Source: Morinoia aosen (taxonomy: Eukaryota; Arthropoda; Malacostraca; Amphipoda; Talitridae). Taken from it: 64,000 nucleotides of DNA. Where the stretch lies: assembly GCA_030386875.1 (NCBI GenBank), contig CM059562.1, positions 20,327,360 to 20,391,359 on the forward strand, written 5' to 3'. The position numbers and the translations under genes were made by a program. The notes beneath the pieces are model-generated. The model made no database searches, was not told where the DNA came from, and worked only from the letters and a program-made list of their open reading frames with translations. This document shows, piece by piece, positions 1-64,000 of the stretch (position 1 is the first letter of the stretch; every line of letters begins with the position of its first letter).

Positions 1-1
1 G

Positions 2-1204
2 GACAGTTTAGACGAAGCTATTGACGATGCTTCTCACGATGCTGTTAATTTAGTTGTAGGTAAGGAAAATGACTTGCATTGGAGACGAAACGGAATATCT
101 TGGCCTAATAACGAACAGATTACTGAAAGTCTTGTTTGGTCAGACAAAGTCCAAAGAAATGGATTAGTGAACAAAAATTCTGATCATAAAAACTTTCCTG
201 AAAATGTGAGAACTGACGGGAGTGGTATTATCGTTGACAATGATAGAAGTAAACCTTCCAAAACAGTTCCGAACGGAATCCATCCCAAGACTACAAAATC
301 TATTTTGAATGCTGATACAAATGAATTAAAAGCGATTTGGTTCAATAGCTTTTGCGACCGGGAAAGTGTATCGAAAGAAGAAAAGAGTTTTGCTACCGTT
401 AGCAGAACCCGGTTGGCGTCAGTGTTGTTGGACAAAGTAAAAGACTTGGTTGATCATAAACAGCTTCTTAAAGGCAGCGACTTGCATACTAATGACGATG
501 TCAAAAAGCTTTGGTTTTGGGGATTTGATGGGGCAATGATTCAACAAGAAAATGGCAAGCGGATAATAACGGAGGAAGATGTAGAAGAGCCCGTCTCCGT
601 AAATAAAGAATGTGCTGAGTACCCCGTTGAATCATCGAGTGATTCTGAAGGGGAGAAAGACTTGCCTCCTCGACGCGTTACACGCAGCAAGACTCGTTCT
701 GCCCAGGGCGATGCAGGATGTAGCAAGCAGTCTTGCGCAGACTCCGATGAAGCTGAAGGATGCCAGTATTGTGATGGAGAAATGAATCCGGATCTCTGCA
801 AGCGATCACGTTGTGTGGTGGATTCGCGTCTGCCTCCTGACGATGTGATGATGCGCGCCCGGGCCGTTATTGCCAGGAGAAGAAATGTGAACTACAAGAA
901 GTTTGAGCCTATTTTCACTGTCAAACTCAAGTCTCTCACTCTCGATAGAAATAAAAAATCAAAGAAAAGAGCGAATGCTGCATCCCGAGTAAAAGAGGAA
1001 AAAGTTAATAAAGGTGCACTGTGCGTCGAGGATAACTCGCGTGACCAACCGCGAGCTCGCGAATCAAAGGAAAGTGGAAGCCTAGGGGCTTCTAATTTGG
1101 ATGAAAGCGATAAAGTGCTGAAAAAGGTTAATCCGGGATGGTATGGGAAAGGCTATCGAAAAATGATTCGAAAACGCGTGCCAAAAAGTTATCCTCTAAA
1201 ATGA
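2..1204 (+). CDS. 3' terminal coding exon(s) of an unrecognised charged protein (partial)
   Basis: The frame is open from the first complete codon of the window to a TAA at 1202-1204, about 400 codons, so the start lies upstream of the window. I do not recognise the protein. It is strongly charged: a Ser/Asp/Glu patch (SSDSEGEKD) is followed by a basic stretch (RRVTRSKTR), then a cysteine cluster of spacing C-x2-C-x8-C-x4-C, then Lys/Arg-rich sequence to the C-terminus (RKMIRKRVPKSYPLK). The basic and acidic blocks suggest a nuclear or chromatin-associated protein, but this is composition only. Length and base composition argue for a real coding exon, not chance. No transposon domain is visible. 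AATAAA signals follow at 1635-1640 and 1827-1832. Confidence 0.65.
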   Translation, partial: DSLDEAIDDASHDAVNLVVGKENDLHWRRNGISWPNNEQITESLVWSDKVQRNGLVNKNSDHKNFPENVRTDGSGIIVDNDRSKPSKTVPNGIHPKTTKSILNADTNELKAIWFNSFCDRESVSKEEKSFATVSRTRLASVLLDKVKDLVDHKQLLKGSDLHTNDDVKKLWFWGFDGAMIQQENGKRIITEEDVEEPVSVNKECAEYPVESSSDSEGEKDLPPRRVTRSKTRSAQGDAGCSKQSCADSDEAEGCQYCDGEMNPDLCKRSRCVVDSRLPPDDVMMRARAVIARRRNVNYKKFEPIFTVKLKSLTLDRNKKSKKRANAASRVKEEKVNKGALCVEDNSRDQPRARESKESGSLGASNLDESDKVLKKVNPGWYGKGYRKMIRKRVPKSYPLK

Positions 1205-2604
1205 AAATACCTAACTGCCTAAGGGCGTAAGAGCCAGTGTGCGAGCAATTGCTCGAGGCCTTTTTGCAACCTAGTTGTTTGCTACTGCCCGGTGATGACT
1301 GACTTTTTTAAGCTCCAGAGTACAAATTTTTTTATGTTTCAGTGTAGTGTCGTACTTCTGTTTTATTGTGCTGTTTTATCTAGAATTTCGGTATTGACAT
1401 AGCTAACTGCTTTTAAATCAGTATTATTTTTCACTTCATTCCGTGAACCGTACAAGCACTTATCTGCATCTGTGGAGTATTGAACACACAATCTGTTCAA
1501 AATTTTTTCAGTTATTGGATTATACTCTTTATTTACTACATACTCATTCAACGTTGAATTCTGTGAATTCATTTCCATTATTTATTTGTCACATCTTGTC
1601 ATTTTTGTATTGATTAAAAGTGAATTATATTAAAAATAAATCAATTTTGAGTAATGACTTCCGCTGATTCAGTTTTTTTTCTTATTCATGATTCTCAGCT
1701 ACGTGCTACCTAAGTTCATCGTTTGCCTCATGTTTTTTGAGATCATTCTTGAACCTAAGTGAAAAATCATTATTGGAATCCTAAGAGTTATTCTGTGTAG
1801 CTACAACCTTAGCGAAATCGTTGTATAATAAATAACTCTGCGTTTGTGCAAGATCAAAATATTTGTTTTTGTGAGCGTTTAACAGTGCATAGCGGAAATG
1901 GCTCGTAGAATGTTACTGCAACCAAATGTAGAATTATTAAGATCTCAATACTGCCAATCATGTTTTTTTGTTGGTATTTCGTATACTTTTTGTCGATTAG
2001 TTATTAATTCAAATTGTTGTGCAATTTTTTTTTTCATTTTCGTATGCTCTTTAGCCATTCGTCTTATTCATGGCAAACTGAGCTTTTTGGTACATTTCAA
2101 CACCTTTTACAAATATTTGCCGATCTGCCGTCATTAAATATTAAGTTTGTAAATGCTTGCTTAAACGAGTGTTTGGGTCGAATGCATGTTCCTGTGTTGG
2201 CTCAAGTCGTATAATTTTCCCATCGAGCTGCTATTTAAATATCTACGTGATGGTTTATGTTATGTTCTAGTACTGCCATAAAGAATGACCATCACTGCTG
2301 GTGTCCTGGCGTTGCTAGTGGTGGATATCGCATTTCTCATTGTGATGTTCGCATATTTGACCTATTTCTATTTCCTGAATGTTGTGCCTAATAATTAATA
2401 TTCAAGGGAAAAATTGCATATTATTGATTTTTATTGAAAATTGCAATTCATGACTAATGTATTGAAGTTATTTTTTTCTTACAGGCTTACGTATTGCATT
2501 GAAGCCGGCGGTATCATAGGTGAAATTATTCTCTTTCAAAACTTTGTTAGGTTGGTTATGGGTAATATCTTAAAACATGGTAATATTGGTACATAAAAGC
2601 AGGT
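1205..2604 (+). other. 3' untranslated / intergenic stretch
   Basis: No coding exon is seen after the stop at 1204. AATAAA at 1635-1640 and 1827-1832 are the best candidates for the polyadenylation signal of the upstream gene. The rest is AT-rich with no repeat I recognise. Confidence 0.4.
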
Positions 2605-2970
2605 GTTAGCGATTAGTGGCCCCTCAGGGGTATAAAATTTTGGAATATATGTTACAATTAGCACTCCTGAAGTCCCGAAGATATGAGGTCCCGAGCTGAA
2701 AGTTTAGTAGGCTTACTTTTTTTTGATATTATGTATAAATATTTGTTTTTTCCTATGAATCTTCTTTTCTTGGTTTATAACTGTCCCGTTTTTCAATACC
2801 TTCTACTTTTTCACCCTTTGTCTGATATTATAAACTACTTTCTATCTTGTTTCTATGCCCAGATTAGTGGGAGTCCCCTCGTTCATAGATTCTCCGTTCC
2901 TTTAATTCTACAGTAAATGGCACTTTCTCTATTGGGAACACTTTTGTTGTGGCTAGGCAGGCGTACATTG
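2605..2970 (+). repeat. SINE-like family, copy in + orientation
   Basis: This is a diverged copy of the ~360-bp family seen in the opposite orientation at 12.2-22 kb and 57-59.5 kb. It begins near CCCCTCAGGGG, keeps the GAGGTCCCGAGCTGAAAGTT block and a pyrimidine-rich body, and ends near the GTGGCTAGGCAGGCG block, equivalent to the GGGAGGC end of other copies. It is the only clearly full-length copy in this orientation. I found no target-site duplication. Confidence 0.7.
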
Positions 2971-5380
2971 ACTGCTTCTTTAATTTAATATGTCGAAAAT
3001 CTAAATTTGGTGATGAGAAATGTCATAGTCTCCGCTGGAGACGTTAGGAAATGAGCTGTGGTTGTTCTTTGTTTGAAGTCTTGGGTAATTTATTACTGTG
3101 TCACACTTGTGTAGCTGTAATTTATGTCTCAATTATTGAGAGCGGTCGGTTTATTATCTCGAGCTATTTATATTATTGTATTTATTTATTGCTTCTAGCG
3201 ATAATTGTCAGTCGCTCTGAACGCTGGTCTGTTGGCCAATTTGGGGCAGGATTTGTTTGAGAAGTCTTGTTGATTCCCTGCTCAGTATGGCTTACAATGA
3301 TAAGAAGTGAGGTCATATTTTCAGTTTTTTTGCTAGCTTCCTTGATTATTGTTAGTTTGGGTATTTTTTGTGACCAGTATCGAGATGGAAACATACCAGC
3401 AGACATCTGGAGGCAAAAAGTATAGCATGCTGGTTGGCGGTGTTCGTCGGTGATGTACATTGTGTCCTCCATCCTGTTCGAAAGAAATGTCGTACTGTTA
3501 GAAATTTCATTGTCACGGTGATGTCCCTCTCTTTACAACACGTCCACATCGGCAGCACTTGATCACATCAGATGTGCACCGAGCGCTCTCGCTTAATAAA
3601 CCTTCTAATTCTTCTCTTTCTAGGGAGGCCATGCAAGGACAATTTTGCTCACGTAATTCATCTGCTCTTTTGCATTTCACTTTTTCATTTTTACAGAAAA
3701 GAATATGCAACAATTACGTGAGAAACTAAAATATAGCTTAATTTAATGAAACGATCATATACTTACATATTTTCAAATGATTTTTATGGTATTGACGTTT
3801 GCACATTAATTTACGGTCAACAGATTATTTCATGCTCAGCTCTTGCTCTGTAATATGTTTGGAAGGTTCCCCTCAAAAGATTGTTGGGCTGGTGCTCCAG
3901 AGATTCTGTTCCGACTAGTATTCTTGTTTATCTCAGTTTGTGCTGTATGAACTCGTATAGAAGGTTTTGCCGACTTTTATTAAGCCACTCAAACTACAAT
4001 TGTTTCGTTGGCAAAGAATCCAGCAGTAGATAGTGTCTAGTTTCTACAACACGTTTGAGGCCTATGATGCCGTTTGAAGTTCGCGCCGTAGCCTATCTCA
4101 TGATCTCTTTTTTAAATAGTCTGTTGCTCTTCGTTATTTATTTTCCATTTACGTTAATGTAACGTTCAACATTCAGATATTTTTGCAGATCTATTCGTCC
4201 CTGATTTTAAAGTTGCGTTGTTTAAGTGGAAGAAAGTTTGCGTTTTTTATGTACCGCTGTGGAGGATGGAGATTTTATGTTATAAAATTATTCTCAAAGG
4301 TGATGCATTTATGAGGTAGATTTGAACACTATCCAGTGCTGTCGTGTCCGATTTGATTTTCCATGTTAAGAATATCTTTTGTATATTTTGTGTCTGGTTT
4401 AGTCAATAAATTTTATAGGTTATTTTATGCCATCTGTTTATTCCTTCGGTATGTATGATACATCGTCAACACCTACGATTTTATATTTATTGCGTGCATT
4501 TGATTGTATGATCAATATTTTTCTTACAGGCTTTGTAGATATGAGTTAGTTTTTGGTAAGAAACTATCACCTGGTAACTATTTCTAGCCTGTGCAACATT
4601 TTACATTATCATTGTCACCGTACTATTTATGTAGGAGCTGTTTTTGCAATTTTTTTTTACTTAACCCCGTTTTATAACTTCTTAAACGTTCAATCCAATT
4701 ACTCCTAACTGCGCGATATTTGCAGTGGATGTTTGTGACGCTGACGAACTGCAGCACCTCGCATAAAATTGCGCTTCTCGATGGCTGAAACTTGATTAAC
4801 GCGATGATTTCTCCCTGGATTGCATCACATCGAAGAATATAAAAAATATTTTTTGTGAATTACAAATATCTGTCAATGTCATTGCGTTATTTAATGCTGG
4901 AAACCTAGCCCCTTTACTCATGGTGCTTTGATGTTTTCATTAATTAAAACAATTACTACTCGCCAAAAGCAAAATTTAAAATTTTCGGGTTAGGTAACGT
5001 TGAATTAAGTAAGATTAGGTTTGTAAAGGGTAGATTAGTTAGGTTTTGTTTGGTACAAATTCAACATTCTTAGGTAGCTGCACAGAGGCAATGGTCGCCA
5101 GTTGTCCCTGAAACGCCGGGCAAACTTCTGCTACGGACTTGGCTTCAAATTTTCAACGCATCTACCGGAATGGTTTGAAAGGAAATATTTTTTGTCGCAA
5201 AGCTCGTCTTTTAAATTCGATAAATTTTCATTCATTAGTAAATCGCTTCCGACGAATAATATGAGTACTCTGTTCACGTCTAGCAATGTAACGAAAGATT
5301 GGCTACATTTTCAAAAGAAATACATTTTTATTGTAATGAATTTTAGTCTAAGGAAATAATCAGCAGAGTTATTTATCACG
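2971..5380. other. intergenic, no feature seen
   Basis: AT-rich sequence. Short open frames occur but show no recognisable domain or splice context. TTAGGTT-like words near 4985-5050 are scattered, not tandem. Confidence 0.4.
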
Positions 5381-5424
5381 TGAGTAGTAGTAGTGAGTAG
5401 TAGTAGTGAGTAGTAGTAGTAGTA
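5381..5424. repeat. short tandem repeat, (GAGTAGTAGTAGT)-type
   Basis: Three consecutive units mix GAG and TAG triplets. Confidence 0.85.
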
Positions 5425-5641
5425 ACATAGGTTTGCTAGCGCTTCAGTTATTTAAACTATATCGCACCGAAGGTCACATAATTTAATCGGTATCAAGCTT
5501 TTCCGATTTACCACGCAAGGTGAACATCAACATTATATGAACATCACAAATTACATGATCATGATTTAATTACAACTCAAGATTATAATTGTCTCCTCAT
5601 TGAAATTTTGTACATACTATAGTACATCCAAATCACTGGGC

Positions 5642-5675
5642 AGCCAAACCCCTTAGGGGGTTTCAGCTGCCCACC
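5642..5675 (-). other. 3'-terminal hairpin of the I-like element
   Basis: GGGCAGC and GCTGCCC pair around a second inner pairing of AAACCCC with GGGGTTT. It closes the element's 3' UTR. The equivalent place of the 10.8-kb relative also forms a hairpin from different bases, which suggests a conserved structure for RT recognition. Confidence 0.6.
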
Positions 5676-5820
5676 CATTATGGCCGGACGCCTTACCCAC
5701 GCTGAAACCCCCCAAGGTACCAACGTAGCGCGTCCGGCCATATTGCAGTTTCTTCATCTAAAATCTTCCAAAAGACTTCAAACATGAAAAACTTTTCGTA
5801 GTTCTCAGCGTACAGAGGCA

Positions 5821-8800
5821 CTATAATTTGTTCAAAAGAGACGAGTCAGAGAGATAACCAATAAGCCGCCAATGATTAAAACGCCCACGAGTCGGTTCTC
5901 CCAACATCTTACACAAAACAAAATCAGAGTCAGCGCCCTGTAAACCAGGGTAATAACGGGAACGTACATCGGAAAAGTGAAGGCATTCAACCAATATATG
6001 CTGCACCGACAGCGGCACCAAGCAGCGATCGCAAAGAGGGGCCGGGCGACGCTCCATTAAATGGCCATGAGTGAGGCGGGTGTGACCAATCCTCAGTCGA
6101 CATAGGACTTCCACGCGGCGGTTCCGGCATGCTGAAGAAGGCCAGGCTCGGACACTGTTCTTAATCTTGCGCAGCTTGTTGTCTTGGGTGTTTTCCCACT
6201 GTCGCTGCCAGAGTTGGATTAATGCAGCTTTAATTATAGAGTAGTAATCTCGGGCGGGTACTCTGGTATTTGTTGGGTTAGCAGCAGAGGTTGCAGCATT
6301 TCGCGCTAACTCGTCTGCCCGATCGTTGCCACGCACATCAACATGGCCAGGTACCCAACATAGAGTTACAAGTTTTGGGGAGCTTGCAAGTCGCAAAAGG
6401 CTAGACATTATTCCGGAAATTATTGGATGTGTGGAGTTGTAGGATCTCAGTGACTGGAGGGCAGCTTTGGAATCGGAGAACACCACATAAGAACCCGAAG
6501 CAGGCCGCTCCTCAATCATGCGGAGTACGGCACGGATGGCGATCAGCTCCGCAGAGTAGATTGACGTTTCAGGCAGCAGTCTTTCCTCCACCACTCCGCC
6601 ATCAAAAACTGCAGCACAGCCCACTGCGTCATCCGTTTTAGAACCGTCAGTGTAGATATGAAAAGCTCCCTCGTGGTCACTGTGAAGGTGATCTTGGAAA
6701 ATATGTCGCAGTATGGATATTGTCATCATCTCTTTCTTTGGGTATTGCGGTCCTGGACAGAAAGTCTGAATCGGAATTTGCCAGGTTGGCTCTTCCAGAG
6801 TGGGGGCACGCTCAACTTTGAACGAGGGCAACTGCATCATCTCCGCTAGTGCTTCGTAGTCAGTAGAAGAGGGGATATAATACGGAAACAACTCCCGACC
6901 CCTTACTCCCTCCATCACGCTATTCCACGTGGCCGTGAAAGGTAGTTGTCCGAGTCGTACAACATACTGTAGAGTAAGCTGTACTCGACGAAGTTGCAAG
7001 GCTGGTTCACCGCAATCCACCAATAAGCTCATCACCGGTGATGTCCGAAAGGCCCCCGTACACAGCCTCAGAGCAGAGTTATGGATTGGGCCCAGGAGTG
7101 ATAAGCATGATGGGCTGGCACTCTGGTAGACGACGCAGCCATAATCAATCTTGGCACGAACGGTGGCTCTATAAAGTCGCAGCATGGTTGTTCGATCAGC
7201 ACCCCACGTTAATCTGGACAGGCATTTCAGGAGATTCAGAGCTTTAGAACATCTTCCTTTTAAAGCCTGTATATGAGGTCTCCATGACAGTTTATTGTCA
7301 AACAACATGCCCAGAAAGGAGACTGTGGGCGAGACGTTGACCAACCTATCACCGAGAAAGAGCTCAGGCGTAGGTTCATTAGTGCGACGGGGCTGCACAT
7401 GGAGTGCCACAGTCTTTTCAACGGAAAAGGAGAAGCCTCGCTTGCCGGCCCAGGCTCCAATACGGTTAATGGCTTCCTGTACTCGACGAGTCAGGGCGGG
7501 TAGGTATCTAGAGGATGCATATAGCATGAAATCATCCACGTACAAGGAAAACGAAACATGCCTTGGTAGGTCCTTCGTGATGGCGTCCATTGCAAGTAGG
7601 AAGAGCGTGCAGCTTATAACGCTGCCCTGAGGTACTCCTTCGTTCTGAGTCATCAGGGCAGAAAACCGTGTGCCCACTCTAACCCTAAACCGACGTTCTC
7701 TTATAAACTCGCGTACATACATTGCCATGTGACCTCGTACACCAATCTTATGCAGTTGCTCCAATATCCCATATCGCCAGGCAGTGTCATAAGCCTTCCG
7801 CAAATCGAAGAAGACGCACACAGTGTGTCTTCCTTGGGCACGCTCTTTAACAATATGGTTCTGCAGTCTGAGGAGGGCATCCGTGGTTCCACGAAGAGAT
7901 CTGAACCCAAACTGAACTGGAGAGAGATGATCTCCGGCCTCCAAAAAGCGCATCAATCTAATGTTGATTATCTTCTCCAGTACCTTTCCCACACAGCTTG
8001 TTAGGGCTATGGGGCGGTAACTAGATGCTTCAGTGGATGGTTTATTGGGTTTCAAGAAGGCAAGTACTGTGGCTGATTGCCATTCTGTAGGATATACATG
8101 GGTTGTCCAGATTTTATTATACAAATGAAGAAGGTAGGTGATTGCTGATGAGTGCATTTTCTTTAGCATCTTGTAGTGGATGCCATCTGGTCCAGGGGAT
8201 GTATTCTTACATTGTCGGAGTGCATGATACAGTTCAAGGTACGTTATGGGTGAATTGTATGGATATTGTTCATCCGATGCAAAATTAAGGTGAGATTGTT
8301 CGTGGCGCTGTTTGATGATCTGGAAGTCGGGTGTATAGTGCCTTCCGCTACTGACGTCGGCAAAATGCTCCGCCAGCAAGGAGGCAACGCGATCCTGGTT
8401 CATGGTGATCTCTCCGTTGTCCGTGAGGCAAGGTAGGGCATGTCCGCTTCGTCCTCTCATCTTCTGAATTCTCTGCCATATTTTTGGAGTTGGCGTGTCA
8501 GCGTTTAACGTGGATACGTACCTTTGCCATGATTGTTTCCTGGCCGTATCCTTCACAAACTGTGCTCTTGCTCTGGCTCTTTGGTAGAGTATCTTATCAG
8601 CAAGGTTGTGGCTCCGTTGGTACCGGCGTAAGGCCCTCTTTCGCTCAAAGTTAGCCTGGGCACACTCGTCACTCCACCATGGGACTCGATGATTCACTTT
8701 CCCTCCCTTCGAGCGGGGTATAGCAATAGATGCGGCAGTTCGAATAGTGCTAGTAAACCTCTCTAGCGCCTCGTCAACACTGGTCTGGTCCTCATCATCT

Positions 8801-8994
8801 TCCAAGGCTGTCAGAGCCTCGAAAGCTTCCCAGTCAGCTCGTTTAAGTAAGTAGTGAGGCTCCGAGTTAAAAGGGAGGTAGGTGGGGAAAGTCACCACCA
8901 CTGGAAAGTGATCACTTCCATGTGCGTCATCCATGACAGTCCACCGAGCATCTGGGTAACAGTATATGGTAATGTTTGCTGACTGTATCGTTCG
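5821..8994 (-). CDS. LINE ORF2 fragment: endonuclease tail, reverse transcriptase, RNase H, zinc-knuckle-like tail
   Basis: The first Met is at 8934, but the frame extends to 8994 and holds the end of an AP-endonuclease domain (W-T-V, then GSDHFP at residues 6-11 from that Met). A reverse transcriptase follows at about residues 250-530: motif GPDGIHYK, QFGFR, GVPQGSVIS and the catalytic YVDD at about 465-468. RNase H type I occupies about 755-890, with YTDGS, SAELIA, FSDSKAA and GNDRADELA supplying the acidic catalytic residues. Near the C-terminus is a Cys/His pattern (CDRC, then H and C) common in arthropod LINEs. The protein would copy the element's RNA at a nicked target and remove RNA from the hybrid. 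Without its endonuclease the copy should not be autonomous. RNase H supports the I group; the exact clade needs a tree. Confidence 0.93.
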   Translation of the reverse strand, partial: RTIQSANITIYCYPDARWTVMDDAHGSDHFPVVVTFPTYLPFNSEPHYLLKRADWEAFEALTALEDDEDQTSVDEALERFTSTIRTAASIAIPRSKGGKVNHRVPWWSDECAQANFERKRALRRYQRSHNLADKILYQRARARAQFVKDTARKQSWQRYVSTLNADTPTPKIWQRIQKMRGRSGHALPCLTDNGEITMNQDRVASLLAEHFADVSSGRHYTPDFQIIKQRHEQSHLNFASDEQYPYNSPITYLELYHALRQCKNTSPGPDGIHYKMLKKMHSSAITYLLHLYNKIWTTHVYPTEWQSATVLAFLKPNKPSTEASSYRPIALTSCVGKVLEKIINIRLMRFLEAGDHLSPVQFGFRSLRGTTDALLRLQNHIVKERAQGRHTVCVFFDLRKAYDTAWRYGILEQLHKIGVRGHMAMYVREFIRERRFRVRVGTRFSALMTQNEGVPQGSVISCTLFLLAMDAITKDLPRHVSFSLYVDDFMLYASSRYLPALTRRVQEAINRIGAWAGKRGFSFSVEKTVALHVQPRRTNEPTPELFLGDRLVNVSPTVSFLGMLFDNKLSWRPHIQALKGRCSKALNLLKCLSRLTWGADRTTMLRLYRATVRAKIDYGCVVYQSASPSCLSLLGPIHNSALRLCTGAFRTSPVMSLLVDCGEPALQLRRVQLTLQYVVRLGQLPFTATWNSVMEGVRGRELFPYYIPSSTDYEALAEMMQLPSFKVERAPTLEEPTWQIPIQTFCPGPQYPKKEMMTISILRHIFQDHLHSDHEGAFHIYTDGSKTDDAVGCAAVFDGGVVEERLLPETSIYSAELIAIRAVLRMIEERPASGSYVVFSDSKAALQSLRSYNSTHPIISGIMSSLLRLASSPKLVTLCWVPGHVDVRGNDRADELARNAATSAANPTNTRVPARDYYSIIKAALIQLWQRQWENTQDNKLRKIKNSVRAWPSSACRNRRVEVLCRLRIGHTRLTHGHLMERRPAPLCDRCLVPLSVQHILVECLHFSDVRSRYYPGLQGADSDFVLCKMLGEPTRGRFNHWRLIGYLSDSSLLNKL

Positions 8995-8997
8995 TTA

Positions 8998-10800
8998 AGA
9001 TTTCGAGGCACAGAAATACTTCGGGAAGCGATAACTTAGCAATTTGCTGAAAGGGTGACTATCAAAACTATTGATTACACAGATAGTCATGCCTAAAGTC
9101 CTATTGTTCTTCTGGCCTATAGAATGCAAATCAGTTATTCGGAACATTGAAAAACTACTCAACCTTCAATAGAGCAATTAATATGGTCCAGCAAAATATT
9201 TATTGCCTATTCTACAAGAACACAATATAAGAAATTACATTAAGACGACGATATTTTCACTGAAATTCTCTCTGGATATTCGCGAAAAATAAAAATCATG
9301 AGTCCAACTCTTTTACAAGAAGGTATTTTAAGTACACATACAAGTTTGAGTTTATTTCCCGGTGTATGAAAGGAAAAAATGATTATTAGAGGATAAATCT
9401 CGCTAATGTTAAAACTAGGAGTAAAAATCGGGTCTTAAACGACGGAAAAAGGAATATCAAAGAAGAAATGATTCACACAGATGGTGACAACTAATTCAGG
9501 AAGTAGTAAAACAGAAGTCGTTATATGGTTAAATGGATGAAACTTAAGCTAATAAAACTAACATTGAGAGTAACAACGGAGATAAAATTGTATAAATACT
9601 CTAGTCTATATTTATACTCTGGATTAACTACGATTGAACATTTTACAGTAACTCGGCTAAGATAAAATTGTAAAATGCAACAAAACTCTGGGTAGATTGG
9701 TGAAGAATAAAACACGAATGCTACAGGAAATTGGGACACGAAGAATCAACATTCGGAGTTATGGTTAGGGCTTTTATAATGTAGCAAATAGCTATCATCT
9801 CAGCCTAAGTTGAACCAGTCCGTCCACTAGCCACACGCATATCAAAAGTACAAAAATATGTAATGGCTACATGAATAGTAGATCTTGACAGTACATTCTG
9901 ATGACGTTGTACATCCGTATTCAGCTTAAAAAAATGAAGATGATTGAGATTCACCTGTCGTTTACGCTCACTTATCTAGGTAAGGATTACAAGGACAAAA
10001 TGAATTGGTCTTCAGAAGCACTGATGGTGAATGAATCTGACGTTAGCATCTCAAGAAGAACAGAGGCAAAAACATAAGCTATACACCACCATTAAATAAA
10101 CAAGGCTGATCCCAATCAGACATCGCCTCCCGTAGAGGTGTTCGAGGTTCCAGTAAAAAAATTACAATATTAACTCAGTTAACGACAACTTCGGTCAATC
10201 ACTTTTTCATTGTTTTGGTAATTCTACTTAAATTGCAGTTCACAGTTACGAGATGACTCTCATACTAAACGTCCCAGTAGTATTTTCCTTCTTCAACCGC
10301 TTCCGATACACATTCAGTCTTTATCTTCATGCTCTCCCTCCATCGTCCACCCTTCCTTTGCTCATTCAAAAGAAACAGCGTCGCGTTCAGACCAGCCAAT
10401 CCACATCACGTGTCTCGGTAAGGCATGGGTCAGGTATTAGTGACAACAAAATTAGTCTGCCAACGCTACAACGGCTCCGACTACACACATTCAAATCAAA
10501 CACATAGCACACTACAAGACCATACATTAAGTGTTACATGGGTATCGGCGGCTAATTACCAATGTTAATACCACAAAATGATCGTAGCTACCACAAAGGG
10601 ACCTTTGCTTGACATTCACGAATATAAAGGTATCATCAGTTCACTCTGTTCAGCATGATCATTCTTCAATCACCATAGATGTTTCGAAAACGGCAACTGT
10701 AAAACTCAGAATTGTTCACCTAAAGAGACAGGGACGCTTGATACATAAGAAAGTTTTTATCACAACAATGAGAGTTTAAACAGTAGTATCGTCCTATATT
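8998..10800. other. intergenic, no feature seen
   Basis: AT-rich DNA between the two I-like copies. Open frames here are short and show no domain. Confidence 0.4.
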
Positions 10801-10804
10801 GCGA

Positions 10805-10845
10805 AGCGTAGTAGCTGGGACCCCAAAGTGGGACTCCAGTTACCC
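10805..10845 (-). other. 3'-end hairpin of the deleted I-like element
   Basis: GTAGCTGGGACCCC and the diverged partner GGGACTCCAGTTAC pair around a short loop, in the same place as the terminal hairpin of the intact relative but with different bases. Confidence 0.5.
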
Positions 10846-11094
10846 ACTCTCTCTTTCGCCAAGCGTCTTATCCATGCAGGAACCCCCCTCAACCCGAACA
10901 TCAAGGATTGGTTTCTCATTAAAGTTTTTAACAATTCGTGAGTCATAATTTCAAAGAACGTCGGTCACAATTGGATTGCGCCCACTCTATTACATTGATC
11001 GTTATAAATTACCGAATACATTTACGTCTTTCACGTATTCCATCAGATAATAAATTAGCCACACAAGCTTCACCCAGTAACTGGTCGAAGTAAT

Positions 11095-11240
11095 CAGTCT
11101 CTTGTGTGTTGTAGCGCATCAAACTCCACCATAACATGCTTCACTGTCAGGACTGCTACTCCACACCATCCGCATGCAGGTCTTTGTCTAAGTACTTCCG
11201 GGTCCAAGAGGTAACTGTGGGTTAGTGATAACAGAGAGTA
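11095..11240 (-). pseudogene. ORF2 C-terminal tail remnant
   Basis: The minus-strand translation contains LTHSYLLDPE, then RPACGWCG, then VKHVMVE. This lines up with LTHGHLMERRPAPLCDRC and VQHILVEC of the intact ORF2, including the Cys-x2-Cys, His and following acidic residue. One expected Cys reads as Phe and a stop lies just downstream. Confidence 0.65.
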
Positions 11241-11319
11241 AACTGGGAAACTGTAGAAACACTTGAATTACGGAATACTTTGGTTTGATGAAGATTGCTT
11301 TAGCAACTTCCTCTACATT

Positions 11320-12008
11320 TTATTGGGCCTGAAGTCCAGCCTTTAATTCTTCTGTATCAGCTATGTCGAAGTCAGTGATGTAGATGAGGCCTACTGAACG
11401 GTTGAATCGTTCAAACTCCGCTGTCAGGCACGGTGAACCTTCTACGCACGTTAGATCGGCAATTCTCTCCGCCTGGACTGCAGTTAGCACCTTCACCATA
11501 ATCATCATCTCTCGGTTTATTCTGAGAATGTTTTTTGGATTCAAGCCAGTTACTTCTTCAATTATTTTAAGGATGTCAAGACGATTCACCGTCCACTTCT
11601 TTCCAGTGCCGAAAGTGACAGAGAAGTACATAGGAAAGTACTTTTCCTCGGTCAGCACTAAAGAGACGTATTTCCTTTTCTCATAGCTTTTCTGTTACCT
11701 GGTCCAGATACTTTCGGTTCCGTCGGAGTGCTGGATTGCGCCAACAACACCGCTTTTTCGATTTCTGACAATTGCCTCTCAATCTCGGTAATGTCGCTGG
11801 CACTCAGGTCAGCGAGCTTGCTTCTTCTGCTTTCTGCACTAATTCCATTGAGCATCGAATTGATTGCTTCTTCACTCCTTTTGGTAGGCACTCTCTTGCT
11901 CACTCGTTCCCTCTCTTCGAAAGAACCTCCTTCGTCTCCCTCATTGCACGACCGATCTTGTGTGTCTTCGATTCCTCTTTGATCAGGATCCGTCGAACAT
12001 TCTTACTT
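11320..12008 (-). pseudogene. LINE ORF1 (gag-like) remnant, frameshifted
   Basis: Two abutting frames make up the remnant. The first (12008-11658) is hydrophilic, with ITEIERQLSEIEKA suggesting a short coiled coil. The second (11658-11320) contains VTFGTGKKWTV, ILRINREMMIMVK, LTAEFERFNRSVGLIYI and then acidic residues. The second part resembles the RNA-binding middle of arthropod I/Jockey-type ORF1 proteins, which coat the element's RNA. The frame changes near 11658. No CCHC knuckles are visible, because the sequence passes into ORF2 C-terminal sequence where they would be expected. The ORF1 assignment rests on this resemblance and on position. Confidence 0.55.
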
Positions 12009-12166
12009 TTTATTTACCTTTCGAATTTCTTGTTTAAGGAGTGGGTCCCCTTGATAAATCAAGGAGGCTAGTTTTAGTCCTACTTTTAACAGAACAGTTC
12101 TTCTAAATAAATACCCTAAACTAAAAATACGAAAACCCAGATGCTAGTGGGCGCCCCCTCGTTGGT

Positions 12167-12550
12167 TCTACTCACTGACAGTTTATTAGTTTATTAGTTA
12201 GTTTAAGCCTCCCTATCCTCAACAATGAGATGTAAAGAGAGGAAGGAAGAAGGCACCATTTAGTATGGAGTTAAGGGAACGTGGAATCTATGCAGAAAGG
12301 GCACAGAAACAGAAAGCTAAGAAAGAAGTTCATGAAACAAGAAAAAGTTGAAGAAGAAAGTGGTAGGCGGTGAAAAACAGGACAGCAGTGAACCGAAAAA
12401 AAGATGGTCCGTAACACAACAAAACCTATTCTATTTTAACAAAAGAAAGCCTACCTAACCTTTAGCTCGGGCCCTCACATTGTCCCCCTGGGAGCGCTAG
12501 TTCCCATAGATACAATAGTTGTATCCCCCTGAGGGGTCTACTCACTGACA
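12167..12550 (-). repeat. SINE-like family copy 1 with 14-bp target duplication
   Basis: A 356-bp body (12181-12536) is flanked by perfect TCTACTCACTGACA repeats at 12167-12180 and 12537-12550. On the minus strand it starts CCCCTCAGG and ends GGGAGGCTTAAAC, followed by a tail of AATAAACT-like repeats. Long target duplications plus a tail indicate retroposition. Confidence 0.85.
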
Positions 12551-12631
12551 ACAGTCCTTTTACAAAACTTTATGAACATGTTATCAATTTATATAAACAC
12601 TGTGTAATGAGTTAGAATTCCAAGAGGGTAT

Positions 12632-12650
12632 ACTAACAGTACCATTATTA

Positions 12651-12712
<62 letters not shown>

Positions 12713-13069
12713 AGAAAGTTTTAGCCTCCCTTTACCACGACAAAGATGCTCTAAGAGAAGAAGGATGAAGGCACCATTTAGTATGGAGTTGAAGGAACGC
12801 GGAATCTATGCACAAGGTGCATAGAAACAGTAAGCTTAGAAAGAAGTTCATGAAAGAAGAAAAAGTTGAAGAAGAAAGTAGTAGGTGCTGAAAAACAGGA
12901 CAGCAGTGAACCGAAAAAAGATGGTCCGTAACAAAACAATAGCTTATTCCATTTAAATAAAAAGGAGGCCATTCTAACCCCTAGATCGGGCCCACACATA
13001 ATTCCCCTGGGAGCGCTAATTCCCATAGATACAATAGTTGTATCCTCCTGAGGGGACTAACAGTACCAT
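12632..13069 (-). repeat. SINE-like family copy 2 with 14-bp target duplication and (TAA)n tail
   Basis: Perfect ACTAACAGTACCAT repeats flank the copy at 12632-12645 and 13056-13069. The body matches copy 1. The tail on the minus strand is the long TAA run at 12646-12710, so the microsatellite belongs to the insertion. Confidence 0.88.
12646..12710. repeat. (TTA)n microsatellite, 3' tail of copy 2
   Basis: About 20 TTA triplets with one interruption, lying inside the target duplications of copy 2. Confidence 0.9.
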
Positions 13070-13221
13070 CTCGTTAAGGTGTGGGCAGGTTGGAATACTC
13101 GTTATGTGCGAGTAGTCCATATCAAATCCTTGTTCTCTTCACGATACACAAATAACACAATTCGGCACCAGCAAACGTGACAAAGGGAACACGTAAAAAT
13201 TTTGCATTATATTATTATTAT

Positions 13222-13600
13222 ACTAGTTCATTTAATACTCCCTACCCACGACAAATGCAATCTCAAGAGCGCGAAAAGAAAGGACCATTTAGTATGAACT
13301 GGAGAAAACGGAGAACCTATGCAGAAAGTGTGTTCTTACACTGAACACTCTACGCATAGCTACAGCAAATTAAGAAGGGAGAGGAAGAAAAGACAGCAAA
13401 GAAGGCATCCAGACAAGAAGAATCAAAGAGAGCACAAAAGATTGAAATCCCATAGGCCTATCTATGGATGCGGTCACTAAATAGTCGCTCCACAGAAGCG
13501 TCAGTCTCACAAACCTAACAAACAAGAATGATCCGTAACCAAACAAAAAACATCTACTCGTATTTCGATCAAAGGAACTCTCAGCTCAGGACCTCGCAAA
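13222..13600 (-). repeat. SINE-like family copy 3, diverged
   Basis: It keeps the CTCCCTACCCACGACAAA, ACCATTTAGTATGAA and CTCAGCTCAGGACCTCGCA blocks. The middle is heavily changed and contains an unrelated insertion-like stretch around 13340-13375. Confidence 0.7.
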
Positions 13601-13649
13601 ATCATCTTACATCTGAACAATTCCATGTACATTCTGAAGAAAAAATCTT

Positions 13650-14033
13650 ACTAAATAGGAAAGATTAGATTAAATATTAGTTTAAGCCTCCCTAACTGCG
13701 AAAAAAAAAGCATTTTGACGAGAGGAAGGAGGAAGGCACCATTTAGCATAAATTTAAGGGAACGCAGAATCTATGCCGAAAGGGCATAGAAACAGTAAGC
13801 TGAGAAAGAAGTTTATTAAGCAAGATAAAAGTGGAAGAAAAAAAGTAGTAAAGTGCTGAAAAACAGGACATCAGTGAACCAAAAAAAAGGTGGAAAACAA
13901 GAAAAAAAATTTTGTTTCAACAAAAAGAAGGGTTATCTAACTCTCAGCTTGGGCACTCGCACATTTCCCCCTGGAAGTGCTAATTCCCATGGATACAACA
14001 GTTGTCGCCTCCTGAGGGGGACTAAATAGGAAA
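13650..14033 (-). repeat. SINE-like family copy 4 with 13-bp target duplication
   Basis: Perfect ACTAAATAGGAAA repeats at 13650-13662 and 14021-14033 bound a 358-bp insertion. On the minus strand it starts CCCCCTCAGG and ends in an AATATTTAATCTAATC tail. This copy defines both ends of the family well. Confidence 0.88.
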
Positions 14034-15597
14034 TAGTACTCAAGACCTTTACAGTAAAAATAAGTACGATGCAGCATAACAGCTCAATAAAAAGTACTAC
14101 AATAAGCAAGAAAAAATACACAGTAATCCTATAACAACGTAACTCCCGCTAAAAAGAACATATTCTTAATGAAAGACATTAAAAGTTCTAAAACGAAGTA
14201 ATGCGAAACAATAATGATAAACAAAAAAACGTGAAATAACTTTAGATCTCGTTTCTCGACACTGACATGGCGTTTCTAACTCGGGTTGTGAGGAATCCAT
14301 TATTTTAACATTTCATGGACACAGTAAAAGAAAACTGACCGAGTGGTAGCTATCCATTGAGTATTAAAAAATTCATTAATAGCTTCGATCATTATCAGTG
14401 TCGAGAGCAGGTCGAAATCACATTATCGGAACAAATACGCTAGACAATGTTATCAATATCCCAGTCTCTTCACTATTTAAACCGTCCTTGCAATCACACT
14501 TTCAAGCCAATTCATTTTTGCAATAGTCTCATGCGTCAGTACTTACCTACACCTTCCAACGTCTTCCTTGCCTGGCATCATCTTCTTATTTACTTCGTTT
14601 TTAAGATATATTAACAGCAATTTTATTTTTATCCCCGAGTTATCGTTTTGCAGAACGCCATCGTGATCCCGAACAAGATCTCACTTGGTAGAATAAATGG
14701 ACAGATAACAAAGTTGCCAATTTCAACGGAAGCATGAAATTCGTCGGATGAGTTTACTGAGTAAAAGTTTGACATAATTAGAGGAAATGGAAAATCATAC
14801 TAACTTAAACAAATAGCCAGAGTCAATTTTGAGAAGTTCCTAAAAATGATCAGTACCTCATACCACTATTTACGTCACTAAATTCATTACGACTCTCTAC
14901 TTCGGTTCTCGAAGTTTTTAATGGGATTTTATCTAAACTAAAAATGCGATGAGGAATAACAGGAAGTGACTACTTATAACTAAGAAAAGCTAAAAGCCTG
15001 ACAGTGAAACAATTGCACTAACGTTCAATGACCACAAAGTTTGAGAACACTTCACGATGTTCTGCCTCGTACTTTTCTTACATGTGAACACAGCTACGAA
15101 GTTGCTCCACGGTAATAAGGATTACAATTCTTAGCAATGATAGCAGACTTTCTTTTCTTTGACTCAAACTTCCACCAACAAGCAAATATTAGAAAATACA
15201 AACGGGTTCGTATAACATTTGGAAAGTAATATGCCAAGAGCCTCGCACGGTCAGTGTATGATGGCGATCTATTCTTCTACACTCAAAGGATTGGTAAGAA
15301 AATGAACATTGATGTAGGTTATTTCTCTGCCCTTCAGCGCACGAGTACACCCCGACAATGGGTGCTGTAATCCATGCATGCTCTTTTGAATAATCATGAT
15401 AACCGAAAGTTCTGAATTCAATAAGAAATTAACAATTTTCATGTTGGTGAATACGCAGTACTATTCTGAAACATAACTCTTGTTAATAATCATGATTTAA
15501 AAACGAAGGAAGGTAAGAATCCACCCCCCCCCAATTAGAAGAAATTTCATTCTTGGTGAGTGAATGTCATAATTAAAGCAGTAACCAGACGTGCAAA
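14034..15597. other. intergenic, no feature seen
   Basis: AT-rich sequence without recognisable coding exons or repeats, apart from a short C-run near 15523. Confidence 0.4.
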
Positions 15598-15980
15598 ATT
15601 AGATTATAAATTAGTTTAAGCCTCCTTGACCACGAAAAGATGAACCCAAGAAGACAGGAAGGGGGAAAGCACCATTTAGTATATGGTTAAGGGAACGTGA
15701 AATCTATGCACGAAGATCTCCAGCGCATAGAAAGAGTAAGTTGAGAAGGGAGGTTATGAAACAAGATAAAAATAAAATAAAGTTAGAGGTACTGAAAAAG
15801 GACAGCAGTGAACCGAAAAAAAGATAGTATATAACCGAAAAAAAGATAGTATATAACCAAAAAAATTAGCTATTCCAATTAACAAAATGAAAGCTTACAT
15901 AACATACAGCTCAAAACATCACATTTCCCCCCTGGGAGCGCTAATTCCCACAGAGACAACAGCTGTATCCTCCTCAAAGG
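15598..15980 (-). repeat. SINE-like family copy 5
   Basis: Near full-length, from ATAAATTAGTTTAAGCCTCC to the CCTGGGAGCGCTAATTCCCA end block. It contains a private 24-bp tandem duplication of AAAGATAGTATATAACC at about 15815-15860. Confidence 0.85.
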
Positions 15981-18328
15981 TCTCAGTTCATAACCATTTA
16001 ATCAATACATGCAGACACAATAGTTTCCGCATAATACAACCATTTCAACTTTGTCGGATGCCTTCCCAAAGATTAAAAAACGTACCATCTCCCGATGAAA
16101 ACTGTTCTCAATGTGTAAATGTAGGATGTGGGTGGTATGTTATGAAGCAAGTTCTAGTTTTATTTCAACCAGGGGGTGTACTTTGCAATATTTGAGCAGC
16201 TAGCGTTTTTCCGCGAAAGAAACGATAGTTTAGAGAAAAATTGTTTGTAAGTATACATAGAAGGCATTTGAAAAATAAATCTATAAACAAAACTAACGAA
16301 GAAACATAATGAAGCATTTTTCAACGTCGTAAAGATCTCACTTCCACTGAAACAAATGCAGTCAAAATACAACCAACATTCAGATATCCCTCGCCGAATT
16401 ATAGCATCGGGCGAATGAAATAGTAACAATGTAGTAACTAAAAATACTAAAATTGTAATTTTAGGAAAAAGTCAACACTTCAATAATTCCTCTAGACTAT
16501 GAAGAGTATTATCACCGTATCTTCTAACCCAACTGAATCTTGGAGCGAAATATCCAAGAAACTAACAATTGCAGAAGGAAGAACTTATTCCAGACTACAA
16601 TCGCCCGAACCAACTACGCAAATAATCCTAATATGAAGACGGGCAAGTCATTCCCATACAAGAATAAAACACGCAAGACATACCCATGGTCTGCGTTCGT
16701 CAGCCTCAGCTGCGTGTACCTCAATCGCAAGTGAAGTCTTAACTCCGCGTTGGTAACGCTAACTTTTTACGAGCATTGAATCCGTAGGGTTTCAACACGT
16801 TAACAAACAAAATTGCATGGAAATTTTCTTGGAGACACTCAACATAAAAGTGGTAAAAACTAAACCAATCGAGGTAATATAATTAGATAAAACGATCAAC
16901 ATCAACGCAACAGTGTCAAAACTCAACTTTATTTTAACGCTAGAGCTCGATTTACCGTGAGAAAGCGAGATTCGGATTACAAACATTCCGCTTTAATACT
17001 TCACATGAATAAATCTTCTAATTGGACCACTTATGAGGCAATGCGCGGACGCGCTTCCTGTACTCTATTACGACACAAGTCAAGTTACCTCAAGTCATGT
17101 GCGCTAGTCGGTCTGGTGCACACGCTCTATCATGGTGATTAAGGCGGTTTGACAACGATACCACAAATGTTTTTCCTTTTGATGGATGTTAAGCACCAAT
17201 TTCAAGTGACACTTTTAGGTTACAGTTTTATCAGCACGATCTAAAGTTTATCAAGATACCAAAAAACACATATAAACTTCCTTTAAAATTATTTCAAGAT
17301 AGGAAATATTTTATTATTCACCTTACGAATAAATTCTGACTCGCTAATTATGTGTGTCCATAAGCAAGAAATTCCACAATGATTCAAATAATATAATGGC
17401 GTACATTTTTTCGAACTAATACCTTAATATTCATTCGTTTTCTATTGATTTGGAACACTAAACTCAGGACTATTTAACTCATGATTGCGTTTAAATACCT
17501 TCTGAGATAACAACTTGTAGCATAGAAAACAACCTCAACCAGTACTACAGAGCCCATAAACCACCAGTGAGATTTAATAACCCCCTCATCCACAATTAAC
17601 TTGCAACCCAAACCGTAACTTCATGCAAAAGAGCTAACTATGAGCACCTAAAAACGAAAATCAAACCATGAATTTTAAAAACAGAACATCAACCACCATA
17701 TTATCTCTAGCCTTTATTATAACAGTGGAGCCTTTCATCCCAGATGCAGTAACGAGAAAGCAAAAACCAAACGTTGTCACGAACACCATCAAACACACAC
17801 ACACACACAATAAAACGCATTAACAAAATTTGAAGTTTAGCTAGATGGTCCGCCTCACATTTTTTTGATCAGCTATTTTGCGGTATTCTGAGACACTCTG
17901 CAAGTGTGCCCCGAGCTACAATTCATCAAACTTACTATGAAGAAGGCAAACTGGTGCCTCAGTTACAAGTCTTATTTTCAGATCTACAAATCATATTGCA
18001 CCTAATTTGTGAGTCATTTCATGACAGGATTTTATAAGGCAGTATTTATCAACATACTCTTGTTATTGCAGTTATGCTACTTTGAGCCTCCCCATCCGAT
18101 ATCTATTCCAGTTTCTGGAGGGTGTATTCAGTTCTGCACCAAGACAGTGCCTTGCCAAGGATAGAAGCGCTATAACTGTAGCATAGCAACATGGCAGGCA
18201 ACATCTACTGCAGAGCTTGGCAATTGATGAAGAGATCAACCTAGTCATCTCTCCAAGAACTGCAGAAAAAACGCATTATTTTCGAGCGAGAGGTCAAAGG
18301 GCTGCAAGAGACACTGGCTGGAGGTGCA
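15981..18328. other. intergenic / 3' flank of the FYVE gene
   Basis: No exon is seen. There is a short (CA)n run near 17791-17808. The part next to 18329 should include the 3' UTR of the minus-strand FYVE gene. Confidence 0.4.
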
Positions 18329-18480
18329 TCAGTTACCCGTGCCGATGATGGGTTTGGCTTCCATGGCCATGATCACGGCCTGCTGCAGTGCTTTGAGGAA
18401 CGCGTACGCTGAAGGCGCGGCCTCGCTCGGGGCGGAGAGACAAACCTCCATCTCCTCCATCTCGCCTCCTTCTCCGCTCC
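18329..18480 (-). CDS. ZFYVE21: ZFYVE21 coding exon 6 (terminal)
   Basis: Takes the phase-1 junction from exon 5. It encodes an acidic linker and the C-terminal helix AYAFLKALQQAVIMAMEAKP, ending TGA at 18329-18331. Acceptor CGCTGTGCAG. Confidence 0.82.
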
Positions 18481-21400
18481 CTGCACAGCGAGCACCGTGT
18501 CACTAGCGGTTCGTCCACACCATCCTGAGCTTGTCTCAATACAGTTTTCACTAGATCAAAAACTCCAAAAGTTATAGCAGTGATTGAAGGGAAATTACTC
18601 GTTATCTTTTTCAGAACGTGACTGATTTTTAGTTTTAATGACAGTGAAACATAACTACTCCAATAAGATTCCCCAGATAAAACTTAACAGAACTTATTGG
18701 ATACTCTCAAATAAGGTTATCATGTATAATGTTATCTTTAATTGAATTTATTTTCAGGAGAGTAAGCTCCAGACTCATAATAAAAAGCACACTGTAACGA
18801 TAATGCGTTTGTTATGTGTTTCAAGTGGGCCTCGAATGCTAGTGATAAAAATATTTTTACCTGCATCGGAAACATTCTAAAGATCGGATACAGTAATGAC
18901 AAGAAAGATGACCAACGTCTCAACAGTGCAATTCCTTCCACATTTATCTTATGAATGAATATGTTCTCTTCTTACAGGTCTGATGACTTCTCGGCGATAG
19001 AGCATCGTTACGCAAAAGAATTTGACCGTTTATTATCAGTTGTCCATGTTCTTCTGAAGGCCTTGAGCATCCTGTTAGTTTATTGATTTTATGGTCATGA
19101 ATTAATTCTTGTCGGTGGAAAAACTAGATGGCTCATTCAATCAAAGATGTTTTCAAGCTGAAAAAATGATAAGCCCACAAAATACTGAAATCAATTAGAT
19201 CATTAGACTACAAATTCGTTCAAGTCTCCCTCGCCCCAACAACGGTGTTCCAAAGAGAGGAAGAATGAAGATACTATTTAGTATGGAGGTAACTAAACAG
19301 GACATCTGCGTACAAGATATGTTCCACACAAGGCACGCAATGCATAAAAATGGCAAGTTAGAAAGTAAGTTTATGAAACATGAAAAAAGTTAAAGAAGAA
19401 AGTAACAGGTTCTGAAAAACAGGACAACAGTGAACCAAAAATGGATGTCTTTCAAATAAATCGCAATGAAACAATCGGCAACAAAAGAACCCGTTCAATG
19501 AGGGACCTTTACCAACATCATAGTTTCGTAAATAGTGCAGAAACCAAAGCTGAAACACTCGGGTTGGATACCGAGTTGTGTTCAGGCAAGCAACTCGCTA
19601 AAACCAACCTAAGGGGATGAAACTAGGCCAGTCTTCCGAAAATTAAAGAATGAAGCTTCATTAATGATCTATATGTTGTTCGCAATTCTCACGTAAAAGT
19701 AAGAATAACAAACCTAATTTACAGGGCTTTTTCCCCAGTGAAATAAATTTCACAGATAAGAGAGTAAGCTAGTTGGAGAATACCTGAATAACATTGCAAA
19801 AGTGTTCTGAAGATATGAACGAGGAAGGTATTATTGGTTTAGAATTAAGGGACCGGGGAATCTATGCTTAAGGTGTGTTCCCAAGCCTAGCGCACAAAAA
19901 AGCACAACTAAAAGAAATTAATGAAGCGAAGAGTTGAAGAAAGTAATAGTTGCTGAAAAAATATGGTCCGTATCAAAACAAATGAAAATATTCTTGTTCA
20001 ACAAAAAGAAGGCCTACCTAACTTCGAGCTCAGGACCTCGCATTAAGATGTGAGGAGGTCCGGAGCTAAAAGTTCGGCAGGCCTTCTGGGAGCTTCAGCA
20101 TTTGAAACAGTGGAACAAATATCATAATGAAATAACGAGTGCACAATCTGAGTGTTCTTGATGAGATATAATTTAAAGCACCATACCAGTAAGCATAAGC
20201 TTTTAGCGCCTCACCGGACTTGAAGGTGAGGACTATGCAGTTCAAGTCGTAGTCCGAGTCGGTATCAAAGAACCCCGAGTTGGGCGAGTCATCTGTGCCG
20301 CTCGACTCCAGCACATCCTCTGATTCGCTACCGCCGCGGCCCTGATACACCACACTCATTGTTACACCGTAAAAGTTTGCCTAATTTCGACTAAAGATAA
20401 AAAAATTGACTTCTTAACAGACAAATGTGATGATCAATAATTTTAATTCAATCATTTGGAGGAACAAACTTCTCCAGAACCATTTTCACTACTTAAAAAT
20501 CAGAGACAGCCCATTCAAACTGTTGCTCCTAATGAAAAGAATTGTAAGAACGACTTGAAAAGTGGCATCATTTATGAATGATCAACATGAATTGCATAAA
20601 AAGTTGTGTGAATATAAGTTGAAATTTCAACTTTTTCTTAATTTTTTTCAATTCTAAATTTTAAAGTAGCAATTTCCATTGCGCTGCAAATCAAAATTGG
20701 CTTTTTGAAAACGGCACTCAATATATAACAGGTTAACTACGACACGCAACATCTCAATAGTTAGAGCACCTTCATCATGTTCAAAAAAGCAATTCACTCA
20801 AGATAAGTTACGATTTCCAAAGAAGCACAAAGACTAAGTATAAAAACTAATACCAATTCTGAGTAGTAAAACTTATCCAGGAGCACGTGCTTTTCAACAA
20901 CGAAAACTGTCGAGGCAAAAAAAAGATCAGAAGCTTCTCTGTGGAATATTATTTGAAATTGGAAGGATAAGAATACTGTACAACCAAGCAATGTGGACTA
21001 AATGATCTGAAAGAAACTGGACCACTCGCTCTTCCAAGCTAGAAACAGACAGAAAAATTAGCACTTTGGAGTGCTTTTGAAAAAGGTACTTAGCAAACAA
21101 AAGTAAATTTAGGGTGCCCTCCATTGACATGCCAGGTTCAAAAGACGCACCCACCTTGGCAACATGCATGGCTACAAGTCTGTGGAAGGGAAGGTTAAGG
21201 CTGGAGTCCGAGCGCTGGATGAGAAGGTAGCGGTGGTCGGGAGTCAGGCGGCAACTCGACAGATTGGAACCGCTGTCCGAACTCTCGCAGTCTCCACTCA
21301 TCACTAGAATTGCACCGCTCAGTAGGGCCTGAGTGCAGCAAAAATAAGCCAGAGATTGGTGCCTTCTATTAAATATTTTGGTTATCATCTTGAGATTGAT

Positions 21401-24400
21401 AACACATAATTGCAATGGTAAAAAATTCGTTGATTTTAAAATTGGAAAATAATGCAACAAAACCCAATCAAGAGCAGGGTTAAATCATGATTATTACAAA
21501 TCCCTACAAAAAATGGGACACAAATTAGACACGTTGCTGATGTTAGCATGATAGAGCAAAGCAGTACACAAATGGCTACTATCATAATTACATATTGATA
21601 ATATAATAAAATTCTCAACACAATGGTTATAAAAATAATATTTTTGTTGACTTTGATTTAATTAGAAGTTGGTTCGAGCCTCCCTAATCACAACAAAGGT
21701 ATTCCTTAGTAAAAAGGAGGAGGGCACTATTAATATAGAATTTAAGGAACAAGAAATATATGGATGCACAAGGTGTCCTCACACAAGCACAAAAATAGTA
21801 AAATTAAAAAACCAAATTCATACAGCATAATAAAAGGTGAAAATGGAATAAATAAACAGAAAAATAACGCCAGTGAACTGAATGAGACGATTTGCAAAAA
21901 AACTACTTTGTTTCAACAAAGAAAGGCCTACCTAACATTCAGCTAGGAACTTCACATCTTTCCGTTAGCGCAAATTCCCATAGATACGTTAGTTGCATTT
22001 TTCTGAGGGATTCTGTCAGTAAATGGTACAGTAAATTCTTTAATAAAACAGGTACTCCTGTCAGAGCTTCTGTTTGCACTGAAACATACAATGGTGCATC
22101 AGAAATATAAAACAACCATGGGAATTGAAGGGAGAAATATGAAGCGACAAAAATTAACGATAGGAGTCAAAAGCAATAATTAAGTACGTAAGCTAGAGAC
22201 AATATAAATTTGCTGGAATAATCATACTAATAACTAAGGCGCTTATCTCATTAAACTTAGCAAAACACGCCCTTGCGCTACATCGCACAGCTAGTAATGC
22301 TACATATTTATATAGACAACCGGCCTTCAAGGAGTCACATCATTCATGACATTCTATGAACACACTTGCGAGAAGGGCTCAGGAATCCTATACATGACGA
22401 GAAGCATAAATATCCAGAAATAAGCTCATGAATACCTTTCACATTTAAATCATTATGCAGCAACAAGAAGCAATAATTAGACAAGATAACAATTACCTAT
22501 GTTACCAAAACATAGTCTGGCCAGCTAGCTCACTTCCACTTTGACAGGTTTTGACCTCGTGATGCATAGGTAAAATATGTTGTGCTACAGTGCAACTTCA
22601 GTCCTGACAGGACTTGTAGTTCAACAACATTGGACATTTTAGACAATTGTGGAAAACCATGAAAAAACTCATAGGTAGATGGGAAATGTGACAATAATGG
22701 TGGCTATACTGCAGACTAAGAAGTATATTTCAAATTTTTTCAAAATTTTCCCTGCATTGAAAAAACGTTAACTTTCGTTACAACCTGATATTAAGTTCCA
22801 TTAGAACAACACAAATTTTGGGAGCACTAAATCAAAGAAGAACTTGTCAAGAATAGCCGTATAAAACACAACGTATGTAGGACACACATCAGAGGTTCCC
22901 TCCTGTCTTCTCAGTTGAGCGAGTGGGTTAAGGATTAAACTTCAATCTAGCAAGACCCTGCTTCTATCCCAGTCCGGTCCCGCGGTATTATCACCAGTTA
23001 TCACCAGACCGCACCTCTTCGGTGGTGATAGCAAACAAAGAGGTTAAATGAAGAGCTCTTCTACTCACTGAACTTCCTCTAATTAGGCCATAACTCAAAC
23101 AAGAATTTTCTACACACCAATTATAAATTGGAGCGATCAATAAAGATATTTCCTTAAAAAAATCTAACTTGAAGAGGCTAAGCATATATTTGCCAGATAA
23201 GAGCAGGAAGAGACCCCCACTATGAAATTGGGGTAACTCAAGCCTGCAACCCTAAAAAGTAAACAGCCCAAGTTGGGCATCCGGAGGAGAAAAGCCCTGT
23301 ACACCAACTCCAATGAAACACACAGTCGCCCTACAAGCAATCAGGAGGATAAATGCGTAGTTAGTTCTCCTTGAGACAAAGAAAACCCACCTTGAGGTGG
23401 TGGTGGTAAAACCTGTTTTCTTGCGTGGTGGTGGTGGCGCAAGGAGAGCACATGCGCACGGGGTCGAGGAAGCACATCCGAGGCAGAGCGAGGCGTGAGT
23501 TGCAGCAGCCCGCGCAGCAGACGCGGCCGCACCGTCTGCAGTGGTGCTGGGGGAGGTATCACTGGTTTCAATAGTTGGGAGTAATACGCTTGCAGTCCTG
23601 CTCCTATAATAATTATTTACAATGGGGAATATTCTAACAAATAATACACAAATTATTGGCAGAGAATATTTCTCCTATATAATACTTTGTTACTTGCATC
23701 TTCACTTGTGAGGTTGTTCTCTCCATCTCCAGCCACACAAGTCCTCTAAACTGAATGCTTGAAGGCTACATAATGACAGTAATTTCTTAATCTTTTTACA
23801 AGTAAGGTATGTGAGTGATAAATGACATGGGATCCTAAACTTTAGCAGCAAGAGCAACTTATTTTTTCCATTAGCATTTGCTCTAAGAAAGAACTTTTTG
23901 TGTCAAGGAGGGGACAAACTCAGCATTAAGGCTTATCTGAGACTAGTTTTAGGCAGAATTCTTGTATGAACACTTACTCTTGTTCCCATTCAAGGTTATT
24001 TTGAAACTAACATTGCAATGTAATTAAAATCAAAATTAAATGCACCTCCACACTCACTGCTTTTTGAAAGCAATTGATGCCCCAATAGTCATAAAGTTTG
24101 GTGCTCTTGCAAACAGGTGTTGCTCAACATGAGAGTCATATTTTTAGGAATTTGACTTGAAGCTTGCATAGCATAAATGGATTACATAGGCAAAAATGCT
24201 GTATTTTACCCCATGTGTGTGAAGATAAAACAGCTAAAATCTTTGAAATATTAACGCAATTAAAAAATTAAACTTTAGAAATGCACTGGAAAATATGATA
24301 TTTCAACAACTCTCATGCACATTTCATCAATATCCCATTTTGAGACTGAAAAAAATCAACTCTAGTTGGCACTCATTCAACTATTGCATAAAATTGACTC

Positions 24401-26595
24401 TTAGAATATCAATAACTCATAAAAAAAGGATGTTACAACAGTGTTTTTTAACCTGATGCAGATGGTTCAGGACTCCTTCAGGGACATTACTCCCAGATTT
24501 TAGAATAATTTTGAGACATCAATACACTATACAAACATATTTTTAACTAATCACACCTACCCGTCTCTTCAGGAAGTCAAATTTCTCCTTGCACTCCATA
24601 CAGGATGGACTCTGTAAGAAATACATATGTTAATGCACAAATTGATAACACAAAACTATCATTTTAGAGCCAACTGATTTCATCCATCAATGAATATACT
24701 GTACATCAAATGCTATATTAATATATATTATCAACTCAGAATTAACAGCTCATTAGAATCTATCCCACAAACAGCTTGATAATTAGAAAACATCAGCAAA
24801 AGAGACACAAACAAACAATATCCAAAAGCTTTTCATAGCACACAAGGTGCAAGTTTTGCTGCCCCTAGACATGGCTATCACATTATGCTAAATTTCATTG
24901 AGTTACACATCATTGAGTTGAGTTGATATAGAAAATATTCCATGACAACCTTTAACATCACAATTCCATCAAAGCATTTATCATGTTTTTTAATGATATG
25001 AGAACATGTAGAAGTCAGGCAAAAAATTACACTAATGGAGTCATCAGGAGTGAGGCTTTAAGGCAGTGACATGAACAAGACATAGAGTAGACCAGGGGAT
25101 TCCCAACCTCATTTTTGCCCCACACCCCTAAAGAAATTTCATTTGAATCTGGCATTCCTTAAAATAACATACAGTCAATAACCTATCATTTATCTGGGCT
25201 TTTCTTGTACCTCCTGGAATATAGTCTTGCACCCCAGGTTGTTAACCTCTGCAGTCGACCAAGATTATTCCAAGTGGCAACATATATTTATGGAGAAAAC
25301 ATTTTTTCATGTAGAAGTAACTTGTATCATAAATGTTCAGACCCAGAACATGCAATAATCCCATGAAGGTTGCACAACTTTACTCTTTTCCAATGGCTAC
25401 TCAAAGCTTTTACTTTTTGTAATTAACCCTTTAATGCCCAAGTGGACTGTTTGGTCCTCTTTCAAAAATAAAAATAATATATTATATTTCTTATTCAATT
25501 TGTTCACTAATATGTCCTTAGAACCTCACTGCCGAGTGGCAGTTCCTTCCCCATCTTGATAACAGTGACTACCTAATGCCAGTGTCGGTTTAGTGATAGT
25601 GGTTGTCATAATGGTAATATGAGTGTAAAAATGTGGGCATTAAAGGGTTAATCTTAATATTTTGCTTACTGTCACAATTATATTTGTATAACATTCTCTC
25701 AAATATTGCAAGAATTTTGTCTTCTAGCACTCCCCTGAAATAACTAAAAATCTGCAATTTAAAAATAACATTGTATATTTTGTGGCATTATATAAACTCC
25801 TGCACTCTTATAAACCTTTACCATGCTCTTAGAAATACTTAGTTTCAACACATAGCAATTTAACCTATTTTGCTTACGGGAAGTAGGTAATGCTGTAGAC
25901 TGATGGAAGAGCACCACATTTTAGAAAAAAAGTAACATTATGCAATTTAAAAATTTATCTTTAAATATTTGAGGTACATTCTTTTCTTTATTCTAAGTTT
26001 GTACAAACAACTTGATAACATTTTAGAAAGACTTATATTAAATATTGTTGATATGCAACATATAATGCTCAATATTTCATTGAATTTCAATTAAATACAT
26101 ACTCATGCCTAGCTCTATCCCACAAATGCATAAAGTATCATTCTAATAAGTATTACAATTGTAAAGGTCAATATACCTACAAATAATGATGTTAATTTGC
26201 TGATTTCATTGATATTCAACACCAATTCACATCAAAAAGACAACAGTCCTTAACTGATCAATATTACATTCATATTATTTGATGGTCATCATGACTGAAC
26301 ATGAATCAGTAGTACAGATTTTTGAAGTTCTACCAAAAAAATCCCAATTCAAAATATTTCAACGTTAGCAAAAAGAACAGCAAGTAGACTTAGAAATTGA
26401 GTTTACCACAAAAAGGCACATGAAATTATATATTTATTAACATAACAGGAATAGAAATAAACTTACATCATTGTCTGGAACCCATTCAGGTTCAACCAGC
26501 TCAAAAGGACTTCTTTCGCTCTCATTGGCTGGTATTATTCGGAGACCAGACTTGCTTCTAACTAATCTTTTTCCACTGGGAGAAGAGTTGCTCAT
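18329..26595 (-). CDS. ZFYVE21: zinc finger FYVE domain-containing protein 21 ortholog, six coding exons
   Basis: CDS = complement of join(18329-18480, 20215-20341, 21155-21328, 23391-23546, 24561-24611, 26467-26595), 262 codons plus TGA. All introns are GT-AG and every phase agrees. The N-terminus KRLVRSKSGLR and WVPD, the FYVE finger with all eight zinc cysteines (47, 50, 63, 66, 71, 74, 93, 96) and the basic RRHHCRRCG core match vertebrate ZFYVE21, which is about 234 residues. The rest (about 110-262) should be the PH-like domain. In vertebrates the protein binds phosphatidylinositol 3-phosphate on endosomes and acts on focal-adhesion turnover through FAK. That role is inferred here from orthology. 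Compared with the vertebrate form, the C-terminal half carries extra acidic, Ser/Gly-rich inserts. The introns hold several transposon insertions but the exons are intact. Confidence 0.9.
19196..19445 (-). repeat. SINE-like family copy 6 (intronic, partial)
   Basis: Lies in the last ZFYVE21 intron. It keeps the TTCAAGTCTCCC end and the body up to CAGTGAACCAAAAATGG. The CTCAGGG end is missing. Confidence 0.75.
19805..20047 (-). repeat. SINE-like family copy 7 (intronic, partial)
   Basis: Starts inside the family at GAACGAGGAAGG and runs to GAGCTCAGGACCTCGCA. It abuts an inverted fragment of the same family. Confidence 0.72.
20011..20085. repeat. inverted repeat from two facing SINE-like ends
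   Basis: AAGGCCTACCTAACTTCGAG pairs with the opposite-strand copy ending at AAAAGTTCGGCAGGCCTT. The arms of about 35 bp sit about 130 bp from the donor of ZFYVE21 exon 5. Confidence 0.7.
20215..20341 (-). CDS. ZFYVE21: ZFYVE21 coding exon 5
   Basis: 42 codons plus one base. An acidic Ser/Asp/Gly-rich loop (SESEDVLESSGTDDSPNSG) precedes the strand DYDLNCIVLTFKS. Acceptor GTATCAG, donor GTGAGG, ending in phase 1. Confidence 0.82.
21155..21328 (-). CDS. ZFYVE21: ZFYVE21 coding exon 4
   Basis: 58 codons from ALLSGAILVMSG to LVAMHVAK. CRLTPDHRYLLI matches the first strands of the PH-like domain. Acceptor TGCACTCAG, donor GTGGGT, phase 0. Confidence 0.87.
21655..22011 (-). repeat. SINE-like family copy 8 (intronic)
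   Basis: Near full-length, in the third ZFYVE21 intron, from TTGGTTCGAGCCTCCC to TTTTTCTGAGGGA, with many point differences. Confidence 0.78.
22908..22990 (+). repeat. tRNA-like SINE fragment
   Basis: TTGAGCGAGTGGGTTAAGG resembles a Leu/Ser-type A box of an RNA polymerase III promoter. TCTATCCCAGTCC, about 45 bases on, is a weak B box. It is too degenerate to be a functional tRNA. Confidence 0.45.
23391..23546 (-). CDS. ZFYVE21: ZFYVE21 coding exon 3 (FYVE core)
   Basis: 52 codons starting HHCRRCGRVCCAGCC and including RMCFLDPVRMCSPC. These are the remaining six zinc cysteines and the phosphoinositide-binding basic motif. Ends in FYHHHLK before donor GTGGGT. The exon is GC-rich against an AT-rich background. 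Confidence 0.92.
23547..24560. other. ZFYVE21 intron 2, no further feature
   Basis: 1014 bp of AT-rich intron between exons 2 and 3. I saw no repeat. Confidence 0.5.
24561..24611 (-). CDS. ZFYVE21: ZFYVE21 coding exon 2
   Basis: 17 codons, SPSCMECKEKFDFLKRR, giving the first FYVE Cys pair. Acceptor TTCTTACAG, donor GTAGGT, phase 0 on both sides. Confidence 0.88.
25093..25251. mobile_element. hAT-type MITE in ZFYVE21 intron 1
   Basis: Ends CAGGGGATTCCCAACC and, inverted, CAGAGGTTAACAACC have the CAG-G-GG-TT-CAACC look of hAT termini. Flanking 8-mers GAGTAGAC (25085-25092) and CAGTCGAC (25252-25259) match at 6 of 8, fitting an old 8-bp hAT target duplication. Length 159 bp, non-coding. Confidence 0.6.
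25427..25647. mobile_element. piggyBac-type MITE in ZFYVE21 intron 1
   Basis: Perfect 13-bp terminal inverted repeats CCCTTTAATGCCC / GGGCATTAAAGGG are bounded on both sides by TTAA (25423-25426 and 25648-25651). TTAA target and CCC ends are diagnostic of the piggyBac superfamily. The 221-bp element has no ORF, so it is non-autonomous. Confidence 0.82.
26467..26595 (-). CDS. ZFYVE21: ZFYVE21 coding exon 1
   Basis: 43 codons, phase 0, donor GTAAGT. The Met at 26595 is chosen by homology: the conserved GKRLVRSKSGLRIIP and SPFELVEPEWVPDND follow it. The frame upstream is open to a likely 5' UTR acceptor at 26624-26625. Confidence 0.88.
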
Positions 26596-26623
26596 GGCTG
26601 AAACTTTTTGCTCAGGCAGGATT
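26596..26623 (-). other. 5' UTR segment of ZFYVE21 exon 1
   Basis: Runs from a plausible acceptor (CATTATTTTAG, minus strand) to the start codon, implying a further non-coding 5' exon upstream. I could not place that exon or the promoter. Confidence 0.45.
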
Positions 26624-26919
26624 CTAAAATAATGGAAGACAGTGGGTACAGTTCCTCTCTACTGATCACTGAAAAATAAGATCAGTTTAATAGTACTCAC
26701 GCTGTCTCAATTCATAATTGTTAAGTATGTACCAGTTTGCAAGTTGAATTTACAGGATTTTGGCAATGCATCATCTTTATAATTATTATTTTGAAAGAAA
26801 GTGTCATTTAGAAATTAAAAGTTCACTCCAAACCTAAAAGAACTACACAGCTAGAGATGGCTATTCATCAAACGTTAATTGAGCTCTGATGGCAGTCCAG
26901 ACTTTGGTCAAGGCCTACA

Positions 26920-28250
26920 ATTCCCTTTAACACAAACATATCTAACAGAAAGGCTCTGCTAACGCTTTTGTCTGAGCACCAAGAATTACTAAGAGGTCAC
27001 TCTTGGTCATTCCATGCAGTATCAACCATGAGGGCATAACTGTAAGGACAACCTTATCATAAGTTTGCATTTTTGTAAAATTGTAAGTAGTCCATTTGTG
27101 GTATATGCTCCCGTGAGATGGCGCTGTGGAGGCTTGTTACCGGTTGCTGTCTGACTGAGGCTGCAGTTGACAAATTGCCTTGCTCGTAAGGTTGGTGCAT
27201 GAGTATTGTCCTCTGTGTGTTATTTGGCAGTTGGGCTGCAGCAGCATTAGCCTGTGTGACTGTAGATCAGTCGGAGCCTTGTGCAGAGTGGTCTGTGGGT
27301 TGGACTGAGACTAGGCAGCGATGGTTGTGAGGGGATTTTGGAAGAAACCACGTAGCAGCGGGGCTGTGAGTGCAGAAGTGCACGGTATAGCTGGGCTGCG
27401 CCAGGCTTACTTGCACAGAGAAGCTGGGTTACACGTGCTTTGAAGATAAGCGAGTGCGCGTGTAGCCGGGCTACATTTTACGCACAGTATCATTTTGCTT
27501 TTAATCTCTTAGCATCATAAAAATCCTCTCTGAGCATGTGATTCTTTGAAGTCAGTCTCTCTTATTCCAGACATGCTTCTGATATTTCTTCACAGTATCA
27601 ACAGTGAGATTCCATTCTACAACAAACCATGCAAAATGACTCATACCAAGGGTACTAACAGCATATCTGGTATGCCACTGGACCTCTCTAAACTGCTCAA
27701 AAATCCCTTATTTGGATCTCTTTATTATTCTCACACTTTTTCACTACACTCTAAATTTTAATGATCAATTGTTTCTTTTAATTTTCTGTTACACTGCACA
27801 AATAATTTAATATGCCTTTCATTTCTCCTCCATGTTTTCTTTTCTATATTTCCCCTGACTGCAAACAGGAATTATCTTCTAAAACTTTCATCAAAGAGTT
27901 TCTTGACCTTTAGTACAATATTTCTAGCATAATAAGTTAAAGTAGACTATTCAATTCTGCTATGCATCCATTAATTTAATCTATGCTTCCATGAGTCTTT
28001 AAAATTTTTTCCACTTTTTACAATCAAACTCAGGCCCTTCACCTATATTTTACTGTAAAATTAGTTATCCATGGGTCTCAAAAATCCATCACAAATAAGC
28101 AATAAATTTTTTTTCTGTATGTATAACATCAAATTGTACTGGCAGATATTCTTTTCAAGGCTCACACTCAGATTCCATTCAAAAATTTGATTTGCCCACT
28201 CATTATTCTGCATTTACTCAATTCTAACATTATTCAAAAAGAATCCAAGC
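26920..28250 (-). mobile_element. strongly decayed copy of the 32.8-36.5 kb LINE family
   Basis: Scattered blocks match that family in order: GGCCTACAATTCCCT near 26927, CAGTCTCTCTTATTCCAG near 27554, then GCTCACACTCAGATTCCATTC near 28160. No reading frame survives. A GC-richer block (27100-27490) interrupts it. Confidence 0.5.
27100..27490. other. GC-richer unassigned block
   Basis: Unlike its AT-rich surroundings, and absent from the related LINE copies at the matching place. CATTT occurs on both sides (before 27098 and near 27490). It might be a solo LTR or other insertion, or contain the upstream promoter/exon of ZFYVE21. No domain or clear terminal motif decides this. Confidence 0.3.
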
Positions 28251-28804
28251 TAAAGCTAATTTAAAAAAAAAATTAATTTTGATATTTTTCGTTATAGTTT
28301 TCAAATTAAAGGTTTTCAAAAAAACTAACATACCAATTTTTAGCTCGTTTTAAGCCCTATTGATTGATATATTTGCCATTCATGTACCTTCAAAACTGTG
28401 GGAGGAGTAGCATTTCAAGTATCAACAAGTTCAAGTTTTCAGGAAAGCCAGAGAAACTTGTCATCTGGCACTGTGAAATGACGTGACTGGCCTTTCACAA
28501 GCCTTAGCCCACAAACAAACATACTTGGAAAGCAATTAAGCATATTACAGGGAATAGAAGCATATCATTAGATTTGTAAGAAAATTCTTCATAACATTGG
28601 TTAATAAACAGGAAATTTATGTTTTTTGGATTTTGGGTGAATGTGGAGAGGACCATAATCAATTTCACACTTTTCAGTGCCTAAACAGAGTTAATGAGAT
28701 TGAAATAAACAAGTTTTCTTCTATGCACTTTTCGTCTGAAATTAGTATTTTACGAGTTATAGCGGTAGGTTTGGTTTGGGTAGAGTAGGTTTGTGTAATT
28801 TGTA

Positions 28805-31203
28805 GAGATGAAAGATGAGTATGAAGATGAAAGTAGAGTATGGGAGGGTGAAGGAAAGTGAGGTGGGTGGTGTGGAAGGGGAATGGAAGTTGTTTAAAGA
28901 TGCGGTGGAAAAATGTGCAAGGAAGGTGTGTGGGGTAAGGAAGGTTAGAGGGGGGATTAGAAAGGGGAGTGAATGGTGGAACGGAGAAGTAGGAGCGGCT
29001 GTGAGAAGAAAGCGGGGGGCTTTCGAAAGGTGGCTGCAATGAGGCAACCAGCAAAATTTTGAAGAGTATAAGGAGAGGAAGAAAGAGGTACAAAGAATGG
29101 TAAGGAGAGCAAAGAGGGTGGCGGATGAGGAATGAGGGAGGAAGTTGGGAGGGGGATTTCATGGAAAGAAGGAAGGTTTTCTGGAAAAAAGTGAAGAGAA
29201 TTAAGAAAGGTCAGGTGGAGAATGAGGCAAGAGTGAAGGATGCAAATGGTAGGCTGCTGGTGGAGAGTTGTGATATGAGAAAGAGATGGGCGGAGTATTT
29301 TCGAGGAACTGCTGAACGTGAGGGATGATAGGGTTGCGAGAGTAGTAGCTGTTGGAAGTGATGTTAGAATGCCTGTGTTTGGTGAAGTGAATAGAATTCA
29401 AATAAGAAGTGCAGAGGTGAAAGGTGTGTTGGATGAATGAAAAATGGGAAAGCTGCAGGTATGGATGGCTGCCCGGTTGAATGTCTAAAGAAAGCAGGAA
29501 ATGTGGTGTAAGAATGGTTGGAACGTTTATTAAATGTGTGTTTTGAGGCTAGTCAAGTGCCGGTTGATTGGAGTAGCACGTATGTAGTTCCGTCGTACAA
29601 GAGGAAAGGTGACAGGTATGAGTGCAGTAATTCTAGGGGTATAAGTCTACTGAGTGTTGTTGGGAAGCTGTATGGAAGAGTTTTAATTGGAAGAGTGAGA
29701 GTGTTGACGGATTGTGTGCTTGCTGAAGAACAGTGTGGTTTTAGGTGTGGTAGAGGTTGTGTGGATCAAATGTTTGCTGTGAGGCAGGTAAATGAAAAAT
29801 ACTTATTAAAGGGAAAAGATGTATATTGGGCATTTATGGATCTAGAGAAGGTGTATGACAGAGTAGATCGTGAGGCTCTATGGCAAGTGGTAAGCTTGTA
29901 TGGAGTGGGTGGGAGACTGTTGAATGCAATCAAGAGTTTCTACATTGATAGCAGAGCATGTATGAGAGTAGGGAATGAGGTGAGTGAATGGTTCCCAGTT
30001 GTGACAGGTGTGAGACAGGGATATGTGATGTCGCCATGGTTGTTTAATTTGTTTATGGATGGTGTGATGAGAGAAGTGAATGCCAGAGTGTTGGGAAAAG
30101 GTGCCCAGTTGGTGGGACGAAATGGTATGTATTGGGAAGTGTGTCAGCTGTTGTTGCAGATGATACAACGCTTGTGGCTGATTCAGAGGAAAAACTGAGG
30201 AGACTGGTTGCAGAGTTTGGTAGAGTGTGCGAAAGGTGAAAATTGGGGGTAAATGTGAATAAAAGTAAGGTGATGAGATGTTCAAGAGGTGGAGTGTTTG
30301 GAACTTTGGATGTGAGGTTGAATGGTGAAGTTTTAAAGGAGGTAGAGCATTTTAGGTACCCCGGGTCAGATGTGACTGTTAAGGATAGTATGGAAGTAGA
30401 AGTGAGGCATCGAGTGAGTGAAGGCTGTAAGACATTGGGTGCAATGAGGAAAGTTTTTGAATGCAGGAGTTTGAGTATGAATGCTAAGAGGGAACTGTAT
30501 GAAAGCTTGATTGTGCCAGTTTTGTTGTATGGAGCTGAGTCCTGGGGGTTGAGAGCAGCTGAGAGGAGGAAGTTGGATGTGTTTGAAATGAAGTTTTTGA
30601 GGAGCATGTATGGAGTAACAAAAAGAGATAGGATCAGGAATGAGCTAGTTAGGGGGCAGACGGGTGTTATCAAAAAGTTGAGCATGCGAGTGGATGAAAG
30701 AGTGCTTGGATGGTTTGGGCATGTTGAAAGAATGAATATTGAGTGGCTGGTGAAAAAAGATATATGTCAAAAGTGAGTGCTCTTCAAGCGTGAGGTAGAC
30801 CACGGATGAGGTGGATGGATGGGATGAAACGTGCTTTGTATGAGAAGGGTCTGACTGTGGACGTGGCGAGAGGGATGGATGCGGACAGAAGTGAGTGGGG
30901 GCAGTGCATAAGAAGGTAATTTTATTTTTTGACACGGTACTGGAAGTTGCCCGTGTGTGATGGGGTTGACCTATCCTATGCGGGAGGGAGGGGCTGCACT
31001 CAATGAAGCGGTCGGGGTAAACCAGCTATGGCTGTCGGGCCTGACTGTGGAAGGTGGTTGCGCTGGGCTGCTGCTGATCCTGGCAGTTCAGGTGCGGCCA
31101 GTGCTGCCTCTCTCGCCTCCTAGTGACTAAGTGTGGTGATTGTGGCCAGCTGTCGGCTACCCTCCCATAGGGAGGACAAGCCCGGTATATGTATGTATGT
31201 ATG
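28805..31203 (+). mobile_element. 5'-truncated non-LTR retrotransposon with 19-bp target duplication
   Basis: Flanked by TAGGTTTGTGTAATTTGTA (28786-28804) and the same word with one change (31204-31222). The 3' end is a (TATG)n run. Encodes a decayed endonuclease tail, RT and RT C-terminal region. It sits inside a palindromic element. Confidence 0.85.
28815..30910 (+). pseudogene. LINE reverse transcriptase pseudogene
   Basis: Three frames must be combined. An N-terminal part has GGIRKGSEWWNGEVG, typical of the linker after the endonuclease. The RT follows with ISLLSVVGKLYGRVL, EEQCGFRCGRGCVDQ, AFMDLEKVYDRVDR and GVRQGYVMSPWLFNLFMDGV. The catalytic ADD is at 30156-30164, after a frameshift. 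The C-terminal part has NKSKVMRCSRGG, LYGAESWGLRAAERRKLD and LGWFGHVERM. This type is very common in decapod crustacean and some insect genomes; I cannot fix its clade. Frameshifts and stops (for example 29041, 29109, 30196, 30774) make it inactive. Long minus-strand frames here are antisense shadows. Confidence 0.85.
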
Positions 31204-31692
31204 TAGGTTTGTGTTATTTGTAATTTATTATTTGCCAGCCCCGCGGAGCCTAAACCCACTTCTAGGATCTTTCATTTAATAACACAATAGAAATTATCCC
31301 CCAAAAATAACAAGTTATAGCGGTATGTTAACTTAAGTCTTAGATGGCGGGAACATGCTCAATCATTCGAGCGCATCGCAAGGGAGCATCCAGTGCAGTG
31401 TTGCCATACGACCCGCTCAATAAATTACTTCCCGCTTCAAACATTAGAGTTGCGGTAACTAATTTATTGCTATAACTTGTAAAATACTCATTTCAGACAG
31501 AAAGTGCATAGAAGAAAACTTGTTTATTTCAATCTAATTAACTAGTTTTAGGCCTCAAAAAGTGGGAAATCACTTGTCCTCTCCTCCACATTTACTGGAT
31601 TTTGAGCCCTAACAGTGCTGCCCTGCATTCCTCATTCTTTTAAATATTTTCATTTTTATCCAAAAATAAATAAATGAGTACCATCATGGCCA

Positions 31693-32089
31693 TTTTTTAG
31701 TACCACCATAGCCATTCATGATACTCAATATTTGGTATATTTCTATACAAATATTTTAAGCAGAGTTTACCTTTTTACAGTTTCTTATAAGTTAGCTACT
31801 CTGCAGCTTTTATATAAGATACAATAAAGATAACACTATTAATGCCTGTAATTCCTTACCAAAATGTCCAATCAGTGTCATTGCCAACATATTTTAGTAC
31901 CACCATGGCTATTTATGATACTCAATACTTAGTATATTTCTGTACAACTATTTTATGCAGAGTTTATTTTTTAAAGTTTCTTATAAGTTAGCTACCTACT
32001 CTGCAGCTTTTATTTAAGATACAATGAAAATAACACTTTTAATGCCTGTAATTCTTTACCAAAATGTCCTATTGGTGTCATTGCCAACA
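31693..32089. repeat. two-copy tandem duplication, ~199 bp unit
   Basis: Units 31693-31890 and 31891-32089 both run from TTTTAGTACCACCAT to GTGTCATTGCCAACA with about 10% differences. Non-coding. Confidence 0.88.
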
Positions 32090-32772
32090 ATCATTCCTTT
32101 AGAATCAAATTTAAATTCTTTTTCACAGCCAATTCAACTCTATGTATTACCATTCCCTGCTCTTTAAACAATCTTTAACATGTAATTTAATACTCATTCA
32201 ACTGGCATATCAAATTCCATCTAATTATTTTGTACACCAATGCAGAGCAGCCTACTATCTGAGAGGCAGCCTTCAAGAAATAATCCATTCAATTATAGGA
32301 AACTACTACCTTTTTATTGTTTCCCTACACTTTCTACTTTTATGTTAATAATAATAATTTCTAGGACCAATCTACATTTAAATTCATATGTACCTGTTCA
32401 TGCACTATATTTAACGAAAGTCTCTTCAATAAACCTGTTACAGCTACTCTTTTATTGTTTTGAGAGCACACTCAATCCCTTTCTCCATACCATTCTTTTC
32501 CATTCTCAGTCAGTCAATTTTTACAGCATTGTAAAAATTTCACCTTCACCTCTATTACCATATCTCTATTCATCCTTTTTATCATCTTCTCATTTTTTCT
32601 CAGCCTTTTAGAATCATTACTCTACCATTATCACTACTTCTGTTCAAACTGATGGATCTAATCATATTCTTAACAAGTTCATCATGCTATCTCTACACGT
32701 TCTAATCATCAGTTTGACTTTTTTTCTCTTTTTGGCTTAGATCTAGCATTTTTCTTTTCCCATTTCATTCAT
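32090..32772. other. pyrimidine-rich non-coding stretch
   Basis: T/C-rich on the plus strand like the neighbouring minus-strand LINE copies, so it may be an older, unrecognisable copy. No domain can be read. Confidence 0.3.
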
Positions 32773-33137
32773 CTTGAACTTGAGGGCCGACAGCGTCGGG
32801 GCCTTTGTAACGGCCTACAATTCCCTCCACAATTTTCACACAGAGAGTTCAGCGCCTGGTACCAGACTTGTCTACTAAACTACTCAGGATCTACCAATCC
32901 TTGTCACAAGCTGTGATTGGATGGCATTACTGGGATAACCAGTTTATCAAAACACCATCCCCAGGCATATTGGGCCATTACTGCCTACTCTACCGGACTG
33001 GCTCATTTCAGTCACTGTCTCTTACTCCAGGCACGCACAAGAAATATTTTCATAGCTTCAATGATACTCAAATTACATTCTTGATCCAATCCAGCAAGAC
33101 AGCTCATATCACAATCATCTTCAGCACATCTGGCATA

Positions 33138-33366
33138 GGGTAATTTTCAAATGGCCAGTCGGTTCAAATCGTTAATCTTTCTTAGATAATTTTCAATTTT
33201 TGCGCTCGGTAGCTATCTAAAAACTTAACCCGCAAGGCCTGTAGTGGTTTAATCTGCTGCGCGCCTTACGGGATGGCTTTTGGATTGCTACCGATTGTCA
33301 AAATTGAAAATTAACTTGGAATGACCGACGATTCAAACCGACTGGCCGGCCATTCGAAAATTATCC
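33138..33366. mobile_element. Tc1/mariner-type hairpin MITE inside LINE copy A
   Basis: GGGTAATTTTCAAATGGCC and the inverted GGATAATTTTCGAATGGCC form the ends, with TA on both sides (33136-33137, 33367-33368). Copies B and C show the empty site GGCATACCACTC. Inner segments (TTTTCAATTTTTGCGCTCGG; CCCGCAAGGC) also pair, so the whole 229 bp folds into one long hairpin. Non-coding. Confidence 0.85.
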
Positions 33367-34462
33367 TACCACTCATTTTCTCCATACTGCTCACACACCA
33401 CATTCATGAAACTTTCTCTTTCTTGCTCATACTTACTACATTCCAACACAAAATGCTCAATTGTTTCCTCCATTACACTATTACACTGCCGACATAATCT
33501 GTTATTATTCTCATTCCACCTCCATGTACGTCTGTTTACACTCAATGACTTACATCTCACAGCAAACAAGAGTTGACTTTCAAAACTACCATCATAGAAC
33601 ATCTCAAATTTAGGTGCTTCCTTTTTCATACACCAGTTAAGTGTAAGCTTCCGCATCATGCTAAGCTTCCACTTATTCAATCCATACTCTGTTGTTTGCC
33701 TCTCAATCTCTTTTTTTCACCTATTGCAGTCCCACTCAGCCCCTACATCTCTAGCATTTATTAAACTTCAGTCATCCATAGGTCTCCCAATTCTAACATG
33801 AATAATCTTTTGCCTACTAAGTTTCCTTGCATGCCCCCAACACACTTTCTCCCAATAGTTTACACTCAGGTTCCATTCAAAAATTTGCTTTATCCATTTG
33901 CTATTTTGCATTCTTTCCATTCTCACCTTATAGTTCAGCACCACTTTCATCATTCTTTCTGAAAATAGGCTCCACCCTAGGTCACATTTAATGGCTTCTG
34001 TGGCTGTCCATTTTGGAGCGTCCAATGCTATACGTCCAACCTTATTTTGTATTACATCCAGCTTTTCAAGATCTCTTCCATTCCAGGCAAGAGCACTCAT
34101 ACCATACATGACACTAGGTACAGCAACATGCTTCCACATTCATACTTGTTTGCTCTGTATCTGGCCACACTACTTAACCATTCACTCCACTGCATTGCTT
34201 TTGCCACTTTCTCCCCCTTAGTTCTAGTGCATCCATCTTCACTTGTCATACAACCTAAATATTTGTATTCTTTTGTTCTACCTATTCTGATTTCTCCAAT
34301 ATTCCACAGTCTGTCTCTATCAGTCTCATCACTATTTATAACCATAACCTTACTTTTGTCGGCACCAAAGTTCATCTTGAAATCTGTACTATATCCATTC
34401 ACAATGTAAAGCATCCTTTGCAGTTCATGTCCACATTCACTAACCACAACCATATCTAACAT
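33366..34462 (-). pseudogene. RT C-terminal region pseudogene, copy A
   Basis: Broken into three frames. Residues such as LAWNGRDLEKLDVIQNKVGR and GWSLFSERMMKVVLNYKVR follow the RT thumb. The downstream RRTWRWNENNNRLCRQCN carries the Cys/His tail. The active-site aspartate pair is not preserved at the truncated 5' end. Confidence 0.75.
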
Positions 34463-34512
34463 CCACAGCAGATTTTGCGCAGATTCTTCTCTGAACTGTA
34501 GGAGTTGCTAAG

Positions 34513-35953
34513 GTGAACTTGAACTTGAACTTGAAATTGAGGGCCGACAGCGTCGGGGCCTTTGAAACGGCCTACAATTCCCTCCACAGTTATCACACAA
34601 AGAGTTCAGCGCCTGGTACCAGACTTGTCCACTAAACTACTCAGGATCTACCAATCCTTGTCACAAGCTGCCTTTGGATGGCGTCACTGGGATAGCCAGT
34701 GTGTCAAAACACCATCCCCAGGCACATTGGGTCATTACAGCCTATTCTACCTGACTGGCTCATTCCAGTCACTGTCTCTTACTCCAGGCACGCACAAGAA
34801 ACACTTTCATAGCCTCAGTGATACTCGCATTACACTCCTGATCCAATCCAGCAAGACAGCTCATACCGCAATCATCTTCAGCATATCTGGCATTCCACTC
34901 ATTCTCTCCATACTGCTCAGACACCACATTCATAAAACTCTCTCTCTCTTGCTCATACTTACTACATTCCAGCACAAAATGCTCAATTGTTTCCTCTACT
35001 CCACTATTAAACTGCTGACATAATCTGTTATTATTCTCATTCCATCTCCAAGTACGTCTGTTCACACTCAATGACTTACACCTCAGAGCAAACAAGAGTT
35101 GACTTCCAAAACTACCATCATAGAACAGCTCAAACTTAGGTGCTTTCTTTTTCATATACCAGTTAAGTGTAGGCTTCCGCATCATGCTAAGCTTCCACTT
35201 ATTCAATCCATACTCTTTTGTTTGTCTCTCAATCTCTTTCTTCCACCTCTTGCAGTCCCACTCAGGTCCTAGGTACACCTCCTACATTTATTAAACTCCA
35301 GTCATCCACAGGTCTCCCAATTCTAACATGAATAATCTTTTGCATACTGAGTTTCCTTGCATGCCCCCAACATACTTTCTCCCAATAGCTTACACTCAGA
35401 TTCCATTCAAAGAGTCGCCTTACCCACCTGCTATTCTGCATTCTTTCAATTCTCACCTTATAATTCAGCACAGCTTTCATCATTCTTTCTGAAAATAGGC
35501 TCCACCCTAGGTCACCTCTAATGGCTTCTATAGCTGTCCATTTCGGAGCACCCAATGCTACACGTCCTATCTTATTTTGTATCACATCCAGCTTTTCAAG
35601 ATCACTTCCATTCCAAGCAAGAGCACTCACACCATACATGACACTAGGTACAGCAACATACTTCCACATTCCTCTCACACATTCGTACTTGTTTGCTCTG
35701 TATCTGGCCACACTACCTAACCGTCCACTCCACTGCATTGCTTTAGCTACTTTCTCACCTTTAGTTCTAGTACATCCATCTTCACTCATCATACAACCTA
35801 GGTTAGATATTTGTATTCTTTTGTTCTACCTATTCTGATTTCTCCAATATTCCACAGTCTGTCTCTTTCAGTCTCATCACTATTTATAACCATGACCTTA
35901 CTTTTATCGGCACCAAAGTTCATCTTGAAATCTGTACTATATCCATTCACAAT
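34513..35953 (-). mobile_element. LINE copy B (5'-truncated)
   Basis: Same family as copy A. Its TTCAAG-type 3' tail (34513-34537) directly abuts the 5' end of copy A. Confidence 0.82.
34769..35792 (-). pseudogene. RT C-terminal region pseudogene, copy B
   Basis: Two overlapping frames (35792-35262 and 35278-34769) cover about 340 residues, joined by one frameshift near 35270. This is the best-preserved copy of the family here. It carries VMYGVSALAWNGSDLEKLD, the WGHARKL segment, TWRWNENNNRLC, IEHFVLECSKYEQERESF and a C-terminal FLVRAWSKRQ. Confidence 0.78.
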
Positions 35954-36549
35954 GAACTTGAACTTGAACTTGAAGTTGAGGGCCGACAGCGTCGGGGCCT
36001 TTGTAACGGCCTACAATTCCCTCCACAGTTATCACACAAAGAGTTCAGCGCCTGGTACCAGACTTGTCTACTAAACTACTCAGGATTTACCAATCCTTGT
36101 CACAAGCTGCCATTGGATGGCGTCACTGGGACAGCCAGTGCGTCAAAACACCATCCCCAGGCATATTGGGTCATTACTGACCATTCCACCTGACTGGCTC
36201 ATTCCAGTCACTGTCTCTTACTCCAGGCACGCACAAGAAACAATTTCATAGCTTCAATGATACTCAAATTGCACTCCTGATCCAATCCAGCAAGACAGCT
36301 CATACCGCAATCATCTTCAGCACATCTGGCATACCACTCATTCTCTCCATACTGCTCAAGCACCACATTCATAAAACTTTCTCTCTCTTGCTCATACTTA
36401 CTACATTCCAGCACAAAATGCTCAATTGTTTCCTCCACTCCACTAATACACTGCCGACATAATCTGTTATTATTCTCATTCCACCTCCATGTACGTCTGT
36501 TCACACTCAATGACTTACATCTCACAGCAAACAAGAGTTGACTTCCAAA
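35954..36549 (-). mobile_element. LINE copy C (5'-truncated, short)
   Basis: The TTCAAG-type tail (35954-35977) directly abuts copy B. The frame is open from the 5' junction at about 36549 to the C-terminal FLVRAWSKRQ and fused in frame with upstream sequence. Confidence 0.8.
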
Positions 36550-36692
36550 TGTCAAGCATCCTTTGGTTACAGGTTTCACTGTAACAACCTTCTCACCTTT
36601 CTTACGCTGGAGCGGATAATAGAAACTGTAGAATTGGTCTAGGACCGTGGTCTCGGTCAATGAGTGACTATAATCATAATTGACTTTTGACT
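36550..36692 (-). CDS. possible coding exon joined in frame to LINE copy C
   Basis: Just 5' of the copy C junction (minus strand) is a strong-looking acceptor, TTTTTGTTTTGCTGGACAG. An open frame follows, SKVNYDYSHSLTETTVLDQF and then YYPLQRKKGEKVVTVKPVTK, that runs straight into the LINE frame. It does not match the LINE family and I do not recognise it. It could be a host exon hit by the insertion, part of another element, or a chance ORF of about 48 codons. Confidence 0.25.
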
Positions 36693-37490
36693 CTGTCCAG
36701 CAAAACAAAAACAAAAATTACTCGTTTATGAGTAATTCATGACAAAGCTTTAGTAGTTCGAGTGTAAAAAGCCAAATTTTCACGAAAGTAAATAACTTTA
36801 CCAATAAAAATATACAATGAATAGAAAATATCAAACTAATACGAGTCAATAGCGACAATGTTGAATTATCCTGTTTGCAGAAACGATATAGTCTCAACGT
36901 ATGCAATATATTTTATTTTTTGTTCACGGGTCAGAAGTGATGCCTCCTACATCATCCCAGGTATGTGAAATGGCTGCGGTTTGACAGTCACATAAATTGC
37001 AGGGTATTTAAAACTAACATTGCTCATGCATAAATAGATTGCAGAAGTATCATGAAAAATTTTGATATCTGTGGAAACCTCTTTATTACTTTGAGTTTAC
37101 GAGATGATCAAAATACAACTGAAACATACCTCAGATAAATTTACTCAAGAAACGCAAAATTTTATTTAAAAAAAAATACGATATACATAGCTCGCCCTAA
37201 AATAAAACTCGTACAAATCCTAGACACAAATATCCAACGCTGCTTCCTTCATGTGACTTCCCTAATACTTGTGATGTAATTTGACAAAGACCCCACTATT
37301 TCGTTGCTGTAAAAAGAAAACATCGTTATTGATTACATTTACACTAGTTTTCAGTTCTTTCTCCAGAGGAATTAATGAAGTGGAAAGGTTTCCCTGCAAG
37401 CTCTTAAATTGCATTTTCCGTTTTCAAGAATAGCTGCCTGCTCTGACAAACGCTTTGCATCATAATGAGGCATTCCAAATTGTAAAGCTC
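36693..37490. other. intergenic flank of the BEL element, no feature seen
   Basis: AT-rich. Contains the left target-site bases AGCTC at 37486-37490. Confidence 0.4.
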
Positions 37491-38055
37491 TGTCGCAAAT
37501 CCAGCCATTGCTCAGTACTAAAGTCCTGCAAGTCACCCAACACCTTGCATAATAAGGGACTAGGGCTTTGGTTTCATTAAAACCAAGCCTAAATAGTAAA
37601 CGCTGCTAATTTATGACAAAGTGGGGCAATGGTGGGAGTGCTTCACGTTTCCTGGCGACTATCATCGTGAACATAAATAATTTGTTCTTCTTGATCGAAT
37701 CCAAACCTCTATCGGCGGATTTGGCAAGATGACGTAGGAGCTGCGCCTGGCTCGCCACGTCAGATTCCAACCAGCCTCGGTCGTGCGCGCACGTGCTTAT
37801 GTGCGCTCTGACTGACCGGTCCCGACCCTGCTTCTACGGGCCTCTCGCCCTGGACAGCCGGCTATATTGAAGAAGGTGTCACCTGAGACATTATCTTCGA
37901 AGATCTTAAGGTGAGCCTCCTATTTTTTGTTCCCTTTGTCATGATTAAGCGTTTATTTGCAGTGTTCCCTGACCTTCTTGAGGCCAGTTGGCAAGACTAT
38001 GTCTTTTTGAGCTAGCTTTTGCTGGAAGTTTCGCCGTTGGTCGGACGGCGGGACA
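37491..38055 (+). repeat. 5' LTR of the BEL/Pao element
   Basis: 565 bp, TG...CA. A TATA-like CTATATTG at 37862-37869 lies before the likely transcript start. GTGAGC at 37911-37916 could be a splice donor. Confidence 0.93.
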
Positions 38056-38951
38056 TAGTACTTTATTCGAAGATAATTTTTCTTCTTAAATTCGAGGAGA
38101 ATTTCGGACTTCTTTGTTCGAGGTTAATCTTCGACTACTTTATTTGAAGATAATTCTTTGAATTCTTTATTTGAAGTTAAAACTTTGACTTCTTCTTTCG
38201 GGGATAATTATTCATCCATTTTTGAAAGATAATTATCTTCACATCTTTTCAAAGTTAAACTTTATTAGCTTTTTTCTTAAATTAATATCTCTTTTCACTT
38301 AAAGAAATAAATTCTCTCAACACTGCTAATAGCAGTTTTAATTAAAAAAGTCAATTTAGCCGGCTTTCTCCGTGCTTATGACGTTAGAGCTTGGCTGGAG
38401 TTCGACAGGATAAAATCCTGGTACCTATTTTGTTTTCTTCTTCTTGTAAATTTTCATTTCCTTCTTTAATAAATTTTCTTCATTATAAACTAATAAAAAC
38501 CAAATATTTTTTTACATTAAATCGATATAGCTGTGCTGTCCGGATAGCCGGGGTTCGGCTGTTGGATCTCACTAGAATTAAGTTGTTTTGAGTGTTACCT
38601 TTATTGTATTTTTTGGGCAAGGTAGTTGTGTTGCTAGCCTTACATTTAAAGGTACTAGCCTTTGTTTACCTTGCCCAAACGTTTTAGGTTCACTCTCATT
38701 AATTTGTGTAAGCCTGAGATATTTAAGGCTAAAAATTTTGAAACTTGTGTAAAGTGTAAGTGTAAATGAAAAATAATGTTGTGAAACTTGGAAGTGCCTG
38801 GTGGGGTAATTGAATTTTTTGTATATTTCTATGTGTCATTAGTATTTTTCTATGCTTTCTAATGGGATGTAATCTGTCCACTTGATAAGTGTAGACCTAT
38901 ATTTTAGATAAAAGTTTTCCTGATAAGCCTGATAATTTTATTTCTTATAAA
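38056..38951 (+). other. BEL/Pao 5' leader with degenerate tandem motif
   Basis: 38060-38245 repeats a theme like TTATTTGAAGATAATTCTT several times at intervals of roughly 25-35 bases. The remainder is AT-rich and non-coding up to the gag Met at 38952. Confidence 0.6.
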
Positions 38952-40235
38952 ATGTGTGAAAATAATAATGCTGCAGCACTAGGCATAAAAATGCGGGGCT
39001 TGAAATGCAGTATAACTGCTATTCGGAAGAAAGCTCTGTCTCCTGGTTGTGACCTATCTTTCCGTGTGGAAGCCGTTCCTCAGTTGAGTGGCCTTCTACA
39101 GGCCTATAGACAACTATCCTCTACTATACCTTCTGATGTAAACGAAGTGACTGATGAGGAACTTAATAGGCGTGCCGAGTATGAGGTGCAGGTGATAGAA
39201 CTTTTGTCTGAAATAAAAAATTCAATTCCTACTTCCCAGGTGTCTAACTTAAGTAATACCATTCCTACTTCTGAACCTTCTAAGGTTTCAGTTTCTGATG
39301 TTCCTTTGAATATCTTTAGAGCCCCTCAGTTGACGTTAAAGAAGTTTAGCGACAATGAGGGATATCCTTTTGCTTTCCTTCATTTTCAAGAGTCTTTTCT
39401 TAATGCCCTTCAAGCTTATCCTAGTACGAGTGAGGGGCAAAAATTTATCTTTCTTAAAAATCAGCTTCAAGGGAGGGCTCTCAGTCTTGTTGAAGGTCTT
39501 CCTAATGAAGAGTCTAGTTTCAGATCTGCTTGGGCTTTACTCAAGCAAGATTTTCTCAATGCTGATAAACTTATTTCTATGGCTCTTGATGAGTTGATCA
39601 GCTGTCCTAGTGTTCAGAGCTTGGCCGAAATAGGGAATTTCCTTTCTAAGGTTAAGTTTCGGTTACTTAAGCTATCTAAGTTAGGGTTGGACTTCTGTGG
39701 CGAGAAGTCTGGCAACCTACTTTTTTCTTCTATCATTAAAACTAAACTCCCTGACTTCTTTCTCTTGGAACTCCTTCGCTATTTTAAAGCGAGTTTCTTT
39801 TCATTAGAAATGTTTGAGAATGCACATCAAGTGGTTTCTCTTCTTGAAACAAAAAATTATCATAAACCTAAACCATCTCTTCCCTTCCGAAATGAGAGGG
39901 TGGGGGGAATTACTCGCGCGGAAGTTAGGGATAAAACTAAACCTTCTCCTGTGCTCGATAAGTTGCCCAGTGTTAAGGTTTGTCGTTTTTGTAATTTAAC
40001 TGGCCACTCGTCCTTTTCTTGTAAGAAATTTGATACGCATGCAAAGCGCGTAAAACGAGTTGGTGAGTTATTACTATGTACAGTTTGTCTAAGTAGCAAA
40101 CATGTAATTTCTGAGTGCCCTGCAAAAATTAAGGGTCTTCCTTTTTCTTGTTCTTTATGCAAGGCTAACACCCACGTGTGCCCTATGTGTCCCAAATTTG
40201 TAGCTTTTTCTACCCTTGCTACCGCCTCCGCATGA
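38952..40235 (+). CDS. gag: BEL/Pao gag-like protein
   Basis: 427 codons. The middle (about residues 118-230) has the DUF1759-type gag pattern: LKKFSDNEGYPFAFLHFQES and FLKNQLQGRALSLVEGLP. The C-terminus holds Cys/His knuckles (CRFCNLTGHSSFSC; CTVCLSSKHVISEC; CSLCKANTHVCPMC) that bind RNA or zinc. It would form the particle that packages the element's RNA in the cytoplasm. It ends in TGA in the same frame as the protease, so this stop may be a mutation in a once-continuous gag-pol. Confidence 0.9.
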   Translation: MCENNNAAALGIKMRGLKCSITAIRKKALSPGCDLSFRVEAVPQLSGLLQAYRQLSSTIPSDVNEVTDEELNRRAEYEVQVIELLSEIKNSIPTSQVSNLSNTIPTSEPSKVSVSDVPLNIFRAPQLTLKKFSDNEGYPFAFLHFQESFLNALQAYPSTSEGQKFIFLKNQLQGRALSLVEGLPNEESSFRSAWALLKQDFLNADKLISMALDELISCPSVQSLAEIGNFLSKVKFRLLKLSKLGLDFCGEKSGNLLFSSIIKTKLPDFFLLELLRYFKASFFSLEMFENAHQVVSLLETKNYHKPKPSLPFRNERVGGITRAEVRDKTKPSPVLDKLPSVKVCRFCNLTGHSSFSCKKFDTHAKRVKRVGELLLCTVCLSSKHVISECPAKIKGLPFSCSLCKANTHVCPMCPKFVAFSTLATASA

Positions 40236-40946
40236 CGGTTAAAGGCACGTCTTCGGATGTGCCCTATTGTAGCTCTTTCTACTAAGCATTGCGGGGTAGT
40301 TAAGAGAATTAATTTCTTAATCGATACAGGTAGTCAGAAGTCGCTAATCGACTTAGCTACTGTTATCCCTGATTGTTCTACAGCTGATTTACAGAAACTT
40401 ACTGTTAACACTGTAAGAGCTTCTGTCCCGTTAAGGGGTAAGCAAATTAACATTGAACTCGTGCTTCCAGACAGTGAGAAGTACGAGCTTGATGTTTTTG
40501 CTATGCAGAACTTAAACCTGCAGATGGGGATTAAGGGTCTGCAAGCTGAAATTACTCAGTTTAAAACTAAGTTTCCTCTATCCACTTCCTTTCCGGAAAT
40601 AGTTGAGGATAATATTCAAGTTAACGGCATTTTAGGTGTCGATGCTCTTCAAGCATTTAAAGTCCTTGAATTGCAACGCGTAGCCGACTATAAGGTTATG
40701 CGTGTTTCTAATGGGTTTCTACCTTTCGGGGACTTTAAGTGTTATAAGTCCTCTCTTTCTCATGTTGTTGCTTCTAAAACCGAGACAATAGATAGTGGCA
40801 CATCTGCTCCTGTTGTCAAGGATACTAACACTCGTTTGATTAAAACTTCTTCTTCTACTTCTTCTGCTTTCTTAACTAAACCGAAATCTAAAAGAAAAAG
40901 ATCTAAATGTAAACTAAACCAAAACCGTTACCGAAGTACGCTGTAG
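40236..40946 (+). CDS. pro: BEL/Pao aspartic protease segment
   Basis: Same frame as gag. The catalytic motif is in NFLIDTGSQKSLID; GILGVDALQAFKV downstream is the second conserved loop. The enzyme would cut the polyprotein. A basic tail (KSKRKRSKCK) precedes an in-frame TAG at 40944-40946. Confidence 0.85.
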   Translation, partial: RLKARLRMCPIVALSTKHCGVVKRINFLIDTGSQKSLIDLATVIPDCSTADLQKLTVNTVRASVPLRGKQINIELVLPDSEKYELDVFAMQNLNLQMGIKGLQAEITQFKTKFPLSTSFPEIVEDNIQVNGILGVDALQAFKVLELQRVADYKVMRVSNGFLPFGDFKCYKSSLSHVVASKTETIDSGTSAPVVKDTNTRLIKTSSSTSSAFLTKPKSKRKRSKCKLNQNRYRSTL

Positions 40947-42506
40947 ACCTTTTTTGACTCTCCTAAAGTGTGTTCTTCCGTGTTGGACGCTACCGAGCGC
41001 TGTGATGTACAGGCAGGTCTAGATAAGTTATTAGACTTGGAGCTCATAGGGGTGCCCTCAAAAGAGGAAGAGTATGACAAGGAGTTAGAGGATTTCAAAA
41101 GTAGTGTCACTTATGCGGAAGGCAAGTATTCAATTCGTCTGCCTTGGAATCGAAATTTATTATCTAAAGTTCCCCATACTTTCGGGCTCGCAAGGTTTCT
41201 TGCTCGTAAAGTTGCAGCTGATAACGCTCGTAAGGGGATTGAGAAGCAGTTTAATGATGTTTTCCTTAAGCAACTCGAGTTGGGTATAATAGAACCTTTG
41301 CCTTTCAAAACTTTGGACGTGCGAGTGCACAAATGGATTCCTCACCGACCTGTCGTGCGTGAGCATGTTGAAACCTCTAAAATTCGCCCTGTCTTTAACT
41401 GTTCTTTGAAAATAGGAAACTTACCAAGTCTAAACGAAGCCTCGTATGTAGGTCCAAATCTTATGAACAATTTGTTGGGTCTCTTGGGGTATTTTCGTGC
41501 TAACTCCATAGTCATGCTCTCTGACATTTTTAAAGCTTTTCTTCAGGTAAAATTAGCCTGTGAATTTGACCGTAACCAATTTAGCTTCGTCCTTTACAAG
41601 GACGGTAAATTTCAATATTTTCGATACACGACTCTGTTGTTCGGGTTCGTGGCATCTCCCTATATTCTGAACTATCTTCTTAAACTTCATGCTGACACTT
41701 TAACTGACCTCGTAATCAGAGACGTTATGGCCAATAAGCTGTACGTCGATAACTTAGTCTTTACCACTAATAGTCCTGAGCTGGCGCTTAACACTTTTCA
41801 ACGCGCTAACCGAGCATTTGAAGAGAGTGGATTTCCGTTGCGCAAATGGCAATCCAATAATTCTAAACTTCTTTCGCAAATTGACCCTGCTCTTTGTAGC
41901 GCCGAAGTGCACTCCAGAGTGCTGGGGTACAATTATAATTCTTCTTCTGATCTTCTTTCTCTGTCCGTAAAAAGTTTGGATTCTTCCTGTAAAACGCGTC
42001 GGAGCATACTGTCTGAAGTTGCGTCTTTGTATGACCCATTAGGGGTTTTGCTTCCCTTTTCTGTACGTGGTAAGCTCATTTTAAGAAAGTTGACGCCTTT
42101 GAGACTGGGCTGGGATCAAGATGTTCCAGACGAGTTACATAAGGACTGGAGGGATTGTTGTCAGGAATTTTCTGAGTTGAGTAATTTTGAGTGCCCTAGA
42201 ATGAATTTAGACGAAACTAAAAATGTTAAACTTATAGTGTTTTGTGACGCTAGTGCTAGCGCCTTTGGTACCTGTATTTATGGGGTCCAAGAAGAACGCC
42301 GTACGCTTTTGTTCTCTAAAGTTAAGGTTTCGCCTCCTCGTCAAAGAACTCTTCTTTCTCTTGAACTTTTGGCCGTATTCCTTGCCTATCAGTGTCTCGT
42401 GTCTCTGCTGTGTGACGTCAATTTCCCTTATAAGGTCTCGAGCGTGGTTTTGTTGACAGACTCCCAAGTCACCTTAGCTTGGTTATTGAGCGGCAAACCT
42501 CCATGA
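40947..42506 (+). CDS. pol: BEL/Pao reverse transcriptase and start of RNase H
   Basis: Same frame. RT contains IRPVFNCSLKIGNLPSLNEA, LSDIFKAFLQV, FRYTTLLFGFVASPYILNYL and the active site KLYVDNLVFTT; YVDN in place of YVDD occurs in some BEL/Pao lineages. RNase H begins with VKLIVFCDASASAFG (first catalytic Asp), LSLELLA (Glu) and LLTDSQVTLAW (Asp). A TGA at 42504-42506 interrupts the region after the RNase H core. Confidence 0.9.
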   Translation, partial: TFFDSPKVCSSVLDATERCDVQAGLDKLLDLELIGVPSKEEEYDKELEDFKSSVTYAEGKYSIRLPWNRNLLSKVPHTFGLARFLARKVAADNARKGIEKQFNDVFLKQLELGIIEPLPFKTLDVRVHKWIPHRPVVREHVETSKIRPVFNCSLKIGNLPSLNEASYVGPNLMNNLLGLLGYFRANSIVMLSDIFKAFLQVKLACEFDRNQFSFVLYKDGKFQYFRYTTLLFGFVASPYILNYLLKLHADTLTDLVIRDVMANKLYVDNLVFTTNSPELALNTFQRANRAFEESGFPLRKWQSNNSKLLSQIDPALCSAEVHSRVLGYNYNSSSDLLSLSVKSLDSSCKTRRSILSEVASLYDPLGVLLPFSVRGKLILRKLTPLRLGWDQDVPDELHKDWRDCCQEFSELSNFECPRMNLDETKNVKLIVFCDASASAFGTCIYGVQEERRTLLFSKVKVSPPRQRTLLSLELLAVFLAYQCLVSLLCDVNFPYKVSSVVLLTDSQVTLAWLLSGKPP

Positions 42507-43244
42507 AAGAATGTGTTTATGAGCAATAGACTTAAAGACTTAGAAGATATGCGTAAAACATTAGAATGTAAAACTTCTGCCTCATTCAACTATGAGTATG
42601 TTCCTACTGTGTTTAACGTGGCAGACATGCTGACACGTGGCGTTAAAGCTGCTAAGTTCTTGCAGAATAAAATTTTATGGTTAGAAGGTCCTTCTTGGAT
42701 ACGAGAAAGTACGGAGAAGTGGCCCAAGGGTCACTTGGGTTGCATTCCGCACCAATTTGTTTCAGATGCATGTATTGCTGTTAATATTAATCCCCCACGC
42801 CAGGCTTCGATTGTGGAGCTTGGACGATTTTCTTCATATCCCAAACTATTGGGTACGATGGAGAAAGTATTTAGAGCTGTCGCTCTTTTTAGGCGTGCAG
42901 ATGGGGGTGAGGCTAAACTGCGAGCCTTTCTGTATCTCATTTCTTCTATGCAAAAAACGCATTTCGCAGACGAGATTGAGGCCTTGACTAACAAAAGTCC
43001 TCGTCCGCCTCTGCTAGTTAGATCCTTTAATCTTTTTCTAGACTCTCACGGTTTAGTCAGATCTAGTAGCCGTATTGTTGCCTCTGAAGAGTTGGATTAC
43101 AACATTAGAAATCCGATTCTGTTGGCTAGTTCTTCGCATTTGACTAATCTGTTAGTTTTGCATACGCACAAATGCTTAAACCATCAAGGTATTGATACCA
43201 CCGTGCAGAAGCTCAAACTGGACGGTTATTTGATACCACGCTGA
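42507..43244 (+). CDS. pol: BEL/Pao RNase H end and integrase zinc region
   Basis: Same frame. FNVADMLTRGVKAAKFL is the conserved end of RNase H, with its last Asp. A linker follows, then HTHKCLNHQGIDTT, the His pair of the integrase HHCC zinc domain. The Cys pair lies after the TGA at 43242-43244. Confidence 0.87.
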   Translation, partial: KNVFMSNRLKDLEDMRKTLECKTSASFNYEYVPTVFNVADMLTRGVKAAKFLQNKILWLEGPSWIRESTEKWPKGHLGCIPHQFVSDACIAVNINPPRQASIVELGRFSSYPKLLGTMEKVFRAVALFRRADGGEAKLRAFLYLISSMQKTHFADEIEALTNKSPRPPLLVRSFNLFLDSHGLVRSSSRIVASEELDYNIRNPILLASSSHLTNLLVLHTHKCLNHQGIDTTVQKLKLDGYLIPR

Positions 43245-44393
43245 AAGCGTGTTGTTCGTAGCGTGTTATCTAAGTGCACAATTTGCAAAAAGATAAACTC
43301 TAAACACTTCTCCTATCCTGATCCTCCTGCTTTACCTGATACTCGTGTAAACTTTGTGAGGCCTTTCGCTGCAACGGGAATGGACTTTTCTGCCCATTTC
43401 TGGGTATTAGACACTTTTGGTTATAAACAGAAGGTATACCTCTTGTTATTCACTTGTTTTCAGACCCGAGCCATTCATATTGAAATTCTGCCTTCCATGA
43501 CATTGGAAGAATTTTGTTTCGCCTTTATTCGTTTCACCAACGATAAGGGCGTTCCTACTACAGTCTATTCCGATAATGCTAGGACTTTCTTAGCGGCTCC
43601 TGATCTTCTGTCAGAGGTTTTAACTTCTTCTCTGTATGAAGATCGTTTTCGTACCTTTAACGTTAAATTTAAAACTATCCCGATCTATAGTCCTCAATTT
43701 GGAGCGATCTGGGAACGCTTGTTCAAATCCATTAAGGATTGTTTGTATAAACTTTTCGGTCGCAGTACCTATCCGTATTCTACCTTTCTTACTGCCATTT
43801 CTGATATTACCCTTAATCTTAATCGGCGTCCTCTTTCTTACACTGAGACGGGGGACACGATCTTGCCTATCATGCCTATACAATTTCTTCAACTGTATCC
43901 TACCTCTAATTCGTTAATCCTTTCCGATGAGATTCCGGACTTGGAGACCGAAGACGGTGAGCGCCGGGAGCATTTGCTCTCAGCCCTAGAGCGGTGCGAC
44001 GTGATGGTTGCAAAGTTCCGGGAGCTCTGGTACACTCAATATCTTCTTTCTTTACGCGGTCCTTATCCGCTAAAAACTCTCCCTCTTAACAATAAATTTT
44101 TATCTGTGGGTCAGGTTGTCCTACTTCGGCATCCTGTAAGACCTAGACCATTTTGGACCTTAGTTCGTATCATCGCTCTGTTGCCTGGACGCGATGGCAA
44201 GGTCCGTGTTGTTAGAATAGTTAAAGCTGACAACTCTGAAACTGCCGTTAAAATTTCTCTGCTATACCCTCTGGAGTTGTCTATTACTACTACTGCTTCA
44301 GAGGAAGGGTGGGAAAGTGCAGACGGGAGTTCGCATGAGGAGCTCCATCCTCGTCTCGAGCCTCCCGAGAGTTCTTTTTTCTCGTGCGGGTAG
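43245..44393 (+). CDS. pol: BEL/Pao integrase core and C-terminal domain
   Basis: Same frame. CTICKK completes the zinc domain. The catalytic D,D-35-E residues are present in GMDFSAHFW, VYSDNARTF and GAIWERLFK. The DUF5641-like C-terminal domain follows (FREL, LRHPVRPRPFWTLVRI, GKVRVVRI). The frame stops at 44391-44393. The usual basic tail of this family (RPKRQAASRQRSK) is found in the +1 frame at 44394-44580, so a frameshift near 44320-44390 is likely. Confidence 0.9.
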   Translation, partial: KRVVRSVLSKCTICKKINSKHFSYPDPPALPDTRVNFVRPFAATGMDFSAHFWVLDTFGYKQKVYLLLFTCFQTRAIHIEILPSMTLEEFCFAFIRFTNDKGVPTTVYSDNARTFLAAPDLLSEVLTSSLYEDRFRTFNVKFKTIPIYSPQFGAIWERLFKSIKDCLYKLFGRSTYPYSTFLTAISDITLNLNRRPLSYTETGDTILPIMPIQFLQLYPTSNSLILSDEIPDLETEDGERREHLLSALERCDVMVAKFRELWYTQYLLSLRGPYPLKTLPLNNKFLSVGQVVLLRHPVRPRPFWTLVRIIALLPGRDGKVRVVRIVKADNSETAVKISLLYPLELSITTTASEEGWESADGSSHEELHPRLEPPESSFFSCG

Positions 44394-44736
44394 CTCGGTT
44401 TCTCTTGAGCGCCCTAGAGGTCAGCAATACTCTTCTTCTTCTTCTTCTTTCTTTTCTGAATCGGACTCCTCGGCTCAGTCCGAGGAACCCGAAGCTGCGT
44501 CTGCTGCCCGGCCTAAAAGGCAGGCAGCGAGCCGGCAACGTAGTAAGCTGGCATATTTGATCAAGAAAGGTCATTTATAATTTCCTTTCCTAACTATCTA
44601 AACTTGAACGTTAAATGCGCATAAAATGTATAAAAATCCTTACCATGCTTTTGCTGGAAGGCAACCTTAACATGTAAATGTTTCTGTGTAACGGAAGTTT
44701 GTTAAGAAAACTCCGTTTCTTTTCTTGCCGGGATTG

Positions 44737-45301
44737 TGTCGCAAATCCAGCCATTGCTCAGTACTAAAGTCCTGCAAGTCACCCAACACCTTGCATAATA
44801 AGGGACTAGGGCTCTGGTTTCATTAAAACCAAGCATAAATAGTAAACGCTGCTAATTTATGACAAAGCGGGGCAATGGTGGGAGTGCTTCACGTTTCCTG
44901 GCGACTATCATCGTGAACATAAATAATTTGTTCTTCTTGATCGAATCCAAACCTCTATCGGCGGATTTGGCAAGATGACGTGGGAGCTGCGCCTGGCTCG
45001 CCATGTCAGATTCCAACCAGCCTCGGTCGTGCGCGCACGTGCTTATGTGCGCTCTGACTGACCGGTCCCGACCCTGCTTCTACGGGCCTCTCGCCCTGGA
45101 CAGCCGGCTATATTGAAGAAGGTGTCACCTGAGACATTATCTTCGAAGATCTTAAGGTGAGCCTCCTATTTTTTGTTCCCTTTGTCATGATTAAGCGTTT
45201 ATTTGCAGTGTTCCCTGACCTTCTTGAGGCCAGTTGGCAAGACTATGTCTTTCTGAGCTAGCTTTTGCTGGAAGTTTCACCGTTGGTCGGACGGCGGGAC
45301 A
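44737..45301 (+). repeat. 3' LTR of the BEL/Pao element
   Basis: 565 bp, aligns without gaps to the 5' LTR. Differences seen: TTT/TCT near the start, CCT/CAT, GTG/GCG, GTA/GTG, CAC/CAT, TTT/TCT and GCC/ACC. Confidence 0.93.
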
Positions 45302-45305
45302 GCTC

Positions 45306-48300
45306 AACGCTATCCAATTCGAAAACCAACAGTACGAACCAGACATTTAAAAATAGAACTGAAATATCATACACTTTGGCCGTCAGTCATTAAGTAACAC
45401 CTGCTGTTAAAAAAACAGCCATTTATATTTATTTATCGCTACCAACTTTAAGAGCTGATGAATGAAAATAATGTCACGTTCCATCGATTATTCGGAATCG
45501 CACGACGCTCCCTCTGTAACAAGATACCTAGATTCGTCGAGGAGAGAACCAGTTTCATTTGCATTCAACAGACTTGCCTTTCAAATCCCCAGAGAACACA
45601 TTGAACACTAACGTATCACACGTATTCCATAACACTCAGATATTTTTTTAATGAAAAGACAAACAAATATGAATTTCGAAGTAAATGTCAATTGCAAATG
45701 CTCTTGAACAAGAGAAGGAGGGGGAATAAAAAACAGGTTCCAGTGAGAAAAGTTCTGTACGTCTAATACAGCTTAGTATAAAAAATATTCATGTCTTTTC
45801 AGGATTTATGGCACACACCATCCCAAGTACATCAATATTCTACGTAGTGGCAACCGCACCTGTGTCAGATTCGCTCGCTAGATAATAACCCGTGGACACG
45901 GGCTCCAAACACCCTATGAATTGAGAGCAGGATGGACATTGATGAACAGGCTACGACACACCGGGATATAACGGCTAATTTCATGAAATTCGGATGATTA
46001 CCAACAGTAATACTGAATACAGTACAAGACGAATTAAGACAAGGGCGCGTTACGTCACCGAGTACAAGAATAAATAGCTGGGAAGAGGAGTGCCAGTAGG
46101 GCATGGATGCTCTCAGTGACTGCAGTAGAAAACAAGGGGCAATAAGGACGTCAATTTTCACTCGCCAATGGCCGACGTGATTGAGCTAGGAATATACAGA
46201 AAGATGGAATTAATCGGCAAGCATGTAGCCCAGACCTTGACTGTGTTTCAAGGTTTGATCGTATGAGGCTAGTAAAGCAGCCTTGCTTGGTATATCGGAT
46301 CTTGAATGTACATTCTAGATTGCGGCCATTTAATAATTTTAATTTGACAAGAAAAAACATTGTGTTAAAGAGCAGAAAGATACTGATGCACAAAGCTACA
46401 CGCAGTCCATTGCAACCAAGATGAGCCGTAGGCCTCCTACGCCGTCATGGTCTACCAATATTTATCAGAATGAACAGGGATGATGAAATTTACGATGGCA
46501 ACCGCTAGTGGCGGGTAGACGAACCCACGTGGATGCGTCGACATCAAACTCGTGTCCCTAATCGCAATTTTACGAACGACCAATGGTGGTACGGATTTTG
46601 AGCCTATCCTAGCGGTCACTTTACAGTCTTTGCTCGAAAAATGTATACAACAAAATGGCACAACAATTATGATACACAGAAGAACCAATCAGATGTGCAC
46701 GGTATCACTTCAACACAACGTGCTCGAACACCAAGTTATCACTGGAGACCCAAGCATTCCTTTCACACAACAATTTTGTCTTCAGCGGATAGGGGTTTGA
46801 GTCACTGCAGCCATAGCCTCACTTCTTTTCCAAAGCACCTCAACAAATTTCAGGCCCCATAACGTTTTATTGCTAGGTATGGCAAGCTAACATCAACACA
46901 ACCCGGACAACGGCAAGCTCAACCAATTTCTTGCAGTAACGCAAGCACATAATTCCCCAAGACCAGGGGTGTCACAGGATGGATCCCAAAAACATTCCCT
47001 AGGACTCACGCGATTCAACACACAAACAGTTCTCTACGAGCCAAATTGTCTTGGGATGGACCCCAAAATTAATTTAGTGAATTACGGAGCACGTATTGAG
47101 AATGTCTTCACGTCAAGTCACCGTTATTACAGACTACTTAATAAATTATCGAACAGACTTAAAATAATAGAAGGTTAGTCTTAAAGTTAGTATGGAATGT
47201 TATAAAACCAGTATGAAGTTGAGCAGATTCTATACATTGGATGCTTAAGAATGGACTTAATATAATTTATTTTATATATTTATATATGTATATATACGAT
47301 ACGATCATCATACATACGTACATTCAGTTCAGCTAAACGCTGTGGCAGATAAAACGCAAAGTTTGAGTTCGTCAGTCATTTGTAATGACGGAGAATTCTC
47401 ACGTGTCGGATCCCCTACGTCGCGATAACAGCAAAACGCAGGGCGCAAAATAACGCAGTATATCGTTAATCTACTTCAGAAGTAGTAAAATAAGTAAAGC
47501 TCAAACGGCAAACAGAAAATCAACCAACTCGTGGTGGAAAAGTCTCCATCTTCAGGACTATTTGTGAACCGATGAGCACAGTCGCGGGTGGTCGCATCCG
47601 AGAATGCGCGAAACTACCTCGCAGCGAACCGGTACGTCATTACCATTGTTACAAAACGTTTGTCCAACGCTGGGATATTAAGCAGTTGACTAAAAAATAA
47701 ATAAAATACTATAGAAGCAAAATTTAATTCATGATTTGCAATCAGGTGCAGTACCAAGTAAGAAAAAACATGTATCAAGGTCACACACACACACAACTGT
47801 CATCAGATCATCTGAAGAGCGGATCGTAACAAGTGAAGAGCGAGCAAAATAGATGCACTTTGTGCAGCGTGGAAAATTTAGGTTGAGGCAACTGCGTATC
47901 AAGGAAATATGTTCGAACGCATATTGTGCTCAGAAACAAAATGAGCAGCAGAAATAAAACGTGTATCACAGTTGAAGATGCAAAATAACTTGGTGCCTAT
48001 ATAGCTTGCTGAGGCGATACAGAATGACTATCAAACAAACGACCCGAATTCTTTGGACATTTCCAAGTTGCAAAGATAGACTTGGGAGAGCCCAAAATGA
48101 TAACAAAGTCAACCATTGGCTTTTCTCAGCTCCCGTTGTTTCTGCTTGCATTAACCTTACATTAAGATTTTCAAAATGCTAAAGGTTCTGAGAATCATCT
48201 AAATTCGACATTTTTCATACTTCACTATGAGTTAAATTTTTGTACAGAAAGAGTGACAACTTTCATGCTAACTTCATTTTCCCCGTCACAAATCTCCACA

Positions 48301-49610
48301 CAAAAATTCCAGAGCGTGAAGCTCATTTTTTTTGGGACGTGCAAGAGTTCCTTCCGAGCAGATAAATTACGCAATCGCATAAGCTGCACACGATCATTAC
48401 GATGATTATAACTAAACATTGGCATGACTGCATGTCTAATATTGGTCAGCTATGAGAATAAATGTTTACGCTTGTCTTTTCCTCAAGTCTTTTCAATTGA
48501 ATATTAATGCTCCAAACGAAGTTCGTCACACATACACACTACGTAAAACCGATTACCACTCAACTTCCCGAGCTAAACTTCTCTACGAAAAAACTAAGGA
48601 AGTAACTCAGAAGCCCCCCCACCCCAAAGCTGGCCACTATTTTCTCGAGTTGGTCGGCGACAGAGTTTGCTCGCACTTCGCCAGATCTCTGCTCATGAAG
48701 TGAGGCCGGTTACCTTATGCAAGATCCGAACGCACGTCTGGGACAGGGCAGCAAGTAGCTAAACAATATCGACAAAAAGATTAGCTTAAACTAATATATT
48801 AGGGAAGCCTTAAATTATTGCTTATGAACGTAACAACATGGAAACAAAGAAAATAATTAACGAAGAACTTTTTACACTATGCACACAAAAGATTCAACAA
48901 AAGAATTCAATAACGATCAGCCTGAGTATTCCTCCCATCTTCCAAATAATTGCTTACGTTCCGCTTCAAGAGTTTCTTTATACAGAACAACCAAAAGGGC
49001 GAAGTAGAAATGATCAGCCAATACTTCACGCATTGGCTTAATTCTAATTTCAATGTTGGCAGAGCTATTTAAACAATACAAATAAAATACGATTCCATAT
49101 CAAAGTCAAGAATTAGTCAGATCAAAGACGTGGCTGCTGAGTGGCACAATTAATAAGTAAATGCAATACTCCTTAATAACATCGGAAAATTATCACATAA
49201 GAGTACAACAATTGAGACATTTGGAATACAAGACTTTTGAAATAACAGGCGCGTTGAGTTTGGAGAGCGTGAGGACAATCGCGGTATCCTCCACAAATAC
49301 TTGTACCTTTTCAATAAGTTAAAAACCATAAAGCAACGGAGTAAAATTCACAATGGCTACAACAAACTATCGTCTCAGAGGTAAGATCAAGATCTACGAA
49401 GAACCTTTCTTTTAAATGATTGTTCATGGCATAATCAGCAACGAAAAATTCATTGAGTAACATCAGTTTGAAAAAATATCGCCCAGCCTCTCTTCCAAAA
49501 CGTCGTTGAGACGCTAAGGGGTGCATCATACCTTCATCATGGTAACTTGACACAACAGATAAATATAAGACAGGGCAACATTTACGAAGAAGAACGTTTA
49601 AAATTTACTT
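45306..49610. other. intergenic, no gene seen
   Basis: Mostly AT-rich. Noted only: GGATGGATCCCAAAA (46978) echoed by GGATGGACCCCAAAA (47054), an AT-rich low-complexity run near 47255-47320, and a short (CA)n near 47782. Confidence 0.4.
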
Positions 49611-49611
49611 A

Positions 49612-49670
49612 CTCGATTAGCAGAGTGGTTAAGCATGTAAAGTATTAAGAACCGGCATTTAATTCAAGAA
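49612..49670 (+). repeat. tRNA-like SINE fragment
   Basis: TAGCAGAGTGGTTAAGC (49618-49634) is a good polymerase III A box. GCATTTAATTCAAG about 35 bases later is a decayed B box. No tRNA cloverleaf is intact. Confidence 0.5.
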
Positions 49671-52028
49671 GACAACCCCATTATTTCTTCTACGATTTAA
49701 TACCATGTTTCCAATTGCCTCAAGAAGACAAATAGATTTTCGGCGTGCAAACCAATTCCCAAACGCTGGTTCTTCCCCTGAGACTTGACTGCATCGTATG
49801 TAAGATATTAATAACGTAGCAAATGCATGCAGCAGGAACAAAACAAAGTGTTACCCAACCTTTCGTTGCATCACATGTAAATTATGCTGTGTCCTCTAGT
49901 AGACACAGCATAAATAAACGCCTTTTCATTCTTCTCCACATGATTAAATTCAATTTTATAGAGTAAATTCTTACTAAACCTCCTCACACAAGAATCCCCC
50001 GTTCGAAAATACCTTGTAAATGAAGTTGAAGCCAACTCAATATGCATAATCGTTCTGAATCTAATCAACTTGGTGCAAAAGTAGCGTCCATAAGTAGTAT
50101 TAATAGTAGTGTGGAATGAGGTCACTTAAAGCAAAGGAGAGTATGTAAATAAATATTTCCATAGTCATTGGCTTGTTCATTTTTACCCCAGATTTTTAAC
50201 TCGGACGTTACTTTTGCACCAACCTGATGGTGTGATAATAAAAAATGTATTGTAAATACTAAGTTATGAGAATGTTGTTAACCTCACCATACGAGTTTCA
50301 TGACAGAAGCCACTTTACACTTTGATAAATCTGGACTTACATTTGGTTAGAGCATATTAGCCCATAGTACAAGAGCAATGAAGAGAGAGAAAAGTTAACG
50401 GTAAGGTAATTATGAAGTAAGAAAACAATACCAGCAATTCGGAAGTACCTCACTCACTGTTCAATTGTATATTTCACCAAAGCTGAAGGTTTTCAACGTT
50501 CACTCCCAAATTAAACTTCACATGAAGAAATCCGAGACACATTTCTAATGAACTCTTTTGCATTGAAATCGTTCATACATTATTCTTAACAGTATCTATT
50601 TTCCCGTACGCTCTCAGCATTACCTCCTCCCTCTCAACAGCAATAAAAAATTAATTTAACGGATAAAATCATTTTGTGATCACCATACATCTTTCACAAT
50701 TTAAGATCTACTCGAGTCAAGGACAAAAAGTTCGCAATTTTCCATGGAATTTTCACAAATATGAGCGGAACTGAACGACGGACATGGCGATTCAGAATCT
50801 AAGCGTGGAGAGATAATAAATGGCTAGAAGAATTGCAACACATTAGCTGCGAGGCTCTTCGACTCGGCAATCTATCATCATTTTCCATGAAATAACCCAA
50901 GCTGCCACGCACACTATAAAAATGCATTTAGCACTGTAAGAGTGAGCACTCAATTCTGTTCAAACGTTTATATCGAACAAAAATTTACAGCCTAACAGAT
51001 AATACCAGCACTATACTTCAAAACTAGCGCAGTGCCACAATACAGGGGAAGAAAATCTTCCCGTAGCGAGTTATAAAACAGGAACGTGTGTGGTCTCGTG
51101 TGCGATACCTGGATCCTTAATTGAACTCTTCGAAAAACTTCTCAAATGAACAGGAATGAAAAATTTGCAACATGAGCGAGCCGGACGCCTATAACCGCGG
51201 GAACACTCAATTCACACATTACATGCTATACGACGGTCTACCTTACACTCTATTTGGCACTTGGGCTAAGGTGAGAATCGTATCAGGGTCGACGACGAGC
51301 AACAAAGGAAGGTCTCCGACCAGCTCACGATGAGCAGAGGCGACTCACATCCGCGCAACCTGCGTCCACACAGAACTGTAATGGCTAGGAGTTGCTTCAC
51401 GTTTAAAACAGGTGCGTACTGCAAAAAAAACACCTTTATAACCTCACACCTCTAGCAAGACAGCAGTCGGACGTAGATGCTCGAGAACAGAAGTCGGAAG
51501 AAATGCTACGGAGGCATCGCTTGAGAACAAAGCTGATCTCAACCAAAGAGCAGCAGCGTCTAGACCAAGGAAAAATATCGACTTGTGACATTAGTCCTCC
51601 GCCTGTACAATCGTACCGCGCAACGCGACGTTATCATGCGCCTGAGCTCATCGAGACCAAGTCTACATACAATAAGCCTTCCGCAGCTCGAACATCCTAG
51701 CAATAAATATCCTTAGCTAATCACTACTACATGTTAGGCTATAAAGTTAGTCCACGTATTAAATTATTAATTAATGTACAGGGCCAATATAATATGGGCG
51801 ACATTAGTTCGACCTAGGCATGCTCCACCAACGTCACGCAAAACAAATAAGTTCGCTGTGTAAATTTGTAACTAAAGCATGGAATGAATCTATGAAGCGC
51901 TCAAATTCCATAGAAGAATTTGAGCTCGCAATGAAACATCCTCCATGTAAATGAAGTTTTTATTCATAATGAACTACCGCAGCAGGGCTTGCTTAGGTAC
52001 ACATTTTCCGCAGAAACGCGCCCCTAAA
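49671..52028. other. intergenic, no feature seen
   Basis: AT-rich with a slightly GC-richer patch near 51180-51700, where no coding signal could be supported. Confidence 0.35.
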
Positions 52029-52192
52029 ACATGGCAACCAGCATTCAGTGTTGCAGGCAGAGAAAGTAAACATGGCAACCAGCATTCAGTGTTGCAGGCA
52101 CAGAAAGTAAACATGGCAACCAGCATTCAGTGTTGCAGGGAGAGAAAGTAATCATGACATCCAGCATTCAGTGTTGCAGGCAGAGAAAGTGA
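52029..52192. repeat. minisatellite, 4 x 41 bp
   Basis: Unit begins ACATGGCAACCAGCATTCAG and ends GAGAAAGTAA. The copies start at 52029, 52070, 52111 and 52152, nearly identical; the last is slightly changed. Confidence 0.93.
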
Positions 52193-54935
52193 ACAATAGC
52201 AAGATGTACTTCAAAAATTTGAGAGGTTATGAGGGTTTCCACGTCAAAATTTGAGCAGCTAGTCAACAGAAGCTATGCATAACAGGGGCGCTGGCAAGAC
52301 AACTCAACAGAAGTCAGTGACTGAAGCCATAGCAAATTATTGAATTCCACCGAAACTGCATCCTGACACGATGTCAGCAATAATGGTATAGAAATACCCA
52401 GAAATACTTCCCGCTAACTCGTAGGAAGTTCAACTTTTTTGAAATAAATATCAACGACTATGAATAAATGCATATAACATGAGCAAGTTATTAATTCAGC
52501 AGAATCGCACATTTGTTTAGGGTTTAAAAATAAAATCAAGCTATCAATGATGTATACTCGGACACATTCGGCAGACCAGCTTCATTACCCGTTCACAAGG
52601 TGTTAAGTTTTGCGAATGATTTTTAATCAAAAACGTAAGATTTTAAAGTTCTGACATTTCAAAACATGCGCACATTCTGCAAGAGCTGGCAATTAGCAAT
52701 TTAGAGGTAGACTTTTCAAACGGATTTCCAATACAATAACCATCACAGTCAAAAACATTTTCGAGGCACCAAGAACCAAATAATACAGTATTTACTGCAC
52801 TGTTCAACATTAAGTAAGACAGCTGCACCTGACATGCTCGGCTACTCCAGCGTCAATGTTATTGGCGTTATACCAATGTACCGGGAATACCTTGCAAATA
52901 GTTGTCGTCCACTTGCACTTTGCAAGTGGACGACACTAAAGATCATTGTGTAGGATAAGGAAGGAGATTAGTTTTGACGTGAATTGAGGTTGTTGTTTTT
53001 ATTTGTACGAGATGGTAATTAAAAGCAGGAAAATATGGAAGAATAATTAACGATTGAATGGAATTTTCTTCCATTCTTTAATCAGTAAAAACTCTTTTTA
53101 AAAGTTTTCCTCTTTAAAAAACATTCGTACATTGTAGAGTGGAATGCCAATCGACGTACATACTCTAGCCATAAGTTAGAAAATTGTTAGGTAAAATAGT
53201 CGAACGTCAAGGGAATATTGACTAAATTAGCTCAAGAAGCTCTTCATTCAACGCCAGTATTCTCTTGCCAAACACAGCGGTGCTGCTGTCTTATAGTGAC
53301 TATTTTGATCTTGTCTGTGCGAGCACGTAGTGACCACCATCTTCAAATTTCAACACCTTGAAAACTTGAAAAAACAATAATGATTACATTTAGTTTATGC
53401 GGACCTCCAGACGGTGAATAGAATATTTTTTAACGAGTGCGTTTAAACAAATGCAGGTAGGTAATTTGAAGCTAACACTATTTTTTTGCAGCCTTCGTAG
53501 CAGCGATCATGCTTACTCTTCTACAGAACTGACTGAAGCTGGCCTCCGTAAGTTTCTCTCGTACACACAATTTTTTTCATCATCGCCAAATTTGTTTCTA
53601 AATTCTCGGTGAAAAAATACCAAATTTAAATGAAAGAGTGGGTTACGTCACAGTCGAACAGTTTGTTGCGTGATTGAAAAAGAAAAAAGAACAGCGTTAA
53701 CACGGTAACTGGACAAGTGCATTATTGGAAACGCAGAATTAACATAAGGTTTTCATAAATGGTACAGGATAGATCCTGGAAAAGTCGTCCAATAAAATAC
53801 ACGGTCACTTCATGGACACCGCATCAGTACGTAGCGACTCACTACAGCAGCGTGCGCCAATCGTTAACTAATGACTAAATAACACCAGTCACTAAAGAAT
53901 CACTAACCACGGCTGGCGCCAATGGCCACAAACGATGACTAATTTGACACAAAGTTTCAAGTTATGGCACCCAAAATATTTCAAATTTATTAATCTTATC
54001 GTAGTTGGCACAGAAGTTCGGCAGGAAGCAAAGAGAAGACGCATCTCTGGAACGCGAGCTCCGTCCAGGAAATATCCCTAAATTTGGCACGTGGAAACGG
54101 GGAACGTCGATGGAAGCTTGAGAAAGTTCCATTACATCCGAAGTTATAACGCTTGGACTTAAATTATGTTAAGCATAGCGAAAATAATTCTACTAGATGT
54201 CATCTACTCGGAGAAGCATGACCAGAATGTGAAGCTTGAGAATCTCATGTTTTTGTTGCAGTCGTTGCAGTTAAACGCAAATTGCATAATTATCATGTTA
54301 AAATTTAACTGTTTACATTTCAAATTTCTGTTCAAGATAGAATTACAATAATATTATAAGACAATATAATCGGTACAGTTCGAATATTTTGCTGGATGTA
54401 GTTTATACTCCTGCGTAAATTATGTGGGTAATGGCAAATATTCAGGAAATTCACATGAACTTAAAAGTAAGTTGACTTGAACAGAGTCATTTATTCGTAG
54501 TGACGTGTAAAACGTCACTGGAAACTCTCAAGCCAAAGCTACGTACGTTCAATTTACCTCTAAAACTAGATCAATTAAAAGTAAATGGCTGTAGTTGAAA
54601 ACGAATGGCTTATGTAATTTTCACTTCGAGTGTTTCTCAACAGAGGGCACTCGGAGCAAGCCTACATGACCGCGTCCTGATGAAGGCGCGCGCAGCAAAA
54701 GCAACAGCCCCGCATCTGGCACATGCGTCAAGTCGCAGAAGTCAGATCAGTGACACGTGTCCGGCAAGTGCGTGATGCACAAAGATGCGAGGCGCTGGAA
54801 AAAAAAACAGAATCAGCAACAAATAGAACCCTGTCTAACAAGTTCTGTTTGGAGCTTCTCGGGCTCCCTCCCGCACCACAGTGAGTGACCAGGAGACAAA
54901 GAACTATCGAGAGAGAGAGAGTAGCGGGCGCAAGC
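52193..54935. other. intergenic and 3' UTR of the hAT-derived gene
   Basis: No exon is seen. The right end should hold the 3' UTR of the minus-strand gene; AATAAA (minus strand) at 54490-54495 is a candidate polyadenylation signal. Confidence 0.4.
52903..52935. repeat. perfect hairpin, 15-bp arms
   Basis: TGTCGTCCACTTGCA and TGCAAGTGGACGACA are separated by 3 bases. Confidence 0.9.
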
Positions 54936-55154
54936 TTACAAATTGTAAGTAACGTGGAGGATGTCGTTGAGCCTGTGGTGGTGGGAGGACGGCAGAGCGG
55001 CGGTGGCGGCCACGGCCCGCTGCCCGATGTGGTGGGCGCGGCTGCAGGTAGCGGGGATAGCAAGCACGCGGCGGGCCAGCTTGCGTAGGGTGGGCAACCC
55101 GTTCGCGGAGGAGCCGGCCCACCAACCCAAGATGTCATCGTCGTCCAGGCACAC
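54936..55154 (-). CDS. terminal coding exon with hAT dimerisation motif
   Basis: Contains DDDDILGWW and VLAIPATCSRAHHIG. The stop TAA at 54936-54938 overlaps a GTAAGC, so an alternative splice out of the last codon cannot be excluded; the hAT domain normally ends about here. Confidence 0.75.
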   Translation of the reverse strand: MCLDDDDILGWWAGSSANGLPTLRKLARRVLAIPATCSRAHHIGQRAVAATAALPSSHHHRLNDILHVTYNL

Positions 55155-56023
55155 CTGCATTAGGAAAGCGTCATTAGAATAAAAAATTTTTTCAAGTCAC
55201 AATACCTGGTAACTTGTTAAAAGAATAATGTACAGCCTTGCGGATTAAACGTTAAGGCGATTTATGAAAATCGTTCTTCACGACTCGATAGCATGTCTAC
55301 AACTGCTGAAAACGTGATTAAGTACAAAGTTAATATCAGCCATCAACGACTGGAATTGTTTGTGTTCGTGGCGCGAAGGATTGAGAATTACACGTGGGCA
55401 ATGAAAGACCTTGGTTCGATCCCAGCCCGGCATCAGAGATATTTTCACCGAAGAATGTGCGGCTTCTTTCATATTATAGCAAACGGAGGAGACTGACAGA
55501 ATAAGTTAGAGGGAGGACTCTCACACAGTATTAGCTTGAACTGTACTTACTCTCTGCCCTTAGTTAGAGAAGCTGGAAACCCATTTTTTGTAGCTGGTTC
55601 CAAGAATGAAGCAACCCATAAAGATACGCGCAGAAAGAGCAACAGAGCAGAAGCGTGTAAGCAATAGCTGACCTTCATGTTGACGTAGGCCATGATCTCT
55701 TCGCTGTCGGAGACGGAGAGGTCCTGCACACCCTGGTTGTCCATGTACTCTCGGAAAGGGTGTGACTCGGGAGAACTGCCGCGCTCGCAAGGGCTCAGAT
55801 TGAGGCCCTTGAGCCCTCCGTTGGTGGGGTGGCCCATGGAGACGCTGGGGGGTGACGACACGCTCGTGCCGGGGGACGACCCGCAGCTGCCGGCGGTGGG
55901 GCTCAGGCTCCTGCGCGTCGTCTTGAGGTTGAGCACGCCCGTGTTCGCCTCCGTCACGGCCACCGCCTTCATCATCTCCAGCACGAGGCGGTGCACCTCG
56001 ACCTTCTCCTTGTCGTTCAGCAC
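54936..56023 (-). CDS. 3' end of a hAT-transposase-derived (ZBED-like) host gene, two exons (partial)
   Basis: Exons are 55673-56023 (117 codons) and 54936-55154 (72 codons plus TAA), joined in phase 0 across a 518-bp GT-AG intron with acceptor CTAATGCAG. The first exon is a Ser/Pro/Gly-rich linker (SPTAGSCGSSPGTS, SVSMGHPTNGG) ending SDSEEIMAYVNMK. The second is VCLDDDDILGWWAGSS, LPTLRKLARRVLAIPATCS and RLNDILHVTYNL. This keeps the order of the hAT C-terminal dimerisation domain: acidic run, WW, P-x-L-x-x-LA, IPAT, final hydrophobic helix. Spliced structure, CpG-rich codons and lack of transposon ends suggest a domesticated gene, probably a nuclear DNA-binding or regulatory protein. The 5' exons are not found in the window. 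Confidence 0.75.
55375..55440 (+). repeat. tRNA-like fragment with intact B box, in the intron
   Basis: GGTTCGATCCC at 55413-55423 is an exact polymerase III B box, followed by CAGCCCGGCATCAGAG. The A-box half is missing or decayed. Likely a SINE remnant. Confidence 0.45.
55673..56023 (-). CDS. penultimate coding exon of the hAT-derived gene
   Basis: Acceptor TTTGCATGTGCAG, donor GTCAGC, 351 bp in phase 0. Starts VLNDKEKVEVHRLVLEMMKA, likely a helix of the transposase-like fold, followed by the low-complexity linker. Confidence 0.75.
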
Positions 56024-57540
56024 CTGCACATGCAAAGTGTTGAGGAATATCTCTAATTTGTCGAGACATGCAAATGTTTAGCACGCTAATGCGCGTGAAA
56101 AAATTAAATGTGGTGGTTGTAACTTATAACTGAAGACAAATAACACAATATATAAACAATAAAGACAAGTACAACTTGGAAAATTTTGTGGCATCCATGA
56201 ATATAAAAGAATTTAGCTCTAAATTCCAATGTTAATATTCTGCATGACTACTTTCACGACCAACAATCCTATTCCATTAAAACATCCGCCGCATATCCAA
56301 ACTTTTTCTATGAATTACAATGCAAGAACGAAGAGTTCGTGAACGACAGTCAGTGCACATCCAAGACAATTTAAGTGCTGCAGGGGAGTTCTAAGTAATA
56401 GAAATGTAGCTCAAGCGCTGAAAACTCACTCATCCACATAAGATAATTAAGTTGCAACTATTGCGTCAATCACAAGTGTGAAGCTAAGATTATCGAGTAA
56501 CAAGAACGCTTTATAACGTCTTTGTCATTAATCTTAAGTTTCAGCAAAACCATTGCAATGCATTAAACAAATCAAGACAACCGTAAGAGGATCTGTAATT
56601 AGGGATCTGCATGGCCTTTCACTCCTCATCGAGGAAAACTCGTAACCTTTTGTGATGAAACGAGCGCGCAGACATGTGTTCTTGACAGCCCTTCTTTAAA
56701 ATTAAGAAGAAACCCAGTCATACTTTTTCGCCGAGTGCACGCATGTTTTTCACCGCCCAAGTAATTAAATCGCTTAGACGGCGAAAAACATGCATGCTCC
56801 GGCGAAAAAGTTTGACTGGGAATCAACGGTGACGCTGGACAGCAACAACAACGGTCTCGTTGCTGCAGTGCAAATCATTGATGGCATAACGCAATCTCAG
56901 GCCGAACTCTAGGAAAACGCCCACTCCAACCTCTTCTAAAATCCACTCGGGCCATAATTTGAATACAATCGTTGATAGCTAGTAGATGGAGTCGATCTCA
57001 TGAACTTCCAATTGAAATAATGTAGCAGTAACTAACTCACCGACGAAAAGAACTTTTAGCAGCCGCCTCAAATTAACGTAAAGAGATTTCGACCTATGTT
57101 TTCGCCGATGAAGACGCCTTAGCTCTGGAACTATAAGTTTTTCCCTCGAGAAGTGTTAATTTTTACCTAATATTCTAAGTGTAAGCTGTACAGTTTCTAT
57201 TTAGCTGAGCATCGATTTTATTTCGCTATGTATCAGTTAAGAGACACTTTCGAGTGAACTTGTCCGACCCAACTGAACAATTTAATGCCATGACATGACA
57301 TGACAATGTGCGTTCTAGCTGATGGCTCTACAATACGGCTCAGATCGAAGTGCGAAAGAAGGTCTGTTAAAGTACACCTCACTGGTTCCATGATATACCC
57401 GAGCACGTTTGCGGTTCTCAAGTTATCGTTAAAGATCTTCGGCTGAAAAATATCTTCTGCTTTTCAGAAGATCTTCTGCTGAAAAACTCGAACTTGCTGA
57501 ATTTAGTGCAAGTCAAAGTAAGTAACGTAGAATATATCAT
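56024..57540. other. intron or upstream region of the hAT-derived gene
   Basis: No upstream exon could be supported. Contains the hairpin at 56713-56820. Confidence 0.35.
56713..56820. repeat. inverted repeat, ~43-bp arms
   Basis: CCCAGTCATACTTTTTCGCC starts the left arm (to 56756); the right arm (56778-56820) ends GGCGAAAAAGTTTGACTGGG. Spacer about 21 bases. Could be a miniature fold-back element. Confidence 0.85.
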
Positions 57541-57755
57541 TTTATCAGTTATTTTGAACGAGCCTACCCACAACAAAGATGCTTCATCGTGATGGATGAA
57601 AGCACCATTTTGTATGGATTTAAGTGAACGAAGAATCTATGCACAAAGTGTGTTCCCACACAAGATTCCCTCAGCATAGAAACAGTGAGTTAGGAAGAAT
57701 GTTAATGAAACACGATAGAATTGAGGAAGAAAGTAGTAGGTGTTGAAATGTAAAA
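57541..57755 (-). repeat. SINE-like family copy 9 (partial)
   Basis: Keeps GAGCCTACCCACAACAAAG, GCACCATTTTGTATGG and AGTAGTAGGTGTTGAAA. The far half is missing. Confidence 0.72.
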
Positions 57756-58967
57756 ACATTCACAGCATTCATTCAATCCGCCATTCATAAGTCACATCTC
57801 AAAATAAATTGATTTATTAAAAAAGCTTGTCCGTGAAGCTAAAAAAATGTTTATTCTGCAGTTGTAACGCATTTAAATTACGACGTTATAGTCGCCAGGA
57901 GACGAAGTACATGCGTACAGTGCGCTGAACAGACTCACAGGAGGGTATGAAATTCGCGCGTCTCTACTTGAACTTGCGTTCAACTTGCCATACGTGGAAA
58001 TTCTACTACAAGCGATGCAAAAAATCGCAGAAGCCCGTCTCAACAAAAAAAAGGCAAAGAAAAGTAGTGATGAAGGGTGTGATATCCAAACGTCCACGTT
58101 CTGTCTGGCATGTAAAAAACATTATACGAGACTCGAAAGGAAATCTCAGTAGCCCGAAATTAAAGCTTCTATTTAAATGACAAAGAGAATTAGTCTCGCA
58201 ATTTTTTTCTTTTCACCCGTAAGCTGCGATTGAGTGGCAATATTATGGTAAAATAAACTCCTGAATAGCAATAGGGCTCCAGCTAATTCAAAACACGTCC
58301 CGTGGTGTCAACGGTGTTGGCATGATGATGCTAACAACTATACAAACGCAAACCTAAATTATTAGGAGACCTTCTGGGGAGAAAGATTCATTTTTCTTAT
58401 CCATTTGAAAGAATGTGTCAGACATAGAGTGAGTTGACCCAATGTTTCCTATATCTTGAGCCCCTGGACTGGGCTATATAGCAATGACTTACCATAACTG
58501 GTCTGAACAACGGCGTCAGTTTAAAAGGAATTGAATGGATGTAAATGTTTAGATCCGTTTATTTTTGGGTAGAAATTTTGCGATATTGCATGTGGTAATA
58601 ATCAATACTGCTTATGCGAGACACAAAACATTTAGAGTTCTAATATATACCTAATAGTACATTTTATTGCGTATTTTTCAATTTATGTTCGTATTTGAAG
58701 CAGGGAAGAACCGCATGCAGAACAGCTCTTGAAAGATCGAGGCCGTTGCCAGACAGATTTCAGTGAAAGTGTACAATTCTGGACGTTTTCCCGTCGGTTT
58801 GTTAAAACGTGCTAACTTTTGTCCTAAGTGACGATTTTTGACGCCCTCGTGTAATATAGGATCAACATTTAGAAAAAACTGTGTGAAGAAACCGTTCCTT
58901 ATTATGTAACTCACATGCTCGAGTGATAAAGCAAGTATCCTAACCTACTCATAGTGCAAGAAAATGC
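57756..58967. other. intergenic, no feature seen
   Basis: AT-rich. Short basic open frames (for example 57947-58180) have no recognisable domain. Confidence 0.35.
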
Positions 58968-59089
58968 GTGAGTAGAATATTTTCCTAGTTTGATACAATA
59001 TTTTTATAGTTTAGTGCAATATACAATATTATAGTGAGTACAATATTTTCCTAGTTTGATACAATATTTGTTTAATTTAGTGCAATATT
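58968..59089. repeat. two-copy direct repeat, 66-bp period
   Basis: GTGAGTAGAATATTTTCCTA at 58968 recurs as GTGAGTACAATATTTTCCTA at 59034, followed by matching TTTGATACAATATTT and TTAGTGCAATAT. Confidence 0.8.
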
Positions 59090-59235
59090 TTCTCAGCTGA
59101 AGTAATTTCACCTAATGGCGCACCTAACGCTGGGCCCAAACAACCTCAACCATGCATCTGATATCGGTCGTATCAAAAATAATTATAGGAAATTGAATTT
59201 TTAAACACAAGCATTTGGCAGAGAAACATCACTGG

Positions 59236-59518
59236 ATTATATGTTAGTTTACGCCTCCCTACCCGCCAAAAAAAAGAACGTATCGAAGAGAGGAAGGCAC
59301 CATTTAGTATGGAGATAAGGGAATGCGGAATCTATGCAGAAGGGGCATAGAAACGGGAAGTTGAGAAAGAAGTTCATGAAATAAGATAGAAATTAAAGAA
59401 GGAAGTAGTAGGTGCTGAAAAACAGCACAGCAGTGAATCGAAAAAAAGATGGTCCTTAACATGACAAAAAACATTTTATTTCAACAAAAAGCAGGCATAC
59501 CTAACTCTCAGCTCGAGC
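59236..59518 (-). repeat. SINE-like family copy 10
   Basis: From ATGTTAGTTTACGCCTCCC to CTAACTCTCAGCTCGAGCA. Lacks the CTCAGGG end, i.e. 5'-truncated when read on the minus strand. Confidence 0.8.
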
Positions 59519-62500
59519 ATCGTTGGATATCCTATACGATTTTAAAGCCTGGTCAGCGTCGTTTCATGGGAAATCAACGATAGATTGGAGCTAACTTAAT
59601 TTCGCCCCTTCATTTCATCACAAATGGCGCGAAATCTCCGACCACTGCGATGAGGTCACGATTTCTAAATATGAGCAAGCTTGCAGATGCGGGAGCCATT
59701 AGTTAAACGCACCATGCCTTTATAGTACTGAATGTCACCAACGTACCAAGGTGGGAAAACGGCACTAAATATTAACAGAAATAAACGCAAAGAGGTCTCT
59801 TTCATGAAACAAGCTCAAAATCTTTTACATTAACTTGAAAGGACTTGTGTTCAGGTTGAGTGAGTCAATGCAATAACGAATACAAGGTGCAGGTTGAAAC
59901 TGCGTCCTGCGAACCAACAGGACGAAGCGATGAGTTCACATCTCACCTCAAGAATACAAACAAACACAACATCTGAGACATCGCTTTTTTTTCAAATAAT
60001 TTTATTTCTGTGACTTGTTACTTGTGTTCGTTGTCTCTCCCATAAGCAGCATATTATATGAATCACTTTCATATGATGGTACAGCTACAGAATCAGTTTC
60101 GCAAAGTGCAACATAAATTCAAATCAAAGACGCTACACAGTTTTGAGACTTCAAAGCAAGATGTAGGAGAGCAAAATATATTTATCATTAACCACCAAGT
60201 ATTTTTGGAATAATTTCCACAGAATACACTGTTCTTCACACCATCAATTATCATCACAGTGAATTAAATGAAGCATAATCTGGGCACTATATTTGAATAA
60301 AGACCAAGCTGCACGACGACGTCTACGCATTCTGCTAAGAGTAAGCAGAGCAGCCCACGGAGCTGGGTAAACTAAACGAAGCTGGTCGGTGATATACCGT
60401 AGACTGTTCTCAACATTGGCGTCTTGACGTGTGTCCGTGGGCTTTATGATCGATTACAAGAACCGTGGAAAGTGAATATATAATTGAGCATCAATAAGAG
60501 CTTATCATACACAACTAATTGACTTTATGAACATTATAATATGCTGACATTGACGATTATAATGCAAAGAGAGACGGTTGCTCAGTCTATCGAACGATCG
60601 AGCCATCTACGAACGCAGGATATTTCCGAGTTGAAAATGATTCTTCTCACTTCGTAGGCTAACTCAAGTGATGCAAAATTACGAATAAGAGCTGAAGGGT
60701 GAGTGACCCTTAAATACCAGGCTGTTGAAACAAACATTACAGGAATAAATAATAACAAATAATTACATTAACTGTGAAATCGAATCTTAGAACTTTACGC
60801 AACGGTAATTTCGATAGTTAATGCGATGGCGTAGAATCGACAGCGCAGTTGAGAAAACGAGGGCTTTGAAGTAGAAGTCCACCTCTCGCAACTCAACTAC
60901 GCAAGTGGTTATCAAATTTTATTTTTTCAATGTCAGAGACGGAACCCGCAAATAAAGTTGATTTACAACGCAAACTTGCACATCTCTCCTCACGCACCTC
61001 GTCATAATCACATAGCTGAACTGAAGGGAGCACAACACCCATAGAGCATCCACCACCGGTGTTTCTGGGCCTTGAAGTTGGAAAAATACAAGATGTATAC
61101 AACAGATTTTGATTACATTTTTTGCCCATTATGAGCTAAATAAATGTTAGCTGAGGGAGACCCGGATCCTTACAAAATTGCGGATAGCACGTTCTGTATT
61201 TGGTTAACAAAAGGGTATTAATACTCCCATGTAAAATTGTTTTTCAACAGGTACTAAAATGATGGAATGAGAAAGAGTAAATTATTCAAGTGATACTTGA
61301 ACGGACAAAAGAAAAAAAACGATGCAGGTGGACGCATATCTTCAACAGAATAAACGAATACCCAAGAATATAACTTACGTAACAAATTAAATATTCATTT
61401 CTAGCTCAATGAAATTTTAAAGATAGATAACGTGGGAGCCTTCTTAAATTAAAAAATCAAATTTTATCATATGAATGAAATTCAATCCAATTAATTACTT
61501 TATTTACTCATTTCCCTAACGTTTACAGAAATGAGCTGTGTCCATACTCGCTACAAATCATACGCTAAGCAGCAAAAAAGTCCGTCACTTGAACATCCTC
61601 TAATCGGAGGCGAGATGCATATAAGTAGAAGCAGCAAGGAGATACGAAGGTACGTATGCAAAGCCGTCACACAAGTTCTTGTTGTGCTGAAGATGATCTT
61701 TCAAAGACGACTAAGGCAATTACATTTTTTTTCCGTTTAGTCACGCCTCTGTGATGCGTTAGGACGCAAGGACAAGGAGACTCATCTCGTCACCTGCGTC
61801 CGTATGCCGTGTTGACGTGCGGGCCTACATTGCAAGAGAAAAAAGTTACGAACCAACATGAAGAAAATAGAATGTTCTTATTCAGAACTACGACTCGTTC
61901 GTGCTGAGTTAGACTGCACAACATGCTTTGTGTTACAGAAACGCGATCGTCTTTGATTTTTATGATACCATACATCATGAATATCTATTTCTCTGCAATG
62001 AAAACGTAAATGATAGATTTAGAGCGCGAGTTTATAGACATAAACAAACGGATATTTTCTGAAACACAAAAAGTTGGTGATGAGGCGAGTCTGGATCACG
62101 AGGAAAAACTCGGTAGGTGTAGACTACGTGCGGCTTGTGTGCATGAGCTTGTGGCCGGTATTTCCAGCATCCTGGTGAGAAGTTACGTTCTTATACAAGC
62201 TTCATGGTTACCAGGTTGGTGTTCATCTCACCAAAAATCTCTTTTATGGTGATAATCAAATTTTAGTCATAAACACGCCTTTTCTACATTTGCTAATCTT
62301 GCAGGGTTATCAGATGCTGAGCGGTCTTCAATCATGGAGAAATTCCATTTGAAATAATAAGATGTTATTTTTCAAGAAAAGGTAAATCTAGCGACTCTGA
62401 AGCACAAATAAAATGTACGCACCCTTTCATACCAACATTTTATAACTGATTGTTCTCCGACATATTTTGGACGAAACTCTAATTAATTGGAAACTCAATG

Positions 62501-64000
62501 GAAAGTAAGGGTGACGATGCAAAAATTGAGTTGAACTTGATAAATCTATTCACATAAGTTAATCAAATACTTTCTTGGGGGGCAACCATCTTCCGCCCAC
62601 TTAATAAATAGAGATAAGTAATAAGTCAGCCGTATGACTGCTGTGCATCCACGGGCAGTTACACTTTTCCCCACTTCGCACACCATCTCAAACTTGATTG
62701 GCTGGGAAGCCCCGAGGTTCGATTGCAAAACCTTCAATTAAAAATAAGAAATATCGATAACATAACACGCAGTTTGATGGCGGCTCGATTGGTATGTAAC
62801 AGAGAAGTCGAGTGCAGTTTTTCTCCCGAAATTCAGAGGCCAAACTTCTCGTGAGATGTTTGTATATTCTATTATAAAATATTATCAAGAAATGATAGTA
62901 GTTTTGAATGTTATTGAATGTTTCTCGCTATTGAACACAAAGTTCAGAAGTGATTGAAGACACGAAATAATTATTTATGAATTTACCTGAGTTGCACGCT
63001 CCAATGTTTTCAACACAAAATGGTAGAACATACCCACAACTCCTAGCGCATTTGGATTATAAATTAGTAATGTACGTAAATAACTTTTTCTTGTAACATC
63101 CTTGGAATAATTGTTCATTTCCTCACAGCAAGTAGAGAAAAACTACCAACGCGGGAACCGTGCACACAAGGAGAACACAAACAGGTTTCTCAAATTTGCA
63201 CTGAAGTCACGGACGATTTACACACTGGAGTCAGTTTCGGCTCTCATTAGGCTCACACAGAACAGGACCGCGGAAACCACCGGAGAAGAATTTGTTGTAC
63301 AATTATAACGCACAGGAAAGAGGTAACACACCATCGAAAACAAGGGCAAGGATCAAATTCAATGCGGATAATTGAAAAAAATGGCATAAACATATCCTCC
63401 TAATTAAGTAATCAGGGGTAAAAGTACAAAGTAGGAAGGAAAAAAGTGTGATAAGCTTAAAACCGCTTTAGAAAGTGCTCTCTGTACACCGACATCTAGC
63501 AGTTTGAAAACTATCATGTTTACATCATAACAGGACCACTGCAGGATCCGGTAGCGCATACGATTACGACAGCGTGCATAACTGCAGTGACACATACTTC
63601 CACATGACACCACTCACTCACTCACCACCACCACCACAGTGCTTGCAGCAGGAATAGTTTGGTTTACAGTAGGACACGACTCCTCTCGCTGTGTATCAGA
63701 CAAAGCGATTCCTGAAACCTGGAAAGTCCCGTCATCCCTCTGGACTCTGAAAGAACATTCTTAAAATTCCAGCACTCGTGGGAATATTCCCATAAACTCG
63801 ACAGGCCGTCCTGGGTGGCAGCCGCAGAAAGCGCTCTCGCCGTATATTTAAGGTCGGAACACTAGAATTGAGGGCATCTGATATTTGAGTGTGACTTTGG
63901 GCGATTGTGCCAGCTGACCTTGAAGTAAATGAACAAGCTAATAAACTTGCATCGTTGTCGCACCGAGTTGCATGATTTAAAGTAACGAAAGAAATACGCC
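59519..64000. other. intergenic, no gene seen
   Basis: AT-rich DNA to the window end. Only a short CACT/CAC repeat at about 63609-63637 stands out. No ORF here carries a domain I can name. Confidence 0.35.

Follow-up and report, generated by a model that had tools for sequence, protein, structure and literature searches.

The locus examined here raises two questions: how a short repeat without apparent coding function came to be present in several copies within a few kilobases, and from what source the 5' part (the head) of this repeat was derived. An earlier note on the same DNA had described the repeats as a SINE-like retroposon family. This description was followed up by computational analysis of the whole stretch of DNA, of 64 kb and referred to as the window.

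The repeat family and its copies

Searching the window with a sequence-only model made from five copies identified 11 copies of one non-coding family of ~350 bp, with E values ranging from 3e-95 to 7e-17. The family thus comprises more copies than the earlier note had reported. The same 11 copies were recovered using nhmmer with its filters off, copy 3 being split in two pieces, and a 33-base extra piece (E 0.22) was found to adjoin copy 8. Together the copies amount to 3,761 bases, or 5.9% of the window. Copies 1-4 form a cluster at 12181-14020 in a single orientation and within 1.9 kb, with copy 5 situated 1.6 kb off, and the minus strand holds ten of the 11 copies (two-sided binomial p = 0.012, for one window only). 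Copies and boundaries were as the earlier note had described them, with the body that it gave for copy 4 (13663-14020) being the exact stretch between the duplications. The features of the family are as follows.

12181..12536, minus strand: copy 1, full length, 356 bp including a short TA-rich tail (312 bits, E 3e-95), with a perfect 14-bp duplication
12167..12180: target duplication of copy 1, element 3' side, TCTACTCACTGACA, same as 12537-12550
12537..12550: target duplication of copy 1, element 5' side, equalled by 0 of 300 random placements
12646..13055, minus strand: copy 2, full length (297 bits, E 2e-90), with a perfect 14-bp duplication and a tail, (TAA)n, of ~64 bp
about 12646-12709: tail of copy 2, with a tandem array called at 12644-12709
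12632..12645: target duplication of copy 2, element 3' side, ACTAACAGTACCAT, same as 13056-13069
13056..13069: target duplication of copy 2, element 5' side, equalled by 0 of 300 random placements
13215..13603, minus strand: copy 3, old and divergent, 5' end unrecognisable (56 bits, E 7e-17), duplication score at chance
13663..14020, minus strand: copy 4, full length, 358 bp including the tail (281 bits, E 9e-86), with a perfect 13-bp duplication
13650..13662: target duplication of copy 4, element 3' side, ACTAAATAGGAAA, same as 14021-14033
14021..14033: target duplication of copy 4, element 5' side, equalled by 0 of 300 random placements
15598..15979, minus strand: copy 5, full length (261 bits, E 2e-79), no duplication detected (94 of 300 random placements as good)
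59234..59532, minus strand: copy 6, 5'-truncated, model positions 51-353 (240 bits, E 5e-73), no duplication detected
19202..19486, minus strand: copy 7, old, without the 5' part, model positions 94-356 (101 bits, E 1e-30)
19765..20044, minus strand: copy 8, old, without the 5' part, model positions 56-347 (79 bits, E 6e-24)
57538..57825, minus strand: copy 9, old, without the 5' part, model positions 92-354 (97 bits, E 2e-29)
21657..22009, minus strand: copy 10, old, full length (108 bits, E 8e-33)
2620..2980, plus strand: copy 11, old, full length, the sole copy on this strand (115 bits, E 5e-35)

A single stop-to-stop frame of at least 90 amino acids was found inside a copy (92 aa, copy 2), and a plus-strand frame of at least this length (15857-16195) overlaps copy 5. 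No such frame of at least 90 aa was common to several copies, in agreement with the earlier note, which had seen no ORF. In copy 5, a 22-bp piece of the element was also observed to be repeated in tandem approximately three times (15795-15865). An exact 22-base pattern from the 3' half of the element, the only pattern tried, gave no match in a viral contig collection, and no title on such a family was present among the matches listed from open-licence literature on SINEs, crustaceans and promoters. Most probably the family belongs to a known kind, as a new or so far unchecked member; its point of interest is the origin of the head.

Ends, tails and target duplications

On the minus strand, copies 1, 2 and 4 were found to start with CCCCTCAGG (copy 4 with one extra C) and to end with AGGGAGGCT(T/A)AAACT, followed by a TA-rich tail. 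Across the family, the 5' end CCCCTCAGG, exact or degenerate, is common to six of the 11 copies, while the 3' end AGGGAGGCTTAAACTAA, with at most three mismatches, is common to seven; the TA-rich tail after it varies in length, being (TAA)n of ~64 bp in copy 2 and short in copies 1, 4 and 5. In the window the 3' end pattern occurs seven times (0.18 expected) and the 5' end pattern five times (0.13 expected), every match lying inside a copy. Pairwise alignments of the copies, made within the window, end at most about five bases from CCCCTCAGG; extension of the body into a longer element, which the earlier note had named as contrary to its reading, was not seen within the window.

Perfect target duplications of 14, 14 and 13 bp are located at the exact element ends of copies 1, 2 and 4, respectively, and the bases just outside each duplication differ on both sides in all three. 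The best duplicated-flank scores were 14, 14 and 13 for these copies and 2-6 for the remaining eight; the control, consisting of 300 random 5' placements, gave a maximum score of 11 and a 99th percentile of 9, which bears out the perfect 13-14 bp direct repeats that had been reported at these copies. In the other eight of the 11 copies, flank scoring against random placements revealed no target duplication above chance, the best-scoring of them (copy 5) being equalled by 94 of the 300 placements. For the five copies with an uncertain 5' end (3, 6, 7, 8 and 9), the scoring was repeated with the 5' boundary set at every position from the BLAST/nhmmer start to the model start; no duplication was found, and 24-31 of 40 random placements scored equally well or higher. 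When the whole window was examined for exact 13-mer pairs separated by 300-600 bp, just two (4844/5183 and 6979/7477) proved unrelated to the duplications, copies or tails.

Retroposition of copies 1, 2 and 4 is well supported by their variable 13-14 bp duplications, variable low-complexity 3' tail and common ends, which back the view of the earlier note that these are not DNA transposons. The retroposon reading is correct for at least three copies and likely extends to all 11. The same note had also named a lack of duplications in most copies as counting against this reading; taken literally, this is what was found in the window, with eight of the 11 copies lacking a duplication and copies 1, 2 and 4 carrying one.

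Two other readings of the locus were rejected on the duplications, the tail and the divergence of the copies. A DNA transposon (MITE) or Helitron remnant would likewise be short, non-coding and repetitive, but no inverted repeats of at least 30 bp were found in 11000-16000 and no shorter ones were seen by eye at the ends, while the 13-14 bp duplications are unrelated to one another and the TAA tail is variable. Helitrons are not known to make such target duplications, and an origin of this kind is highly improbable. Four copies in the same orientation within 1.9 kb could also suggest that the cluster at 12181-14020 is a local tandem duplication of one insertion; copies 1, 2 and 4, however, each possess a different duplication exactly at their ends and differ from each other by 15-24%, leaving this reading barely credible. 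As the three duplications differ from one another, the cluster is regarded as consisting of separate insertions and not of tandem duplicates.

Divergence and probable subfamilies

Raw divergence was 0.15-0.30 among copies 1, 2, 4, 5 and 6 and 0.38-0.46 among the other six copies (3 and 7-11), while comparisons across the two groups gave 0.27-0.41. Duplications are visible in the younger group only, where three of the five copies possess one and copies 5 and 6 do not. Six of the eight copies that lack a duplication are old, all pairs involving them being 27-46% different at aligned bases, so that such repeats would have decayed in them. A longer loop in the 3' half was identified in the older copies 3, 7, 8 and 9, and less clearly in copies 10 and 11; it is absent from copies 1, 2, 4 and 6 and partial in copy 5. 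This difference, along with the divergence, is read as at least two subfamilies and a long period of activity. The levels of divergence are those that an evolving source lineage would leave if it had given rise to copies at different times.

The head of the element and Pol III signals

No tRNA was identified in the window with ARAGORN (bacterial settings), and no Rfam family reached its gathering score over the whole window. With Rfam at E values up to 10, neither a small-RNA head nor a ribozyme family was found in the region 11000-17000, which contains copies 1-5. A search for snRNA families, as in SINEU-type heads, was also negative for the copies (gathering score over the whole window, E up to 10 for copies 1-5). 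The earlier note had seen no tRNA, 7SL or 5S head, and this holds with both ARAGORN and Rfam. Three lax Rfam matches in 11000-17000, all far under gathering scores, were attributed to chance: STnc420 and Arthropod_7SK both lie outside the copies (the 7SK-family match, E 5.7, at 16233-16345), and CrcZ (E 5.3) covers the TAA tail of copy 2.

With a general box consensus, A and B boxes were sought in the seven copies that are 330 bases or longer. In none of these seven of the 11 copies was an A/B-box pair clearly above dinucleotide shuffles, as 11-99 of 100 shuffles were as good (copy 1, 11; copy 2, 16; copy 4, 56; copy 5, 60; copy 11, 14; copy 10, 67; copy 3, 99). A stretch in copies 1, 2 and 5, GTTCACTGC, was found to match the B box at six of its seven specified bases. 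Pol III transcription is normally terminated by runs of five or more T, and runs of at least five T are present in all 11 copies, including a run of 6-8 T at position 132-137 in copies 1, 2, 4 and 5 and at the corresponding place in copy 6. Judged by the absent signals, Pol III transcription appears unlikely, since no A/B pair exceeds shuffles and T runs occur in every copy; a decayed Pol III promoter is possible, given the fit of GTTCACTGC to the B box. The term SINE would suit the behaviour of the family, and 'SINE-like', as used in the earlier note, stands with regard to size and retroposition. Membership among strict SINEs, which produce a Pol III transcript, is not supported by these same box and T-run results.

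Folding of the element RNA was also examined. In copies 1, 2 and 4 the first 52-53 bases at the 5' end are foldable, with 10, 31 and 22 of 200 shuffles at least as stable, and the fold of the whole of copy 2 had a z of -1.41 (11 of 100 shuffles as good). Across six copies, one of the 17 pairs of the 5' fold showed two-sided change (a count reached in 288 of 500 shuffles), its covariation score was reached by 99 of 500 shuffles and its count of further pair types by 53 of 500, with 83.8% of cells paired (180 of 500 as high). The 5' structure outdid its own slid versions (27.6-55.3% of cells paired), which is to be expected, one of these sequences having served to derive it. A consensus fold of five copies contained 52 pairs, four of them with two-sided change in some copy, and had an unfavourable covariation term (+0.97). 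In the 3' half, the hairpin CTATGC...GCATAG is kept in the five younger copies, its pairs hardly varying. A structured or ribozyme 5' head thus gained no support, with neither stability relative to shuffles nor covariation backing a selected structure.

Candidate partner LINEs and comparison with known retroposons

No sequence outside the copies that possesses both element ends was identified in the window using the model, the end patterns and nhmmer. An I-like LINE with reverse transcriptase and RNase H was found at 5824-8994, followed by a TAC-type repeat near 5380-5424, and another LINE at 29512-30776 is followed by a TATG-type repeat near 31190. We infer that these repeats are the tails of the respective LINEs, and due to their being of TAC and TATG type, neither LINE looks like a partner of the present family. 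The LINE proteins appear to resemble those of decapod crustaceans.

Short retroposons without a small-RNA head have already been published, namely EhSINE1 (PMC2996970) and RIME/NARTc (PMC4035085). The cited text describes EhSINE1 of Entamoeba histolytica as having no identified small-RNA precursor, limited A/B box similarity, target duplications and dependence on a LINE, and as not being a SINE by one strict definition, according to its authors (PMC2996970). These authors expect it to be transcribed by Pol III despite its poor boxes (PMC2996970), which weighs against inferring a transcript other than that of Pol III from poor boxes here. As portrayed there, EhSINE1 resembles the present family in being short and non-autonomous, with no small-RNA head found, poor boxes and target duplications. 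It differs in its host, in having ~70 bp of its 3' end in common with a known partner LINE, and in having classes defined by the number of internal repeats (PMC2996970).

RIME and NARTc are described as truncated forms of the LINEs ingi and L1Tc (PMC4035085, PMC2996970). Like the present family, they are short and non-autonomous with a conserved 5' end, and are associated with target-primed reverse transcription (PMC4035085). Unlike it, they have sequence in common with a known LINE along with the Pr77 promoter/ribozyme stretch (PMC4035085), whereas the present family showed no LINE match in the window and no Rfam ribozyme family in copies 1-5. PxSE1-5 and related insect tRNA/5S SINEs are similar to the family in length (255-389 bp among the entries listed) and have tails such as (GAT)n, (TGA)n and (ATGT)n, comparable to the TAA tail here, but the source describes them as having a head from tRNA or 5S RNA that carries promoter boxes (PMC8010984), features that were not found here. 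By analogy, the present family would work like EhSINE1 and RIME/NARTc, and the partner LINE would decide which of these two it is closer to in origin.

Proposed origin of the family

The copies very probably belong to a non-autonomous, non-coding, non-LTR retroposon family of ~350 bp that was moved by target-primed reverse transcription with LINE proteins. This mechanism is suggested by the common ends, the variable TA-rich 3' tail and the variable duplications. An RNA beginning at CCCC would be made from the element, the sense of which would be the minus strand for ten of the 11 copies. A LINE reverse transcriptase, acting where the target is cut by a staggered nick, would then use the 3' end of this RNA and its tail, with repair of the nick yielding the target duplication. 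Transcription by Pol II, or read-through from a host gene, would be more likely than transcription by Pol III, in view of the missing signals. LINEs of the I clade use short simple repeats instead of poly-A, and the TAA-type tail suggests, by analogy, a LINE of this habit. The head may have come from a diverged small RNA missed by the tools or from the 5' end of the LINE that acted as partner, or may have another source. Counting against the retroposon reading are the detection of duplications in just three of the 11 copies, with the younger copies 5 and 6 lacking them, the failure to find a partner LINE in the window, and the 10/11 orientation bias, which it leaves unexplained.

Two more specific forms of the retroposon explanation concern the source of the head. 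The family may be a short internally deleted LINE, comparable to RIME with ingi and NARTc with L1Tc, with its head being the 5' UTR of the partner and its tail the 3' UTR. The absent Pol III signals, the defined 5' end and the simple-repeat tail all agree with this, and trypanosomatid RIME and NARTc are precedents (PMC4035085, PMC2996970). Against it, the model and end patterns match only the 11 copies in the window, save for the 33-base piece (E 0.22), and the repeats that follow the LINEs at 5824-8994 and 29512-30776 are of TAC or TATG type, neither LINE being partner-like; a deleted LINE is entertained as a tentative, though realistic, possibility. A conventional Pol III SINE with a tRNA-derived head too diverged to recognise would differ in head and polymerase. 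It would fit the size, the lack of coding, the duplications, the simple-repeat tail and the six of seven B-box bases of GTTCACTGC in copies 1, 2 and 5, and most known SINEs (~84%) are reported to be tRNA-derived (PMC8010984). The empty tRNA and Rfam searches (with ARAGORN at bacterial settings), the 11-99 of 100 shuffles that equal the best A/B pairs, and the T runs of five or more in all 11 copies (6-8 T at 132-137 in copies 1, 2, 4 and 5) nevertheless speak against such a SINE, which is considered somewhat unlikely.

It is rather doubtful that this is an abundant and long-lived animal retroposon family of SINE size with a head from no known small RNA, a body without a LINE parent, and transcription by Pol II or read-through. 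If true, SINE-like elements could arise in a third way, in addition to those from Pol III genes and from deleted LINEs. SINEs are usually traced through their small-RNA heads. A dense family that lacks such a head, with 11 copies in 64 kb, would allow the transcription of short retroposons without Pol III to be studied and would also be a useful insertion marker for the host. Should the family turn out to be a deleted LINE, or to be in Repbase already, it would be ordinary.

Other elements of the window

A complete-looking LTR element of the BEL/Pao type was identified at 37491-45301. Its repeats (37491-38055 and 44737-45301) are 565 bp each and 98.8% identical, and its inner frames match DUF1759, Peptidase_A17/RT, DUF5641 and an integrase region. 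The insertion is probably recent due to this identity of the LTRs. A minus-strand frame at 20930-21484 gave a weak match to ZFYVE21_C (E 3.5e-5; 24 bits, where the cut-off is 25); copies 7, 8 and 10 of the retroposon lie at most 2 kb from this frame and are possibly in introns of that gene. With the BEL/Pao element and the weak ZFYVE21_C match, the window looks like animal DNA, BEL/Pao elements not being known outside animals.

Three adjacent partial pieces of one LINE-like repeat, 90-95% identical, are present at 32773-36549. This repeat is interrupted by an imperfect palindrome of ~233 bp (33136-33368; 73% to its own reverse complement), while the other repeat copy at 35969-36549 runs through, an arrangement resembling a foldback or MITE insertion. 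Tandem repeats were also found at 31691-32089 (a 200-bp unit in two copies, 88% matches) and at 52027-52195 (a 41-bp unit in four copies, 92% matches).
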